From Telluribacter humicola (GTDB lineage Bacteria > Bacteroidota > Bacteroidia > Cytophagales > Spirosomataceae), in contig NZ_JAFIQT010000004.1 of NCBI RefSeq assembly GCF_017355935.1, positions 310,001-374,000 on the forward strand: a DNA stretch of 64,000 nt, in the 5' to 3' direction. Positions within the stretch are counted from its first letter, which is position 1. Each line of letters starts with the position of its first letter. The translations under genes and the position numbers were made by a program. Shown here piece after piece: positions 1 through 64,000 of this stretch. Under the pieces are notes generated by a model. The model was not told the origin of the DNA. It made no database searches and worked only from the letters and a program-made list of their open reading frames with translations.

Positions 1-837
1 CTCGGTGGAATTGAGCAGGTCAACTTTTTTGTTCAATTGATTTACGCCAAACTGGTAGTCATACTCCAGGCGACCCTTTCCTTCCTTACCGCGCTTGGTG
101 GTGATAAGTACCACACCTCCCGCGGCCCGTGAACCGTAAATGGCCGCGGACGCGGCGTCTTTTAGAATATCAATGGACTCAATATCATTGGGGTTTATGA
201 ATACATCATTTCCGGCCGGATAGCCATCAATTACGTAGAGGGGATCAGAACTGGCGTTGACTGAACCTACACCCCGTACCCTGATTTTGGTAGAAACGTA
301 GGGAGCCCCGCTCACCTGCGATATCTGTACCCCGGCTACCTTACCGACCAGTGCCTGACCTACTGTAGGGGCGGTCAGGTTGAGTTCTTTGGCTTTCACA
401 CTGGCTACTGCGCCGGTCAGGTCGCTTTTTCTGAGGGTCTGGTAACCGACGGCCACCACCTCATTGAGCATCAGAGCATCCTGTCTCAGGGTAACGGTGA
501 TATTCTTTGTATCTGTAACGGGTATTTCCTGAGCCGTAAAACCTACGAAAGAGAATACCAGCGTGGCTCCGATTTGAGTTTCCAGCGAAAAGGTACCCTC
601 TACATCCGTAACTGTACCTTTGGTACTTCCTTTTTCCAGAACTGTTACTCCTAATAGCGGCTCTCCACTTTCATCCACTACTTTGCCCGTCACTCTAACG
701 ACGGCCTCCTGCGGAGTGCTCTTACCTACGATGTGAGGGTGTCCCTTCATCGGCATAGCATAGCTCCGGTCGGCTGACCCTACCAGGAGTGCTCCTGCCA
801 ACGCGATGGGAATAATTGGTAAAAATTGTTTTTTCAT
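1..837 (-). CDS. SusC/RagA-family TonB-linked outer membrane receptor, N-terminal part (cut by window edge)
   Basis: The frame opens with ATG at 837 and runs off the left edge without a stop, so only about 279 N-terminal residues are visible. They show a signal-peptide-like start (MKKQFLPIIPIALAGALLVG), a carboxypeptidase-regulatory-like (CarboxypepD_reg) beta-sandwich at about residues 48-125 (VTGKVVDESGEPLLGVTV), and a TonB-receptor plug domain at about 140-250 with the typical LYVIDGYP and SIDILKDAASAAIYG strings. This is the SusC/RagA class, which imports oligosaccharides or peptides across the outer membrane with TonB energy and usually pairs with a SusD lipoprotein. Any SusD partner would lie downstream, outside the window. 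Substrate unknown. Confidence 0.95.
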   Translation of the reverse strand, partial: MKKQFLPIIPIALAGALLVGSADRSYAMPMKGHPHIVGKSTPQEAVVRVTGKVVDESGEPLLGVTVLEKGSTKGTVTDVEGTFSLETQIGATLVFSFVGFTAQEIPVTDTKNITVTLRQDALMLNEVVAVGYQTLRKSDLTGAVASVKAKELNLTAPTVGQALVGKVAGVQISQVSGAPYVSTKIRVRGVGSVNASSDPLYVIDGYPAGNDVFINPNDIESIDILKDAASAAIYGSRAAGGVVLITTKRGKEGKGRLEYDYQFGVNQLNKKVDLLNSTE

Positions 838-1005
838 ACTGACGGAACGTCTTTAAAAAATTGTACTGAAGCAATAAAAAAATACATCTGAGCTTGCTTC
901 TGGTGCTTTAACAAAAAGCCCCTGGCAAGCCACAAATGTATTTCCTCAATGTTACCCCAATAGGTAGGGTTTATTATCAGAATATGATGTTTTAAAGAGA
1001 GTAGG

Positions 1006-1884
1006 CTAGAGTTGAAGGTTCAGGAAGTGGACATTTTCTTTGCGGGAAGAGGTCACGGCCATTCCTTTTTGTCCCCCTTCCAGCAGCGTAAAACCTTCCA
1101 GTTCATCGGTTTTGTCAAAATCCTGCGTGCCAAGTACGTGCTGCTGACCGGTACGTAAGGATTGGTTCATATCCAGAAAGGTGAGTCGCCATCTTCTACC
1201 TTCTATCTGGTTTTGGATAAGTACCAGTATGCGCTTTTCCGGAATCCAGTGGAGATTCTGTACCCAGGGGCCACAGGTGAATTTCTTGTACAGTACACCG
1301 GGTTCTGAGGTCTTATCGGCGGTCTTTAATTTTTCAGGATCGTATAGCCTTACCTCATTCCGTTTGTCGCCGTAGTCGGCGGTGGCTACGTACCATTTTC
1401 CCTCGTACTGTACGTATTCCGGCCGTGTCCCCTGTATGCAGGCGTCATCCTCTATGGTCCTGATCAGGTTGCCATCCAGCGTTTTTTTCTTCATCAGCCC
1501 CTCCCAGTCCACGTGGTAGATGAGGGCTTTCCACAGGGTACCTTCCTTGTTGAGGCGTACGCTGTTGCCAATAAATACGGGACCTTCGGGCCGGTAGGCA
1601 ATACCCGTAGGATGATTGATCACATCTTTCTCCTCCATAGTCAGGCGGTACTCCTGCCCCGTATAGTTCAGCGAATCAGTATCCAGGTTATACTCCCGGA
1701 TCATGCCTACTTCGCGGTCTCCGTAGAGGAACACCCGGTTCTGGAAGTAGCTCACTCCCTGGCAGGCTCCCAGGGAATCTACGGATAGAGACTTACTTAT
1801 TGTTGCTGTGAACGGAAGCTGCGAACTAACCGCCAGCAGGCCTAGTACGACAGGTACCAGTGTTACTTTGAATAGTTGTTTCAT
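1006..1884 (-). CDS. secreted protein of unknown function, propeller-like
   Basis: 292 residues from ATG at 1884. A longer frame opens at 1950 but would overlap the upstream gene by about 60 bp and place a non-signal stretch before the hydrophobic start MKQLFKVTLVPVVLGLLAVS, so 1884 is preferred. The N-terminus is a signal peptide, so the product is probably periplasmic or secreted. The remainder has short repeated beta-type blocks (VFLYGDREVG, YVATADYGDKRNEVRLYDP, RILVLIQNQ) suggesting a beta-propeller-like fold, but I do not recognise a family. It starts only 4 bp after the stop of the DUF218 lipoprotein gene, so the two are probably co-transcribed. Confidence 0.8.
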   Translation of the reverse strand: MKQLFKVTLVPVVLGLLAVSSQLPFTATISKSLSVDSLGACQGVSYFQNRVFLYGDREVGMIREYNLDTDSLNYTGQEYRLTMEEKDVINHPTGIAYRPEGPVFIGNSVRLNKEGTLWKALIYHVDWEGLMKKKTLDGNLIRTIEDDACIQGTRPEYVQYEGKWYVATADYGDKRNEVRLYDPEKLKTADKTSEPGVLYKKFTCGPWVQNLHWIPEKRILVLIQNQIEGRRWRLTFLDMNQSLRTGQQHVLGTQDFDKTDELEGFTLLEGGQKGMAVTSSRKENVHFLNLQL

Positions 1885-1888
1885 AGGG

Positions 1889-3148
1889 CTAAGGATCAAG
1901 AGGTTCGTCGTTATCAATCTGTAGGGCATCGAGCACGGGATAAAATTCAAAGTCGGTTTCGCTCAGCCGGTTGCCCAGGCGGTAAGGGATATGACCTATC
2001 TCTTTCAGGCACCGCTGCTCAAAGGTATCTCTGGTAATGTAGTAGCTTTGGGAACGCATGGTAGATACCAGGCAGGGCTTATCCAGGGGCATACCCGCCC
2101 GGAACAACAGGCGTACACAGTTGCGCAGGTTGGTGGTGGTATGGCGGGCGTGAGGATCCATGATAATGGCATGCTCAGGTACCTTCAGTTCGTTGATGAG
2201 GTACTTTTTCATTTCGTACGCCTCGCTGTATTTGGTCTTGTAAGGATGTACACGTCCACCCGAGACAACAATGAACGGAGCTGCTCCCTCGAAGTACCGG
2301 AGTGCGCCTACGCGACACCGGAGTTTACCCCCGGCACTCAGCGCTTCATTGGGATTGGAGGGCCCTGCTCCCGGTATCAAAATGAGTGTGTATTTGTAGT
2401 TTTTCCAGTCGACCTTTTTGGCCCTGGTAAAAGCGGCCCCATTCACCGTTGTTTCCATGGGCTCATAGTCGGCTGCTTCGCTACGGTCATTGGCTTCCAG
2501 AAAGCGAAGGGCGTATGACAGAGTAGGTCGGAAAAACAGCGCCCCCTTTTCCTCCTGCCTGACCATCTCGGTGACGTCCCACACCAGGGTGTTAAAGCTC
2601 CTGGAATGTACCTTGAAAGCAATGGAATCAATGGCCGGGTAGTTGGGCTTTTTCCCTTCCGCGTACACTTCCAGGATATGGTTAATGGCTCTGGCCTCCT
2701 GCTCCCAGGCCTTTACCAGTAACTCTTGGGCAGGCAGCGTCTTCGCGTGCAGGATGTAGGTACCCGAAGGGATCAGATGCTGCTCGACAAGTTTGCCCAG
2801 CTCGTTGGTAGAGGAATACATCGAGGTAAGGCGCTCGCTCACTAGCCTAATCTCCTCTGTTGAGAATTTTAGAGGAGCCATGTAGCAGGGGGTGTCGTTG
2901 CCGCACTCTTTCAGGGTGAGGGCCAGGTGCTGCTTCTTAGTTTCTGCCAGCTTTATTAGTACCTCATCCTGTTCGAGCCGTTTTCGGACTTCCGGTAGCT
3001 GCTCCATGAGGGTGAGCAGGTACGCATTCTTACTTTGGATGATAGAGTTGCCCGTGAGCAGTTTGTACTTAGGATCAGGGTCTTTGACCTGTGAACAGGC
3101 GAGGTAAGGAATTGAAAGGAGAAAGAGTACTCTTACAATCAGATGCAT
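1889..3148 (-). CDS. DUF218/YdcF-family lipoprotein
   Basis: 419 residues. The N-terminus MHLIVRVLFLLSIPYLACSQ carries a lipobox-like LAC, indicating a lipoprotein. The first 230 residues are helical and unassigned. The C-terminal part (about 250-400) fits the DUF218 (ElyC/SanA/YdcF) fold: a strand YTLILIPGAGP, then IVVSGGRVHP, IIMDPHARHTTTNLRNC and a Rossmann-like order. Family members are linked to envelope or cell-wall processes but the reaction is mostly undefined. The extended N-terminal domain makes it about twice the size of a minimal DUF218 protein. The propeller-like gene follows after 4 bp. Confidence 0.88.
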   Translation of the reverse strand: MHLIVRVLFLLSIPYLACSQVKDPDPKYKLLTGNSIIQSKNAYLLTLMEQLPEVRKRLEQDEVLIKLAETKKQHLALTLKECGNDTPCYMAPLKFSTEEIRLVSERLTSMYSSTNELGKLVEQHLIPSGTYILHAKTLPAQELLVKAWEQEARAINHILEVYAEGKKPNYPAIDSIAFKVHSRSFNTLVWDVTEMVRQEEKGALFFRPTLSYALRFLEANDRSEAADYEPMETTVNGAAFTRAKKVDWKNYKYTLILIPGAGPSNPNEALSAGGKLRCRVGALRYFEGAAPFIVVSGGRVHPYKTKYSEAYEMKKYLINELKVPEHAIIMDPHARHTTTNLRNCVRLLFRAGMPLDKPCLVSTMRSQSYYITRDTFEQRCLKEIGHIPYRLGNRLSETDFEFYPVLDALQIDNDEPLDP

Positions 3149-3290
3149 TGGAATGGGATAATAGTTAACTAAAACCCCAAAGGAACAGTCAGCGTATTAT
3201 CCCAGTATTACGGCTGGATGAAGATTGTGGTAAGGCGTCACCAGAGGAGGAAAGAGTTCGGGTGCTCCTGGCTTATTAGCCCTAAACAAA

Positions 3291-3326
3291 TCAACCGGAA
3301 TAGCTGATGTGAGCTATTCCGGTTGA
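3291..3326 (-). terminator. hairpin terminator of the amidohydrolase gene
   Basis: Perfect 15-bp stem (arms 3291-3305 and 3312-3326, tcaaccggaatagct and its complement) with a 6-nt loop, 20 bp past the stop of the minus-strand amidohydrolase. On the minus strand it is followed by a T-rich run (TTTGTTTAG). Confidence 0.8.
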
Positions 3327-3346
3327 GCTTGGTAGGTATTGACTAG

Positions 3347-4333
3347 TTACTGAAATTTACTGGCATCCAGACGGAAGAAGCGAACAGCGTTGTTGAACAG
3401 GATATCACGCTTCTGTTCGAATGAGAGATAGTCTGCATTCTCAATGATGCCAATGGAAGTTTCGATGAGCTTAGGCCAGATCATCAGATCCGTGCCGTAC
3501 AGGATACGCTTGCCAAAACCCGCCTGCACCAGGCGCTTGATGTACGCGTGGATCTCCGCCTGCGGATAGCTCCAGATAAAACCCGCCAGATCTACGTATA
3601 CATACGCGTTAGCCCCCATCAGGGCAATCATTTCATCGGCCATCGGGTAGCCCGCGTGCATAACCCAGATCTTCATCTTAGGGTGGCGCGCCAGTACATC
3701 CTCCAGCAGGAAGGGTCTTCCCAGCGAAGCCCGGTACTTGGGCTGCGTCAGGTTAGCCATTCCGTTCCCACCGGTTCCCATGTGGATACCTACGGGGATA
3801 TTGAGCTTTTCGGCAGCCGCAAAATAGGCATCCAGCGACATATCACTGGGTGACATGCCCTGGTACTGCGGTGCTACCTCACCCATGACCTGATAAAAGC
3901 CCGAAGACAGCGAGTCAGTAAAGGCTTTCACCGTCATGTCGTTAGGAGAGCTGACACCGATACCGGCAATCACCCGATTGGGGGCCGCTTTTTTCCACTT
4001 GTGCAGGATCTCAGCGTCACCATAGGCTATGATGGTCATGTTGAGGCGCTCCATGGTGTTCAGCAGGGCCGTCTGCATCTCCTGATCCGTCTTAGCTGGC
4101 TTTAAAGGGTCGACACAGTCCTGGCTCAGGAAAGAAGGAGCAGCTCCGTTGGGATCGCCCCCCGGCATATCCCTCAGGAACCAGGGACACATTTCAGCGG
4201 CAAAGTTCGGATTCACCTTCATGGCGTGTACGTGTACATCAATGATTGGGAGCCGCTTTTTAGCTGGCGCCGTTTGCGCCTGCATCAGAAATGGAGTCAG
4301 TAGGCAAACCAATAGCAAGTAGTAGTTTCTCAT
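3347..4333 (-). CDS. secreted amidohydrolase (amidohydrolase_2 / TIM-barrel metal hydrolase)
   Basis: 328 residues from ATG at 4333; a frame open from 4360 adds nine residues before a clear signal peptide (MRNYYLLLVCLLTPFLMQAQ), so the internal start is chosen. Metal-ligand motifs of the family are visible: HVH at residues 34-36, GIHMGTGG, the VMHAGYP histidine and YGTDLMIWP with the C-terminal Asp. Amidohydrolase_2 proteins hydrolyse or decarboxylate ring and acyl substrates using a bound divalent metal. The signal peptide places this one outside the cytoplasm. It is a single transcription unit followed by a strong hairpin. Substrate not predictable. Confidence 0.9.
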   Translation of the reverse strand: MRNYYLLLVCLLTPFLMQAQTAPAKKRLPIIDVHVHAMKVNPNFAAEMCPWFLRDMPGGDPNGAAPSFLSQDCVDPLKPAKTDQEMQTALLNTMERLNMTIIAYGDAEILHKWKKAAPNRVIAGIGVSSPNDMTVKAFTDSLSSGFYQVMGEVAPQYQGMSPSDMSLDAYFAAAEKLNIPVGIHMGTGGNGMANLTQPKYRASLGRPFLLEDVLARHPKMKIWVMHAGYPMADEMIALMGANAYVYVDLAGFIWSYPQAEIHAYIKRLVQAGFGKRILYGTDLMIWPKLIETSIGIIENADYLSFEQKRDILFNNAVRFFRLDASKFQ

Positions 4334-4709
4334 GTAGATTGTAATGGAATTTGGGTACAAAAACGTCTTTGTGTTAAAAGTACACGATTATTATTTCTTA
4401 CTATTCCCAGAAAAATAATTTCTATCCTTCAGGTACATTCTAAGGCTTCTATTTAGCCGGGTATCACGGCAGGCGCCTGCTTCTTAATCTACCCTAATAG
4501 AAGCCTACACCCTGTGCTGAGTCACTATGGGAATGGCTTTGCAAAGCTCCTAAACCTCAGCTTTCAAACCGAATAGTAAATACCTGGCCACCTGAGCTTT
4601 TGGCTAATGCCGCCACAGAAGATCCCTGGTATCAGGAGCAGCTTCCTGTGCAACATTAGTGCCTTTACCTCCAGTACATCACCATTTCACTTCAGCCCAT
4701 TTACCCTTT
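4334..4709. other. divergent intergenic region with nested inverted repeats
   Basis: Holds the promoters of the minus-strand amidohydrolase and the plus-strand MFS gene. An 11-bp inverted repeat (4443-4453 aggcttctatt and 4496-4506) encloses a 12-bp perfect palindrome gcaggcgcctgc (4469-4480). This could be an operator, a structured leader or a leftover terminator. No gene was seen. Confidence 0.5.
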
Positions 4710-6041
4710 ATGAAACAAACGAGTAACCGTAACAAAAGAACCAGCGTACGGTACAGTATGCTGGCTTTGGTATTTATCAATGTGGTCATCAACTACCTCG
4801 ACCGCAGTAATATATCCGTGGCAGGAGCCGCGCTTGGGACAGATCTGGAGCTGTCGCCGGTACAGCTGGGCTTGATTTTCTCCGCCTTCGGCTGGACCTA
4901 CGCCTTTCTGCAGATACCGGGAGGACTAGTGGCTGACCGGTTCGGGCCCCGCGTTCTGTACGGATTTTGTTTGGTTACCTGGTCACTGGCTACGCTGTTT
5001 CAGGGATTTGTCAGCAGCTTTGCCGGGCTATTTGCCCTGCGCCTGGCAACGGGTGCTTTTGAGGCACCATCCTATCCCATCAACAACCGCATTGTCACCA
5101 GCTGGTTTCCCCAGCAGGAAAGAGCCTCGGCCATTGCCATGTACGTGTCGGGGCAATTCATCGGTCTGGCTTTTCTGACTCCCATCCTGATGACCATCCA
5201 GTACCATTTCGGATGGAAAGGGTTGTTTGTAATTACAGGTCTTGTGGGACTGGTATGGGGAGTAGTCTGGTACATCCTGTACCGGGACCCTCTCGACTCT
5301 AAAAAAGTAAACGAGGCTGAGCTAAACTACATTGAAGAGGGAGGTGGACACTTCCGGAATGAAATGGGTAGGGGGAGCCAGGCTTCGGTGTGGCAGTGGA
5401 GCAATCTGAAGCAGGTGTTTTCCCGTCGGACCCTGTGGGGCGTCTACATTGGTCAGTTTGCGGTCAATGCCACCCTCTGGTTTTTTCTTACGTGGTTTCC
5501 CACCTACCTGGTGCAATACCGGGGGCTCGATTTCATTAAATCAGGGTACCTGGCTTCGGTACCCTTTCTGGCGGCCTGCGCGGGTCTGCTTCTTTCGGGT
5601 TTTGTTTCGGACTACCTTGTCAAAAAGGGCCGCTCGGCCGGTATGGCCCGCAAAGTACCCATCATCATTGGCTTGCTGATCTCGGTAAGTATTGTGGGAT
5701 CTAACTACACCAATGATACGGCTTTCATCATCTTCTTCATGGCCCTATCATTCTTTGGAGCCGGTATGGCGCTGATATCCTGGATCTTTGTATCCCTGCT
5801 TTCCCCCAAGCACCTGATCGGTCTTACGGGAGGCGTCTTTAACTTCATGGGCAATCTGGCTTCCATCGTCGTACCCATTGCGATTGGCTTTCTGGCACAG
5901 GGCGGGGATTTCAAACCAGCCCTCCTGTTCATCGGAGCCCTGGGATTGGTAGGAGCCTGCTCGTATATATTTCTGGTGGGAGATATTGACAAGGGAAGAG
6001 CTAGTGAAGAAAAGAAAGACGTAGTACTTGAAACCGCCTGA
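4710..6041 (+). CDS. MFS transporter, ACS (anion:cation symporter) type, probable sugar-acid permease
   Basis: 443 residues from ATG 4710; an in-frame GTG 17 codons upstream is less likely because the stretch it adds is polar and Pro/His-rich. About 12 hydrophobic segments are visible, beginning LALVFINVVINYLDRSNISVA. The NYLDRSNISVAG motif after TM1, the ADRFGPRVLYG loop, and a central cytoplasmic loop (RDPLDSKKVNEAEL) are typical of ACS-family members such as hexuronate, galactonate and glucarate transporters. It likely imports an organic acid with protons across the inner membrane. The substrate is inference from the family only. Confidence 0.9.
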   Translation: MKQTSNRNKRTSVRYSMLALVFINVVINYLDRSNISVAGAALGTDLELSPVQLGLIFSAFGWTYAFLQIPGGLVADRFGPRVLYGFCLVTWSLATLFQGFVSSFAGLFALRLATGAFEAPSYPINNRIVTSWFPQQERASAIAMYVSGQFIGLAFLTPILMTIQYHFGWKGLFVITGLVGLVWGVVWYILYRDPLDSKKVNEAELNYIEEGGGHFRNEMGRGSQASVWQWSNLKQVFSRRTLWGVYIGQFAVNATLWFFLTWFPTYLVQYRGLDFIKSGYLASVPFLAACAGLLLSGFVSDYLVKKGRSAGMARKVPIIIGLLISVSIVGSNYTNDTAFIIFFMALSFFGAGMALISWIFVSLLSPKHLIGLTGGVFNFMGNLASIVVPIAIGFLAQGGDFKPALLFIGALGLVGACSYIFLVGDIDKGRASEEKKDVVLETA

Positions 6042-6107
6042 ACAGTTTATCCAATATAAAATGGGTTGACACGTATCGCTGACTCAATGAATGGTCAGGG
6101 GTACGTG

Positions 6108-6542
6108 CTATTCAGCGCTCCGTTGCTGTTTTACCTTTTTTGACCATTGCCAGTACAACCGGCTCCATGTGCTGTTGACCCTATCGACAGTCTCATCATG
6201 ACCAGAGTGGTGAACAATGGAGTGGGTGCCATCGGGATTGACAACCGTGGAGGTAGTACCATTATGAAAAACCGTCGAGTGAGTACCGTTCGGATTGACC
6301 ATCGTTGAGGTATTGCCATTGTTAAACATGACCGTGTGGGTACCATTGGGGTTGACCATGACGGATGTATTACCACTGTGGCTGATGGTCGAGTGTTTAC
6401 CATTCGGGTTGATTACTACCGATGTGCTACCATTGTGGTGAGCGATGGAATGCGTACCATCCGGATTAACAATCACGGATGAAGTCTGTGCCCAGACACT
6501 ACCCGATACAATCAGGCAAATCAGGAGTTGGATCTGTTTCAT
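6108..6542 (-). CDS. small secreted protein made of five 19-residue repeats
   Basis: 144 residues from ATG 6542 (an upstream in-frame start at 6566 adds eight residues before the signal peptide MKQIQLLICLIVSGSVWAQ). The mature part is five near-identical 19-residue units of the form TSxxVNPNGTHSxxxHNGN, encoded by 57-bp DNA repeats from about 6195 to 6485, followed by a basic tail (WSKKVKQQRSAE). The period and the NPNG turns suggest a short beta-solenoid or stacked hairpins. Asn, His and Thr line up in columns, so a metal- or surface-binding face is possible. No family recognised. The neighbouring MFS gene converges on it. Confidence 0.75.
   Translation of the reverse strand: MKQIQLLICLIVSGSVWAQTSSVIVNPDGTHSIAHHNGSTSVVINPNGKHSTISHSGNTSVMVNPNGTHTVMFNNGNTSTMVNPNGTHSTVFHNGTTSTVVNPDGTHSIVHHSGHDETVDRVNSTWSRLYWQWSKKVKQQRSAE
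6195..6485 (-). repeat. five tandem 57-bp coding repeats
   Basis: Each 57-bp unit encodes one 19-residue TSxxVNPNGTHS unit; the units differ by scattered substitutions rather than indels. Boundaries are approximate. Confidence 0.85.
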
Positions 6543-6638
6543 AGCTGCTCTTACTATTACTCTCACCTAATATACAAAATGATCTTTGTTTTTACGATTA
6601 GGCTGTTGTTAAATAGGGTATTATCCATTACTCTTGGA

Positions 6639-6733
6639 TTTTGGCTTTAACTATAATTCCTGATAGCTAAAAGCCAAAGTATAAGCACGATTTTGGCCAT
6701 AACTGGTAATTTGATTATACTTATGGCCAAAAT
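6639..6733. promoter_or_regulatory. four-site inverted-repeat array upstream of the DUF234 ATPase gene
   Basis: Two consecutive inverted repeats share one motif, (T)TTTGGCYWTAA. The first pair is tttggcttt at 6640-6648 and its complement at 6670-6678. The second is a perfect 13-bp pair, attttggccataa at 6690-6702 and its complement at 6721-6733, ending 12 bp before the ATPase start codon. The layout looks like operator sites. Regulator unknown; autoregulation is possible but not shown. Confidence 0.55.
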
Positions 6734-6745
6734 AAAGGCGAATTT

Positions 6746-8170
6746 ATGAAAAAACTGATTGGTAGGCAGCAGGAGTTATCTACTTTACAAGCCGTGTTTG
6801 ATTCGGACAAATCGGAATTTGTGGCGGTGTATGGCCGAAGGCGGGTTGGGAAGACGTTTCTCATCCGGCATGCCTTTAGGGGAAAGTTTGCCTTTGAGGC
6901 TACCGGACTGGCCAATGCTACCCTGAGCCAGCAGCTGACTAACTTTTGTATTGCGCTTCAGAAAGCCGACAGTACTACTACCTACACCCCGGCGGGTTCC
7001 TGGCTGGAGGCCTTCCAGCAACTGATCACCTACCTGGAGCGGCAGAACACGTCCCGAAAAGTAATATTCATAGATGAGCTTCCTTGGTTTGATACCCATG
7101 GTTCGGGCTTCGTGCAGGCCCTGGAGCACTTCTGGAACAGCTGGGCTTCGGCCCGTACCGATGTGGTGCTGGTCACCTGCGGCTCAGCGGCCTCCTGGAT
7201 GCTGCACACGCTTATCAACAGCAGGGGCGGCCTGCACAACCGAATTACCAAGCGGATCAAGGTAGTTCCTTTCACCCTGCACGAATGTGAGCAGCTGCTC
7301 CTGTCTAGGCACTCAGTGCTGGATCGGTACCAGATCATTCAGCTCTACATGGTACTGGGTGGGGTGCCCTATTACTGGGAGGAGGTGGATACGGGACAGA
7401 GTGCCATGCAAAACATAGAGCGCATTACCTTTTCGGAAAACGGGCTCCTCCGCAATGAGTTTACCAACCTGTACCGGTCCTTATTCAAGAACTTCGAGCG
7501 GCACCTCAGCATTGTGAAAGCCCTGGCTCAGAAAGCCAAGGGACTAACGCGGGATGAGATCATTCAGGCAGCGAAGCTGACCAGTGCCGGAAGTACCACC
7601 CGCTTACTCGATGAGCTGGAGGAAAGCGGATTCATCAGAAAGTACAGCCCCTACGGTAAAAAGTCGCGCAACAGCCTGTACCAGCTGGTGGACTTTTATA
7701 CCCTGTTCTACCTCCGGTTTATTCAGGATACCTCACTGAACGAGCAGTACAACTGGATGTCCATGCTGGATACACCGAAGTACCGGGCCTGGTCGGGCTA
7801 CGCTTTTGAGCAGGTATGCTTATGGCACCTCCCCCAGATCAAACAAGCTCTGGGCATCAGCGGCGTACAAACCACCACCTCGTCCTGGAGAAGTAAGGGG
7901 GCAGAAAACGGCGCTCAGATCGACCTGGTGATCGACCGGCGGGACCAGGTGATCAACCTCTGTGAGATGAAATTCTCCATCAGCCCGTTTACGATTGACA
8001 AGAAGTACAGCGCTGAGCTACGTAATAAAATAGGCGCTTTTAAAGCCGAGACCGGTACTCGTAAATCGGTATTTCTGACGATGGTCACCACCTTCGGACT
8101 CAAAGCCAATCCTCACTCGACCGGCTTGGTACAGAATGATCTGGCCATGGATGCGCTTTTTGTAAGCTAG
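6746..8170 (+). CDS. AAA-type ATPase with C-terminal DUF234 nuclease-like domain
   Basis: 474 residues. Walker A is GRRRVGKT at residues 30-37; Walker B is VIFIDELPWFD near residue 110; a sensor-like VLVTCGSAASWM follows. A winged-helix stretch (KGLTRDEIIQAAKLTSAGST) sits near 270-315. The C-terminal part (about 330-470) matches the DUF234 layout and contains a PD-(D/E)XK-like core: AQIDLVIDR near 388-396 and CEMKFS near 404-409, i.e. the Asp and E-x-K spacing of restriction-like nucleases. The family is widespread in archaea and Bacteroidota as lone ATPases and its role is poorly known; mobile or defence-related functions have been suggested. It is monocistronic, with inverted repeats in front and a hairpin behind. 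Confidence 0.9.
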   Translation: MKKLIGRQQELSTLQAVFDSDKSEFVAVYGRRRVGKTFLIRHAFRGKFAFEATGLANATLSQQLTNFCIALQKADSTTTYTPAGSWLEAFQQLITYLERQNTSRKVIFIDELPWFDTHGSGFVQALEHFWNSWASARTDVVLVTCGSAASWMLHTLINSRGGLHNRITKRIKVVPFTLHECEQLLLSRHSVLDRYQIIQLYMVLGGVPYYWEEVDTGQSAMQNIERITFSENGLLRNEFTNLYRSLFKNFERHLSIVKALAQKAKGLTRDEIIQAAKLTSAGSTTRLLDELEESGFIRKYSPYGKKSRNSLYQLVDFYTLFYLRFIQDTSLNEQYNWMSMLDTPKYRAWSGYAFEQVCLWHLPQIKQALGISGVQTTTSSWRSKGAENGAQIDLVIDRRDQVINLCEMKFSISPFTIDKKYSAELRNKIGAFKAETGTRKSVFLTMVTTFGLKANPHSTGLVQNDLAMDALFVS

Positions 8171-8208
8171 CTTAGCTATCGGCTTTAAATTTTAATCAAA
8201 CACCCTAT

Positions 8209-8239
8209 TCAGTCACTACCTCTATACTGTAGTGACTGA
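8209..8239 (+). terminator. hairpin after the DUF234 ATPase gene
   Basis: Stem of 11 bp, tcagtcactac (8209-8219) pairing with 8229-8239, loop 9 nt, 38 bp past the stop. No strong T run follows, so termination efficiency is uncertain. Confidence 0.5.
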
Positions 8240-8357
8240 TTCACTGTCTATGCAAAGTTTATATAGGTCTATTTTTAAAATATTTTATTAAATTTAAAAC
8301 CAGCAAAATATCCTATGTCAATAGGACCTAAACTCAGTTAATTTTTAAATATATTAT

Positions 8358-9974
8358 ATGAAACGTACATTTTATCTGCTTGCCACCTGTTGTCTGATGG
8401 CTTCGCAGGCATTTTCTTCGGGTTCGGGGGGAGAAATCAAGAGCAACAGTCACCAACCTGTAACTACGCAAAAGGCCCCACCAGCCAAAGCACTACCACG
8501 TATAGCCATTGCCGGTCTGGGTATTGAGTCTAGTACGTTTTCTCCGGCCCTTACCCATGAGGAAGCTTTTCATGCCAAATACGGAACTAACATATATACC
8601 TCGTATCCGTTTTTTAAGGATGGGTCACCCATGCGGAAACGGGCTCAGTGGGTACCAACGCTGGTAGGCAAGTCGCTGCCGGGTGGTGCCGTAACCCGGG
8701 AAGCCTACGAGTCACTCGTCCGGAAGACGCTCGACTCGCTCCGTAAATATGGTCCGTACGACGGTCTTTTCTTTGATATTCACGGAGCCATGAGTGTGGT
8801 AGGACTTGATGATCCCGAAGGAGATCTTATCTCCAGAATCCGGGAGGTAATCGGAAAGAAAACCATCATCTCCACCTCCATGGACTTACACGGCAATGTA
8901 TCCTGGCGGCTGGCTCAAAACTCTGATTTGATTACCTGCTACCGGATGGCGCCTCATGAGGATGCCATGGAGTCCAAGCAGAGAGCCGTCGAAAACCTGC
9001 TTACCCGTATAGAAAGCGGTAAGGGTAAGCCTGCCTACAAAGCCTGGATACCCGTACCTATTCTACTCCCCGGTGAGAAAACCAGCACCCGGATTGAACC
9101 CGGAAAAACCATATATAGCAAAGTAGCACCGGCAGCGAACCAGGAGGGTGTCATCGACGCGGCGATATGGATCGGCTATGCCTGGGCTGACGAGCCGCGG
9201 AATCACGCTGTCGTCATGGTTACGGGGGATGATAAAGCAAAGGTAACCCGCACGGCCGAGCAACTCGCCAAAACCCTGTGGGATGCCAGACATGACTTTG
9301 TATTTGTGGCCCCTACGGCTACTCTGCAGGAGAGCCTGGATAAAGCCATTGCCAGTAAGAAGCATCCTTTCTTTATCAGTGATTCGGGTGACAACCCTAC
9401 CGCCGGTGGAGCCGGTGATGTAACCTGGACGCTTACCGAAATATTAGCCCGTCCCGAGTTCAGGAAGGAAGATGGACCTTCCCTGATCTATGCTTCAATA
9501 CCCGGTCCTGAGCTGGTCAAGAAAGCCATGGAAGTAGGGGTTGGTGGAAAAATCGATGCCTATGCGGGCGCTCAGGTTGATGCCCGTTTTGCGCCGCCGG
9601 TACGTTTGGTGGGTACCGTTACCGCCATTGAAAAAGGAGATATCAATGCCGAAGTGGAGGTGGTGGTAAAAGTAGGTAGCGTGAACGTAATCGTGACGCA
9701 GAAGCGCAAGCCTTACCACAAAGAGAAAGATTTCACCCGCCTGGGTCTTACCCCCCGCACCGCTGATATAGTAGTAGTAAAGATCGGATATCTGGAGCCG
9801 GAGCTGTATAACATGCGGGCCGACTGGTTGCTGGCCATAACGCCCGGCGGCGTGGATCAGAATCTCGAACGACTTCCTTACAAAAGAATCAATCGCCCAA
9901 TGTATCCCTTTGATAAAGATATGAAGGCCCCTGATCTTTCAGCCAGACTGGTACCTTCATCTGATCAATTGTAG
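8358..9974 (+). CDS. M81-family metallopeptidase (MlrC / microcystinase C family), secreted
   Basis: 538 residues with signal peptide (MKRTFYLLATCCLMASQAFS) then a linker. The M81 family motifs are present: IAIAGLGIESSTFSP, LFFDIHGAMS, STSMDLHGNVS, the YRMAPHEDAMES string and SDSGDNPTAGGAGD. The Asp/His clusters are the expected zinc ligands. M81 members are named for MlrC, which acts on linear microcystin products, but most homologues have unknown peptide or amide substrates. The signal peptide is notable, since many homologues are cytoplasmic. It stands alone and is closed by a strong terminator. Confidence 0.92.
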   Translation: MKRTFYLLATCCLMASQAFSSGSGGEIKSNSHQPVTTQKAPPAKALPRIAIAGLGIESSTFSPALTHEEAFHAKYGTNIYTSYPFFKDGSPMRKRAQWVPTLVGKSLPGGAVTREAYESLVRKTLDSLRKYGPYDGLFFDIHGAMSVVGLDDPEGDLISRIREVIGKKTIISTSMDLHGNVSWRLAQNSDLITCYRMAPHEDAMESKQRAVENLLTRIESGKGKPAYKAWIPVPILLPGEKTSTRIEPGKTIYSKVAPAANQEGVIDAAIWIGYAWADEPRNHAVVMVTGDDKAKVTRTAEQLAKTLWDARHDFVFVAPTATLQESLDKAIASKKHPFFISDSGDNPTAGGAGDVTWTLTEILARPEFRKEDGPSLIYASIPGPELVKKAMEVGVGGKIDAYAGAQVDARFAPPVRLVGTVTAIEKGDINAEVEVVVKVGSVNVIVTQKRKPYHKEKDFTRLGLTPRTADIVVVKIGYLEPELYNMRADWLLAITPGGVDQNLERLPYKRINRPMYPFDKDMKAPDLSARLVPSSDQL

Positions 9975-9992
9975 CGGTTAGCTTTGGCTATT

Positions 9993-10024
9993 AAAGATAC
10001 CCTCCGATACCGGAGGGTATCTTT
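9993..10024 (+). terminator. perfect 14-bp hairpin terminator of the M81 gene
   Basis: Arms aaagataccctccg (9993-10006) and its exact complement (10011-10024) with a 4-nt loop, 19 bp past the stop. The A-rich start and T-rich end let it work on both strands, so it may also serve the convergent response-regulator gene. Confidence 0.85.
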
Positions 10025-10075
10025 AGTTAATTCTATGGAAGCAGACAAGGTTGTCTAGTACCCTCCGAAACGGAG

Positions 10076-10492
10076 TTAATGATTAGGTATAGGTTGTTGC
10101 TCGCAGAAAGGGGTGGGAATAACCGTATTTAATAGAGCTATTAATTCATTGTAAGAACCGGGCTTGGTGATGAACCGGGCGGAACCAAGCTCAGCGGCCT
10201 CATTAATATCTTTTTGGAACGAAGAGGTAGAAAACATAAAAATAGGTACCTCTTTCAGTCTGTCAATTTTTTTGATCTCTGCCAGGCATTCCATGCCATT
10301 CAGGTTGGGCATGTTCAGGTCCAGAAAGATGTAGGAGGGTACAAAGTCACTATCCTCCTGTAATATTTCCAAAGCCCGCCGACTATCGGCCTCACCGGCA
10401 AAAGCCAGGTTGGGACATACCTCTTTCAGTACAGCAGCAAAAAGATAATGATCTTCAGTATCATCATCAATCAGATAACATAAAGATTTCAC
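10076..10492 (-). CDS. single-domain response regulator (Rcp1-like receiver)
   Basis: 138 residues that are entirely a receiver domain. The acidic pocket D9-D11 follows LCYLID, the phospho-acceptor is D58 in YIFLDLNMP, the Thr/Ser switch lies in MFSTSSF and the Lys in ARFITKPGS. There is no output domain, so it acts by protein contact as in the Rcp1/CheY class. It is divergent from the histidine kinase gene and closely resembles the second regulator at 13639-14067, which suggests both serve that kinase or its homologues. Confidence 0.93.
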   Translation of the reverse strand: MKSLCYLIDDDTEDHYLFAAVLKEVCPNLAFAGEADSRRALEILQEDSDFVPSYIFLDLNMPNLNGMECLAEIKKIDRLKEVPIFMFSTSSFQKDINEAAELGSARFITKPGSYNELIALLNTVIPTPFCEQQPIPNH

Positions 10493-10691
10493 AATAAGCC
10501 TGTTCTTAGTATTTATAGAATATTTTTATACTATCGGTTACAAATGTACAAAAGCTTACAATTCAATACTAATTTCCTGTCTTCTTGTTATTATTTATCC
10601 GCTTAATGATATTTATAAACTTATAATGATATAAATTTCTGCAATAAAATAGCACAAGATACCTGCTTTACACCATCCTATCCACTCTACA

Positions 10692-13493
10692 TTGAAAGAC
10701 TCTATACCTGTTACGAATCCTGTGGTACAAGGCCTTAGTTTAGACGGTCTCATCGGACCCAGTGGCTTCGATCGGCTTTTTATTGATAGCTTACCTGCAC
10801 ACATCGGCATGGTGGACAATCAGGGTATGATCAGGTATATGAATGATACCTGGCGTCGGTACGTAGTAGCTAACGGATCTACGGACAAGGAATGGATAGG
10901 TACCTACTATCCGGCTGTATGCAGGCTAGCTGATGAAGAAGAAGCGCAAAGTGCTGCCAGTGGTATGATACAGGTACTAAAAGGGGAGCTAAGAGAATTT
11001 GCCTTTGAATTTAGATGTCCGCTATCTGTTGAGGAGCGGTGGTTTAAGGCACAGCTTACACCGGTTATCAGGGAGGATGTTATTCGGGCGTTGACAATCA
11101 CGCATCAGGATATAACCGAAAGCAAAAGAAAGGAGCATGTAACACCTCAACCCTCACCTGAAACACAAGAACTCCAGGACCATCAGCGGTTGTATAAGGT
11201 AGTGGAAGCGATCAGTGATGGCTTGTATAGCGTAAATGAGCAGTGTATAGTTACCTACTGGAATCGGGGAGCCGAAGCTTTACTGGGATTCACCAATGAA
11301 GAGGCGCTGGGAAAAGAGCTCTGGCATCTGCTTCCGGGTACTGATTTTTCATCTATTTTTTCTTCATTACAAAGGGCACTGGCCGAACAGATCACTCTGC
11401 AATGTCAAGAATTTAACCCGGTTAACAACCAATGGCTGGAGGTAAGCGCCTATCCATATGAGGGAGGGCTTTCGGTTCTGGTCAGAGATATCACCGCGAG
11501 CCGGCAGGCAGAAGAGCAGCTTCGTACAGCTCTGGAGCGGTATGATATAGCTACTCAGGCAACCAACGATGCCGTGTGGGATTGGGACCTTGTAACGGGT
11601 GAAATATATCGCAGCGAGGGATTCAAAGACATACTTGGCCTGGATGACTCTGAAATCTTACCTAACGAAGATTTCTGGTTGTCGGTAATTCATCCTGAGG
11701 ATATAGAAGAATCTTCAAAAAAGATCCAGCAAATCATAGCGGGTAGTGAAATCTATTGGGAGCTCGATTATCGGGTACTCCGAAAAAACGGTGGTTATAC
11801 CTATGTAAAGGATAGAGGGAAGGTACTTCGGGATGTGGAAGGCAAAGCCATGCGGATGATAGGAGCCATTCGCGATATTTTTCAGAACCACTATTATCTG
11901 ATGCTGGAAAAGCTGGAGAGGGATGTACTGCAGATGAATGCCATGGGGGAGAAACCACTGGCAGATATACTCAGGCACTACATGCTGGAGATAGAGGTAC
12001 TGCATCCGGGTATGATCTGTTCGGTGCTTGCATTGCGGAATAACCGGCTGTATAACCTGGCTTCCCCTTCATTGACACTGGACTATCGTCAGGCAATAGA
12101 AGGGGCAGAGATCGGAGACAAGGCGGGCTCCTGCGGTACGGCGGCCTACCAGAAAAAGAAAGTGATTGTAACCGATATACAGAGTGATATCCGTTGGGCT
12201 GACTATAAAACTCTTGCTGAAGAAGCCGGTCTGGCGGCCTGCTGGTCGCAGCCGGCCTTTGATTCAACCGGAAACGTGATGGCCACCTTTGCCTGTTACT
12301 ATAGAGAACCGAAAGCTCCATCGCAGCTGGAGGAAAATACAATCAGGAGGACGGTCCATATCCTACAGGTTATTCTGGAGAGCAGCCGGACCGAAGAGGC
12401 CCTGAGGGAAAGTAATAAGCGATACGAACTGGTAACGAAAGTAACCAATGATATAATATGGGACTGGGATATCAGGAGTAATAGGGTGTATTGGGGTAAT
12501 AGTTCGGAATCAATGCTAAGTGTGCAGGAGATCCATCCAATCGATTCGCTTGAGGCGTGGGCAACGAGTATTCATCCCGAGGATGTAGATCGGGTGTGGG
12601 AAAGTCATAGTACAGCTCTCCATTCAGGAGAAGCAACCCAATGGAAGGAAGAGTATCGGATGCTCAAAGCCGATGGTACCTATGCTACCGTACTGGACAG
12701 AGCTTACCTGATGCGTGACAAGGATGGTACTGCCGTCAGGATGATTGGTGCCATACAGGATATAAGCCTACAGAAAAAGATCGAAGAGGAAAGAGAACAG
12801 CTTATATGGGAGTTGTCGCAGACCAACCAGGATCTCCGTCAGTTTTCCTTTATCACGTCGCATAACTTCCGGGCGCCCCTATCCAATCTTATGGGATTAC
12901 TCAAGCTTATGGACGAGATACCAGTAGAAGACCCTATGCTCGAAGATCTGATCAATGGGTTTAGAGTATCCACTTCCGCACTTAACGACACTGTCAATGA
13001 TCTGATTGATGTATTGATTATAAAAGGAAATCCCTCAAAAGAGAAAAGTCTGATCAGGTTAAGGGACATCTTTGATAAAATATATAGTCAGATCAGGATT
13101 CCTTTGTATGAAGCCAATGCCACTGTAGAATTTGATGATAGTGCGGCCCCACTGGTACTGTTTGACCAGTCGTATCTGGAAAGTATATTCATGAACCTAC
13201 TGACCAACGCCCTGAAGTACAGATCTTACGAGAGGAGGCTGCGGGTGAATATCACTTCTAAGCTCACTGATGACTCGGTGCTTCTGATATTCAGGGACAA
13301 CGGCATCGGAATAGATTTGCCACGGTACCAGGACCGGCTGTTTGGATTATACCAGCGTTTCCACGAACGGCCGGATAGTAAGGGGCTGGGCCTGTACCTG
13401 GTCAGGTCGCAGATCGAAGCCCTGGGTGGAACGATCGAGGTAGAAAGTCAGGTAGGGGTAGGTACAACCTTCACCATTGCCATCAGGAAATAG
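10692..13493 (+). CDS. PAS/GAF multi-sensor histidine kinase
   Basis: 933 residues starting at a TTG at 10692. The first ATG is 39 codons later and would cut into the first PAS domain (FDRLFIDSLPAHIGMVDNQG), so TTG is favoured. Order: PAS about 24-140, PAS about 166-275, PAS with PAC motif about 280-395, GAF about 410-560, PAS about 575-695, then HisKA with H-box ITSHNFRAPLSNLMG (His near 724), and HATPase with N-box MNLLTNALKYR, G1 DNGIGID and GLGLYLVRSQIEALGG. No membrane segments are seen, so it is a soluble sensor. The two receiver proteins flanking it are likely partners. Ligands are unknown. Confidence 0.93.
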   Translation: MKDSIPVTNPVVQGLSLDGLIGPSGFDRLFIDSLPAHIGMVDNQGMIRYMNDTWRRYVVANGSTDKEWIGTYYPAVCRLADEEEAQSAASGMIQVLKGELREFAFEFRCPLSVEERWFKAQLTPVIREDVIRALTITHQDITESKRKEHVTPQPSPETQELQDHQRLYKVVEAISDGLYSVNEQCIVTYWNRGAEALLGFTNEEALGKELWHLLPGTDFSSIFSSLQRALAEQITLQCQEFNPVNNQWLEVSAYPYEGGLSVLVRDITASRQAEEQLRTALERYDIATQATNDAVWDWDLVTGEIYRSEGFKDILGLDDSEILPNEDFWLSVIHPEDIEESSKKIQQIIAGSEIYWELDYRVLRKNGGYTYVKDRGKVLRDVEGKAMRMIGAIRDIFQNHYYLMLEKLERDVLQMNAMGEKPLADILRHYMLEIEVLHPGMICSVLALRNNRLYNLASPSLTLDYRQAIEGAEIGDKAGSCGTAAYQKKKVIVTDIQSDIRWADYKTLAEEAGLAACWSQPAFDSTGNVMATFACYYREPKAPSQLEENTIRRTVHILQVILESSRTEEALRESNKRYELVTKVTNDIIWDWDIRSNRVYWGNSSESMLSVQEIHPIDSLEAWATSIHPEDVDRVWESHSTALHSGEATQWKEEYRMLKADGTYATVLDRAYLMRDKDGTAVRMIGAIQDISLQKKIEEEREQLIWELSQTNQDLRQFSFITSHNFRAPLSNLMGLLKLMDEIPVEDPMLEDLINGFRVSTSALNDTVNDLIDVLIIKGNPSKEKSLIRLRDIFDKIYSQIRIPLYEANATVEFDDSAAPLVLFDQSYLESIFMNLLTNALKYRSYERRLRVNITSKLTDDSVLLIFRDNGIGIDLPRYQDRLFGLYQRFHERPDSKGLGLYLVRSQIEALGGTIEVESQVGVGTTFTIAIRK

Positions 13494-13638
13494 ATACTTA
13501 TAGGTTCGTTATCTACTTTGGAATCCTTTAATCAGTAGAAGAAAGTAGTCTAGCATAAGGTCATACAAATGAACCAAACGGAGCTAGTATTCGCCAGGGA
13601 GTGGGTGGTAGTTGAAGTGTAACTGGAAAAGTAAACGC

Positions 13639-14067
13639 TTAAATGGAACCAGCATCCATTGTATTTTTAGTGTCAGTACCCGAGAAAGAATATAAGGCCT
13701 CCCGGAGTTTAGCTACAATCTCTTTATAGCCACTTGGCTTTATTATATAGCCGCTGGAGCCTAATTGTTCCGTTTCGACAATATCCTTTTTATAGGAAGA
13801 GGTAGAATAAATAATGATAGGTACTTTTTTGAAGCGTTCTATCTTTCTCAGTTCTACAAGGCACTCCTTGCCATCCAGAACCGGCATATTCAGATCCAGA
13901 AATATCAGTTCCGGGCAATACTGATGATCCTGTTGTAACCTTTTCAAAGCTCTTACACTACTATCTTCTATATCAAGTACCATTGAAGGCGCTACCTCCT
14001 GTAGTGCAGAGGCAAAGAGAAAGTTATCTTCAATATCATCATCTATAAGCAAGCAGTTCTTAATCAA
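13639..14067 (-). CDS. single-domain response regulator, paralogue of the one at 10076-10492
   Basis: 142 residues, receiver domain only: acidic pocket D9-D11 in LLIDDDIED, phospho-acceptor D58 in LIFLDLNMP, switch residues in IYSTSSY and the Lys in SGYIIKPSG. It shares LDLNMPxLxGxECLxExxKIxRxKxVPI with the regulator on the other side of the kinase, so the pair arose by duplication. It faces the kinase gene tail to tail, 145 bp away. It likely relays phosphate by docking to other proteins. Confidence 0.92.
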   Translation of the reverse strand: MIKNCLLIDDDIEDNFLFASALQEVAPSMVLDIEDSSVRALKRLQQDHQYCPELIFLDLNMPVLDGKECLVELRKIERFKKVPIIIYSTSSYKKDIVETEQLGSSGYIIKPSGYKEIVAKLREALYSFSGTDTKNTMDAGSI

Positions 14068-14275
14068 AACACTATCTGTTTAGGTAAATACTTTTAGTGA
14101 GTCATGTGCGGATGATATATCGAAGTTAACAGAAACTTAGCATTTAACTTCCTTCTGAAGAAATATGTTTAATTAAAAGATTGAAAGATTCTACAACCGT
14201 TATTGCCAGGTCTACTCCAGTAGCTGTTTCATTGATTTTTTAAGATTGTGATAGGTATCTTTGTTGAAGATTCCT

Positions 14276-15229
14276 TTACAGCCCCAGCTTTTTCCCGGCA
14301 TTGTACTTTCTGATATCATCCGTACGGGTGTAGCGCTGGATCATAGCAGAGGTTTTATGCTTGGTCTGCTGCATAACTTCCATGTCATCGGCACCGTTAA
14401 GTTTGGCTGCCGTTACAAAGGATGCCCGCAGGGAGTGGGCGGAGTACTCAGTCCCCAGGTAGTGCTTGACCAGATTATCTACACTTTTGCAGGAAAGTCG
14501 CTCTTCCGTCAGGCGCACCTCGCCATGTCGGTTGCCTTTGCGAAACCGGACAAGTAAGGGACCCTGAGCAGGGCGTAGGGCCAGCCAGTCTTCCAGAGCG
14601 CGGATAGGGCATAGCAGCGGGTCGGGGTGAAAGAAAAACGCTTTCTGCTCAATTTCACCGTACTGATTGGTCTTACTCTGACGCATGGTAATAATGAGTC
14701 CCTGCCGGGAGAAGGAGAGGTCCTCTATATTAAGGGCTACCAGTTCGGATCGGCGAAAGGCGCCGGTAAAGCCCAGCAGTAGTACCAGCTTGTCCCGGAG
14801 TTCGGTGGGATTATCATGTTCCAGTGACTGGATCAACCCCCTGAATTCATCCAGATCGAAGGCCGGAGCCTGCTTTTGTCGAACCCCTTTTACACGACGG
14901 ATTCCTTCCAGTACCGCCACTACCTGTTTATGCTTGGATGGGAATTCCTGATCCTTGAGGTCGTGCCACTTGCGGATGGCGGCCATGCGCCGCTGAATAG
15001 TTGCCCACTTGCATACATCAGCCAGATGAGCCAGGTACGCCGACAGGGTATCCGCTTCGGCCGGAAAGGCACTTACTCCCTGGGCCTGGCACCATTCTAC
15101 GTAGTGACGGATATCAGACTGGTAGGCACGCTGGGTATTTTTCGCTCCTTCGAGACCAGCCTGTACATATTCAGTAACCTTATCATTATACCGGACCAGT
15201 GCCTGCTCTTTCCCTGGGTCTGAAATCAT
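14276..15229 (-). CDS. tyrosine recombinase / site-specific integrase
   Basis: 317 residues. N-terminal SAM-like core-binding domain at about 15-115 (TQRAYQSDIRHYVEWCQ) and C-terminal catalytic domain. Catalytic residues visible: Arg159 in GAFRRSEL, Lys186 in RQSKTNQYG, His265 and Arg268 in HSLR, His291 in TKHKTSAMIQ and nucleophile Tyr300. The protein therefore appears intact. It resembles lone integrases of mobile or integron-like elements rather than XerC/D, but no other mobile genes or obvious attachment sites flank it. The 344-bp upstream region holds a 12-bp inverted repeat that could be a binding or recombination site. Confidence 0.92.
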   Translation of the reverse strand: MISDPGKEQALVRYNDKVTEYVQAGLEGAKNTQRAYQSDIRHYVEWCQAQGVSAFPAEADTLSAYLAHLADVCKWATIQRRMAAIRKWHDLKDQEFPSKHKQVVAVLEGIRRVKGVRQKQAPAFDLDEFRGLIQSLEHDNPTELRDKLVLLLGFTGAFRRSELVALNIEDLSFSRQGLIITMRQSKTNQYGEIEQKAFFFHPDPLLCPIRALEDWLALRPAQGPLLVRFRKGNRHGEVRLTEERLSCKSVDNLVKHYLGTEYSAHSLRASFVTAAKLNGADDMEVMQQTKHKTSAMIQRYTRTDDIRKYNAGKKLGL

Positions 15230-15573
15230 AATCTTGCCGACTAAAAAGATGGATACGGCAATATACTTAATTGTTCGGACTGTTGAATAGCATGTACCTG
15301 GTATCTTCTATCTACATCGTATCCCGATAGGAGCAGCAATCGGGGTTGTATTTTAATCTTACCATACCCGGAGCTTCCAGCAGGCGGAGCTCCGGGTATA
15401 TCAACTGGATTAGATTATCAATGGTGGTAGGGGTACTGACGGTAAAGAGTATAGCTGGAGGAGTATCTATATCCAGCAGGTACGGTCATTAGATACATAC
15501 TTTCTGGGGTGAGGAATAGGAATCAAAAAAAGGGGCCTGCTGTTTCGACAGCAGGCCCCTTTTCCATACTAGA
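15230..15573. other. intergenic region upstream of the integrase
   Basis: Contains a 12-bp perfect inverted repeat, atacccggagct at 15364-15375 and its complement at 15388-15399, with a 12-nt spacer (tccagcaggcgg), and the terminator at 15528-15563. No open frame that looks coding. Confidence 0.6.
15528..15563 (-). terminator. strong bidirectional terminator of the giant T9SS protein gene
   Basis: Perfect 16-bp stem (15528-15543 and 15548-15563, aaaaggggcctgctgt and its complement) with a 4-nt loop. It lies 11 bp past the stop of the gene at 15574. It has A and T flanks on both sides, so it can work in both directions. Confidence 0.92.
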
Positions 15574-18500
15574 TTAATAAATCTTTAGTAGCTTAAATTG
15601 CCTTACTTTTCTGCCAGTGCCGATCTGTAAGAAATAGATTCCCGGTGCTATCTCCTTGCCTAATTGGATAGTTTGTTCGGGCTGTACATCATCTAAGGTT
15701 AAGATTATGCGGCCGGACTTATCGCTGAGGCTGGCTGGTAGTTTATGCTCTCCTTTTCCTAGTACATGCAGTGTGAAGGAATCAGTGAAAGGATTAGGAT
15801 AAATTTGGACTTGAATACCTTCCTTATCGTCAGTACCTTCAAATGACATACGGGGACCTACCGCCTGATTGATAACAGTGAAACCAATGGTTAATTGATT
15901 TCCGGTGGTGCCACCGGCACTGGCTCCAGTATAAGGAGTAGCTGTCAAACTATAATCTCCAACTGCTGGTGTCCAGGCATTATAGTTCCCACTGTTATCT
16001 CCTGTCATAGCGTAAGGTGCTACGCTCTCTGTGAGCGTCCAGCTCTGGGTGCCACTCAATACAAACTTCACACTTCCTACGGTAGAAGGACTGGTGATGG
16101 CCCGGATGTTGAGGTTCTTCGTAGATAGTGTAGCCAGGTTCAGCACGTCATTGGGTACCAGATCCCGGATTGGCTGATCCGTATCAGCATTGATTAGGGT
16201 GAAGCTGGCCACCGCCTGCTGATTTGTAGGAGCCGGATTCACCGTTATAGTAACTTCGTCGTAGGCAGTAGCCCCCAGATTATCCGTTGCCGTCAGGCGG
16301 AATACGTAGGTACCTGCTACCAGATTACTTGCTGACATGGTAGCCTGGTTGGCTCCCGTCAAAGTAGCTGTGTTAGGGCCGCTCTGCTGGCTCCACTGGT
16401 ACGAAGCTATGTTGCCATCTGTATCACTGGCTGTACCATTCAGGGTGACGCTGTTGACAGGCAAAGTAATAGCCAGATCGGACCCGGCATTCACCGTAGG
16501 AGCCTTATTTGTCGAAGTCTGATTGATTACTTTAAAAGTGATAGTTAAAGGGGTCCCTTCAGTACCACTGGCACCGGTGCCTGTATAGGGTGTAGCCACC
16601 AGGGTATGGTCGCCTAAAACTAAGACCCAGGCGTTGTAGTTGCCACTATTATCACCAAACAAAGCATAGGGAGCTCCGCCTTCAGTTTGTGTGTGATTCT
16701 GTGCGCCACTCAGTACAAACTTCACACTACCTACTGTAGCTGGATTGGTATTAGCCCGGATGTTGAGGTACTTTGTAGGCAGCGTAGTCAGATTCAGTAC
16801 ATCATTGGGTACCAGATCCCGGATTGGCTGATCCGTATCGGCATCAATCAGGGTGAAGCTGGTGACCGCCTGCTGATTTGTAGGAGCCGGATTCACCGTG
16901 ACCGTAGCTTCATCGAAGGCAGTAGCTCCCAGATTATCCGTTGCCGTCAGGCGGAATACGTAGGTACCTGCTACCAGATTACTTGCTGACATGGTAGCCT
17001 GGTTGGCTCCCGTCAAAGTAGCTGTGTTAGGGCCGCTCTGCTGGCTCCACTGGTACGAAGCTATGCTGCCATCTGTATCACTGGCTGTACCATTCAGAGT
17101 GACGCTGTTGACAGGTAAAGTAATAGCCTGATCGGCCCCGGCATTGGCAACGGGAGCAGCGTTGCTGCCACTTATTCCTCCTCCGGTCAGAGATACGGAC
17201 TTGGTACCGCCTGCCCCTGAATGAAAAATGGTAAGTGTAGCAGATTTATTACCTACTGAAAGTGGTGTAAAATGGAGGTTAATGGTTGCACTTCCCCCAA
17301 CTGGAATTACAAACGGAAGTGTAAAGGGGGCCTGTGAAGTAAACTCATTACTACCCGAAATCGCTATGCTGGATATTAAAATAGCCTGATTACCACTATT
17401 GTTCGTTAGGGTGAGGGTTTTACTACTTGTTGTGGAGGCAGTAATCTGACCAAATGCTACCTCCGAAGGTGAATTTAACTGACTTTGAATCAGAGCGGTT
17501 CCGGTTGGAGTGGAGAGACTATTTTTATAGAAAACCTCCTGCGAACTTAGCTCTGGTGATCCTCCCTGCCCGCCGGAGCCAGCTACGATATATATGGCCC
17601 CGTTATTAACAATAGCCTGCGTAGCATGCCTTCCCTGTTGCATGTTGGCCAGGCGTTGCCAGGCGTTGGTGGACGGATTATAAGACTCAGTATCGTTATG
17701 AGCCTGTGGCTGTGAACTCTCACCCCCAATAACTACTAATTCACCTCCCAGGACAGCCGCGGTGGAGGCCCCGCGTTGGGTTGGAATCGGACTGGACAAT
17801 GTACTCCATTGACCTGATCCAAAATCGTAAACATCCACTTCCGGTACTGTAAGTGAAAATACTTGACCTGTATTAGCCGAGGAACGTCTGCCCCCGGCAG
17901 CGTATAGTTTATCACCGATAGCAGCAGCATGGAAGTGATCTCGGGTACGAGGCGCGTTGGGTAGTACTTTCCACGTACTAGTGGCAGGATCAAACTCATC
18001 AAACCATTCTACATAGCCATTATTATGTCCCTTCGTATTCCCACCCACCATGTATATTTTGTTGTTGCGGACTATAACTCCGGCGGCCCCGCGTCGTCTG
18101 TCCGCTGGTATGTCGGCTCCAACCAGCCATTGGTTAGCTTTAGGATCATAAATGTAGACCTGTGGTACGGGCGTTTCGGCAGGATACCCTCCGGTAAATG
18201 CTCCTACTACATAGATAAGACCATCCAGTGTAACCGCCTGGAAGTGGTGCAGTTCAATGGGGGTTGAAGCCGCGTTGGTCCAGGTTTTAGTAACGGGATC
18301 GTACACTTGAACCGGCTTAATTCCGCGCCCGCCCATCAGGTAGAATTTATCCCCTGCCTGAACGTAGGCTCCTTCGTGCCGTGCACTGGGAGCTCCCGAG
18401 CTGGGGGCAATCGTTTGCCAGGTCCCAATGTTGGCAGGCGTAACGAACGCAATCAGGAAGCTGTCGCTGGCGGTACCTCCCTTTCCATCATTGGCCGTGA

Positions 18501-21500
18501 CTGTGATAGCTATATTGCCTGAACTTCCCGCGGGAGGAGTACCGCTGAATGTGAGGTTTGAGCCGTTGAAGCTTAACCAGGCAGGTAATGGCGTACCATC
18601 AGCCAGACTAGCTGAATAGGTAAGTCCATCAGCATCCGGATCGGTAAATGTATTTTCGGCAAATGCAAAGTTAAATGACGCACCTACCGTAGCACTCTGA
18701 TCCATGATGGCATTGGCCACAACAGGAGGCTGATTGGTAGTGGCCGATGCAGGTACTATCTCAATAGCCGACACCTTAGGGTTATCGGCGCTACCCATAC
18801 CGAATACAATATTCAGGGTGCCGTCACTTACATTTACCGTAAAGGTTTCTTTTACAGCTTTTAAGGCACCTCCGGCTTTGGTTGTGATATCATATTCGGT
18901 CAGCTTTCTAGCTCCCTCGATATCTACGTTAAATCTACGTATACCCGTACCGCTTACTCCAAAATAGATTTCAGCGAAGTGCAGGACCACATTATAAGTA
19001 CCACTGCTTACCGGTACGTTATACGAGAAACTTCCATAGCGTTCGGTCTGATAGAGTGCATCATCCGTGGTATTTTCAATGGCTTTTCCACTTTCCGTGT
19101 ACGTACTGCCCCCACTGAAATTGCCATCAGCCGCAAACTGTCGATTGTTGGAAGCCATGAAGGCTCCACCTCCCGAATTGACTCGTAGTGTAGTGGTTCC
19201 TCCGCCACTCGTAACCGTTACTGTTACCTGATCGGGACTACTGGCTGCGCCCTTATTATCTTTTACGGTTAAACTAAATACGTAGGTACCTGCTACCAGA
19301 CCGCTTACTGTCGGATTTGCTATGGTACTATTGTATGTAGCCGTAGTAGGTCCACTGGTTTGAACCCAGGCATATTGATCTACCGTACCGTCCTGGTCTG
19401 TACCTGATCCTTCCAGTACTACACTGGTGGCGGGAAATGTGACTATTTTATCCGGTCCGGCGTTGGCAACCGGTGGTTTATTGGTAGGTGCTATACTTAC
19501 GGTTACCGTTATTGACTCTTCGTCGAATAAGGCCGGTGTACCACTGTCCGTTACTTTGATAGTAAAAGTAAAATCGCCCGATTGCGAAGGAGTCCAACTA
19601 AATGCGCCCGTCTGAGCATTGATAGTAGCTCCAGTTGTACCGGATACGCTATAAGTAAGGGTTTGAGCGGGAACATCGCTATCGATAGCACTGGCAGTAA
19701 AGGTTAGAGGCTGTCCAACGGTAGCTGTCTTGTTGCCAATGGCCGCCAGGACTGGTGCTGTATTGGTAGTAGTTGGGCTATCTGTTTTGATATTTATAAA
19801 ATCCCAGCTCGCTGTGAAAGGAGTGGACCAGAAAGAAGTGGAGATAATTCCTACGGCCATAGCGGGTGCTCCCTGTATAGCATTCAGTAAAGGGCCACCT
19901 ACCTGAATGGCAGGTCCCAGGTTCAGTACCTGACCGCCATCCTTTGCGTACCTGGCCTGTACCATTCCCGTTGCTGGATTCACCGACAGGTACAGGTCTA
20001 TTGTCCCTGTTGGCAAGCCACCTGGTAGTGGATATGTGGTGCTGCTGGCAATACCGCTATTCTCATAAAGAACCTCGATTCCTCCTGCGCCACCATCTGC
20101 CCCTAATACTATCTTGAAATAGTTCTCCTGATCACCAGTACCTATAAATATTCCCTGGGACTGATAGTACTGTGGTGTCTGATTATTGAAAAAAGGTCCC
20201 AGCAGGCGGGTTTGTACCGTAAAAGGGGGCGTACTGCTATTGACATTTACCCCAAACTGGAATCCGTTTTCCTGGTTATTGTTAGTTTGGTAGGGGTCGC
20301 CGGTACTTACATTTATTATTGAGAGTGCCCCGACTGCCCCACCGGCGATGAGGTTTTCAACCTGAAATAGATCCTGGTAATTAATATTCTGTTGCATGGG
20401 TAACATAAGGCCAGTAAAGCCCAGCCCAAATAAACCTGTTCCCGGGTGGTTGTTGAGCATGTCATACTCAATAGGTAGGTTGGTGGTGGTACCATTCTGA
20501 GCATCCAAAGAGAAATAATCACTATCATCCGGTAGACCATCATTATCATCATCGGGGTCGTTAAGGTCCGATATCAAGTCTCCATCAAAGTCCTGTGGTC
20601 TGCTAGCTGCCGAGCAGGGGTTGCTGCCGTTATCAATTTCGTCGGCGTTGGTGAAGCCGTCTCCATCGTCATCGGCACTGTTATATTGAGCACTGCATCC
20701 GGTACTAACGGGTTCTGGTTCAAAAACAAAAATGGAATTCTCAAGATAACATACGACCCATACTGTACCCGGAAAGATGTCATTATCTCCCTGAGTCGTT
20801 ATGTCCAGGGGTTGACCACCAAAGTTGGAGGCAAAGGGCAGGTCCTGGTTAAGCTTTTTGTCTCCCCGGCTGTTGGTAACATCCGTTCCTGACTCATTAA
20901 GAGAGATTTTCTGTATCGTACCATCGAAGGATGCGGCTAGCAAATGTCCCTGCAGTCCACTATTGAAGTTAGAGGCTGTATACTCGGCGATGCCGTTGGT
21001 AGAATTGAACCAGGTTAATAAAGCATTGTCGGTTTCACCCGGGTTCTGATAGTCCCCTTCTATTGGATGGGCCATATCCAAAGGCACTGGTGGCCAGTCG
21101 GCTGGTAAGGGTTTATTACCCGATTTAGTGGTTCGCCACACACCACTACTCCCATCATGCGTGTATAAGCCTGCTCCGGCAGGGTTGGCTCGTATAGGGT
21201 TGGGGTGTCCTCCGTAGAAACTACCCGGTACATACGTGTCCAGATTTCCTATATAATGCAGATTGTCCCGATTATTAACCTGCGGATCGTTAGGGCCCGA
21301 ACCGGTAGAGCCTGGCTCACCTGACACATAGTTGTTGGTAGCAGTACCTACGCCCTCACTAGCCGGATGCCCGCCCCAGCCCTGATTGGCTCCGTTATCG
21401 ATCACGTACATGCGTCTCGATTTACCCGGTGTTTTTGTAATGACCAGGTCATATCCGTTACGAAATCCGGTAGCAAACACTTTCACGGGTCCTCCCGGAA

Positions 21501-22470
21501 TAACCTTTGCCTGATTCAGTCCATCGTTTCCTCCAAAGGGATCACCCGCATCCGGATTACCCGCTCTGGTGGGGTCATCAAGCGTAGGTAGATCATACTT
21601 ATATTTAGTGTTACCACTACCCTGGGTAGGTAGTGCTTCAATAGCCGCCAGATCAATGGACAAAACTGCCGTAGTCAGTGCATACTCGGATGCATAGGCA
21701 AAATTCGTAGAAGGTGACCCCGCATTGGTATTCCCACCCACTATAACATACAGGGTATTCCCATCCAGCTGCATACCATTATTGGAATGGTTCTCTTCCG
21801 AACGGGGCAAGCCTCTTATCAGGTCAACTTTGTCCCAGCCTGAAGCCGTTTTGGTCAGTTTTGAAATAATACCTGAATTTGTATCCAGATTCTGATCACC
21901 CGATGGACCTCCTATCCGGCTATCGCTCGAACTGACATACAATACGGGTACTGTGGGTGTGCCTGTTACAACCAGACCTGTAACCTGACGGGTTTTGATA
22001 TGCGGGGCCAGCGTACCATCATCATTATGATTAGGAATCTCGTTGATTAATGAAATTACCTCTTCGTTAGTAATGGTGTAGTTGTTAGAAGAATTTCTGA
22101 CGATAGTGAAGACCTTGATCTGCCCGTACTGCTCTGATACATACAGCCTGCCGTCGGGCCCAAATTGAAGTGAAGTTGGAAAACTTAAAGAAGCGGAGAT
22201 ACCTACACGGGCACCTTTATTTTCTTTCTCATCTTTAAGTCCATTAAGCTTGCTAGCTTTAAAGCTGAACTTTGAGTTTTCCAGTAATTTACCTTTTAAG
22301 TTTTCCTTCGGGAGCTTCGCTTCTTTTTTCTTTAACGTTTGCTTGTGCATGTACTGGTCTCGATTGGGACCCGTACTTTGTCCCCATGAAGTAGAAATAG
22401 TGCACAAGCAAAACAGGAAATAGCTTACTAGAATAAATGTTCTTCTGAAGAAGTAAACCTGTTTATACAT
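15574..22470 (-). CDS. giant multidomain secreted protein with T9SS C-terminal sorting domain
   Basis: 2298 residues with a signal peptide (about 1-31, ending SWGQ). In order: PQQ-glucose-dehydrogenase-like propeller (about 85-575, SFPTSLQFGPDGRLYVSEQYG); Asp-rich thrombospondin-3-like calcium repeats (about 595-652); a lectin-like stretch; cadherin/Ig-like domain (about 903-994); PKD (about 997-1086); malectin-like domain (about 1091-1240, VVLHFAEIYFG); putative-Ig domain (about 1246-1342); Kelch propeller (about 1349-1647); choice-of-anchor D (about 1652-1767); two PKD-plus-unknown repeats (about 1774-2200); and a T9SS type A sorting domain (IQVYPNPFTDSFTLHV to the end). Such proteins are exported by T9SS and held on the surface or released. 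The carbohydrate-binding modules suggest polysaccharide binding. Catalysis by the first propeller is unproven. Confidence 0.93.
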   Translation of the reverse strand: MYKQVYFFRRTFILVSYFLFCLCTISTSWGQSTGPNRDQYMHKQTLKKKEAKLPKENLKGKLLENSKFSFKASKLNGLKDEKENKGARVGISASLSFPTSLQFGPDGRLYVSEQYGQIKVFTIVRNSSNNYTITNEEVISLINEIPNHNDDGTLAPHIKTRQVTGLVVTGTPTVPVLYVSSSDSRIGGPSGDQNLDTNSGIISKLTKTASGWDKVDLIRGLPRSEENHSNNGMQLDGNTLYVIVGGNTNAGSPSTNFAYASEYALTTAVLSIDLAAIEALPTQGSGNTKYKYDLPTLDDPTRAGNPDAGDPFGGNDGLNQAKVIPGGPVKVFATGFRNGYDLVITKTPGKSRRMYVIDNGANQGWGGHPASEGVGTATNNYVSGEPGSTGSGPNDPQVNNRDNLHYIGNLDTYVPGSFYGGHPNPIRANPAGAGLYTHDGSSGVWRTTKSGNKPLPADWPPVPLDMAHPIEGDYQNPGETDNALLTWFNSTNGIAEYTASNFNSGLQGHLLAASFDGTIQKISLNESGTDVTNSRGDKKLNQDLPFASNFGGQPLDITTQGDNDIFPGTVWVVCYLENSIFVFEPEPVSTGCSAQYNSADDDGDGFTNADEIDNGSNPCSAASRPQDFDGDLISDLNDPDDDNDGLPDDSDYFSLDAQNGTTTNLPIEYDMLNNHPGTGLFGLGFTGLMLPMQQNINYQDLFQVENLIAGGAVGALSIINVSTGDPYQTNNNQENGFQFGVNVNSSTPPFTVQTRLLGPFFNNQTPQYYQSQGIFIGTGDQENYFKIVLGADGGAGGIEVLYENSGIASSTTYPLPGGLPTGTIDLYLSVNPATGMVQARYAKDGGQVLNLGPAIQVGGPLLNAIQGAPAMAVGIISTSFWSTPFTASWDFINIKTDSPTTTNTAPVLAAIGNKTATVGQPLTFTASAIDSDVPAQTLTYSVSGTTGATINAQTGAFSWTPSQSGDFTFTIKVTDSGTPALFDEESITVTVSIAPTNKPPVANAGPDKIVTFPATSVVLEGSGTDQDGTVDQYAWVQTSGPTTATYNSTIANPTVSGLVAGTYVFSLTVKDNKGAASSPDQVTVTVTSGGGTTTLRVNSGGGAFMASNNRQFAADGNFSGGSTYTESGKAIENTTDDALYQTERYGSFSYNVPVSSGTYNVVLHFAEIYFGVSGTGIRRFNVDIEGARKLTEYDITTKAGGALKAVKETFTVNVSDGTLNIVFGMGSADNPKVSAIEIVPASATTNQPPVVANAIMDQSATVGASFNFAFAENTFTDPDADGLTYSASLADGTPLPAWLSFNGSNLTFSGTPPAGSSGNIAITVTANDGKGGTASDSFLIAFVTPANIGTWQTIAPSSGAPSARHEGAYVQAGDKFYLMGGRGIKPVQVYDPVTKTWTNAASTPIELHHFQAVTLDGLIYVVGAFTGGYPAETPVPQVYIYDPKANQWLVGADIPADRRRGAAGVIVRNNKIYMVGGNTKGHNNGYVEWFDEFDPATSTWKVLPNAPRTRDHFHAAAIGDKLYAAGGRRSSANTGQVFSLTVPEVDVYDFGSGQWSTLSSPIPTQRGASTAAVLGGELVVIGGESSQPQAHNDTESYNPSTNAWQRLANMQQGRHATQAIVNNGAIYIVAGSGGQGGSPELSSQEVFYKNSLSTPTGTALIQSQLNSPSEVAFGQITASTTSSKTLTLTNNSGNQAILISSIAISGSNEFTSQAPFTLPFVIPVGGSATINLHFTPLSVGNKSATLTIFHSGAGGTKSVSLTGGGISGSNAAPVANAGADQAITLPVNSVTLNGTASDTDGSIASYQWSQQSGPNTATLTGANQATMSASNLVAGTYVFRLTATDNLGATAFDEATVTVNPAPTNQQAVTSFTLIDADTDQPIRDLVPNDVLNLTTLPTKYLNIRANTNPATVGSVKFVLSGAQNHTQTEGGAPYALFGDNSGNYNAWVLVLGDHTLVATPYTGTGASGTEGTPLTITFKVINQTSTNKAPTVNAGSDLAITLPVNSVTLNGTASDTDGNIASYQWSQQSGPNTATLTGANQATMSASNLVAGTYVFRLTATDNLGATAYDEVTITVNPAPTNQQAVASFTLINADTDQPIRDLVPNDVLNLATLSTKNLNIRAITSPSTVGSVKFVLSGTQSWTLTESVAPYAMTGDNSGNYNAWTPAVGDYSLTATPYTGASAGGTTGNQLTIGFTVINQAVGPRMSFEGTDDKEGIQVQIYPNPFTDSFTLHVLGKGEHKLPASLSDKSGRIILTLDDVQPEQTIQLGKEIAPGIYFLQIGTGRKVRQFKLLKIY
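15865..17169 (-). repeat. tandem 654-bp intragenic duplication
   Basis: Two copies of a 218-residue module (PKD plus a domain beginning ASFTLINADTDQPIRDLVP) lie in direct tandem, offset by exactly 654 bp. The stretch 16274-16411 is identical to the same stretch 654 bp further on, about 138 bp without a mismatch. Other parts have diverged, which points to gene conversion or a recent duplication. Outer limits are approximate. Confidence 0.85.
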
Positions 22471-23110
22471 AAGGTTAGATATAATTGCGTGTATGACACG
22501 AACTTACCGTGTCATCTATCTAACTCAAAGTAAAAATTATCTAGTGGTATCTGTAATTTTGACTAGTAGTCACCAGGTAAAAAGCAGATACTTTAGGCCG
22601 GTTGTGAAAAGATTCAACGATTAATTAAAGTACATGGCTCAACGTTACATTTAGAAAAGGTTAAGTCAAAGAAAGTAGTTGGGCATGAATACAGACATCC
22701 AGATAGGCTCCTTTTTTTTTAACTGTCTTTATAAGATAAAGTGCTACTGAGTTGATAATAGGTAGTTGAAGTGACTAAACTACTTTCTGTATGCTGCGAT
22801 GGAGTACTAGCTGACATACCTGCTTGGCTTAATGCCAAATTGCCGCCTGGCAATGTTGGGTCAGCTATCAACATACTGGTGTATGGAGGTGCCGAAGCTA
22901 CTGAAGTAATTACAGGTTGATTGTTAGCTGGTATGGCTATCTCGTTGTTTATATTTATCATCGTCAATCTATATAAGTAAAATGAATGAGCTTACAGGAT
23001 ACATGTTTACTATATAGTGAAAAGTGTAAACAGCTAGATACAAGAATGGATTTTCTCTGCAGCTGAAGTACACGTATATAAGTTTAATGAATTTATAGCA
23101 CTGCTATTTA
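22471..23110. other. AT-rich intergenic region, 640 bp
   Basis: Upstream region of the giant T9SS gene and downstream region of the LacI-type gene. It contains only one weak short frame (22719-22967). I saw no clear hairpin or promoter. Confidence 0.5.
22719..22967 (-). CDS. hypothetical small Ser/Thr-rich protein (doubtful)
   Basis: 82 codons beginning MTMININNEIAIPANNQPV, rich in Ser, Thr, Ala and Pro, with no signal peptide, membrane segment or recognised motif. It lies on the same strand as the flanking genes with room for its own promoter. Composition is compatible with a small structural or peptide-precursor gene, but chance is also possible in this AT-rich region. No function is proposed. 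Confidence 0.3.
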   Translation of the reverse strand: MTMININNEIAIPANNQPVITSVASAPPYTSMLIADPTLPGGNLALSQAGMSASTPSQHTESSLVTSTTYYQLSSTLSYKDS

Positions 23111-24298
23111 TTAACTAAATAAAGATTCACGTAAGCCTCTGACCGATGATCCTCGAATAATAAGCTCCGTTTCCAGTACTCTTGTCTCAGGTACCCATTG
23201 CTCTTCCTCTTCACTAATAAGTTTGAGTATCATTTCGGCGGTAATTCTGCCAATCTGATGGGTAGGCTGTCTGACCGTGGTAAGGCCATTACCGATGTGC
23301 GCAGCAATGGGGTCGTCACTAAACCCTACCACCCCCAGGTCTTCTGGTACTTGTAATCCGCGGCTTTTAGCCAGAATCATGATTTCAATGGCAGTAGGGT
23401 CATTGACGGCGAAAACAGCGTCCGGTGGATGAGCCATATCCAGCAGGTACTGGCCGTAGATTCGTGCTTTCTGATGAGTCAGATCGCTATGTATGATCAG
23501 CTCGGGACGGATCTCAAATCCATGCTTTTGTAAGGCTGCCGTATAGCCCCTGAGACGCTCCTGACTGATTACCAGATTGGGTGGTCCTCCCAGGTGAGCG
23601 ATGCGCTGGTACCCATTCTGAATAAGGTGTTCTACGGCTTTGAAGGCACCACCAAAATCATTGACAACTACCTTAGGGCCATCTAGTTCGTGACAAACCC
23701 TATTAAAAAACACGATGGGTATACCTCTTTTGTCCAGTGCTTCAAAATGCTCGTAGTTATTGGTCTGCAGGCTCAATGAGGCAATCAAACCATCTACCCG
23801 ATTAGCCAGCATGGCTTTAGTATTTCCCACTTCCGTGTCGTAGGACTCACTCGACTGCATAATGATCAGGTGATAGCCTGCCTGTGTAAGTACCTCCTGC
23901 ACCCCCACGATCACATTAGGGAAAAAAGGAGTAAAAAACTCGGGTACAATGATGCCAATGGTATTGGTCAGGCTTTTGACGAGGCTGTACGCCAGTTGAT
24001 TGGGCTGGTAGTCGAGCTGCGTGGCGGTGTCCAATACCAGCTGGCGGGTTTCGGGACTAATATCAGGATGCCCGTGTAGCGCCCGCGATACCGTAGAGTT
24101 TGAAACCCCCAGAGTACGGGCTATATCAATAATAGTTGTCTGGTGGCGTCTGCGCCGGGTGGAAGAGGAGGCTGATAGGTTCGGTACGGGGATGGTAAAG
24201 TAGTAATTACACTCTTTGCACAGGTAGCGCTGCCTGCCCCTGATGTAGCCGGCTTTCATGATCTTATCTACCTGTTTACATTTTATACACTGTATCAT
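23111..24298 (-). CDS. LacI-family transcriptional regulator with N-terminal zinc ribbon
   Basis: 395 residues, about 55 longer than a usual LacI protein. Residues 1-37 form a four-Cys ribbon (C4, C7, C27, C30; MIQCIKCKQVDKIMKAGY, then QRYLCKECNYYFT) that resembles the InsA zinc finger of IS1-type transposases. After a Ser/Arg linker comes the LacI helix-turn-helix (IDIARTLGVSNSTVSRALHG, about 57-76) and a periplasmic-binding-protein-like effector domain (TNTIGIIVPEFFTPFF to the end). It is divergent from susC, and a 32-bp palindrome between them is its likely operator. The effector is probably a sugar or derivative handled by the downstream locus. The ribbon may widen or strengthen DNA binding. 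Confidence 0.93.
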   Translation of the reverse strand: MIQCIKCKQVDKIMKAGYIRGRQRYLCKECNYYFTIPVPNLSASSSTRRRRHQTTIIDIARTLGVSNSTVSRALHGHPDISPETRQLVLDTATQLDYQPNQLAYSLVKSLTNTIGIIVPEFFTPFFPNVIVGVQEVLTQAGYHLIIMQSSESYDTEVGNTKAMLANRVDGLIASLSLQTNNYEHFEALDKRGIPIVFFNRVCHELDGPKVVVNDFGGAFKAVEHLIQNGYQRIAHLGGPPNLVISQERLRGYTAALQKHGFEIRPELIIHSDLTHQKARIYGQYLLDMAHPPDAVFAVNDPTAIEIMILAKSRGLQVPEDLGVVGFSDDPIAAHIGNGLTTVRQPTHQIGRITAEMILKLISEEEEQWVPETRVLETELIIRGSSVRGLRESLFS

Positions 24299-24408
24299 CT
24301 ACATTGGATTATTTTAATAGATAGGGGTGAAGTATGGTCGGTGTGTCCTCAGATACCTGCTAATGTACTACTTTTTAAATTATCATATTTATAGCTCCTA
24401 TAATTATA

Positions 24409-24440
24409 TATCGGTAACGTTTGCGCAAACGTTACCGATA
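24409..24440. promoter_or_regulatory. 32-bp perfect palindrome, probable LacI-type operator
   Basis: Each half reads TATCGGTAACGTTTGC and is the exact complement of the other; the centre TTTGCGCAAA has the CG-centred core typical of LacI-family operators. It lies 111 bp upstream of the regulator start and 195 bp upstream of the susC start, so it can control both. Outer arms (TATCGGTAAC) extend well beyond the usual 14-20 bp, which fits a regulator carrying an extra DNA-binding ribbon. Confidence 0.85.
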
Positions 24441-24635
24441 GTTTTTGACTTTATTTGAGATTTTGTAGCGCTATTTTAGCCTTGCACTGTGGGTAGCTAT
24501 CCTTATATTCGACTACAATATCAATAAAAGGTCAGGCAAATCAGCCTGCCTTCTGTATTGTGAAGCTATTGACTGCCTATTTCTAAACCACCTACTAATT
24601 GTATTTTATTAATAAAATCCTTAATCAGTACATGT

Positions 24636-27600
24636 ATGTATAAATATCTATTCAAAACTTTTTTGCTGATGCTACTCTATATAGGAGTAGCGGTAAAGCT
24701 TCAGGCGCAGGACGTAGCTATCAAAGGAAAAGTTACGGACGACAAGGGAGAAACCATTCCTGGTGTAAGCGTAACGGTGAAGGGTACGCAGCGGGGAACG
24801 ATCACTAACGTAGACGGAAGCTATTCGGTCAATGCGGCGCCCGGTGCAACGCTGGTGTTTTCTTTTCTGGGTTATATGAGCCAGGAGGTGCCGGTCAATA
24901 ATCGTTCTACTATAGAGGTAACGCTTAAGACCGATACCAAAGCACTCGAAGAGGTGGTTGTGGTAGGCTACGGTACCCAACGACGGGTAGAGACAACGGG
25001 CTCTATCGCTTCCGTTAAGTCTGATGAACTGACCCAGCTACCCGTTACCAACGTAGCCCAGGGCCTTCAGGCGCGGGTCTCCGGTGTGCAGATCAATCAG
25101 AATACCGGTGCGCCCGGAGGAAATATCAGTGTCCGTATCAGGGGTACAAACTCGATCAATGGCAACTCAGAGCCGCTGTACGTGATTGATGGGATTCAGA
25201 TCTCAAACGGAGGGGGAATTAACGATGTGAGTCCACTCTCAACTATTAACCCCAATGACATTGAATCCGTAGAAGTACTGAAAGATGCTTCGGCTTCGGC
25301 CATTTACGGGGCACGGGCGGCTAACGGGGTAATACTTATTACGACCAAGCGCGGTAAAGCGGGTGTAACCCGGGTATCCCTAGACAGCTACTACGGCGTA
25401 CAGCAGGCAGCCAAAAAGCTGGATGTGCTGAATGCCTCTGAATTTGCTCAACTCGAAAATGAAACCTTCAAAAATAACGCCTATCCTGATCCGGCTTCGC
25501 AGGGTGAAGGTGTAAACTGGCAGAATCTTATCTTCCAGCAGGCTCCCATACAGAGTCATCAGCTAACGATCAACGGGGGAAGTGAAAAAACGCAACTGGC
25601 GCTATCAGCCAACTACTTTAACCAGGATGGTATCATTATCAATTCCAATTTTAAGCGTTACTCCTACCGCCTGAATGTAGATCATAAGATCAATGACCGC
25701 TTCAAGGTCGGGACGAGTATTCTGGGAAGTATGACGGTCAATAATGGTATAGAAGCCGGAAGTACTACCATTGGAGACGCCGGCGTCGTAACCGGTAGTG
25801 TACTGGGTGCCGCCATTGGTGCGCCCCCGACGCTACAACCCTATCGTCCCGACGGATCGATTTTTCCTTTCGGAGAACAGGGCAACGGTCAGTATCGCGA
25901 AGTAGTAAATCCCCTGAATTTTACGGAAGTCCTGCGTCAGAGAAATATCAAACGGACGCTGATCAACCTGTTTGGCGAATACCAGATACTTACCGGCCTT
26001 TCGTACCGGGCCTCTTTCAACGCTGATATCGATGACCGGCTGCACGACTTTTATTCTCCGATTTCTATTATTAACCGGGCGGATATCAATGATAACTCGG
26101 GCTCCGCTTCGAAATACAATTCAAATTTCATGGGCCTGCTGCACGAAAGTATACTTTCGTATAACCGCAAAATTGGCGAAGATCATAGCCTGCGCTTTAC
26201 CGGAGTATTTGCTACGCAGGTGGAGAACTTTAATGACAATTCTATCAATGTCACTGGTTTTCCGAATGACGCTACCCGCAATGAAGCCCTCCAATTGGGC
26301 CTGAACCGCAACGTAAGCAGCGGCCGTTCACAGCAGCGCCTTGACTCCTACATGGGTCGTATCAACTACGGCTTCCGTGACAAGTACTTCCTGGACCTGA
26401 CCGCCCGTGCGGATGGATCCAGTAAGTTTGGGGCTAATCACAAGTATGGTTTCTTCCCGGCTATCTCGGCCGCCTGGAGACTAATCGAAGAGCCTTTCCT
26501 GCGGGATGTAAACTGGCTGTCGGACCTTAAGCTGCGGGCTAGCTACGGCATCACGGGTAACGCCGGTGGTATTTCTCCCTACCAGTCACTGGCTACGGTG
26601 GGCTCAGGAGGGGGCTATAATCTTAACAATACCTACCAGACGGCCATTCGTCCGTCGGGCATTGCTAACCCGGATTTGCGCTGGGAGAAATCAGCCCAGT
26701 CAGACATTGGTTTGGATATAAGCCTGTTCAACAACCGTATTTCAGTAATCATGGATTACTACCACAAAAGGACCAATGACCTGCTGTACGTAAAGACGCT
26801 GCCACTCTCATCGGGTTATTCCAGCATTACAGGTAATTACGCTTCACTGGAAAACAAAGGGTTTGAATTTTCAACCAATGCCATCATTCTGGATGGTCCG
26901 GTTCGCTGGTCAGTATCCGGTAACCTGACGGCCAACCGCAATAAGCTGCTGGATCTGGACGGGGGTACTACTCAGGAACGCTTCATTACCAACTACTCCA
27001 TCCTGAGCGTAGGGCAGCCACTGGGGGTATTCAAGACATACGTTTTTGATGGTATCAACCAGACTGGCGAAGCAATAATACCGGGTTACGATGGCCGGGT
27101 AGGCGGTCATAAAGTAAAAGACCTGAACAACGACGGGGCTATTAATTCGCAGGATCAGATTGTCACTGGCAACCCCAATCCAAACTTTATCTTTGGAGCA
27201 TCTACCAATGTAAACTACAAAAACTTTGATTTCAGTGCCTTCCTGTCGGGCTCACAGGGCAATGATATTTATAATGTGAGTCGCTTATCGTTTGAAAATC
27301 CGCTCGGACAACGTAACCTGTTCAAGGGCGTTGTTGACCGATGGACGCCTACTAATCCAAGTAATCAATACGTTAGTGCCTCGGTAGCGGGGCGTCTGCC
27401 CATCACTGATTATCCCATGGAGGATGGTTCATACGTACGTCTGAAAAACATTACTCTTGGCTATACACTACCAGCTATTAAGGGTATTAGCCGGGCGCGC
27501 ATTTATGTGAGTGCTAACAACCTGCTGACCCTGACTAAGTACAGTGGATTTGATCCGGAGGTGAATACCTACGCCGGTTCTAACACGGCAATTGGTATTG

Positions 27601-27659
27601 ATAACCTGGTGTATCCACAGGCCAAGTCGTTCCTGGGTGGTATTCAAGTGACATTCTAA
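24636..27659 (+). CDS. SusC/RagA-family TonB-linked outer membrane receptor
   Basis: 1007 residues. Signal peptide (about 1-25, ending LQAQ), CarboxypepD_reg-like domain (about 28-110, IKGKVTDDKGETIPGVSVTV), plug domain (about 120-235, with LYVIDGIQIS and SVEVLKDASASAIYG) and a long beta-barrel ending in the outer-membrane-type terminus LGGIQVTF. It is directly followed by its SusD partner (27 bp gap), so the pair forms the classic SusCD pedal-bin importer. The gene is divergent from the LacI-type regulator. Substrate probably an oligosaccharide or glycoside, based on the hydrolases downstream. Confidence 0.96.
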   Translation: MYKYLFKTFLLMLLYIGVAVKLQAQDVAIKGKVTDDKGETIPGVSVTVKGTQRGTITNVDGSYSVNAAPGATLVFSFLGYMSQEVPVNNRSTIEVTLKTDTKALEEVVVVGYGTQRRVETTGSIASVKSDELTQLPVTNVAQGLQARVSGVQINQNTGAPGGNISVRIRGTNSINGNSEPLYVIDGIQISNGGGINDVSPLSTINPNDIESVEVLKDASASAIYGARAANGVILITTKRGKAGVTRVSLDSYYGVQQAAKKLDVLNASEFAQLENETFKNNAYPDPASQGEGVNWQNLIFQQAPIQSHQLTINGGSEKTQLALSANYFNQDGIIINSNFKRYSYRLNVDHKINDRFKVGTSILGSMTVNNGIEAGSTTIGDAGVVTGSVLGAAIGAPPTLQPYRPDGSIFPFGEQGNGQYREVVNPLNFTEVLRQRNIKRTLINLFGEYQILTGLSYRASFNADIDDRLHDFYSPISIINRADINDNSGSASKYNSNFMGLLHESILSYNRKIGEDHSLRFTGVFATQVENFNDNSINVTGFPNDATRNEALQLGLNRNVSSGRSQQRLDSYMGRINYGFRDKYFLDLTARADGSSKFGANHKYGFFPAISAAWRLIEEPFLRDVNWLSDLKLRASYGITGNAGGISPYQSLATVGSGGGYNLNNTYQTAIRPSGIANPDLRWEKSAQSDIGLDISLFNNRISVIMDYYHKRTNDLLYVKTLPLSSGYSSITGNYASLENKGFEFSTNAIILDGPVRWSVSGNLTANRNKLLDLDGGTTQERFITNYSILSVGQPLGVFKTYVFDGINQTGEAIIPGYDGRVGGHKVKDLNNDGAINSQDQIVTGNPNPNFIFGASTNVNYKNFDFSAFLSGSQGNDIYNVSRLSFENPLGQRNLFKGVVDRWTPTNPSNQYVSASVAGRLPITDYPMEDGSYVRLKNITLGYTLPAIKGISRARIYVSANNLLTLTKYSGFDPEVNTYAGSNTAIGIDNLVYPQAKSFLGGIQVTF

Positions 27660-27686
27660 TCTGACCCTTACTAAAGAGACATCGTT

Positions 27687-29183
27687 ATGAAAAGAAATTT
27701 TAAATCCATCTATAAAATACTACCCATGCTGCTCCTTGGCGTGGGGATGAGTTCCTGCGAACTGGAAGAGCAGGTATATTCTTCCATCTTTACCGACAAC
27801 TTTTACAAAACGGGTACCGATGCAGAAAAGGGATTAATAGCTGTCTATGATGCCCTGACTGGCTTGTACGGCGGTCCGGCTGCCGTTATGGTACCTGCTT
27901 ACAGTGCTGACCAAGTGTATCCAAGGGCGGTAGTAGGGCGTAATACCCTGACCCTTTTTACTGTTGAGCCTACCTATACTACCCAGCGGAGCGCCGGACG
28001 GACAAACGAATCACCCCAACAGATCTGGTCGTCATCCTATAGTGGTATTGAGAAAGCCAACTGGATCATTGCCAAGGTACCTGACGCGACCATGGACGAA
28101 ACCCGCAAGAAGCAAATCCTGGGCGAAGCTTATTTTCTTCGCGCTTTTTACCACTGGATGCTGACCAAAAACTTCGGAGATGTACCCGTAAAGACAGAAC
28201 CAAGTACCTCGGAAGCGAAAGCCTATGTAGGGAAAAGTCCCAAAGCCGATGTATATAAACAGATATACAGTGATCTGGATCAGGCCCTGGCGGCAGGTTT
28301 GCCTTCCTTCCCGGCGGTAGAAAAAGGTCGTCCTTCCAAAGAGGCGGTCAATGCTCTCTACGCCAAAGCCGCTCTATACAACGAGGACTGGGCAACGGCC
28401 CTTGAGAAAGCCGAATCGGTTATTAATTCGGGTAAATATAAACTACTGCCTAACGTACTGGATGTATATGACTACCGTACCGAAGACGCCGCCCGGGCCG
28501 AGAATATTTGGGCCTTTGAGACCGATCCCATCTCGCCGGGTACTGGGCACCAGTTGGTCGGCCTCACCGGCCCATCCGGTAGTGCCGGTGTCGACTATGC
28601 CCGTACATCGTTCGGGTCCATGTTTGCCTACCAGTCTTTCTTTAATTCTTTCGATCCAACTGATAAGCGCCGTCAACTGCTGGATACAACTTATGTAAAC
28701 CGGGCCGGTCAGGTCGTACCTCAACGAAGCATTACTCCTATCACAACAGAAGGAGTACTGATCAAGAAGTATCGTGATCCGGTTTCTACGACGAGTACCA
28801 TCGTGAATATCCCTATCCTGCGCCTGCCGGATATGTACCTCATCGCGGCTGAAGCAGAGGCGCGCCTCAACGGAGCTACTCCTAAGGCCTACGGTTATAT
28901 TAATGCTGTTCGTACTCGTGCGGGTCTACCTGATCTGCAGGCTGGGCTAAGTAAGGAAGCCTTTATTGACGCGGTTCTGCAGGAGCGTTCGTGGGAGTTC
29001 TTTGCCGAAGGGGACCGCTGGTATGACCTGACCCGTACCGATCGGTTTCTGGATGTAATACCAAAGGCAACTAACTCAGTATATCCAAATCGCCCTGTTC
29101 AGCCCAAGCACAAGTACTTCCCCATTCCGCAGGATGAGGTAAATGCTAATCCTGAGTTAGAGCAGAACCCTGCCTGGCAGTAA
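27687..29183 (+). CDS. SusD/RagB-family nutrient-binding outer membrane lipoprotein
   Basis: 498 residues. Lipoprotein signal with Cys24 after LLLGVGMSS. TPR-like helices begin at GTDAEKGLIAVYDALTG and continue through AYFLRAFYHWMLTKNFGDVP, the usual SusD hallmark. The C-terminal part shows LPDMYLIAAEAEARLN, FIDAVLQERSWEFFAEGDRWYDL and a HKYFPIPQDEVNANPELEQNP ending, all typical. It caps the SusC barrel at the cell surface. A 13-bp hairpin follows, so expression of the next genes may be lower than that of susCD. Confidence 0.96.
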   Translation: MKRNFKSIYKILPMLLLGVGMSSCELEEQVYSSIFTDNFYKTGTDAEKGLIAVYDALTGLYGGPAAVMVPAYSADQVYPRAVVGRNTLTLFTVEPTYTTQRSAGRTNESPQQIWSSSYSGIEKANWIIAKVPDATMDETRKKQILGEAYFLRAFYHWMLTKNFGDVPVKTEPSTSEAKAYVGKSPKADVYKQIYSDLDQALAAGLPSFPAVEKGRPSKEAVNALYAKAALYNEDWATALEKAESVINSGKYKLLPNVLDVYDYRTEDAARAENIWAFETDPISPGTGHQLVGLTGPSGSAGVDYARTSFGSMFAYQSFFNSFDPTDKRRQLLDTTYVNRAGQVVPQRSITPITTEGVLIKKYRDPVSTTSTIVNIPILRLPDMYLIAAEAEARLNGATPKAYGYINAVRTRAGLPDLQAGLSKEAFIDAVLQERSWEFFAEGDRWYDLTRTDRFLDVIPKATNSVYPNRPVQPKHKYFPIPQDEVNANPELEQNPAWQ

Positions 29184-29191
29184 AATACGTG

Positions 29192-29241
29192 GGTAGCTTT
29201 TCAAACTTTCCGGCAATAAGTTGAAGGCTTGAAAAGCTACC
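29192..29241 (+). terminator. hairpin between susD and the FMN-bind-like gene
   Basis: A 13-bp stem, ggtagcttttcaa (29192-29204) with its complement at 29229-29241, followed by ttttc. The loop is 24 nt, so it may be a partial terminator or an mRNA-stabilising 3-prime hairpin of susCD. Confidence 0.55.
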
Positions 29242-29298
29242 TTTTCAAATGAAGCTAATGTAAGAGTGAGGTACTCTTGAGGAGTAACCCCCAATCTG

Positions 29299-30393
29299 AT
29301 GAAGAAAATCCTGTTGGTCATAGGCATTCTGGTAGCCATCATGGCTTTCCTTCCCGGTAGTAGAGATACCATCAGGAAGGAAAAAGCCTTTGAAACCTAT
29401 TTCGGAGATTCAGTACTGATCGAGGTAGAACTGGCCTATAGTCAGTCCGGAAAGCCCGACTACTATACCAGCCACGTCCAGACACCGGTGTGTAAAGACA
29501 GCCTTTGCTACCTGGTGGTCATTGACCTGTACTGGGATCTGCTGGGGAACTTCAAAAAATACGAACTCCCCCCCGACAAGCCGCTTACCAAATTTGACCA
29601 TGACCCTTTTACGGAGGAAGATCACCAGAAGCTCAGCTCCATATTGTCCAATAAGACCAGCCTGCTGCGCGACTACGATATGAAGGCTCTGGTCGATGAC
29701 AATGTGAAACGGAGTTCCAGCGTAGTGGATGCCACCACTGGAGCTACCAGCAACACAATCAAAGACGAGGTAGTAGGGGGAGCCCTTTATACCACCCACA
29801 CACTCTGGCACATTGCCAACGGTGCAGTAGCCCAGAAAATACTGCAGCATACCGAAGGGAGGTTCACGGATTCACTGCTCGTGCATATGTTACGTTCTGA
29901 CCAGTTTCAGTATCAGTTTTATGCTTTAAACAAGATACCCGCCGGAGCTACGAACAAGTACCTGCCTCATCTGATCAGACTTGTAGCAACCGGCGACTCA
30001 TACGTCCCCTTTTTTGCTATTGAAAAATTACCCGAAGCAGTATGGACTTCGTCAGTCCACCAGAAAGAACTGGCAGGTATGGTAGGACGGGTCAAGTTCG
30101 AAATGCAGAATGAGCTCTTAAATAAGCTGAAAGGGTACCCGCTCCATACCGGTACACTTGATGTACTAACCGGTCAGGTAGATAAGCTGACTGAGCAACA
30201 GATCATAAGAGTACTTGGATTGCTCAAAGCCAACGCCACTTCGCTTAACCAGGAGTCGCTGCTGAGGCTAGCGCCGTTACTGGATAGCCCGGTAAAGGAA
30301 GTTGCTTCGCTAACGTATCAACTCTTCCAGACCAAAGCAGATTCGTATAAGGATGTAAAAAAAATACTTAATACACGTGAGAAGGGCTCCTGA
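29299..30393 (+). CDS. membrane-anchored FMN-bind-like protein with helical C-terminal domain
   Basis: 364 residues. Residues 1-18 form an N-terminal hydrophobic anchor or signal (KKILLVIGILVAIMAFLPG). The 60-170 region ends in SVVDATTGATSNTIKDEVV; D144-A-T-T-G-A-T150 matches the Dxx(S/T)GAT signature where FMN_bind proteins such as NqrC and RnfG carry covalent FMN on the last Thr. The preceding YLVVIDLYWDLLGNF strand fits the same fold. Residues about 180-364 are helix pairs resembling HEAT/ARM repeats (LLVHMLRSDQFQYQFYAL, HLIRLVATGDS). The next gene encodes a Tat-exported FAD oxidoreductase, so an extracytoplasmic electron-transfer pair is suggested. No ApbE flavin transferase is in the window. 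The assignment rests on motif reading only. Confidence 0.65.
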   Translation: MKKILLVIGILVAIMAFLPGSRDTIRKEKAFETYFGDSVLIEVELAYSQSGKPDYYTSHVQTPVCKDSLCYLVVIDLYWDLLGNFKKYELPPDKPLTKFDHDPFTEEDHQKLSSILSNKTSLLRDYDMKALVDDNVKRSSSVVDATTGATSNTIKDEVVGGALYTTHTLWHIANGAVAQKILQHTEGRFTDSLLVHMLRSDQFQYQFYALNKIPAGATNKYLPHLIRLVATGDSYVPFFAIEKLPEAVWTSSVHQKELAGMVGRVKFEMQNELLNKLKGYPLHTGTLDVLTGQVDKLTEQQIIRVLGLLKANATSLNQESLLRLAPLLDSPVKEVASLTYQLFQTKADSYKDVKKILNTREKGS

Positions 30394-30451
30394 GTATAGG
30401 CTCTGTTTTTCACAAATGAGATACACGTACAACGTCTAAACCTAATCAGGA

Positions 30452-32383
30452 ATGGAAACTAAAAGAAGAGGATTTTTGAAAGCGTTGGGCGTGTCCACGC
30501 TCGGTGCCGGATCAGGAGGCTTTTTTACCAATAGCCCCGTGACTCTGTTTGGAAAAAGTCCCGAAGAACTGGCAAAAGATATCAATAAGGAGGTATATCA
30601 GAAGAAACAGTATACCACGGATGTAGTCATAGCCGGTGGAGGCATGGCCGGGGTGTGCGCTGCCATTGCTGCCGCCCGTAACGGATCTAAGGTCATCCTG
30701 ATACAGGACCGCTCGCGCCTGGGAGGCAACGCCAGCAGCGAGATACGGATGCACGTACTGGGTGCTACGGCCCTACGGCAGGTGTGGCGCGAGACGGGTA
30801 TCCTGGAAGAGCTATTCCTGACCGAAGCCGTCGATAACCAGCAGCGCTGTTATGAGATGTGGGACTTTGTGATGTACGATAAGGTTATTTCAGAAAAGAA
30901 CATCACGCTGCTGCTGGACACGGTCCTGTACGATGCCGAAGTCGCCAATAGCGAAATTAAACTCATTAGAGCTATCTGCTCCCAGACCGAAGAGATTTAC
31001 GAAATAAAGGCGAAGTACTATGCTGACTGTACCGGAGACGCCACGCTCGGGGCCATAGCCGGAGCTGAATTTATGCGCGGACGGGAAGCCAAGTCGCAAT
31101 GGGGAGAGTCGCTGGCAATAGACAAGGCCGATAACAAGTCTATGGGCAACAGCCTGTTGTTTATGTCCAGTAAGCACGATCGCCCTATGCCCTATACGCC
31201 TCCGACCTGGGCCAAGAAGTTTACAGCCAAGGATTTTGTACACCGCAAGATCAATTCCTTCGAGTTTGGCTACTGGTGGCTGGAACTGGGAGGTATGGTA
31301 GATATTATTCAGGACGGACAAAAGCTCCGCCACGATCTGCTGACTATCCTCTTTGGCGTGTGGGACTACATCAAAAACTCCGGCAACCATCCCGAGTCCG
31401 AAAACTGGGCCCTTTCGTGGGTAGGCATGATACCCGGTAAGCGCGAAAGCCGCCGCTTGGTGGGTGACTACATCATGAAGCAGGAGGACGTGCAGTCAGC
31501 CAAGCTATTCCCGGATCGGGTAGCTTACGGCGGATGGCCCCTTGACGACCACCCACCCGAAGGCATGAGTAGTACAGACATGGTACCCTATATTTCCATT
31601 CCGCTTAAGGCCCCATATTCTATTCCGTTCCGGTCCCTGTACAGCAAGAATATTAAGAACCTGTTCATGGCCGGTCGCAATGTAAGCGTATCGCACGTAG
31701 CGCTTTCTTCAACCCGTGTGATGGCTACCTGTGCTACCATGGGGCAGGCCGTAGGTACGGCCATGGCCTACTGTACAAAGCATAACATTAAGCCCGTTAC
31801 ACTTAGTCAACAGAAAGCCCACCTGACCAGCTACCAGCAGTTGCTGTTGCGTCAGGATCAGGCGATGTTAGGGGTAAAAAATGAGGATCAGAAGGATCTG
31901 GCAAAACTGGCAAAAGTCAATGCCTCTTCGGAAACCAAAGAAGGCGCCGCTGCTCAGGTACTGGATGGCTACAACCGCGATATCATGGACGGTAGTACCC
32001 ACCAGTGGCGCGCCGACATGAAAGCCGGACAACCCTGGATAGAACTATCGTGGAGCAAACCGGTAAAAATCAATAATGTGCAGCTTACTTTCGATACGGG
32101 ACTGCACCGCCGGTTGCTTATTTCATCTGACGACAAGGTATATCATAGCCAGGAGAGGAAGGCGCAACCCGAAACAGTGGCGGATTATACCATTGAGGTA
32201 AAAACCAAAAAAGGAACCCAGGAAGTGGCCCGGGTTGAAAATAACTACCTCAGACGAGTAGAGCATATTTTTGCGCCTACGGAGGTTGAATCCATCCGAA
32301 TCAAGGTACTCAGGACCAATGGAGATCCACTCGCTAAACTATACGAAGTACGTTGCTACCTGGACGATATACAGGTGTCGTAA
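30452..32383 (+). CDS. Tat-exported FAD-dependent oxidoreductase (FAD_oxidored family) with discoidin-like tail
   Basis: 643 residues. The N-terminus METKRRGFLKALGVSTLGAG has a twin-arginine motif (R5-R6-G-F-L-K), indicating export as a folded, cofactor-loaded enzyme. The FAD-binding Rossmann start is TDVVIAGGGMAGVCAAIAAA (GxGxxG at 62-67) followed by GGNASSEIRMHVLGA, characteristic of the PF12831-type FAD-dependent oxidoreductases common in Bacteroidota glycan loci. About residues 490-640 form a beta-sandwich like F5/8 type C domains (WIELSWSKPVKINNVQLTFD), perhaps for carbohydrate binding. It is a paralogue of the protein at 38943-41222. Probably oxidises a sugar or glycoside in the periplasm; the reaction is inferred. 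Confidence 0.9.
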   Translation: METKRRGFLKALGVSTLGAGSGGFFTNSPVTLFGKSPEELAKDINKEVYQKKQYTTDVVIAGGGMAGVCAAIAAARNGSKVILIQDRSRLGGNASSEIRMHVLGATALRQVWRETGILEELFLTEAVDNQQRCYEMWDFVMYDKVISEKNITLLLDTVLYDAEVANSEIKLIRAICSQTEEIYEIKAKYYADCTGDATLGAIAGAEFMRGREAKSQWGESLAIDKADNKSMGNSLLFMSSKHDRPMPYTPPTWAKKFTAKDFVHRKINSFEFGYWWLELGGMVDIIQDGQKLRHDLLTILFGVWDYIKNSGNHPESENWALSWVGMIPGKRESRRLVGDYIMKQEDVQSAKLFPDRVAYGGWPLDDHPPEGMSSTDMVPYISIPLKAPYSIPFRSLYSKNIKNLFMAGRNVSVSHVALSSTRVMATCATMGQAVGTAMAYCTKHNIKPVTLSQQKAHLTSYQQLLLRQDQAMLGVKNEDQKDLAKLAKVNASSETKEGAAAQVLDGYNRDIMDGSTHQWRADMKAGQPWIELSWSKPVKINNVQLTFDTGLHRRLLISSDDKVYHSQERKAQPETVADYTIEVKTKKGTQEVARVENNYLRRVEHIFAPTEVESIRIKVLRTNGDPLAKLYEVRCYLDDIQVS

Positions 32384-32411
32384 AATAGATACTGAGGGTA
32401 AACAAGCAATC

Positions 32412-32434
32412 ACAGGTGGTGAAAGTCCACCTGT
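32412..32434 (+). repeat. small intercistronic hairpin
   Basis: An 8-bp stem, acaggtgg (32412-32419) with ccacctgt (32427-32434), loop tgaaagt, 15 bp before the next start codon. It could modulate translation or protect the mRNA end. Confidence 0.4.
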
Positions 32435-32448
32435 CAAATCTGAAAACA

Positions 32449-34956
32449 ATGCACAAATTACGAACGGTACTACTGATTGTCTGTCTTGGAGTAGTGAGTC
32501 TGCTGGCCCAGGCGCAGCAGACTCTACAGCTGAGTAACAATCACCTGCGAGTGGAGTGGAAGGCCGGTCCAGAGGGATGGATGATCCGGCAGGTTGCTGT
32601 TAAGAAAGGGAATAAGTGGGACACCGAACTTGCTCCTTCTGGGGAGTACACGCTGCTATTCTCCGAAGTGGAGCCTTCTAAAGAATCAGCCGGTACCTTT
32701 GACAAAAGTACCGGCGGCAAATTCCCCGAAGATAGCTATCATTACCAGCAGGAGCAGTGGAAGGAAAGTACTACGGCCGTAGCGCTGAATACCGCTGGCA
32801 AAGCCTACCACTTTTTCCCATCTACCGGCAAAATGGTGGGAAAGGATAAGGTTCATTTCCGCCACGAAACCGATGTAGCCACCATCGTAACAGAGTGGAC
32901 TCTTGATCCTCAATTCCCTACAGATGTATTGGTTAAACAAACTATTACTCCTAAAAAAGGAGGCTATTTCTCTCTGGCCAGCCCCTCGGTAGCGACCTTA
33001 CCCGAGTCAAAGATGGCCTGGGCGTCGGTACCGGGGTACTTCCAGGGAAACTTCATGCAGGATAATTTTGCCAAAGCCTACGCCTACGGACATGGTGTCC
33101 CGAAGTTGCCGGTCATCTACCGTGAGCGCTGCGCCAGTACCCTGGCTCCGCTGGTAAGTACAAAGAGTGGTGTAACGCTGGCCATCATCCCCGATCCCGG
33201 CCTGGCCCGCGATCCCTGGGCAAAGGATAAGATCACTCAGACGGACTGGCACATCGGACTATCCCATATGAATCGTAAGGGACAGCTTTCGCCCACGCTG
33301 TACTACCCGGTTCTGGGTGAGTACGAGTCGAACCGGGAACCCGGGCAGACACTCAGCTATAACTACCGCTACAGCCTGGTGGATGGTGACTGGTTCAAGA
33401 CCTTGAAGCATGCCATATACGATATCTACCAGTTTAAAGAAGGGTTAGAGCTTCGGCAAAGCAAGCAGTCACTGATAAGCCGTATTGAGCAAATGCACCA
33501 CTACCTCACCGATCCTAAAACCTCCATGTGGAATGTAGAGGAATTTGAAGGATTGAAGATAGGAGCGCAGTCGTACCTGGGTGGGGTGGTAGGCTCCAAC
33601 AAGGATGCCATGAAAAACTCTGACTACGGCGCCATGTGGATGCTGGCTCATGCCACAAAGGACCCGGACCTTACCCAAAATGTACTGCCCTACGCCCTGA
33701 ACTTCAAACTAACACAACAGCAGACTGAGCCCGGGTTTTTCAAGGGAGCGGCCATTGGTCAGTACTACCTGGCCAAACCCAAGAAGTTTGTGGAGGAATG
33801 GGGGGCTGTCGTAGAGCCTATGGCCGTAACCTACTACATCATGCTGGATGTAGGGAATATGCTGCTTTTTGAACCTGACAATAAAGAACTGAAAGAACGC
33901 CTCAAACTGGGTGCGGAGCAACTACTCCGCTGGCAGAAGCCAGACGGCAGTTGGGCGGTAGCCTATGATCGCAAGACTGAGGAAGAATTGTTTAAAGATG
34001 TCAAAGATCTCCGCCCTACCTTTTATGGTCTTCTGGTAGCTCATCGTATCCTGAAAGATCCCAAGTACCTGCAGGCCGCCCGGAAAGGAGCGGATTGGTT
34101 TGTTAAAAACGCCATCGAGACAGGGGCATTTCTGGGTGTATGCGGCGATGCCCGCTACGCGCCTGACTTCGCCACGGGCCAGTCAGCTCAGGCGCTGCTG
34201 GATCTGTACGAAGTCACTAAAAGCAAAGTATATAAAGACGCTGCCATTCAGGCGGCCAAAATCTACACCAGTTCCATCTATACCCACCCTATACCTGATC
34301 AGGAAATAAAGACTGTAAATGGTATTGAGCGCAAGGACTGGGAAATAGCTCAGTCCGGACTCAGCTTTGAGCACGGAGGAATATTTGGCTCGGCCACCCG
34401 CCATGGCCCCATCCAGCTAGCCAGTCACGCCGGTATGTTTATCCGGATGCATCAGCTTACGGGCGAGCCACTTTTTGCCGATATGGCCCGGGCCGCAGCC
34501 ATTGGCCGCGACGCCTTCGTCGATCCTAAAACCAGCGTAGCTTCCTACTACTGGAACGCCATGAACAGGGGTGCCGGTCCTTACCCGCATCACGCCTGGT
34601 GGCAGGTTGGCTGGATCACCGACTACCTGCTATCAGAAGCCGAGCTTCGCTCGCAGGGCAAAGTTTCCTTCCCCCGCGGCTTTGTTACTCCCAAAGTCGG
34701 ACCACACCAGACGTATGGTTTTGCTCCCGGTACTATCAACGGAGAAAAAGCCAGATTAATCATCAATGAAGAATGGGTGAAGGTAGACCAGCCGGTTGTC
34801 GATTATGTATTGGCCGAGTCAGTGGATGGTAGTAAAAGGTTTGTCATTCTGCTCAACAACCGGGCACAGGCTACAAATTTCAACCTGGTAGTTGGACAGA
34901 AAAGTCCGGTTCAAAAGCAACTACCCGCCTGGGGAATGGAAGTCGTTGAGATGTAA
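32449..34956 (+). CDS. secreted six-hairpin glycosidase-like protein
   Basis: 835 residues from ATG 32449; a GTG 11 codons upstream falls in the hairpin and precedes a clear signal peptide (MHKLRTVLLIVCLGVVSLLAQ), so it is rejected. Residues about 25-330 look like a beta-sandwich. Residues about 340-720 hold alternating helices with the aromatic-rich loops of an (alpha/alpha)6 barrel (LLRWQKPDGSWAVAYD, YGLLVAHRILKDPKYLQAA, FEHGGIFGSATRHGP, HHAWWQVGWITDYLLS). A small C-terminal beta domain ends it. This architecture occurs in polysaccharide lyases and unsaturated-glycoside hydrolases, but I cannot fix a family or catalytic residues. Its place in the locus supports glycan breakdown. Confidence 0.8.
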   Translation: MHKLRTVLLIVCLGVVSLLAQAQQTLQLSNNHLRVEWKAGPEGWMIRQVAVKKGNKWDTELAPSGEYTLLFSEVEPSKESAGTFDKSTGGKFPEDSYHYQQEQWKESTTAVALNTAGKAYHFFPSTGKMVGKDKVHFRHETDVATIVTEWTLDPQFPTDVLVKQTITPKKGGYFSLASPSVATLPESKMAWASVPGYFQGNFMQDNFAKAYAYGHGVPKLPVIYRERCASTLAPLVSTKSGVTLAIIPDPGLARDPWAKDKITQTDWHIGLSHMNRKGQLSPTLYYPVLGEYESNREPGQTLSYNYRYSLVDGDWFKTLKHAIYDIYQFKEGLELRQSKQSLISRIEQMHHYLTDPKTSMWNVEEFEGLKIGAQSYLGGVVGSNKDAMKNSDYGAMWMLAHATKDPDLTQNVLPYALNFKLTQQQTEPGFFKGAAIGQYYLAKPKKFVEEWGAVVEPMAVTYYIMLDVGNMLLFEPDNKELKERLKLGAEQLLRWQKPDGSWAVAYDRKTEEELFKDVKDLRPTFYGLLVAHRILKDPKYLQAARKGADWFVKNAIETGAFLGVCGDARYAPDFATGQSAQALLDLYEVTKSKVYKDAAIQAAKIYTSSIYTHPIPDQEIKTVNGIERKDWEIAQSGLSFEHGGIFGSATRHGPIQLASHAGMFIRMHQLTGEPLFADMARAAAIGRDAFVDPKTSVASYYWNAMNRGAGPYPHHAWWQVGWITDYLLSEAELRSQGKVSFPRGFVTPKVGPHQTYGFAPGTINGEKARLIINEEWVKVDQPVVDYVLAESVDGSKRFVILLNNRAQATNFNLVVGQKSPVQKQLPAWGMEVVEM

Positions 34957-35111
34957 CAGCCACCGCTGCACGTTAAGAGCGAATGATGAATTAATTGTCG
35001 ATTTTCGATTGCAGAATGTCGAGTGAGGAGGTTCCCATAAATTTCATTGATTAAATAATAAAAAAGTATCCAAACTCTAACAAACTAATACCTAACTCCT
35101 AATAGCTAGTA

Positions 35112-36854
35112 ATGCAACAACTTGATTTTATAGTAATGGCCGTGTTTGCGGTATTCCAGATGCTGGTAGGGCTGGCCTTTTCCCGCACGGGTACCGACGC
35201 CAAATCATTCTTTGCCGCCGGAGAGTCAGCACCCTGGTGGGTAAGCGGCCTGTCCCTGTTTATGAGCTTTCTTTCGGCGGGTACCTTTGTGGTGTGGGGC
35301 TCCATCGCTTATGATCTGGGCTTTGTTGCCATTACTATTCAGCTGTCTATGTGTATTGGTGGTCTGGTAACGGCCTACTTCATAGCGGATCGCTGGAAGC
35401 GGACACACGCCATGACCGCCGCCGAGTACATAGGGCGGCGGCTGGGGACCCGGGTCCAGCAGTTATTTACCTACCTGCTCACGCTGTTCACCTTATTCAC
35501 CATCGGCGGGGTACTCTACCCGGTGGGTAAGCTGGTGTACGTGGCGACACCCTTCTCGCTCAACACCTGTATCATCGTACTGGGGCTCATGGTGATCCTG
35601 TACACAGCTATGGGGGGGCTTTGGGCGGTACTGGTTACGGATGTACTCCAGTTTGTCATTCTGCTGGCGGCTGTACTGATGGTCGTTCCGCTGGCCCTTG
35701 ATCGTGCCGATGGTTTTGGTGCTTTTGTCCAGAAAGTCCCGGATAGTTTTTTCAATGTCTTTAATGGCGAATACACTCTGGGCTTTACGCTGGCCTTCGT
35801 CATGTACCACATTATTTACATCGGGGGAAGCTGGGCTTTTGTACAGCGGTACACCAGCGTAAGTACCCCCCGTGAATCCCGCAAGGTGGCCTATCTTTTT
35901 GCCGGACTGTATTCGGTGAGTCCATTTCTGTGGATGCTCCCTCCTATGATTTATAAGTCGCTGAATCCAGGTTTGTCAGGGTTGGAAACGGAGGGGGCCT
36001 ACATGCTGATGGCTCAAATGGTACTACCAGCCGGACTGGTAGGTCTGATGCTGGCGGCAATGGTCTCTGCAACGGCCAGTACCGCTAATACCCTGTTGAA
36101 TATGCTGGCGGCCGTATTTACTAATGATGTTTATAACAAGCTGATCAATCCTGATGCTACCGATAAGACTCTCGTTAGCGTAGGTAGATTAATGACCGTA
36201 GTCTTTGGCTTTATCACGATTGGTATCGCCCTGGCGGTACCGCATATTGGCGGTCTGGTAAATCTGGTCCTAAGTGTGGGGGCTATATCAGGCGGATCAT
36301 TACTACTACCCGTCGTCTGGACCTTATTCTCCCGGAGACAGAATGCCCGCTCCATCCTGACTGTTTCGATGATCAGTCTGGCCGCCGGATTGTTTTTCAA
36401 GTTTATTACCCCCGCCTTCTTTGACTATTCGTTGAGTCGAGCGGCCGAAATGTCACTGGGTATGGGATTCCCCTTTATACTACTAGCCTTTTTTGAGTGG
36501 GTAGTTTACAGAGATAAAGAGGAAGACCGTCAGTATACTCAGTATCAGGAGTGGCTGGCAGGACGTAGTCTGGCTAAGGCTAAGGTGCCTGAACCATCGG
36601 CTCCTTCTGACTCATTGGCACAAAATACTTTTGCCATACGTGCCATCGCCATCAGCTTTGTCCTGACCGGACTCGGTATTGCGGGTTTGGGTATCAATGC
36701 GGGTGAAGATGTGGGACTGATTGCCGGTATTGGTTTGGCAATTGTAGCCATTGCCGGTATCATATGGCGTGCAAGCATGAAGCAGGGGGCCGGGCAGAAA
36801 GAAGTAGCTGTTGATAACGAAATAACGAATAAAGAACCAATTACCCGGAGCTAA
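35112..36854 (+). CDS. sodium:solute symporter (SSS family)
   Basis: 580 residues with about 13-14 hydrophobic segments. The N-terminus (LDFIVMAVFAVFQMLVGLAFSR) is followed by KSFFAAGESAPWWVSGLSLFMSFLSAGTF, the family signature around TM2. YTAMGGLWAVLVTDVLQF and MVSATASTANTLLNMLAAVFTNDVY are also characteristic. The protein belongs with sugar, sialic-acid or organic-acid Na+ symporters and takes small solutes across the inner membrane. Located between the secreted glycosidase-like gene and the GH2 gene, it most likely imports the monosaccharide or acid released in the periplasm. Confidence 0.93.
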   Translation: MQQLDFIVMAVFAVFQMLVGLAFSRTGTDAKSFFAAGESAPWWVSGLSLFMSFLSAGTFVVWGSIAYDLGFVAITIQLSMCIGGLVTAYFIADRWKRTHAMTAAEYIGRRLGTRVQQLFTYLLTLFTLFTIGGVLYPVGKLVYVATPFSLNTCIIVLGLMVILYTAMGGLWAVLVTDVLQFVILLAAVLMVVPLALDRADGFGAFVQKVPDSFFNVFNGEYTLGFTLAFVMYHIIYIGGSWAFVQRYTSVSTPRESRKVAYLFAGLYSVSPFLWMLPPMIYKSLNPGLSGLETEGAYMLMAQMVLPAGLVGLMLAAMVSATASTANTLLNMLAAVFTNDVYNKLINPDATDKTLVSVGRLMTVVFGFITIGIALAVPHIGGLVNLVLSVGAISGGSLLLPVVWTLFSRRQNARSILTVSMISLAAGLFFKFITPAFFDYSLSRAAEMSLGMGFPFILLAFFEWVVYRDKEEDRQYTQYQEWLAGRSLAKAKVPEPSAPSDSLAQNTFAIRAIAISFVLTGLGIAGLGINAGEDVGLIAGIGLAIVAIAGIIWRASMKQGAGQKEVAVDNEITNKEPITRS

Positions 36855-36865
36855 ACCTACCACTA

Positions 36866-38887
36866 ATGAGAAAACTCGCGTACCTTCTTGTAATCTGCTT
36901 TTCTATTTGCGTACCCACCTACGGACAATATTCCATCCGGGAGTCCAATGCTATACCTCTGCATGGCGAGTGGTCTTTTACCCTTGACCCGGCTAGTATG
37001 GGTCAGAAGGGAGCCTGGTATAGTGACAAAGTACATACTAGTCGATTTGATAAAGTAACCGTGCCCCATAGCTTCTCAATTGATCCTCGCTATGGCTTTT
37101 ATACAGGTACTGTCTGGTACCGCAAGACATTCCCCTGGCAGCTTGAAAAAGGGAAACGGGTAATACTACACTTTGATGCAGCCTATTACATGACCGATGT
37201 ATGGCTTAACAACCAGAGGGTAGGACGGCACGAAGGCGGCTACACGCCTTTTCATTTTGACATAACTGAGTACCTTAAAGCGGGCGAAAACCTATTGGCT
37301 GTCTCTGTCAACAATGACACCTGGCAGCCGGGTACCATTCCCGGTGGCAAGGACAACAACCAGCCCAACGACTCTTTTATGGGCTGGATGAACTACGGTG
37401 GGCTTAACCGTCCGGTGTACCTGACCGTAGAGCCAGACGTGTACGCGGAGAATCTTAAAGTAGAAGCTACTCCTGATCTGGCAAAGGGCACGGCGACTAT
37501 TCGGGTAAAGTTGCGGGTCAGAAACATGACGGGCCAGGCAGCTTCTCCCAAAGCAAACTACCAGGTATACTACCAGGACAAGCCATTGACCCTGAATTGG
37601 AAAGAGAACGCAGTTCGTGTTGCTTCCGGTCAGACCGCTGTTCTGGAAGCCGAAGCTACTATCCCAAGGGCACAGGTTCAATTGTGGAGCCTGGACATGC
37701 CTAATCTATATCGTATACAGGCTACCATTCCGGGTGATACTCTTACTACAAACTTCGGTATTCGTAAAGTAGAGGTACGTAATGCTCAACTGCTTCTCAA
37801 CGGACAACCTATAAGAGTTGGTGGGGGGAATCGTGTTGTTGATTCTCCCGGACTGGGTGCTATGGAGCCGGACTGGCTGATCGAGAAGGATTTTAAAATG
37901 ATGAAGGAAGCAGGCATGGAGCTCCAGCGCCTGACGCACTACACGCCCAGTGAGCTGTTCTATGACCTGGCCGACCGCTACGGGATGCTGATCATCACCG
38001 AAGCCGGTAACTGGCAGCTTACCCCTAATCAGATGGATACCGACTCTATCCGCAAAAACTTTAAGAACCAGTTTCGCGAGATGGTGGAGCGTGACTGGAA
38101 TCATCCTAGTGTCATTGCATATAGCGTGGGAAATGAATACCTGTCGGAGCAGCCAGCCGGGCAGCGCTGGACCAAAGACATGATCGCCTACGCACGCGAA
38201 CTGGACCCTACGCGCCTGTATACTTTTGCTTCCATGCGATTGAATATACTACCCAAGAAACCGGAGGACGAGGCGAGTCAGTACGTGGATTTTGTGTCGA
38301 CCAATACCTACGGCAATCACGCCAAGGTACTCGACCACATTCACCAGCTCTACCCCGGCAAGCCCATCTTTATCAGTGAGTGGGGCCGCCGCGCCGACAC
38401 CGAAACCGGCGAGGCCGGGCAAATAGACCACCTGCGCGATATTATGAAAGAAGTCCGCAGCCGTCCCTACGTAGTAGGAGCCTCCTGGTGGACCTACAAC
38501 GACTATCAGAGCCGCTTCCATGGTACCAACGCCAATGGCTACCGCCCATGGGGTATAGTCGGACCGGATCGGTCCCCTCGACCCATTTACCCCGTTTACC
38601 AGCAGGAGATGTCGCCCGTCACGGTCGAGAAGGTACGCTATACCCCCGGTGACCAGGGAGTCCATCAACTGGTAGTTAGGATTATGTCACGTAACGATTT
38701 TCCTTATTATCCCGTAATCAACTATACCCTGAGGGTTGATGATAAAGCGTTTCCCATTCCGGATCTGCAACCCGGAGGTAGTACAGACATAGTAGTACCC
38801 GTTAGAGGTTTTGAAAAGTCCGTACGGATAAAAGTGATGAAACCTACTGGCTTCGTGGCTGTTGAAGAAAACATAGATTTAAAATAA
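36866..38887 (+). CDS. secreted glycoside hydrolase family 2 protein (beta-glucuronidase/beta-galactosidase-like)
   Basis: 673 residues with signal peptide (MRKLAYLLVICFSICVPTYG). Domain order is typical of GH2: jelly-roll sugar-binding domain (about 35-190, WYRKTFPWQLEKGKRVILHFD), Ig-like domain (about 190-295), TIM barrel (about 296-570) and a short C-terminal beta domain. The catalytic acid/base is the Glu in SVGNEYLSEQ (near 423) and the nucleophile the Glu in FISEWGRR (near 504). The compact length and the YTPSELFYDLADRYGMLIITEAG pattern resemble beta-glucuronidases. It starts 11 bp after the symporter stop, so the two are co-transcribed. Exact sugar specificity is not readable. Confidence 0.94.
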   Translation: MRKLAYLLVICFSICVPTYGQYSIRESNAIPLHGEWSFTLDPASMGQKGAWYSDKVHTSRFDKVTVPHSFSIDPRYGFYTGTVWYRKTFPWQLEKGKRVILHFDAAYYMTDVWLNNQRVGRHEGGYTPFHFDITEYLKAGENLLAVSVNNDTWQPGTIPGGKDNNQPNDSFMGWMNYGGLNRPVYLTVEPDVYAENLKVEATPDLAKGTATIRVKLRVRNMTGQAASPKANYQVYYQDKPLTLNWKENAVRVASGQTAVLEAEATIPRAQVQLWSLDMPNLYRIQATIPGDTLTTNFGIRKVEVRNAQLLLNGQPIRVGGGNRVVDSPGLGAMEPDWLIEKDFKMMKEAGMELQRLTHYTPSELFYDLADRYGMLIITEAGNWQLTPNQMDTDSIRKNFKNQFREMVERDWNHPSVIAYSVGNEYLSEQPAGQRWTKDMIAYARELDPTRLYTFASMRLNILPKKPEDEASQYVDFVSTNTYGNHAKVLDHIHQLYPGKPIFISEWGRRADTETGEAGQIDHLRDIMKEVRSRPYVVGASWWTYNDYQSRFHGTNANGYRPWGIVGPDRSPRPIYPVYQQEMSPVTVEKVRYTPGDQGVHQLVVRIMSRNDFPYYPVINYTLRVDDKAFPIPDLQPGGSTDIVVPVRGFEKSVRIKVMKPTGFVAVEENIDLK

Positions 38888-38942
38888 TACGAAACGGTGG
38901 ATAAAGCCACGGTGGACTATTCACACTACACATCAAAGAATT

Positions 38943-41222
38943 ATGATGCATTTAGATGCTACTGATAAAAGAACAGCCCGTACCTTGTCCCTGTCTGCTG
39001 ACCTGGTCGTAGTAGGAGGGGGATTGTCGGGTACCTGCTGCGCCATTACCGCTGCCCGAGCAGGTATCAAAGTAATTATTGTGCAGGATCGACCGGTACT
39101 AGGGGGGAATGCTTCTTCGGAGGTGCGGCTATGGGTCCTGGGGGCTACCTCGCACATGGGTAACAACAACCGCTGGGCCCGTGAGGGGGGAGTCATTGAT
39201 GAGATCCTGGTCGAAAACCTGTACCGAAATCCCGATAGCAATCCGCTTATATTCGATACGATACTCCTGGAAAAAGTAGTGGAGGAACCTAACATCACCC
39301 TGCTCCTCAATACGGCTATTTATGAAGTAGAGAAGGAGGGGCCGGATACAATTACCAAAGTCATCGGCTTCTGTAGTCAGAACTCCAGCCAATACGAGCT
39401 GGCTGCTCCTTTGTTCTGTGATGCATCGGGTGACGGTATTGTCGGGTTTCTATCGGGCGCCGCCTTCCGGATGGGAGCTGAATCCTCCGAGGAATTTGGT
39501 GAGAAGTTTGCCCCCTCCAAAGAGTACGGAGAACTACTAGGGCACTCCCTCTACTTCTACAGCAAAGATGTCGGTCGTCCCGTTCGCTTTGTACCCCCCA
39601 GCTTTGCTCTAAAGGATATCACAAAGATCCCTCGCTTTAAGAGTTTCAATGCCCAGGACTTTGGCTGCCGGCTATGGTGGGTAGAGTACGGAGGACGTCT
39701 GGATACGGTACATGATACTGAGGCCATCAAGTGGGAGTTATGGAAAGTTATCTATGGCGTCTGGAACCATATCAAGAACTCAGGGCAGTTTCCCGAGGCA
39801 GAAAACCTTACACTAGAGTGGGTAGGTACCATACCCGGAAAGCGGGAGAGCCGTCGCTTTGAAGGCGACTACATGCTGATTCAGCAGGATATAGTCGAGC
39901 AACGCTCTCACCAGGACTCAGTTGCCTTTGGTGGCTGGAGCATTGACCTGCATCCGGCGGACGGTGTGTTCAGCGAAAAGCCGGGCTGTAACCAATGGCA
40001 TAGCAAAGGCATCTACGGGATACCGTACCGCTGTTACTACTCCCGCAATATCAGTAACCTGTTCCTGGCGGGCCGTATCATATCAGCTTCACACGTAGCC
40101 TTTGGCTCGACCCGGGTGATGGCTACTTCGGCGCACGGTGGGCAAGCCGTTGGAATGGCAGCGGCCCTATGCGCTAAAAAGGGTTTACAACCGCGTCAGC
40201 TGTTAGAGCAATCCCGTATGAAAGAGCTACATACCGAGCTGCAACGAATCGGGCAACATATTCCGGGACTGAACCTACAGGATGAATTAGACCTGGTTCG
40301 TAAGGCGCAGGTTAAAGCATCCAGCGAACTGGTGCTGACTGAACTGGTAGAAGACGATGACCCGCAACCCATGGAGTTCGCTACTGCGCAAATGCTTCCG
40401 GTGCAGGCCGGAAAGATGCCTGGCGTAGTGATCCACCCGTATACGGATGTACCTACAGAACTGGAAGTGGAGCTCAGGATATGTAGCCGGAAAGGAAGCC
40501 ATACTCCGGATGTGACGTTAGAGAAAAAGGTGATACCGCTGCAGAAGGGTAGGAACTGTGTACATCTTTCTTTCGATGCGGTAATCAGTGAACCTACCTA
40601 TGCCTTCCTGATGATCGGGAATAATCCGGAGATTTCTCTGAAAATGTCCAGTCAGCGGGTTACTGGTCTGCTATCTGTTTTTAATTCCATCAATCCTGCC
40701 GTATCTAACTACGGAAAGCAGGAGCCGACGGAAGATATTGGCGTAGACGCGTTTGAATTCTGGTGTCCTCAGCGTCGGCCCAAAGGCAAGAATGTAGCCG
40801 TAAAAATAGAAGAAAGTCTCCGAAGCTTTGGTGCCGAAAACATTCGAAATGGTGTGCAGCGACCTACGAATCAGCCTAATGCCTGGGTGGCCGATTTTGC
40901 TGATCCCGATCCATCCTTGACCCTTAGCTGGTCCGAACAGCAGAGCATCCGGCGGGTGGAGCTCTTCTTCGATACGGATTACGATCATCCGTCGGAGAAC
41001 GTACTCATGATTCATCCGGAACCAGTTGCCCCTTTTTGCGTGCAGAAGTACCAGCTCCTGGATGATCAGGGGAGAGTGGTGTATGAGAAGCGCGACAACC
41101 ACCAGACGCGCAATACTATTCACTTTGATGAACCCCTCACTACCTCACGTCTGCGACTCCGGGTAGAGCACCCATCTGCCACGTCACCCGCGGCTGTATT
41201 TGAGATAAGATGTTATGCATAA
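38943..41222 (+). CDS. cytosolic FAD-dependent oxidoreductase (FAD_oxidored family), paralogue of 30452-32383
   Basis: 759 residues without any signal peptide. The FAD-binding start is ADLVVVGGGLSGTCCAITAA (GxGxxG at 25-30) and then GGNASSEVRLWVLGA, almost the same as the Tat-exported paralogue. Shared blocks include WWxExGGxxDxxxD, GxWxxIKNSG and PGKRESRRxxGDYxxxQ. It is longer because an extra beta domain (about 430-610) sits between the oxidoreductase core and the terminal discoidin-like domain. The exported and cytosolic pair in one locus suggests two oxidation steps on related substrates, one on each side of the membrane. The last gene of the locus, it ends at a strong terminator. Confidence 0.9.
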   Translation: MMHLDATDKRTARTLSLSADLVVVGGGLSGTCCAITAARAGIKVIIVQDRPVLGGNASSEVRLWVLGATSHMGNNNRWAREGGVIDEILVENLYRNPDSNPLIFDTILLEKVVEEPNITLLLNTAIYEVEKEGPDTITKVIGFCSQNSSQYELAAPLFCDASGDGIVGFLSGAAFRMGAESSEEFGEKFAPSKEYGELLGHSLYFYSKDVGRPVRFVPPSFALKDITKIPRFKSFNAQDFGCRLWWVEYGGRLDTVHDTEAIKWELWKVIYGVWNHIKNSGQFPEAENLTLEWVGTIPGKRESRRFEGDYMLIQQDIVEQRSHQDSVAFGGWSIDLHPADGVFSEKPGCNQWHSKGIYGIPYRCYYSRNISNLFLAGRIISASHVAFGSTRVMATSAHGGQAVGMAAALCAKKGLQPRQLLEQSRMKELHTELQRIGQHIPGLNLQDELDLVRKAQVKASSELVLTELVEDDDPQPMEFATAQMLPVQAGKMPGVVIHPYTDVPTELEVELRICSRKGSHTPDVTLEKKVIPLQKGRNCVHLSFDAVISEPTYAFLMIGNNPEISLKMSSQRVTGLLSVFNSINPAVSNYGKQEPTEDIGVDAFEFWCPQRRPKGKNVAVKIEESLRSFGAENIRNGVQRPTNQPNAWVADFADPDPSLTLSWSEQQSIRRVELFFDTDYDHPSENVLMIHPEPVAPFCVQKYQLLDDQGRVVYEKRDNHQTRNTIHFDEPLTTSRLRLRVEHPSATSPAAVFEIRCYA

Positions 41223-41246
41223 ATAATTGGTTGATTGGATTTTGGT

Positions 41247-41280
41247 ACAAAGCGGCGATATTTTTCGCCGCTTTGTTTTT
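41247..41280 (+). terminator. terminator closing the glycan locus
   Basis: Stem acaaagcggcga (41247-41258) pairs with 41265-41276 and is followed by tttt, 25 bp past the stop of the FAD oxidoreductase. The AraC-type gene converges on it from the other side, so it may serve both. Confidence 0.9.
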
Positions 41281-41304
41281 GTAAACCGTTCAATTATAAA
41301 TGGA

Positions 41305-42114
41305 TCAGAAAGCCTGACGGGCTTCATTGGGCGTGCGGCCAAATTCTTTTTTGAACGCGTAGGAAAAGTGAGAGAGATTTTCGAAACCTACATCCAGATA
41401 CACCTCCGATACCGATTTCTTTTTCTCATGTAATAGATAGAATGCCTCCTGCAGTCGGCGCTGCTGCAACCACAGACGCGGTGACCGGTTAAAGACTTTT
41501 TGAAAATCACGTTTGAAGGTGGCCAGGCTGCGGCCGGTTAGGTAAGCAAATCGATCCAGAGATATATTAAAAGAGAAGTTTTGCTGCATGAATGACTCCA
41601 GATCTATTTTTCCGGGTTCACTGAAATCAAACAGGATGTTTTTCAGCTCCGGGTTTACTTTTAGTAGAAGCATCACCGCTTCCCGTACTTTCAGGGGCAG
41701 CATGGTTGCCTGCTCCTTTTCCGGAAGCTGCAGGTACACACACAGGGAATTCATGTAGCTCTGGTACAAAGGGTCATCTTTTAACTTAATAACCGATGAC
41801 TTTGAAAGATGATCTGGTTCGGCCTGCATCTCCCATTCTTCACTCAGCTTTCGCAGGGTTTCCTGGTTTAGAAAGACCGAAAGTGACTTAAATTCTCCTC
41901 CCTCCGGAGGATGTTTAACAAATCTTGCAAGCCTGTTACGTCGGCTCAGTCGAAAGTTGCCTTCGCGGTAGATGTGGGTACTCTGGCTGTCATAGATTGT
42001 CAATGTTCCTGCTATCTGCAGACTAAATACATGCTCGGGTATGAATTGTTCTCCATCCTTACTGGTGGTAAAGTAGCAGGAGTAAAGGATTTTGGACTGC
42101 TGTCGCTGTTCCAT
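41305..42114 (-). CDS. AraC-family transcriptional regulator
   Basis: 269 residues. The C-terminal 100 residues carry the two AraC helix-turn-helix motifs: ISLDRFAYLTGRSLATFKRDFQKVF and VSEVYLDVGFENLSHFSYAFKKEFGRTPNEAR. The N-terminal part is a cupin-like ligand domain with little sequence signature. It is followed on the opposite strand by the end of the glycan locus and lies 69 bp downstream of the aldehyde dehydrogenase gene on the same strand, so it could form an operon with that gene. Most related proteins in Bacteroidota control detoxification or catabolic genes. Target unknown. Confidence 0.92.
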   Translation of the reverse strand: MEQRQQSKILYSCYFTTSKDGEQFIPEHVFSLQIAGTLTIYDSQSTHIYREGNFRLSRRNRLARFVKHPPEGGEFKSLSVFLNQETLRKLSEEWEMQAEPDHLSKSSVIKLKDDPLYQSYMNSLCVYLQLPEKEQATMLPLKVREAVMLLLKVNPELKNILFDFSEPGKIDLESFMQQNFSFNISLDRFAYLTGRSLATFKRDFQKVFNRSPRLWLQQRRLQEAFYLLHEKKKSVSEVYLDVGFENLSHFSYAFKKEFGRTPNEARQAF

Positions 42115-42183
42115 ACAAAGACTAAATTAGAGAGATTGCTCAACCAGTGGCTGAGCAATCTAAAACTAGGAATTAGTTTTAGA

Positions 42184-43611
42184 TTATGCGTTTTCTACTT
42201 CCAGAATGGCCTTAGGTTCCAGGTAAGCTTCCAGGTCGAACACACCATACTCCCGGCCGAGGCCCGATTGTTTAAATCCACCAAAGGGAGCCATGGGATC
42301 GTGCGTAAGTGCATTCAGAGAAACGCGTCCTGCATCCAGTCGGGTGGCAATCTGAAGGGCTCTTTCCTGGTTACTGCTTTGTACATAAGCCGCCAGGCCA
42401 TAACTGGAATCATTAGCTAGCTGGATGGCCTCCTCTTCGGTACGATACGTAATAACCGAGAGTACCGGCCCAAATATTTCTTCCTGCGCAATGCGCATAC
42501 TGTTATTCACATGTATGAATACGGTTGGCTTTACAAAGTTTCCGGCTTCCAGCCCTTCTGGTTTTTCCAGGCCGCCGATTAGGATCTCCGCTCCTTCTGC
42601 TATTCCTTTCAGGATGTAGTCCTGTACGCGCTGAAATTGCTTCTGGCTCACCATAGGTCCAATGTTTGTATCTTCCTCCTGTGGATTACCTACTTTTATA
42701 CCGGATTCCGCTTCGATCAACAGAGGTTTGATCTCTTCAAGTTTGTGCTGCGGTACCAACAGTCGGGTAGCTGCAATACAGGCTTGACCACTGTTCATGA
42801 AAGCCCCTGCGACCGAAAGCGGAATGGCTTTCGATAAGTCTGCATCGTCCAGTAGTATATTGGGTGATTTGCCACCTAATTCTAGTGTAACTCTCTTCAT
42901 GGTTGCCGCTCCTTCACGGATTATGGTTTTGCCGGTGACGGTGGAACCGGTGAACGAAATTTTTGCAACATCAGGATGACGTACTATTTCTGCACCCACG
43001 ACATGTCCCAATCCGTTTACAATATTGAATATCCCTTTAGGAAGTCCCGCTTCGTGCAGACACTCACTAATGAGCTGGGTCTGAAGGGCACTCAGTTCAC
43101 TGGGTTTGATCACCGCCGTACAACCGGCCGCAAGGGCAGTTGATAGTTTGCTGCAGATAAATCCATTACTGGCATTCCAGGGAGTAATGATACCTACTAC
43201 ACCTACTGGTGTCTGCTGGACAGTAGATCGTCCCACTCGTTGTTCAAAAGCATATACCTCTAGAATATCAACATTTGTACGGATGGCATCCAGTGCATTT
43301 TGGGCGCTGGCACAGGCAAACTGAATGGGAGCGCCATATTCAAGTACCATCACATCGATCAAATCTTCTTTTCTTTTGGTAACCGCCTCCAGCATTTGTC
43401 TAAGGTACTGTATCCGTTCATCTCTGGTGGTTCTGGAAAAGGTTGTGAATGCCGCTTTGGCCGCGGCGATGGCACGTTGGGTATCTACTTCATCCCCTAA
43501 GCTTACCTTCCCCAGCAGTTCCTGCGATACGGGACTTGTAATATCTAATGTAGCAGTACCGTGTGGGGAGACAAACTCACCGTCAATATACATGTGATTG
43601 ATTATCTGCAT
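42184..43611 (-). CDS. NAD(P)-dependent aldehyde dehydrogenase family protein
   Basis: 475 residues, the usual length. Catalytic Cys278 in NSGQACIAATR, general base Glu244 in VTLELGGKSPN, oxyanion Asn146 in TPWNASNG, and the cofactor loop FTGSTVTGK are all present, so the enzyme should be active. The C-terminal FGGFKQSGLGREYGVFDLEAYLEPK is typical of class 3-like or gamma-glutamyl/salicylaldehyde-type members. No signal peptide: cytoplasmic. The gene precedes the AraC regulator. Substrate uncertain; it oxidises an aldehyde to an acid. Confidence 0.93.
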   Translation of the reverse strand: MQIINHMYIDGEFVSPHGTATLDITSPVSQELLGKVSLGDEVDTQRAIAAAKAAFTTFSRTTRDERIQYLRQMLEAVTKRKEDLIDVMVLEYGAPIQFACASAQNALDAIRTNVDILEVYAFEQRVGRSTVQQTPVGVVGIITPWNASNGFICSKLSTALAAGCTAVIKPSELSALQTQLISECLHEAGLPKGIFNIVNGLGHVVGAEIVRHPDVAKISFTGSTVTGKTIIREGAATMKRVTLELGGKSPNILLDDADLSKAIPLSVAGAFMNSGQACIAATRLLVPQHKLEEIKPLLIEAESGIKVGNPQEEDTNIGPMVSQKQFQRVQDYILKGIAEGAEILIGGLEKPEGLEAGNFVKPTVFIHVNNSMRIAQEEIFGPVLSVITYRTEEEAIQLANDSSYGLAAYVQSSNQERALQIATRLDAGRVSLNALTHDPMAPFGGFKQSGLGREYGVFDLEAYLEPKAILEVENA

Positions 43612-43822
43612 GATTACTTTTGTTTTAGTGATAGCACAAAAGTAATTCTAACCTTATGGGGCAACTTTGCTGTATAGCTCAATGATTTTTGTTGAGTGGC
43701 TCATTCAGTAGGTAAGTTAGATGTAGTACTATAAATGGTACCTCAACACTATATAGTTCAGAATGAAGGGTATACCAAACGGTATGACTATCTGTAGAAC
43801 CACTACTAATGTAGTACCTGGA

Positions 43823-46480
43823 CTACTTTTTGATTTTATTGATCAGATCTAGACAGTACTCCAGTTCTTTGTCCCTGTTATTGATAACGTCCTCCAGGTA
43901 GTAAGTCATAGAGTGGTCAGGTAGTACTCCACGGCCGCCTGCTCCATCGGTCGACACGGCTAATGCATACCGTCCGAGAGGCATAGTCAGGCGGAGCTTG
44001 CTGTTGGGCAGGGTCAGCATTGACGTGGCCAGGCTACTGTTCCCATAGTAGCCTCCACCCGTCTCCTGCCCTATGAACGTGCCTCGTTTGTGAGACCGGG
44101 CTATGGCGACGAATTCAGCTGCTGAGGAGAAAGTACCTCCGTTGATGAGGAAGTATACAGTACCGCTGTACGCATTTTGCCGTGGCTGCTGAAAAGCCAG
44201 GTTGGGGTGGTGGGTGTAGCTGTACCCCTGGTCGGTTTTCTGGATGTGGGTAGGGTACTTAGGCAGTGCCTTCAGAAGGGGAACATCATCCACCGATAGC
44301 CGGTTAAGCAGGGAGCTGTCCGTGGTGGCGACTGAAATCTGGCGGTAGTACTTGAAAGGCTCTTGGGCTAAATAACTATACAGTAAGGCACCGTAGTCAT
44401 CTCTGCCTCCCTGATTGTCTCTCAGGTCTATTACCAGAGAGGTAATTTGTTGCTCCCTTATTTTAAGGAATGTTTCATCCACAAAATCGGGGAAGTCCTG
44501 ACTGGTGGCGAAGGAGGGAATCTTCAGGACAAGGGTTTGTAGCGAGTCGTGGAGTTGGGTGGTTGCGTGATCACTCGTGGTAGTCGTGCTGCGGTCACTT
44601 CCTGCAAGACGTATTGTACGGATCTGCTGGTCCTTATCCCTGATTTTTACTTCAAACGTATCAGCCGGTTGTATATAGCGGACAAACAGGGAGGGGAAAT
44701 CGTGCTGGAGGCGAAACTGCTTGTACGTTTGGTTAAAGCCATCGGAAGGAATGGTAGCCTGAATCCGCCGGATGACCTCGGCCTGGTCATGGCCATTGAT
44801 GGCGAGTACAGTTGAACCTCTCGGAATACCTTCATAGTCCTGGCTAATCACAGTACTGTCGCCCAGGAGCCGTAGCTCCAGCGGGAAACGCTTCGTAAAC
44901 TGGGCCTGGTACTCTTCGGTCGTAGTAGAGGGATGTAAGGTAGTATGCCCGCAATGGATCTGTTCGATCACTGGGCTCAGTAGCCGAAAGAACTCTGCTT
45001 CGGATGCAGTTTTAGGTAGTTTACTTAGTAACTGCTCGAAGGCCCGGTCGAGGCTGGCTTTGTCGGTGTACCAGTAGAGGCCCGGATGAATCCCCTCCAG
45101 GCTTTCCCGCAGATAATCCAGGTCGTCCGTTAGCTGGCGGGCAGTGAGGGCACGGCTCGTCAGGTACTTTTCGGCGGTTCTCTTCCTTAACTCTACTTCC
45201 CACCGCTCGTTGTTGCGCCTGATTTGGTGGGCCAGGCCAGCCAGAGCCGTGTCAGGTTTGAGGTAGTTCAGATGCTCCCAGGTAGCTACCTTATTCTCAT
45301 AATTCTTTTTAATGAAGTTCTGCAGGGTAGGTAGCTTACCCACATCGGCTATATAGGTGCCAGCACTGTCATCGGGTATGTGTGTGGTGTCCAGGTGGGT
45401 AACAATGCGTTCAGAATGGAGCCGTAACTGGTCTTGACGGGCTTGTACCAGCCCCATAAAAGCCAGAGCTGCCGAGAATTCAGTGTCAATGACTACACTG
45501 CTGAGGTACCACTTCTCACCATACTGTTTGTAGGTAGTTACCCAACGATCCTGCTGAACCGTAAGTCGCTTGGGAGCGGTACTGATCGTCATACCACCCC
45601 AGGTCTGGTGGGTTTTGAGGTGGCGTAGCCCGTTCGGGCTTACCAGGTGCTCCAGCCTGATGATCGCGTATGACCCGGCATCTATGTACAGGGTACCTTT
45701 CAGGAAAGGCTTGCGTACCTGTTTCTTCTGGTCGAAGTCAATGACAAATACCTCTTTCCCATCCAGATGGCTCATGCCCCTGAATTCGAACGTGTAGTAC
45801 CGGGATAAATCGCTTCTCTTTTTTAGCTCTATGCCCAGAAAGGCTGTCGGTCCAGGTAACTCAATTCCCGAAATGGAGGTCCCGCCAAAAGTATAGAAGC
45901 CACCTCGGGACGGATTCCAGAAAGGTGCTTTCGCTCTTTTATCTTCCAGATACCAGGCATCAAGTACGGTAGTCGCTTGTGATTGAGCCGTCCCTACAGT
46001 CCGGAAAGCAACTTCCAGTAACTGAATAACACTACTATCGGCCTTTACATACTCCCGTTGGAAGCCCTCGGCCTTGTAGGGCGCAGTAGCGTAGTTATGA
46101 GCTACTCTTTCAAGGCTTGTAGCAATGACCTGCAGCGGGTCAACCGGCTTGACTACTACTTCTTTCAATTGCACCGGCTCGGGTTCAAGGGCTATAGCGA
46201 GCAGGGGTTGATCCCCTTTTATAAAATCCAGCTTTATTGACCGGTATCCTAAACACGAAAAGACTACTACCGGGGTAGGAAGGGTAGCCGGTATCCTGAA
46301 TACAAAATCGCCGGCCTGATTGGTGGTGGTACCGATACTGGTACCTAACAGTTGGATAGTTGCATAAGGAATAGCCTCTCCTGAGGCCTTATCAGTTACT
46401 TTTCCCAATAATGAAATAGCATTTTGGGCATTGATCCAAAGGGGTACCAGTAGTAGGATAAAGTAGGGGAGTAGCTTCAT
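43823..46480 (-). CDS. carboxypeptidase-regulatory domain fused to an S41-family peptidase
   Basis: 885 residues with a signal peptide (MKLLPYFILLLVPLWINAQ). Residues about 22-105 form a CarboxypepD_reg-like domain (ISLLGKVTDKASGEAIPYATI), followed by a 300-residue DUF5686-like beta-rich region, then an S41 tail-specific protease domain (about 430-885). The S41 core reads LVIDLRDNQGGRDDYG, VYFLINGGTFSSAAEF (Ser785 as nucleophile by alignment with the usual SASAS motif) and GTFIGQETGGGYYGNSS. The fusion is unusual; S41 proteins of this type process or degrade peptides outside the cytoplasm. Monocistronic. Confidence 0.88.
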   Translation of the reverse strand: MKLLPYFILLLVPLWINAQNAISLLGKVTDKASGEAIPYATIQLLGTSIGTTTNQAGDFVFRIPATLPTPVVVFSCLGYRSIKLDFIKGDQPLLAIALEPEPVQLKEVVVKPVDPLQVIATSLERVAHNYATAPYKAEGFQREYVKADSSVIQLLEVAFRTVGTAQSQATTVLDAWYLEDKRAKAPFWNPSRGGFYTFGGTSISGIELPGPTAFLGIELKKRSDLSRYYTFEFRGMSHLDGKEVFVIDFDQKKQVRKPFLKGTLYIDAGSYAIIRLEHLVSPNGLRHLKTHQTWGGMTISTAPKRLTVQQDRWVTTYKQYGEKWYLSSVVIDTEFSAALAFMGLVQARQDQLRLHSERIVTHLDTTHIPDDSAGTYIADVGKLPTLQNFIKKNYENKVATWEHLNYLKPDTALAGLAHQIRRNNERWEVELRKRTAEKYLTSRALTARQLTDDLDYLRESLEGIHPGLYWYTDKASLDRAFEQLLSKLPKTASEAEFFRLLSPVIEQIHCGHTTLHPSTTTEEYQAQFTKRFPLELRLLGDSTVISQDYEGIPRGSTVLAINGHDQAEVIRRIQATIPSDGFNQTYKQFRLQHDFPSLFVRYIQPADTFEVKIRDKDQQIRTIRLAGSDRSTTTTSDHATTQLHDSLQTLVLKIPSFATSQDFPDFVDETFLKIREQQITSLVIDLRDNQGGRDDYGALLYSYLAQEPFKYYRQISVATTDSSLLNRLSVDDVPLLKALPKYPTHIQKTDQGYSYTHHPNLAFQQPRQNAYSGTVYFLINGGTFSSAAEFVAIARSHKRGTFIGQETGGGYYGNSSLATSMLTLPNSKLRLTMPLGRYALAVSTDGAGGRGVLPDHSMTYYLEDVINNRDKELEYCLDLINKIKK

Positions 46481-46622
46481 GGTAAGTACCCGCCTGGGTT
46501 TTGGATTTATAGAGCGGTACCCATAAAGATAGGTTCTGGAATGGAAGCGTTGTAAACCAGTATGTTAAAAAGTGTTAAAGGAAGAGATCCTTTAATCTTA
46601 TGGCATTAACGTATGAGAAGAG

Positions 46623-46660
46623 TACCTGTTCTGACATAATGAATAGCATCAGAACAGGTA
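46623..46660 (-). terminator. hairpin after the phosphodiesterase gene
   Basis: A 12-bp perfect stem, tacctgttctga (46623-46634) with 46649-46660 and a 14-nt loop, 33 bp past the stop of the minus-strand gene at 46694. Confidence 0.65.
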
Positions 46661-46693
46661 ATGCAATAGCTGGCAAATGAGAAAAAATTTCGG

Positions 46694-47950
46694 TTACTCC
46701 ACTACCCAGCGATTTACAGAATTGTATTTTCCTTCCAATACAATCTTATAGTAGCCCTTGGGTAACTTTGATATATCCACCTGAGCCTGTTCCTGGCTAA
46801 CCGGTACTTCGGCCAGGAGGGAATAACTATCCTTACCCCCTTCCTCAAACTGATTGGTAGTAGCTAACCATACTTTAACGGTACCTTCTTTATCAATGGC
46901 TTTCCAGGTGGTGGTTAGTTTGCCTTCCTCTTTATGTACCGCAGGATTAATAAGTGACAGCTTTCCCGTCAGAGGGATACCATCTAGTTCAAGGGCCTGA
47001 TCACGGGGAATGGTGAGTCCCAGGTGCCGGACCAGGGTAGGCATGATATCCACGATGGCCGGCACAACTGCAATACCGGTGGTACCACGGAAGTACCTGT
47101 TCAATCCCAAGGCGTTGGTCGTAATCCAGGTACTGCGTTCACGGTCTGACTGGCCTCCGTGGTTTTTGCCGGTATCGGCACTACGACCGTGATCAGTGGT
47201 GATGAATACCTTCCAGTCCTCTCCGTATTGTTTTTGCCGTACTTGTACTGCTTCCCATATACGTCCTATCTGCTTATCCATGATCCGGATGGATTCATCA
47301 AAGCGCTCCCCATCCCCGTAGCGGTGGCCCATGTCGTCGGTATACTCCAGATACACCCACGACAGGTCAGGACTCTGCTCCCGGATGTAGCGTGCCGCTT
47401 CGGTGGCTACCTTTTCATCGATCAGATGTATATAATGAGCGTCTTTATCATGGGGGAACTGGATAGTGTCCAACTCAAAGCCATCAAAGGCGTAATCAAG
47501 GCGCAGGTTATTGGTCTGCGGCAGGCTTTCGCCTATGAGCTTGGTGCGGTTGTCAAGCCAGGTGGAGAATACGGCCGTTTTCTTCTCCGGGTACTGCTCT
47601 TCCATAAATCGGAACAGGGTCCAGTAGTGGTAGTTGGGCTCCTTGATCCGGTTGTCCCACACGTTGTGCTTATTCACCCACGTACCCGTCAGCAGGCTAT
47701 TGTAGCCCACGGCCGAGATGGTTGGGGTTTGGGAGTAGGTACCTTTACCTCCACCTACGTAAGCACGGGTATATCCGCCTACTTCAGCAATCGCATCCAG
47801 ATTGGGTGTTTCTACTTTTTCAATAGCATCGGCCGATATGCCATCGACTATTATGAATAGTGCCTTTCTGGGTGAGGGTTGTGCGTAGCTTTCAGGGCTA
47901 AAGAAGAGGGTGCTGCAAACAGCCAGGATGCATGTAATCGTTTTGTACAT
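46694..47950 (-). CDS. secreted alkaline-phosphatase-superfamily phosphodiesterase
   Basis: 418 residues from ATG 47950, with a signal peptide (MYKTITCILAVCSTLFFS). An in-frame start at 47992 adds 14 non-signal residues and is rejected. Metal ligands of the superfamily are seen: FIIVDGISAD, the Thr in TYSQTPTISAVGYNSLLTG as nucleophile, YLEYTDDMGHRYGDG and ITTDHGRS with GKNHGGQSDRE. The pattern fits nucleotide pyrophosphatase/phosphodiesterase-type enzymes (AlkP family), which hydrolyse phosphodiesters or phosphonates in the periplasm. A short C-terminal beta domain follows about residue 330. It is divergent from the choice-of-anchor I gene. Confidence 0.9.
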   Translation of the reverse strand: MYKTITCILAVCSTLFFSPESYAQPSPRKALFIIVDGISADAIEKVETPNLDAIAEVGGYTRAYVGGGKGTYSQTPTISAVGYNSLLTGTWVNKHNVWDNRIKEPNYHYWTLFRFMEEQYPEKKTAVFSTWLDNRTKLIGESLPQTNNLRLDYAFDGFELDTIQFPHDKDAHYIHLIDEKVATEAARYIREQSPDLSWVYLEYTDDMGHRYGDGERFDESIRIMDKQIGRIWEAVQVRQKQYGEDWKVFITTDHGRSADTGKNHGGQSDRERSTWITTNALGLNRYFRGTTGIAVVPAIVDIMPTLVRHLGLTIPRDQALELDGIPLTGKLSLINPAVHKEEGKLTTTWKAIDKEGTVKVWLATTNQFEEGGKDSYSLLAEVPVSQEQAQVDISKLPKGYYKIVLEGKYNSVNRWVVE

Positions 47951-48157
47951 AAATAAAAGGTGTACTTCATTAAAGTGATGGAAAAACCGCAAATTTCTGA
48001 CTCTATTTGCAAAGTAACCGTCATTTAAGATTGCCGTAATTTTATAAAATTATTAAGGATAGCCTGCTCTGTTTATATAATTGTTAAGGTTCAGCTCCCA
48101 GTTCATTATGATTTTTTAGTATGAGTAATTTGGTTGCCTCAATTTACTCATAATCCT

Positions 48158-49660
48158 ATGATCTCACACAAGTTACTTATCAGACTGGCCTTTTTAGCGG
48201 TATTAACAAATGGTTGTACAGACCATGCTCCGATTGATCCTGTTGTCGAAGATCCTTCTTCTTTTAGTGAAGTGGCAGCTATTGATCTGGGGGGAACTGC
48301 TTCATCCGAAATATCCGCTTATGATCCGGCTACCCGTCGTCTTTTTACGGTCAATAACGAATCAAATGCACTGGTAGAGGTACTGGACTTATCTGCTTTC
48401 CCGACCGTAACCAAACTACAACCCATTGATGTATCGGCTATGGGTGGCGTAGCCAACAGTGTCGCTGTATCGGGTGGCAAGTTAGCAATAGCGCTGGAGG
48501 CCCTCAACAAGCAGGCCAATGGAAGTGTAATCGTTGTCAATACGGCTACCCTTACCATCATGAAACAGGTACCCGTTGGGGCGCTACCCGATATGGTTAC
48601 GTTCAGCCCGGATGGGAAGTACATTGTTACTGCCGATGAAGGAGAACCCAACGCCGACTATACCGTTGATCCTAAGGGTTCCGTGTCTGTTATCAATGTA
48701 GGTGATAACTACAGCGTCAAAACCCTTTACTTTGATGGCTTTGCCAGCTCGTACCCCCAACTGGCACAGGAAGGTTTCCGAGTATTTGGACCTAATGCCA
48801 GCTTTGCTCAGGATATAGAACCCGAGTACGTAGCCATCTCCGATGATTCTAAAAAAGCCTATGTTACTCTGCAGGAAAACAATGGTATAGCCGAAGTTGA
48901 TTTGGTAAGTGGCACTATCCTGAAACTATATCCCCTCGGGTCCAAAGATATCAGCCAGGCAATGAATTCGTTCGATCCCAGTGACCGGGACAGCAAGGTT
49001 GAACACAGAACTCTACCCATCAGATCACTGTATCTGCCAGACGCTATGTCGTACTTCACAGTGGGTGGTGGGTCGTACCTGATTACAGCCAACGAGGGGG
49101 ATGCCCGCGAATATGATTCTTTCGATGAGCAGGCTAGAGTGAGTTCTCTTAAGCTTGATGCGGCTGCTTTTCCTGATGCAACTACTATCAAGCTTCCTGC
49201 CAATCTGGGGCGACTACGAGTGACCAATACAATGGGTGATATTGATAAGGACGGTGATTATGATGTACTGTATGCCTTTGGTGGTCGTGGGTTTAGTATC
49301 TACAATGCTACTACCGGGCAGATGGTGTTTGAGTCGGGTAATAGCCTGGAGAAAGAGGTAATCAACGCAGGCCTTTATGACGACGATCGCTCAGACGATA
49401 AGGGCGTTGAGCCGGAGGGAGTAACGGTAGGTCTGATCAATAAAAAACCCGTTGCGTTTGTTGCGCTGGAACGCTCAGATGCCATTGCGGTATATGATTT
49501 GAGTAATCCGGCTGCTCCCAGGTTTATGCAGATGCTCAAAACCGGTGATGCTCCGGAAGGAGTACTCTTTGTACCATCGGACAAAAGTCCTAATGGTAAA
49601 AGTATGCTGGTGACGAGCAACGAAGGGGATGGAACCGTAAAGTTCTACCAAAGTAACTAA
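48158..49660 (+). CDS. choice-of-anchor I family lipoprotein (beta-propeller)
   Basis: 500 residues from ATG 48158; the TTG 8 codons upstream is rejected because MISHKLLIRLAFLAVLTNGC is a lipoprotein signal with Cys20. The rest is a seven-bladed-type propeller with repeated elements such as AIDLGGTASSEISAYDPATR, FSPDGKYIVTADEGEPNADY and YLITANEGDAREYDSF. Choice-of-anchor I proteins are related to alkaline phosphatase-linked and esterase-like propellers. Their biochemical role is unclear. It is divergent from the phosphodiesterase gene (gap about 200 bp), which could reflect a joint phosphate role, and is closed by a strong palindromic terminator. Confidence 0.9.
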   Translation: MISHKLLIRLAFLAVLTNGCTDHAPIDPVVEDPSSFSEVAAIDLGGTASSEISAYDPATRRLFTVNNESNALVEVLDLSAFPTVTKLQPIDVSAMGGVANSVAVSGGKLAIALEALNKQANGSVIVVNTATLTIMKQVPVGALPDMVTFSPDGKYIVTADEGEPNADYTVDPKGSVSVINVGDNYSVKTLYFDGFASSYPQLAQEGFRVFGPNASFAQDIEPEYVAISDDSKKAYVTLQENNGIAEVDLVSGTILKLYPLGSKDISQAMNSFDPSDRDSKVEHRTLPIRSLYLPDAMSYFTVGGGSYLITANEGDAREYDSFDEQARVSSLKLDAAAFPDATTIKLPANLGRLRVTNTMGDIDKDGDYDVLYAFGGRGFSIYNATTGQMVFESGNSLEKEVINAGLYDDDRSDDKGVEPEGVTVGLINKKPVAFVALERSDAIAVYDLSNPAAPRFMQMLKTGDAPEGVLFVPSDKSPNGKSMLVTSNEGDGTVKFYQSN

Positions 49661-50010
49661 GACTATACCTATATCTACCCTTAACTTTTGAAAGGGCCAG
49701 CCTGATATCAGGCTGGCCCTTCTTTATGCAAATATTGTATTTATTTGATTTGTCAACAGGAGCAAAAATTTGTACTAATATGATAAAGCCTTTACAGAGT
49801 TGGTATAAACAAAAACAACCTACAGATAATTATCCATAGGCTGTCCGACATATATCCACACCATTTAATTTGCTGTAAAGCTAAAATTGTATCCCATACA
49901 AAACAATACTCCAATGGTAATTTTTTACGAATTTTATATTATTCTAAATAATACTTAAAAAGGATTAAAAAGTAACCGGATGTATAACGTATATACAATA
50001 CCGATTCAGG
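49661..50010. other. 350-bp intergenic region between convergent genes
   Basis: Holds the terminator at 49692-49721; the remaining 280 bp is very AT-rich and shows no coding frame. Confidence 0.6.
49692..49721 (+). terminator. perfect palindromic terminator
   Basis: A 30-bp perfect palindrome, aagggccagcctgat (49692-49706) and its complement (49707-49721), followed by tcttta, 31 bp after the stop of the choice-of-anchor I gene. Confidence 0.9.
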
Positions 50011-51081
50011 TTAATTTTTAGCCCTTTCGTACTGTACGGGCCACTTCACATCTACTCCCTGTTCACGGGCGGCATGCAATGGGAAATAGGGATCTCTCAA
50101 AAACTCCCTGGCCAGGAATACCATATCGGCTTTACCACTAGCTATAATCTCATCCGCCTGATCTGTTTGGGTAATCATACCAACAGCGGCCGTTCTGATG
50201 TCCGCCTTTTTTTTAATCTGTTCCGCAAAAGGTAGCTGGTAGTTAGGCCCAACTGGAATCCGTACCTGAGCGACATTTCCTCCCGAAGAGCAATCGACCA
50301 GATCTACACCATAAAGCTTCAGTTCTTTGGCCAGGGCAACCGACTCTTCGATCGTCCAGCCGCCATCTGTCCAGTCAGAGGCCGAAATGCGAATAAAAAG
50401 GGGTAGTTCCTCGGGCCACACCTTTCGGATATCTTCGGCTACTTCTTTAACCAGGCGAATACGGTTTTCAAAACTTCCTCCGTACTGGTCGTTGCGCTGG
50501 TTGCTGAGAGGAGACAAAAACTCGTGCAGCAGGTAGCCATGAGCGGCGTGAATCTCCACTACTTTAAAGCCCGCCTGCAGGGCACGTACGGCCGCATCCT
50601 GAAAATCTTGTTTTACTTTAAGGATACCGGCTTCATCCAGAGCGAGGGGAGATGGGGTAGATCCAGAGAAAGAGAGCTCACTGGGGCCCAAGGTCTGCCA
50701 GGCTTCGGGATGTTCGGGTGAAAGAGCCTGTCCCCCTTCCCAGGGGCGCTGGTGACTGGCCTTACGCCCCGCGTGTGCCAACTGTATACCCGCCACAGAT
50801 CCCTGCTCATGAATAAATGTGGTGATTCTTTTCAGGAACTCAATATGTTCATCTTTCCAGATGCCCAAATCGCCGGGAGTAATCCTACCTTCGGGACTTA
50901 CGGCGGTAGCCTCGGTTAGTACCAGGCCGGCACCTCCCACAGCACGACTACCCAGGTGTACCAGATGCCAGTCACTGGCGAAGCCGTCTTTGCTGCTGTA
51001 CATACACATGGGCGAAACACCTATTCGGTTTCTAAACTCAATGCTTCTGATTTTTAAAGGAGAAAATAAAGTATCTGACAT
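50011..51081 (-). CDS. NADH:flavin oxidoreductase, Old Yellow Enzyme (YqjM-like class)
   Basis: 356 residues, TIM-barrel FMN enzyme. Cys26 and Tyr28 in SPMCMYSS are the class-defining residues of thermophilic-like OYEs (YqjM), where the Cys tunes FMN. The substrate-binding region reads HAAHGYLLHEFLSPLSNQR, with NDQYGGSFENRIRLV and the C-terminal VFLAREFLRDPYFPLHAA. It reduces activated C=C bonds of enals, enones and quinones with NAD(P)H. No signal peptide. Monocistronic. Confidence 0.94.
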   Translation of the reverse strand: MSDTLFSPLKIRSIEFRNRIGVSPMCMYSSKDGFASDWHLVHLGSRAVGGAGLVLTEATAVSPEGRITPGDLGIWKDEHIEFLKRITTFIHEQGSVAGIQLAHAGRKASHQRPWEGGQALSPEHPEAWQTLGPSELSFSGSTPSPLALDEAGILKVKQDFQDAAVRALQAGFKVVEIHAAHGYLLHEFLSPLSNQRNDQYGGSFENRIRLVKEVAEDIRKVWPEELPLFIRISASDWTDGGWTIEESVALAKELKLYGVDLVDCSSGGNVAQVRIPVGPNYQLPFAEQIKKKADIRTAAVGMITQTDQADEIIASGKADMVFLAREFLRDPYFPLHAAREQGVDVKWPVQYERAKN

Positions 51082-51175
51082 TGTTAATCTATTTCAATCA
51101 TTGGTGAATGTTCTTTAACTGATTAGAAAAGCTTGTTCTCTGTTTATTTGTTCCTTTTATGTCAGGTTATATAAC

Positions 51176-51211
51176 AGCCGGCCCCTCACTATTTATAGTG
51201 AGGGGCCGGCT
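51176..51211 (-). terminator. strong terminator of the SPL-like gene
   Basis: Perfect 16-bp stem: agccggcccctcacta (51176-51191) pairs with 51196-51211, loop ttta, 26 bp beyond the minus-strand stop at 51238. Confidence 0.9.
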
Positions 51212-51237
51212 AAATATCTTATATCCGCTTATCCAGA

Positions 51238-52320
51238 TCAGGTCCAGTACAGCACCGGTGCCTCGGGAAAACGTCTGGTAAGTTCGCTCTGAAAGAAACT
51301 ACGGAGCATACGCATGGTAGCGGGAGTATATACATACTTTTTACCCCCAAACTTGGTGTACTTGGCTGACCGATTATTCTCATCAAAGTCGATGATGGTA
51401 TTTGGATACCACTGCTGAAGTAGCGCCTTAGAGCCCGGAGTAAACCGGTGACTGATCAATTCAAAGGTTATTTCACAGGGGAAATCAAGCGCCAGTTCCA
51501 GCCGGTCAAGCAAATCCGTATACTGCTCTTCCCAATCCGGGACGGGCATGATCGGAGCAATAACCAATCCTACCTTATAGCCACCTCCGCCAGCGGCTCT
51601 GGGTAGTGCCAGCTTGCGAATAGCCTCCAGTCGGGCCTGAATCGATGCGGTACCTCCTTCCATGCGTCGGGCTACGAACTCCGCATTAATGCTGATCCGG
51701 GGTTGGGTATGTCCATGGTGCGGTAGATCAAGCAGGTCATCAACCTGATCATACTTGGATACCCAGCGCAGATTCATACCCTCCTGCTCTCCAAAAAATT
51801 GGATTGTCTCAGCCAGACTTCCCGTCAGGTGCTCTATCCCCAGCGGATCTGTATAGCAACTGGCTTCGTAGGTAGTTACTCGGCCTTGGTTTTTATAATT
51901 GGGTAGGCTATTAAGTATAGCAGGCAGATTAGCAAATGTTCTGATAACAGGCGGCCCCTGCAGACTACCTGCCAGGTAGCAGTACTGGCAATGCGCCGGA
52001 CAGCCTTCGGCCAGGTGGAACTGCCAGTCTGCCGAGGGGGGAATGGGCTGTAATTTAAAAGCACTCGCAGGAGCGGTTACGACAGCCAGGGTACTCTTAG
52101 ACTTACGGTAGGTTTCCCGTTCATCTTCACCCCTCAGCCCTACGAGTCGATTATGCTTAAGTACCTGTATAGGTATATCCATGGACTCTACTCTCTCGTA
52201 TATCTGCTGACCCCACGGCTCCTCCAGGGCGGCTGGAGTAAACAGTACTTGTTTGGGTATCCAAACCCTGGTAGAACGTTTGTCTACTTGTACCGGTACT
52301 TTCTCCTGAACGAGTTCCAT
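51238..52320 (-). CDS. spore-photolyase (SPL)-family radical SAM protein
   Basis: 360 residues. The iron-sulfur motif is C107-x3-C111-x2-C114 in AEGCPAHCQYCYLAG, typical of SPL-type radical SAM enzymes; QFHLAEGCPAHCQYCYLAG and the SCYTDPLGIEHLTG string match this family. True spore photolyase repairs the thymine spore-photoproduct, but the relatives in non-sporulating Bacteroidota have unproven function. Probably a DNA or nucleotide repair-like activity, but this is family-level inference only. No obvious partner gene; monocistronic with its own terminator. Confidence 0.9.
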   Translation of the reverse strand: MELVQEKVPVQVDKRSTRVWIPKQVLFTPAALEEPWGQQIYERVESMDIPIQVLKHNRLVGLRGEDERETYRKSKSTLAVVTAPASAFKLQPIPPSADWQFHLAEGCPAHCQYCYLAGSLQGPPVIRTFANLPAILNSLPNYKNQGRVTTYEASCYTDPLGIEHLTGSLAETIQFFGEQEGMNLRWVSKYDQVDDLLDLPHHGHTQPRISINAEFVARRMEGGTASIQARLEAIRKLALPRAAGGGGYKVGLVIAPIMPVPDWEEQYTDLLDRLELALDFPCEITFELISHRFTPGSKALLQQWYPNTIIDFDENNRSAKYTKFGGKKYVYTPATMRMLRSFFQSELTRRFPEAPVLYWT

Positions 52321-52773
52321 ATAGTATTTTTTATAGTTGGATGGAAGGATGCTTATCCTGATAAAAAGCTTAAAAAGGCTAACGAGCCTTATAAATTAAA
52401 CATATATTAGTACTGTTTAATTCTGCTTAAACAGGATATATTTAATAAATAAGAGGCAGGTAGTCAGCAAGTTTAGCAGTTGTGAAGGGATCGAAATTAA
52501 ATACAACTATGGATTTTGCAAACCGTGGAAGTAGGCTGGGAGCTGCGAAGTAGCAGGGGAAAAGTATAGACACAAAAAAACCACAAAGACCTGCTTTGTG
52601 GTTTTCTGCTTAATTGGACAGTCAACAACATATTCACTATATAACCTGTCCTTCTTAATAATTTACGGCTGTACACTTACGGATGAGGGAGTTGTTTATT
52701 AAACGTAACCTCCTGAAAATTAGTTTAATCTGCATGTGAAAAACTTCTAAGCAGATCTGAAATTAAGCTCTAT
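52321..52773. other. 453-bp intergenic region
   Basis: AT-rich, with a hairpin at 52578-52606. No coding frame that I can support. Confidence 0.55.
52578..52606 (-). terminator. hairpin terminator downstream of the nitrilase pseudogene
   Basis: Stem aaaaccacaaag (52578-52589) pairs with 52595-52606, loop acctg; six A residues on the left give a minus-strand T run. It lies 167 bp past the pseudogene end, so the intact gene might once have extended closer to it. Confidence 0.7.
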
Positions 52774-53433
52774 TCAATCAATTTTGATGGTGGCAGGCTG
52801 TTTGTTCACCCTGTACTCAAATACATCTGGTCGGGCATAGTGTCGAATACAGTCAAAGTCTAGTTTACTTTTAGCCTGTAGAGCGAAGTCAAGCTCGGCA
52901 GTTAGTAGTCCCTCATCATTCCAAAGCGGCCCCGCCAGTACCTTACCCAAAGGAGTAACCAGACTAGTTAGGGTACTGTCGTCACTCTCCCCCCAGATAA
53001 AGCGCGCCAGTCCGGTTAGTTTTAGTTTACGATGTTTGCCTACGATGGAGCCATCTTTCCCAAAGTAGAGTAGGGAACAGTGCAAGGTACCACCTAAGCT
53101 CTCTTTTTCGGTGATACCCAGGGCTACCATCAAGCCGGCACTGCGGACGGCATCACTGATATGCTTAATATGTTCAGATGTAATTTCAGGACTATTTGAC
53201 CAGTAGTCTAGCCACATGTCACGGCCTCTATCCGTACGCTTACCGACCACGGCTTTAAAGTCCAGGCCTCTGGGGTAGCACGGAATAAAAGATTCCGGGA
53301 ACAGCAAAAGCTCACAACCCTGTTGTGCGCCTGTTTCTATTCCCTAGCAAACAATGTCTACGGTCTTATCCAGATCAAATAGAGCGGGAGTAGCCTGTAC
53401 AACCCCAACCTTTACTGTCTTAAGATTGATCAT
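52774..53433 (-). pseudogene. nitrilase (carbon-nitrogen hydrolase) pseudogene
   Basis: The frame starts with ATG at 53433 (MINLKTVKVGVVQATPALFD), then meets an in-frame TAG at 53346-53344 as codon 30 and continues uninterrupted to 52774. It retains the catalytic Glu in LLLFPESFIP and Lys in KHRKLKLTGLARFIWGE. The protein then jumps from VTPLGKV directly to LAGPLWNDEGLLTAELDF. In intact nitrilases about 90-100 residues with the catalytic Cys lie between, so there is an internal deletion. Total about 219 codons against about 310 in the family. Two independent lesions mean it cannot give active enzyme. It lies 42 bp downstream of the LysR gene on the same strand. Confidence 0.88.
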
Positions 53434-53475
53434 GTGTTACTAAATGCTATAATGTTTTAAAAAATAGTCAGGGGA

Positions 53476-54363
53476 TCAGGAAGTCTTGAATTTATTAGCC
53501 AACTGCTGTATTTCTTTAAGTATATTATGAAGTACAGGACGATTGTCTTCCTTACGCCATATCACGTGAAGGTCTACCTGAAAGGGGAGATTTATAAAAC
53601 GGACATTGGGGGGAGCACTGAACGAATAGGAACTGGGAAGAATGGATACTCCCAGGCCTCTGGCTACCAGACTTAAGATAACTCCTCCGAAATCTGACTC
53701 TATATGAATATTAGGGTCAATGCCGTAGTGGTCAAAGATCATCCGGAGATTGGATACGTAAAATGTTTTATGGTGCAGGCCGGAGATAATAAACTTCTCA
53801 TCTTTTACATCCAGTAGGCCAGTAAAGTTTTCCTGATTCACGGCGTGACCATCCGGAACAATCAGAGCGAACTGTTCAGAATAGAGCCATATAGACTGCA
53901 GTGCAGGGTTTTCGGCCGGATCGCGTCGTAACGCCAGATCCATCTGGTAGTTTAGCAGTAATTGTTCAAAGCTAATATCGGTAGGTTCAAATAGCTCCAC
54001 CCGCAGATCGGGGAATAGATGATCAATACTGGCAATAAGTTCCTGCAGGATACCATAGGTAACCGATCCGGGATAGCCTATACTTATAGAGCCGTAGGCA
54101 CCTTCGTGGATACGCTGTGCCTGTCGATGTATCCGGCTGATCTCATCCATCAGGGGCAGCCATTTATCTCTTAGGAAGGCACCGGCTTCTGTTAGCTTTA
54201 CCCTTCGCTTATTCCTTTCAAAAAGCGTCACCCCAAGCTCATCTTCCAATGACTTTATCTGCCTGCTCAGGGCAGATTGAGTGATGTATACCTTTTCGGC
54301 TGTATTCCAGAAATGGAGTTCCTGGGCTAGCGTAAGAAAGTTACGTATCTGTTGCAAATCCAT
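53476..54363 (-). CDS. LysR-family transcriptional regulator
   Basis: 295 residues. N-terminal winged helix (LRNFLTLAQELHFWNTAEKVYITQSALSRQIKSLEDELGV, residues about 6-47) and a LysR substrate-binding domain from about 90 (SISIGYPGSVTYGILQELI). It would have preceded the nitrilase and may have regulated it. Divergent to the CBU_0592 gene with 90 bp between, the usual arrangement for LysR auto- and cross-regulation. Effector unknown. Confidence 0.94.
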   Translation of the reverse strand: MDLQQIRNFLTLAQELHFWNTAEKVYITQSALSRQIKSLEDELGVTLFERNKRRVKLTEAGAFLRDKWLPLMDEISRIHRQAQRIHEGAYGSISIGYPGSVTYGILQELIASIDHLFPDLRVELFEPTDISFEQLLLNYQMDLALRRDPAENPALQSIWLYSEQFALIVPDGHAVNQENFTGLLDVKDEKFIISGLHHKTFYVSNLRMIFDHYGIDPNIHIESDFGGVILSLVARGLGVSILPSSYSFSAPPNVRFINLPFQVDLHVIWRKEDNRPVLHNILKEIQQLANKFKTS

Positions 54364-54453
54364 TCACTAATCTGTTTTATGCATCAGTCAATCCTAAAAT
54401 AGCATTTTTAGGGCGATATTTTATATCTTCTTTTGCATAAAAGTAATCAAACG

Positions 54454-54714
54454 ATGTTAACAGTACGAAGATATCTAGTAGAAGCAATCGGCTGGGCAGG
54501 AGCTGTATTTTCACTTTCAGCTTATAGTCTCAACAGTCTTAACCTGATACGTAGTCAGTCTATTGAATACCTTGTGATGAATATGTTAGGGTGTTGCTTT
54601 CTGATTATCTATGCAGTTTCCAAGAAAGCGCATGCCAGCTGGGTACTTAATTCCATCTGGCTCCTGATGACAGCGGTAGCGCTGGCGAAGGTATTCTTTG
54701 TCTCCAAGCCCTGA
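54454..54714 (+). CDS. CBU_0592-family small membrane protein
   Basis: 86 residues from ATG 54454; a TTG seven codons upstream is rejected because it lies in the promoter region. Three hydrophobic segments: AIGWAGAVFSLSAYSLNSL, YLVMNMLGCCFLIIYAVS and WVLNSIWLLMTAVALAKVF, which match the CBU_0592-like domain pattern (W-x-G, AY, N-x-x-G, NxIW). These small inner-membrane proteins are widely conserved but without known function. Divergent from LysR, so perhaps its target. Confidence 0.88.
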   Translation: MLTVRRYLVEAIGWAGAVFSLSAYSLNSLNLIRSQSIEYLVMNMLGCCFLIIYAVSKKAHASWVLNSIWLLMTAVALAKVFFVSKP

Positions 54715-55037
54715 TAGGGGAGGGACGTTAGTATTACTTCTCTATATTTTATGATCAACTACTCATTTAGAAGCTGAGAAAGTAGACTGGAATCAAGTTA
54801 TTCTTTCTGCCGCTTCAGTTATACTTTATGATGGATATCTTGATGATATTGTCGATGATTAGTTAAAGGGATACGAATACTTTTAGTGTAAGCTTTTTAT
54901 AGATAAAGAAGAAGTACATATGTACAACGCTAAGAATGGCTAATAAATTAAATAATATTAAAACGTGATGAGCGCGTTATTATTTTGATAATTATAAAAA
55001 GGCTTATATATTTACCAGTATCAAACTATATACAGCT
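54715..55037. other. 323-bp intergenic region with a short relic-like frame
   Basis: Mostly AT-rich. A short plus-strand open stretch at 54755-54862 reads like protein (LEAEKVDWNQVILSAASVI) but has no start codon and may be a gene fragment. Confidence 0.35.
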
Positions 55038-55346
55038 ATGCCCAAACTAGACCGCTCAGAATTCAAATACAACGCCAAAGTATTCGAGAAAACCTGTTTA
55101 TGGTGCGGCACTCTTTACTTCGCCAGCCGTTCTACTGCCAAGTACTGCTCATCTACCTGTAGAGGTTATGCCAACCAGGCCAAACATTCGGAGGAAGCCA
55201 TTCCCTACGACGAAACGGATAAGATGATTTCTGCATTGCTATCGGAGAATGCCTATCTAAAAGGACAACTTAACCGATACATCCTGGAGAATGAAGAATT
55301 AAAAAGGAGGCTGGGAGAAGCACCACAACAGAATGAGAATAGCTAA
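55038..55346 (+). CDS. small zinc-finger/coiled-coil protein
   Basis: 102 residues. Four cysteines, C20, C23, C37 and C41 (TCLWCGTLYFASRSTAKYCSSTCRGYANQAK), form a CX2C-X13-CX3C zinc finger with a basic, helical tail as in small finger motifs that end in CSxxCR. Residues about 62-95 (MISALLSENAYLKGQLNRYILENEELKRRL) predict a leucine-zipper-like coiled coil for dimerisation. It resembles small Bacteroidota-limited DNA-binding proteins; a regulator of unknown target is likely. The gene has an AT-rich promoter region upstream and no operon partner. Confidence 0.8.
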   Translation: MPKLDRSEFKYNAKVFEKTCLWCGTLYFASRSTAKYCSSTCRGYANQAKHSEEAIPYDETDKMISALLSENAYLKGQLNRYILENEELKRRLGEAPQQNENS

Positions 55347-56219
55347 AAGTTACAATCGTTCTGTCCCGATCTATTGGATAGCAAGCTTCTGGATTGTTTG
55401 CTGGGCTTTTTCTTTTAAGCTCTCAACAAACGACTATACTGCACAGGTTTATTAAAAGCTTGTGCAGTTGTTATAGTCTACTTGCTCACATATCCAAACT
55501 ATATACTGACCTTCTCGATCTGGCCGGGGCATCGGGTTAACTTTGAATCAATTTTTGCCCTCCCCAAGCCAATTCAAAAGACAAATTTCGATCATTAAAT
55601 TGAGAACCAGTCACGACAAATTAACCTTGCTGAAGAGTTTGCTCCAACACCTCTCTTCGCTGCATGGGAGCTACAAAAATCTGCTTTAGCATTTTATCTA
55701 TAGCAGATAAAGTTATTTTACCAGTCTGCCTCTTTAGTTGATACAATATTACTTGATTTCTCAGGATTCAGGTGCTTTGGATAATCAGGTCAGCCATGCC
55801 CTGATTGGCGTTCTCTTCTCCGTTAAAGTACTCTAAAACAGATCTCTCCCCGGGATGCTCATTGTACTTACAGCTGCTTGATTGGTTGCGAATGTAATCT
55901 TGCACCAGTTCTCATTTGCTGATATATTCTGAGAAGCTATCTCAGGCTAAGGCACACTTGTACTTACATCTTTTCAAAGGTTGATAGGCAAAAATCTTCA
56001 TTATGAAAAATATTATATATAGTAGCTTGTAAAACATAGTACTGTGCACTACCTTAGTATCGTCAGTATTCTTACTGGTGCTGGGAAGGGTATCACTTAT
56101 ATCAGGGTATTCATCAATTTGAGTAGCTACTTTTTAAGGTGTTGCCATTCTTAACCTTTGTCAGTCTTTGCACTTCACTTTGAAAACCCGTGCAAAACTA
56201 TTACTAACAAAACATACCT
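55347..56219. other. 873-bp intergenic region with a decayed frame
   Basis: Lies between the zinc-finger gene and the ABC transporter. It contains the pseudogene-like minus-strand frame 55621-56001. The rest is AT-rich, with a suggestive inverted repeat of GCACAGGTTTATTAAAAGC-type near 55440-55470 (cactgcacag / cttgtgcag). No intact gene seen. Confidence 0.5.
55621..56001 (-). pseudogene. decayed reading frame of unknown family with three in-frame TGA stops
   Basis: From ATG at 56001 to TAA at 55621 the frame is 127 codons, interrupted only by TGA at codons 20, 30 and 78. The translated pieces look like a helical protein: SEYISK, ELVQDYIRNQ, ERSVLEYFNGEENANQGMADL and ILRNQVILYQLKRQTGKITL. 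No TAA or TAG occurs before the end, and the frame encodes no Trp, so TGG-to-TGA changes could explain all three stops. I do not recognise the family. Chance cannot be excluded, but the residue composition is unlike an intergenic translation. Confidence 0.45.
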
Positions 56220-57119
56220 ATGACACTACAAATTACCAACATCACTAAAAGGTATCCCAATGGGGTTCAGGCACTCCGGGATGTTACACTCACTATTCCA
56301 AATGGCATGTACGGCCTGCTGGGACCGAACGGAGCAGGCAAATCGACGCTGATGCGGACGCTGGCAACCTTGCAGGAACCGGATATGGGAAGTATTTACC
56401 TTGATGGAATAGACGTGTTGAACCAGAAAGAGGAGGTGCGCCAGACACTGGGGTACCTGCCCCAGGAGTTTGGCATCTACCCCAAGGCGAGAGCGGAAGA
56501 TTTGCTTGATTACTTCGCTGTGCTTAAAGGCATCACTAATCGGGCTTCCAGAAGAGAAGTGGTAGAAGCATTATTGAAACAAACCAACTTGTGGGACGTG
56601 CGCAGGCAAAAATTGGGTGGCTTTTCAGGTGGTATGAAGCAGCGTTTTGGAGTGGCAGTGGCCTTGCTGGGAAACCCAAAGCTCATGATCGTGGATGAGC
56701 CTACGGCGGGGCTGGACCCGGCAGAACGGGTGCGGTTCTTAAATCTTCTCAGTGAATTGGGTGAGAATAGCGTCGTGATTCTATCTACTCATATAGTAGA
56801 AGATGTGAGCGAACTATGTACCCGAATGGCAATTATCAATAAAGGGCAAATACTGCAGGAAGCGGAGCCGCTAAAAGCAGTAGCGGGACTGCAGGGAAGG
56901 ATCTGGCGCCGTATAGTTGAGAAAAGAGTGTTGCCCCAATTAGAGCAGGACCATAAGGTAATTTCTACTAAACTGCTAAGCGGACGAACAGTAGTTCATG
57001 TCTACAGCGAAGTAGATCCAGGCAATGGCTTTGAAGAGGTAGCACCCGATCTGGAAGATGTCTATTTCACCACCATGGCAGGACATATTGGAAACATTAA
57101 ACCGGAGGTTGCACTATGA
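56220..57119 (+). CDS. ABC transporter ATP-binding protein
   Basis: 299 residues. Walker A GPNGAGKST (35-43), ABC signature LGGFSGGMKQR (near 138-148), Walker B LMIVDEPTAGLDP and the H-loop STHIVEDVSELC are all intact. The last about 80 residues form a C-terminal regulatory tail. The stop codon overlaps the next gene start by 4 bp (ATGA), so it is translationally coupled to the permease/peptidase fusion. Likely powers a bacteriocin- or lipoprotein-type exporter together with that permease. Confidence 0.95.
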   Translation: MTLQITNITKRYPNGVQALRDVTLTIPNGMYGLLGPNGAGKSTLMRTLATLQEPDMGSIYLDGIDVLNQKEEVRQTLGYLPQEFGIYPKARAEDLLDYFAVLKGITNRASRREVVEALLKQTNLWDVRRQKLGGFSGGMKQRFGVAVALLGNPKLMIVDEPTAGLDPAERVRFLNLLSELGENSVVILSTHIVEDVSELCTRMAIINKGQILQEAEPLKAVAGLQGRIWRRIVEKRVLPQLEQDHKVISTKLLSGRTVVHVYSEVDPGNGFEEVAPDLEDVYFTTMAGHIGNIKPEVAL

Positions 57120-60100
57120 AGCTCTGGAATATTTTTCGCTATGAGTTCGCCTATCAGGCAGGGCGAATCTCCACTTGGCTCTGTTTAGCTGTCCTTCTTG
57201 CATTTACAATAGGAATGGGTCAACTCATATCTACTAACGACGGAGTATATCCAAACAATACCCTCCACATTACGGCTATGACTGTTATTGGCGGGCTTAT
57301 CTGGCTCCTGATGGGTGCTTCCATTTGTGGCGAAGCTGCAGCACGTGACGTACAGATGCGTATGCATCCTCTTATCTACACTACCCCAGTTTCTAAGCTC
57401 AACTACCTGGGCGGTCGATTTCTGGCTGCTTTTGGTGTGAACGCGCTGCTAGTACTTGCTTTGCCGGTAGGTTTGCTGCTTTCATTTTACCTGCCAGGTA
57501 TGGAGCAGGATGCATTATTACCTTTCAGGCCATGGGCTTATCTGAGTGTCTTCCTCATAATAGCCTTACCGAATGCTTTTGTAGCAACAGCCCTTCAATT
57601 CACCTTTGCAGTGCTTAGCCGACAGGTGATGGTAAGTTATATGGCCAGCCTGCTCTTAGCCATTTTCCCTCAGCTAATCGCGGTGTCGGCGGCAAACCTA
57701 TTCGGAAATTGGGACCTGGTTAAATTACTGGATCCGGTAGGTGTTGCCGGTATTGTAGTAAATGAACTGGGAACGTGGACGCCCACAGAGAAAAATACGC
57801 GACTAATCACACTGGAAGGGATGTTTCTTTGGAATCGGGTCTTATGGGTCAGTGTGGCTATAGGGTTGTTGTGGCTTACCTACCTCCGCTTCAGTTTTAC
57901 TAACCCCTTAACCAGCAGTTGGTGGAGTCGCTTTAAACGGCGATCAAATGTACAGACTAACACGTATGTCCAAAATCCACTAGTCAGACAAACCGCCATT
58001 ACCTTTCCGCAGGTGGAGCGAAGTTTTGGCTTTGCAACCTGGTTCCAGCAGGTGCTTACGATTGCATGGGCATCTTTTAAGAAAATAGCCAGACACCCAG
58101 CAGGGCTCACACTGGTTGGAGCAATTGCCCTGGCCTCAGTTGCGTTCAGCGACCAAATCATGACTCAGTTTGGGATTCCGCTGCTCCCCACTACCCAGCA
58201 GGTAGTTGACTACCTGACCGCTCCTGTAAGTAACGTCGGTACCGCATGGGTAGTGATTCCGCTACTCATCATGTACTTCGTAGGCGAGCTTATCTGGCAT
58301 GAACGGGAAGGAGGCTTGAGTGATGTTGCTGACGCCGCACCGGTACCGGAATGGGTACTCCTAACAGGTAAATTACTGGGGCTAGGCCTCATCCTTGTTG
58401 TATGGATGGCACTGCTGTTGGCAGGTGGTATAGGGATGCAGTTGGTCCTGGGCTACGATAAACCGGAGATAGGCCTGTACGTGCAGACTCTCTTTGGGAT
58501 ACAGCTAGCAGACTACCTGCTCTTTGCCCTGCTTGCCCTGGTGATACACGTCGTGATAAATCAAAAATATATAGGGTATCTGGTGGTGCTTTTTGTTTTC
58601 AGCTTTATGGCCTTTCCTTCCTATTTCAGGGTGGAGCACACTATGCTCGTTTTCGGAGCAGACCCGGGCTGGTGGTACACCGATATGCGTGGCTTTGGAC
58701 CTTCACTTGGACCGTGGCTGTGGTTTAAGCTCTATTGGGCAGCCTGGGCTTTGCTGCTAGCAGTGGGAGCAAGATTGTTTTGGGTACGGGGAAGAGAACA
58801 AAGTCTGAAATATCGTATTTGGTTGGTACAGCGCCGTTTCACACGATCCACCACCTGGGTGGCCATGCTAGGTGCAGGACTTCTGCTTACTTTGGGGAGC
58901 TTTGTTTTCTACAATACGAATGTGCTCAATGATTACCTGACTGTTTCCGACATAATGGAACGAAAGGCTGCATACGAACTGCGCTACGGCCAGTACAGAA
59001 ACACCCTGCAACCTCAGCTGACGGCTACAAAGCTGCACGTCGAGCTTTATCCTGAACAGCAGGAAGCCCGGATACAGGGTACTTACACACTTGTCAACAA
59101 GGAAACAGAACCCATAGACTCCATACATGTAGGAAGTGTTTCAGGCATCGAGTTTCACGGAGTGGTATTTAATCGTCCAGCTGCCGCGGTACTGATAGAC
59201 AAAGTACTCAACCACCACATATATGCCTTAAAGCAACCACTACAGCCAGGAGATTCGCTACAACTTAACTTCGTAGTGCACTATAATCAGCACGGCTTCA
59301 GTAATAGCGGCACCAACGCACTGGTGATGGAGAACGGTACCAACTTCACGAATTACGACCTGCTCCCAACCATTGGCTACCAACACCATCGGGAAATCGA
59401 TGATGCGGTACTTCGAAAAAGGCATAAGCTTGCTGCGCGTCCTGCGCTACCTTCACTTTGTGATCGGGAGGCGCGTAAAAAGCCATTTAGTTCAGCTCAG
59501 ACTACCCTTGAAACTATTGTAGGCACAGCAAAAAATGAAGTTGCCGTTGCGCCGGGTGCTTTACAGCAAACCTGGACAAAAGGCGACCGACACTACTTCC
59601 ACTACAAAACAAGTGCTTCGATCGGAAGCGAGTACACTATCTTATCAGGGAGTTACGCGGTTCAGGAAAGCAAATGGAAGGATGTCGCGATCACGATTTA
59701 CTATCATCCGGAACATAATCTAAATATAGCTCGAATGCTCGAGAGCGTAAAATCTTCTCTGGCGTACTATTCGGAGCAGTTTGGCCCTTATCCCTATGGC
59801 AATATGAATTTAGTAGAGCGAGCTGGTCCCGGAGGGGGAGCAACTGCGGATGCGGGTATCATCTACTATGGAGAACAGTATGCTCTAATGAATCCCGATG
59901 ACAGTCCGGATGGATTTGACCTTCCCTATTATATATTGGCGCATGAAGTGGGACACCAGTGGTGGGGAGTAGCCAGGTTAACACCAGCCTACGTAGAAGG
60001 AGCCGGTGTTCTGATTGAGGGTCTTGCCGTTTATTCTGGTATGCAGGTACTGGAAAAGGGGTATGGTGATAACCATTTGGGGAAATACGTAAACTATCTG

Positions 60101-60694
60101 CATTCCACCTATGAAATGCCACGCTCACTTGCATCAGCTTCCCTACTCAGGGCCAATGAGGCGTTTCTGTACTATCGAAAGGGTGGACTCGCTATGCATG
60201 CTTTGAGTAAGTACATCGGTAAGGAAAAGGTAAACGATGCGCTCCGGCGTCTCCTCCAGAAACGTACCTCCGGAGAGCTCCCCCTACCGACTACCTTGGA
60301 CCTCTATCAGCAGATACAGAATGTAACCCCTGACTCATTGAATTACCTGTTACATGACCTGTTTAAAGAGAACACGTACTGGCGTCTTAAAACAGAGCAG
60401 TTTACCGCAGCGCAAACGAAAGCAGGAAGTTGGCTGGTAACGATGCAGGTACAGGCTCAAAAGGTAATAGTAGATAGTACGGGGCAGGAAAAGGAAGTGC
60501 CGATGAATGATTGGCTGGAAGTTGGGATTTACGAGGAAGGTAAAGAATTAAATAAACCACTCTACCTCAAGATGCACCGTATCCATTCCGGTAAGCAGAC
60601 CATAACCGTGAGAGTGCCGCGAAAACCTGATCGTGGTGGAGTTGATCCTAACCACCTGATGATTGACCTCAGACGTGATGATAATATGAATTAA
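57116..60694 (+). CDS. ABC-2-type permease fused to M1-family aminopeptidase
   Basis: 1192 residues. About residues 1-600 hold two sets of six hydrophobic segments (LCLAVLLAFTIGMGQLIS, VIPLLIMYFVGELIWHEREG), i.e. a duplicated ABC-2 permease. From about 630 to the end an M1 gluzincin domain follows: VERAGPGGGATADAGIIYYGE, the zinc motif HEVGH at 943-947 with LIEGLAVYSG about 20 residues on, and a C-terminal beta domain. The HExxH and the second Glu are intact, so it could be an active peptidase, probably on the outer face of the inner membrane. This fusion is known in Bacteroidota ABC systems of unclear cargo; coupling to the ATPase is direct. Confidence 0.92.
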   Translation: MKLWNIFRYEFAYQAGRISTWLCLAVLLAFTIGMGQLISTNDGVYPNNTLHITAMTVIGGLIWLLMGASICGEAAARDVQMRMHPLIYTTPVSKLNYLGGRFLAAFGVNALLVLALPVGLLLSFYLPGMEQDALLPFRPWAYLSVFLIIALPNAFVATALQFTFAVLSRQVMVSYMASLLLAIFPQLIAVSAANLFGNWDLVKLLDPVGVAGIVVNELGTWTPTEKNTRLITLEGMFLWNRVLWVSVAIGLLWLTYLRFSFTNPLTSSWWSRFKRRSNVQTNTYVQNPLVRQTAITFPQVERSFGFATWFQQVLTIAWASFKKIARHPAGLTLVGAIALASVAFSDQIMTQFGIPLLPTTQQVVDYLTAPVSNVGTAWVVIPLLIMYFVGELIWHEREGGLSDVADAAPVPEWVLLTGKLLGLGLILVVWMALLLAGGIGMQLVLGYDKPEIGLYVQTLFGIQLADYLLFALLALVIHVVINQKYIGYLVVLFVFSFMAFPSYFRVEHTMLVFGADPGWWYTDMRGFGPSLGPWLWFKLYWAAWALLLAVGARLFWVRGREQSLKYRIWLVQRRFTRSTTWVAMLGAGLLLTLGSFVFYNTNVLNDYLTVSDIMERKAAYELRYGQYRNTLQPQLTATKLHVELYPEQQEARIQGTYTLVNKETEPIDSIHVGSVSGIEFHGVVFNRPAAAVLIDKVLNHHIYALKQPLQPGDSLQLNFVVHYNQHGFSNSGTNALVMENGTNFTNYDLLPTIGYQHHREIDDAVLRKRHKLAARPALPSLCDREARKKPFSSAQTTLETIVGTAKNEVAVAPGALQQTWTKGDRHYFHYKTSASIGSEYTILSGSYAVQESKWKDVAITIYYHPEHNLNIARMLESVKSSLAYYSEQFGPYPYGNMNLVERAGPGGGATADAGIIYYGEQYALMNPDDSPDGFDLPYYILAHEVGHQWWGVARLTPAYVEGAGVLIEGLAVYSGMQVLEKGYGDNHLGKYVNYLHSTYEMPRSLASASLLRANEAFLYYRKGGLAMHALSKYIGKEKVNDALRRLLQKRTSGELPLPTTLDLYQQIQNVTPDSLNYLLHDLFKENTYWRLKTEQFTAAQTKAGSWLVTMQVQAQKVIVDSTGQEKEVPMNDWLEVGIYEEGKELNKPLYLKMHRIHSGKQTITVRVPRKPDRGGVDPNHLMIDLRRDDNMN

Positions 60695-61834
60695 CAGGAT
60701 GGGGAAAAGGATTGCCCCTGACAGGCCTTACCGGAAATTCCCGAATAAGAAAAAATAATTGATAAACTAAGCCTTTGATTGCTTGCATGTAAATCTGCCT
60801 GGATGGATGTTTTATTCTATTCAGGCGGATTTAACTTTGTTCATTGTTCACGCTGTAGTTCTTGTTCAATTTATTTTCAGACGGAATCTGATCTCTTGGC
60901 TATAGCTTTTCGGACTCTATCTTCTCAATAATGATATCTCTAAGCGCTTTATACTATAGACCTTATTTAAGCATACAAGTAGTACTACTTTCCTATCACT
61001 ATAAATCTAATGACGTATAAGTAGTTGAGTTACTATTTTTAGACTACTATTGAGGGAATTTCATAAGCCATTACAACCTCTTTTGACATCTCTAATTATC
61101 CATAAACAGGGTACCTGGTGATGGAATGCCAGGTAAGTGGTATCAGGTACCCTATTAATTAGTGTATAGCCCAAAATTTTCTTTAAATAAGTATTTATAG
61201 ATAGAGAAATTGTGGACAAAACCAGAACTATATATGTGTGCTCAAGAAGCAGAAGTTGTTATATACTAATACATTAGATGTGTTACAAGAAGAAAAAGCG
61301 CGTCAATACAAATTCTGTGCCAACCTGTAAATTAAGTAATTGCTGGGTAATGTTTTACTCATTATGTATCTCAATATTACACACATTAGAATCATATCTT
61401 TAATGAAGGTATAGCAAAGAAGCTGTTTTGAATCATAATTCATGTTGGCACACTAATTAAAGAAGATAGAATGTTAAGCACCATTCATTCACTTCGACAT
61501 ATCCATACCAATGACAATAACTGACTGCTCCAACCCACCAAGCAGACTACTACCGGAACAAGCTCTCCCTATATCTGGCATTCACTTAGTCAAGGCCAAA
61601 CAACGTCCTTTAGCCATACGCTATAAAGTATACTGTTGATAAACAACTATTTCAGTATAAGGGCGATCAACTGCCAATGTAAAGGAGAAGGTTTGTTGCT
61701 ATTAATCTGGCTCTAAAGCTCCCTCTAGCTGTTCTCTTCCTCGTCCATTCTCATCTGTTAGCCGGTATAACCAGTTCTTGTCATTATCCAGGAATTCCTA
61801 TGGAATTCCCCATACCATATTTATCAAGAAAAAT
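60695..61834. other. 1.1-kb gene-poor region
   Basis: AT-rich. An imperfect nested hairpin lies at 61108-61153 (agggtacctg with caggtaccct, with an inner acctgg/ccaggt pair). A 42-codon frame at 61511-61639 and a further protein-like stretch near 61650-61790 may be gene fragments, but neither has features I can support. Holds the Wzi gene promoter region. Confidence 0.45.
61108..61153. repeat. nested inverted repeat with GGTACC arms
   Basis: Outer arms agggtacctg (61108-61117) and caggtaccct (61144-61153), inner arms acctgg (61113-61118) and ccaggt (61129-61134) that compete for the same bases. Could be an attenuator or an old terminator. Confidence 0.4.
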
Positions 61835-63457
61835 ATGAATAGATATGTACTGCTGATTGTGAGTATGCTGTCGTTGACAACACAGGCACAGGAGCTTCAA
61901 AAGGAGCCTAAAGAGCAGGACTTCAACTTTACCGGAGTCCAAAAATCCGCTTCTCCCAGCTATACGCTTTCTACTACTACTAAGCCTGTTCTAACTAAGG
62001 CGGCCCCAGAAGACAAAGAAGAGACTCAGGCTCCGGAGGCTGGCTGGCGCACCACCCGCTTTCAGGTTGAAACCGGCACCTACCTCGCTCACACAACCGG
62101 CAGTAACTTACCCTTCTGGTTCAGAGCCAATCAGCAAGGTACAGCCCCGAAAGGTCCCGTTGCGGCAGTTTTGCATGGAAGTGTCCATACTGGTTATCGT
62201 TCCAGGCCTGTAACTACAACCTGGGGCAAGCCTGACTTTGGTTACGGAGTTGAAGTACTACTTAACACATCAAGTAGTCATACCCAAGTGTTACTGCCCC
62301 AGGCTTACGCCAAGATGCGAGTGGGCCCTCTGGAGTTGTACGGGGGACGCCGACGTGAAGTGGTAGGTCTGATGGATACGCTGCTTTCTTCGGGTTCCTA
62401 TATCTGGTCTGGCAATGCCCTGCCTCTGCCTAAGCTGGAACTGAGTCTGCCTGATTACTGGCCCGCCCGCTCATTCATAGGTGTTAAGGGAAGTTACTCT
62501 CACGGCTTCTTCGAAAGCTCCCGACCATTTGTTGACGGGGCTCGATTGCACCAAAAATCACTGTACGTGAGACTGGGAAAGGCCAATAGCCGGATAAGGC
62601 TTTACGGGGGTGTCAACCACCAGGTACAGTGGGGAGGACGCTCACCCTTCTTTTCTACGGACGGAGAACTACCGGGAAGTATGCTTGCCTATCTATATGT
62701 CGTATCAGCCAAAAGCGTGAGGGGTGACTCTCTAAAGTTTGGCAACAGCTTTGACGGGGGGAACAGAGTAGGTAATCATCTGGGGACGCTGGATGGCGCC
62801 CTGGAAATACAGCTGCCTAGTTCTTCTCTGATGCTTTACCGACAAAGCGTGTATGAAGATGGTTCTCTGTTTCTGATGACTAGCGTTATCGATGGACTTA
62901 ACGGCCTCAGCTGGCAAAATCGCCGCCGTTATCGGCAGGGCTTCGTACTACAAAAACTGACAGTGGAGTACCTGCATACTATGAGCCAGGGAGGAGCTGT
63001 ATTTCAGGATTACCCGGCTAAGCTACGCGGACGGGACAACTACTTTAACCATGCTCAGTACCGTGACGGCTGGTCTTACTACGGGCGTACCATTGGTACT
63101 CCCTTTATAACAGCCAATGAGGAGCTGCGACAAGGTTTACCAGCTGCTGGCGGGGCTTTTACCAGTAATAATCGGGTTCAGGCCGTGCACATAGGGGCAG
63201 CAGGCCGTTTGTCACAAGCTGTGAATTTTTTAGGAAAGGTGTCTTACTCGCGCAATGCAGGTACATACGATGCTGCTTTTCAGCCATTACTACCCCAATT
63301 ATCGGCATATATGAGCGTTGGAGCAGATCTAGCTTTTCTGGATGGGGTAAATGTGAGTGGTGCGGTAGCCTGGGACAGAGGGCAGCTACTTGACGATGCA
63401 CTGGGTTTACACCTACGCATCAGAAAGACCTGGACTGACCGCTATAAGCGTGATTAA
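61835..63457 (+). CDS. Wzi-like capsule assembly outer membrane protein
   Basis: 540 residues from ATG 61835; an upstream in-frame start at 61778 adds 19 residues before the signal peptide (NRYVLLIVSMLSLTTQAQ) and is rejected. From about 80 the sequence is a beta-barrel-type protein with the Wzi pattern: TGTYLAHTTGSNLPFWFRANQQG, LYGGRRREVVGLMDTLLSSGS, SPFFSTDGELPG and the final alternation typical of outer-membrane strands. In other bacteria Wzi anchors capsular polysaccharide at the surface; here it may do so or bind exopolysaccharide. No other capsule genes are in the window. Confidence 0.85.
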   Translation: MNRYVLLIVSMLSLTTQAQELQKEPKEQDFNFTGVQKSASPSYTLSTTTKPVLTKAAPEDKEETQAPEAGWRTTRFQVETGTYLAHTTGSNLPFWFRANQQGTAPKGPVAAVLHGSVHTGYRSRPVTTTWGKPDFGYGVEVLLNTSSSHTQVLLPQAYAKMRVGPLELYGGRRREVVGLMDTLLSSGSYIWSGNALPLPKLELSLPDYWPARSFIGVKGSYSHGFFESSRPFVDGARLHQKSLYVRLGKANSRIRLYGGVNHQVQWGGRSPFFSTDGELPGSMLAYLYVVSAKSVRGDSLKFGNSFDGGNRVGNHLGTLDGALEIQLPSSSLMLYRQSVYEDGSLFLMTSVIDGLNGLSWQNRRRYRQGFVLQKLTVEYLHTMSQGGAVFQDYPAKLRGRDNYFNHAQYRDGWSYYGRTIGTPFITANEELRQGLPAAGGAFTSNNRVQAVHIGAAGRLSQAVNFLGKVSYSRNAGTYDAAFQPLLPQLSAYMSVGADLAFLDGVNVSGAVAWDRGQLLDDALGLHLRIRKTWTDRYKRD

Positions 63458-63536
63458 TCACATGTTTATATTGATTATTGAAACTACAACAGCTATGTAT
63501 CTATACAAATAGCGCGGTAAAAATAGTATCTCATAT

Positions 63537-63579
63537 AGGTGTCTTGTCCCCAACTCAACGAGTGGAGGCTGAGACACCT
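63537..63579 (+). terminator. weak hairpin after the Wzi-like gene
   Basis: Arms aggtgtct (63537-63544) and agacacct (63572-63579), followed by tattttc, about 80 bp past the stop. Confidence 0.5.
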
Positions 63580-63822
63580 TATTTTCTGCAACCATGTTAG
63601 TACTTTATTCCATTGATGGTATAGTTCGCCTTCTAAATAGTTCATGCACCTCCTGTTGATATTGGAGTAATCACTCTACTACATTGTTGATAGCCCAATC
63701 GACATAAAAGGAAGTATATGATTAGTGGCCTTACCATCGGTTATTGACTTTATAATGTATAGTCTGCGACTCCCATTCATGTGCATAGCGTATATAAATA
63801 TACCGTTACAACGGTAATTGTA

Positions 63823-63933
63823 ATGAGCCTCATTACTCGTCCATGGCAGATCAGTTTTGTTTACTTTATTATACTTATCTTTGTCCTACCTCTAGTCTTT
63901 GAATATATCACACGCTTAGCCATAGAAAAATAA
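63823..63933 (+). CDS. possible small single-pass membrane protein
   Basis: 36 codons from ATG 63823 with a possible GTG 14 codons upstream. It has one clear hydrophobic segment (ISFVYFIILIFVLPLVFEYI) flanked by polar, charged ends, so it would be a single-pass peptide. It ends 21 bp before the response-regulator start on the same strand, so an operon is possible. Small frames of this kind also arise by chance, and I cannot name a family. Confidence 0.35.
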   Translation: MSLITRPWQISFVYFIILIFVLPLVFEYITRLAIEK

Positions 63934-63954
63934 TAACCATCACCCTCTTGTATT

Positions 63955-64000
63955 ATGAAGAAGATTAAAATTGTAATTGTTGAAAATGATGAGGATGAAC
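63955..64000 (+). CDS. response regulator receiver protein, first 15 residues (cut by window edge)
   Basis: ATG at 63955 opens MKKIKIVIVENDEDE and runs off the right edge. The hydrophobic strand followed by an acidic cluster is the start of a receiver domain. Only the N-terminus is visible, so output domain and partner are unknown. Confidence 0.7.
   Translation, partial: MKKIKIVIVENDEDE

Follow-up and report, generated by a model that had tools for sequence, protein, structure and literature searches.

The gene under study encodes a 364-residue protein that we designate FMNbL (a label of our own) and lies in a SusC/SusD locus within the window, that is, the whole 64,000-nt stretch of DNA that was analysed. 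The genes and features at the locus are as follows; counts out of 72 refer to the sample of FMNbL genes described in the next section.

15574-22470, minus strand: open frame of 2298 aa
23111-24298, minus strand: divergently oriented LacI-family regulator
24636-27659, plus strand: SusC-like TonB-dependent transporter (Plug, CarbopepD_reg_2; Pfam)
27687-29183, plus strand: SusD-like protein (SusD_RagB; Pfam)
29299-30393, plus strand: FMNbL, 364 aa, predicted to be an exported electron carrier and a substrate of ApbE
29491-29508, plus strand: invariant cysteine pair C65-x4-C70 of FMNbL (72/72 genes)
29728-29748, plus strand: predicted flavinylation motif D144-A-T-T-G-A-T150 (D144 and T150 in 72/72 genes)
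29746-29748, plus strand: codon of T150, the predicted FMN attachment site
29866-30390, plus strand: C-terminal ARM/HEAT-like helical repeat of FMNbL, about residues 190-364
30452-32383, plus strand: FADox1, 643 aa, twin-arginine exported FAD oxidoreductase of PF12831, also matching DUF7402 at its C-terminus (Pfam)
32416-34956, plus strand: protein of 846 aa, matching GH88 and GH127 below the cut-off
35112-36854, plus strand: sodium:solute symporter (PF00474)
36866-38887, plus strand: glycoside hydrolase family 2 (GH2) protein
38943-41222, plus strand: FADox2, a second PF12831 oxidoreductase

The initial annotation had placed FMNbL in a SusCD locus, next to a twin-arginine FAD oxidoreductase, and both statements hold: Pfam verified the SusC-like and SusD-like genes upstream, and FADox1, whose gene starts 58 bp downstream of the FMNbL gene, matches PF12831 at an E-value of 2.2e-85 and has an N-terminus (METKRRGFLKALG) of the twin-arginine pattern. 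FADox2 shares 42% identity with FADox1 across 458 aligned positions and has no export signal according to a simple rule. The N-terminus of FMNbL is hydrophobic over residues 3-19 or so, which fits an anchor as well as a cleaved signal. Residues 144-150 form the Dxx(S/T)GAT motif reported earlier, here DATTGAT, and the pattern D..[ST]GA[ST] occurs just once, in FMNbL itself, among the 20,045 residues of the window's open frames of at least 150 aa.

Elsewhere in the neighbourhood, the 846-aa protein has homologues near 23 of the 72 FMNbL genes and may belong to an undescribed glycosidase family. The LacI-family regulator carries two zinc-ribbon-like CxxC pairs N-terminal to its helix-turn-helix, and the LacI neighbours of two other FMNbL loci (L058 and L059) have similar N-termini.

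FMNbL genes and their exported FAD oxidoreductases

Homologues of FMNbL were detected at E ≤0.001 in 83 of the 222 genomes of the same family; a near relative, Telluribacter sp. SYSU D00476 (the genus belongs to the Spirosomataceae), encodes an FMNbL that is 77% identical. Across genomes sampled from the phylum, 11 of 395 match a 45-row FMNbL profile, which may be an undercount given that at most five candidates per genome were scored. Eight of these matches reach E <1e-47: the window's own genome, one genome of the same family and six from two other families of the class. Three weak phylum matches outside the family (G414, G302 and G594) were rejected as FMNbL, the match being confined to the helical repeat. 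For gene-level comparison, 60 stretches were picked by hand, nearly all around the FMNbL matches of the 222 genomes, together with L006 and seven stretches from outside the family; they were chosen by their FMNbL match, irrespective of neighbours. After omission of L037, which lies on the same contig as L006, and addition of the window, this sample holds 72 FMNbL genes.

By a simple rule applied to predicted starts, 60 of these 72 proteins have a Sec- or TM-like N-terminus, two a Tat-like one and ten none, several of these ten having a start that seems to lie too far upstream. Judged from these predicted N-termini, FMNbL is probably an extracytoplasmic protein.

Of the 72 FMNbL genes, 70 have a same-strand gene for a PF12831-type oxidoreductase within 1.5 kb, and 69 have one within 300 bp; oxidoreductases were called when they resembled one of six reference proteins (E 1e-5, at least 250 aa, at least 40 bits). 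In the two other cases (L144 and L076) the oxidoreductase lies 1.6 and 3.1 kb away, with an ApbE gene in between in the former and two genes in the latter, and both enzymes match PF12831. The partners were sorted into five classes by best reference; the 15 partner-type proteins tested in Pfam, covering all five classes, match PF12831 without exception at E ≤1e-62, and the others were assigned to this type by similarity to the tested ones. All 71 assigned partners carry a Tat- or Sec-like N-terminus by the simple rule. The association also holds in reverse: orthologues of the 460-aa class, searched for at E 1e-120 and found in 35 of the 222 same-family genomes, have an FMNbL 136-414 bp away (match to match) in 35 of 35 cases. 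The conserved pairing that the initial annotation had proposed as a check is thus borne out. Not every PF12831 protein pairs with FMNbL; in the window's own genome, two of five long PF12831 matches (E <1e-80) directly adjoin its two FMNbL genes.

FMNbL type and partner type have diversified together. On an FMNbL tree, obtained by a quick search and with 23 of its 69 inner branches weak, partner class switches six times, against at least 33 switches in 200 label shuffles. Pairwise distances among FMNbL proteins and among their partners show a correlation of 0.88, and none of 500 permutations exceeds 0.09; co-inheritance of linked genes would also raise this value, so that joint inheritance is proved and contact is not.

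Some loci have additional redox genes. In the paralogue locus of the own genome (L036, 6284-11604), the genes for the FAD oxidoreductase and FMNbL are followed downstream by those for a gluconate 2-dehydrogenase subunit 3 and a GMC oxidoreductase, and L039, L040 and L041 each contain two FMNbL genes, two FAD oxidoreductase classes and ApbE.

The predicted flavinylation motif, ApbE and FMN_bind

Eight residues are identical in all 72 FMNbL genes: C65, C70, W79, G83, F104, D144, T150 and A162. The threonine proposed to carry FMN, whose conservation the initial annotation had made a test of its reading, is thus invariant. The rest of the motif is less strict: the position three residues before this threonine is Ser in 38, Thr in 23 and Ala in 11 (Ser or Thr in 61/72), position 148 is Gly in 57, Ser in 14 and Ala in one, and Ala149 is replaced in two (Pro in L073, Ser in L143). 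A review (PMC12052999) writes the motif recognised by ApbE as D-x-x-[S/T]-G-A-[S/T]. FMNbL shares with FMN_bind proteins the Dxx[S/T]GAT motif with its conserved last threonine, and departs from it through the alanine at -3 in 11 of 72 genes. These eleven read DAKAGAT (L039, 12782-13711; L043-L047, L049, L051, L053, L056 and L057), and ApbE lies within 6 kb of eight of them.

As the initial annotation stated, ApbE is absent from the window; the search of the whole genome that it suggested found two apbE matches, both on other contigs (C11 and C18), the C11 copy being about 3 kb from the only PF04205 match of the genome at E ≤0.001. A same-strand ApbE gene lies within 6 kb of 20 of the 72 FMNbL genes (17 loci) and of none of the remaining 52, the window's included; it directly adjoins FMNbL in seven (L039, L040, L041, L070, L071, L074 and L144). 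Two of the ApbE-like genes (L041 and L043) were tested and have Pfam matches at E 1e-73 and 4e-77. ApbE being found in 219 of the 222 same-family genomes, co-occurrence at genome level is uninformative and was dropped as evidence. The proximity of ApbE to 20 of the 72 genes, on the other hand, adds to the evidence for the flavin interpretation of the initial annotation; as expected of an ApbE substrate, FMNbL has apbE in its own genome and, among its relatives, also close by in the gene cluster.

FMNbL resembles FMN_bind proteins (PF04205: NqrC, RnfG and fumarate-reductase-like enzymes) in its motif, its predicted extracytoplasmic location and its position beside an FAD oxidoreductase, to which some of these proteins are fused. 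It differs from them in its scores, which lie below the Pfam cut-off, in its ARM/HEAT-like tail and in its invariant cysteine pair; its partner moreover belongs to PF12831, whereas the fumarate-reductase-like partners described in the consulted part of PMC8238504 belong to PF00890. The profile search proposed by the initial annotation went against membership of FMN_bind: the window protein has no PF04205 match at E up to 1, and none of 55 FMNbL members, 45 in a first scan and 10 in a second, reaches the Pfam cut-off. Sub-cut-off matches were obtained for two of the 45 (best E 0.077) and two of the 10 (best 16.2 bits against a cut-off of 22). Membership is therefore not supported by the one curated test available. 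For the window protein, searches of Pfam, NCBIfam and PDB sequences returned no flavin family at cut-off, nor did NCBIfam for the 45 homologues.

Profile comparisons gave a fainter signal. The 45-row profile weakly matches the solved FMN domain 8p2b (E 0.16) in the register of the motif, and also weakly matches helical repeats. In local alignment of the FMNbL N-domain with 30 FMN_bind domains, the motifs align over 30 columns (probability 84.8, P 6.5e-6, score 36.0); the controls score no higher than 20.0 for 150 full shuffles and 35.1 for 150 shuffles that keep the motif. The probability is 56.9 for the full-length FMNbL alignment and only 13.7 for the N-domain in global mode. The best shuffle that keeps the motif comes within one unit of the real score and the global value is low, so the likeness to FMN_bind beyond the motif is slight.

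FMNbL is most likely an uncatalogued family of ApbE substrates. Such families have precedents, since the consulted part of PMC8238504 describes DUF2271 and DUF3570 as ApbE substrates outside FMN_bind, which were recognised, like FMNbL, by motif and clustered apbE; these are different families, and flavinylation is experimental there and predicted for FMNbL. The same portion reports genomes with apbE and no known substrate and states that less prevalent substrates remain unidentified. A flavoprotein inventory of Brucella ovis lists PF12831 and ApbE as separate entries, as far as the consulted part of PMC9045290 goes. Among the literature matches listed (titles and beginnings of abstracts), there is no account of the FMNbL family or of a PF12831/ApbE/SusD link, and no role is described for exported PF12831 oxidoreductases in SusC/SusD operons.

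Proposed electron transfer and its significance

There is good support for FMNbL as a flavinylated carrier of electrons for a single FAD oxidoreductase, a role like that of the FMN_bind partners of oxidoreductases. What the calculations show is the export-type N-termini, the invariance of the motif, the nearly constant pairing, the joint diversification and the linkage to ApbE. The scheme that we favour, at a probability of about 0.7, is one in which we infer flavinylation, the direction of electron flow, the substrate, the acceptor and the role of the solenoid. FMNbL would be exported and would receive FMN on Thr150 from the ApbE encoded elsewhere in the genome, becoming the dedicated electron partner of the adjoining, Tat-exported FADox1. 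The sugar or glycoside presumably imported by the SusC/SusD pair would most likely be oxidised by FADox1, whose FAD would hand electrons to the FMN of FMNbL, and FMNbL would pass them on to an acceptor in the envelope or membrane; the ARM/HEAT-like solenoid may serve as the docking part. The electron chain envisaged by the initial annotation is supported in part, by the conserved pairing, the invariant Thr150 and the linkage to ApbE; its tie to glycan import is weakened. On the same strand, 58 FMNbL genes have SusC or SusD no more than 7 kb away and the other 14 have neither, a count in which divergent SusC/SusD copies and those beyond early-ending stretches may be missed. Given these 14 genes, glycan import is not a fixed setting of the FMNbL module; some FMNbL genes sit among sulfatase-like genes. 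A scan for CxxCH found no electron acceptor near FMNbL genes: among the 64 genes scored (the sample minus the window and L138-L144), same-strand open frames with CxxCH, the mark of a candidate c-type cytochrome, lie within 5 kb of just three.

Electrons could also flow in reverse, from the membrane through FMNbL to a FADox1 that reduces an extracytoplasmic substrate, in the manner of FMN_bind-containing fumarate and urocanate reductases; we consider this unlikely. The FMN-binding fumarate-reductase-like enzymes described in the consulted part of PMC8238504 do act as reductases, and FADox1 has PDB sequence matches that include flavocytochrome c fumarate reductases, but over residues 39-95 only. 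It likewise exceeds the PF00890 cut-off (28.8 versus 20.4 bits), with a match that spans 37 residues in the dinucleotide-binding stretch, whereas its full-length match is to PF12831. The glycan-type neighbours in the window operon (GH2, symporter, SusC/SusD) are suited to oxidative catabolism, and the abstract of PMC11356934 calls one genus of the same bacterial family an obligate aerobe.

The structure models bear on another, still less probable proposal, in which FMNbL helps the oxidoreductase structurally or in its assembly (as a docking scaffold or folding factor) and has a DxxxGAT that carries no flavin. AlphaFold2, run on a two-row alignment (window and L006), predicts only helices from residue 191 onwards, with block pLDDT of 74-95 over residues 241-360. 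Among solved structures, those nearest in fold are armadillo/catenin repeats, the best at E 0.015, so that no match reaches E 0.001; in Pfam, seven of the 45 homologues have a HEAT_2 match when E-values up to 1 are admitted (best 3.3e-5). The helical-repeat C-terminus noted at the outset is thereby recovered as a predicted solenoid resembling ARM/HEAT repeats, and such a solenoid resembles a binding scaffold; the invariant cysteines could also form a structural disulfide. For the N-terminal part, block pLDDT is 25-44 over residues 1-190, and the N-domain alone, modelled from the same two rows, has a mean pLDDT of 42.6. Foldseek on this low-confidence model gave no match at E 0.001 and no FMN_bind structure among the best 50. 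The models thus neither demonstrate an FMN_bind fold nor establish its absence, which the initial annotation had named as refuting its reading, and this leaves room for a scaffold. A scaffold, however, leaves unexplained the invariant aspartate and threonine of the ApbE motif and the presence of ApbE in the same clusters. A thiol-disulfide redox protein acting through C65 and C70, with or without flavin, is very improbable despite their presence in 72/72 genes: the C-x4-C spacing differs from the usual C-x2-C of thioredoxin-type proteins, and no thioredoxin-family match was obtained for the window protein, nor for its homologues among the best 25 of 39 families.

The flavinylated carrier thus remains our preferred reading of FMNbL, a testable candidate ApbE substrate in which, across the 45 members tested, none of the flavin models listed from Pfam or NCBIfam is found. 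A broader proposition, to which we give even odds, is that exported PF12831 oxidoreductases of at least five classes in Bacteroidota use this family, with its cysteine-pair flavin domain and docking tail, as their regular electron outlet. FMNbL would supply a partner for the exported PF12831 oxidoreductases of SusC/SusD operons, which predicts redox chemistry during nutrient uptake, and the conserved pair suggests that a redox unit with two flavins has been overlooked outside the cytoplasm. If the broader proposition is true, FADox2, the non-exported paralogue, would perform related chemistry inside, and extracytoplasmic redox conversion of nutrients would be an ordinary, overlooked step in many SusC/SusD systems.
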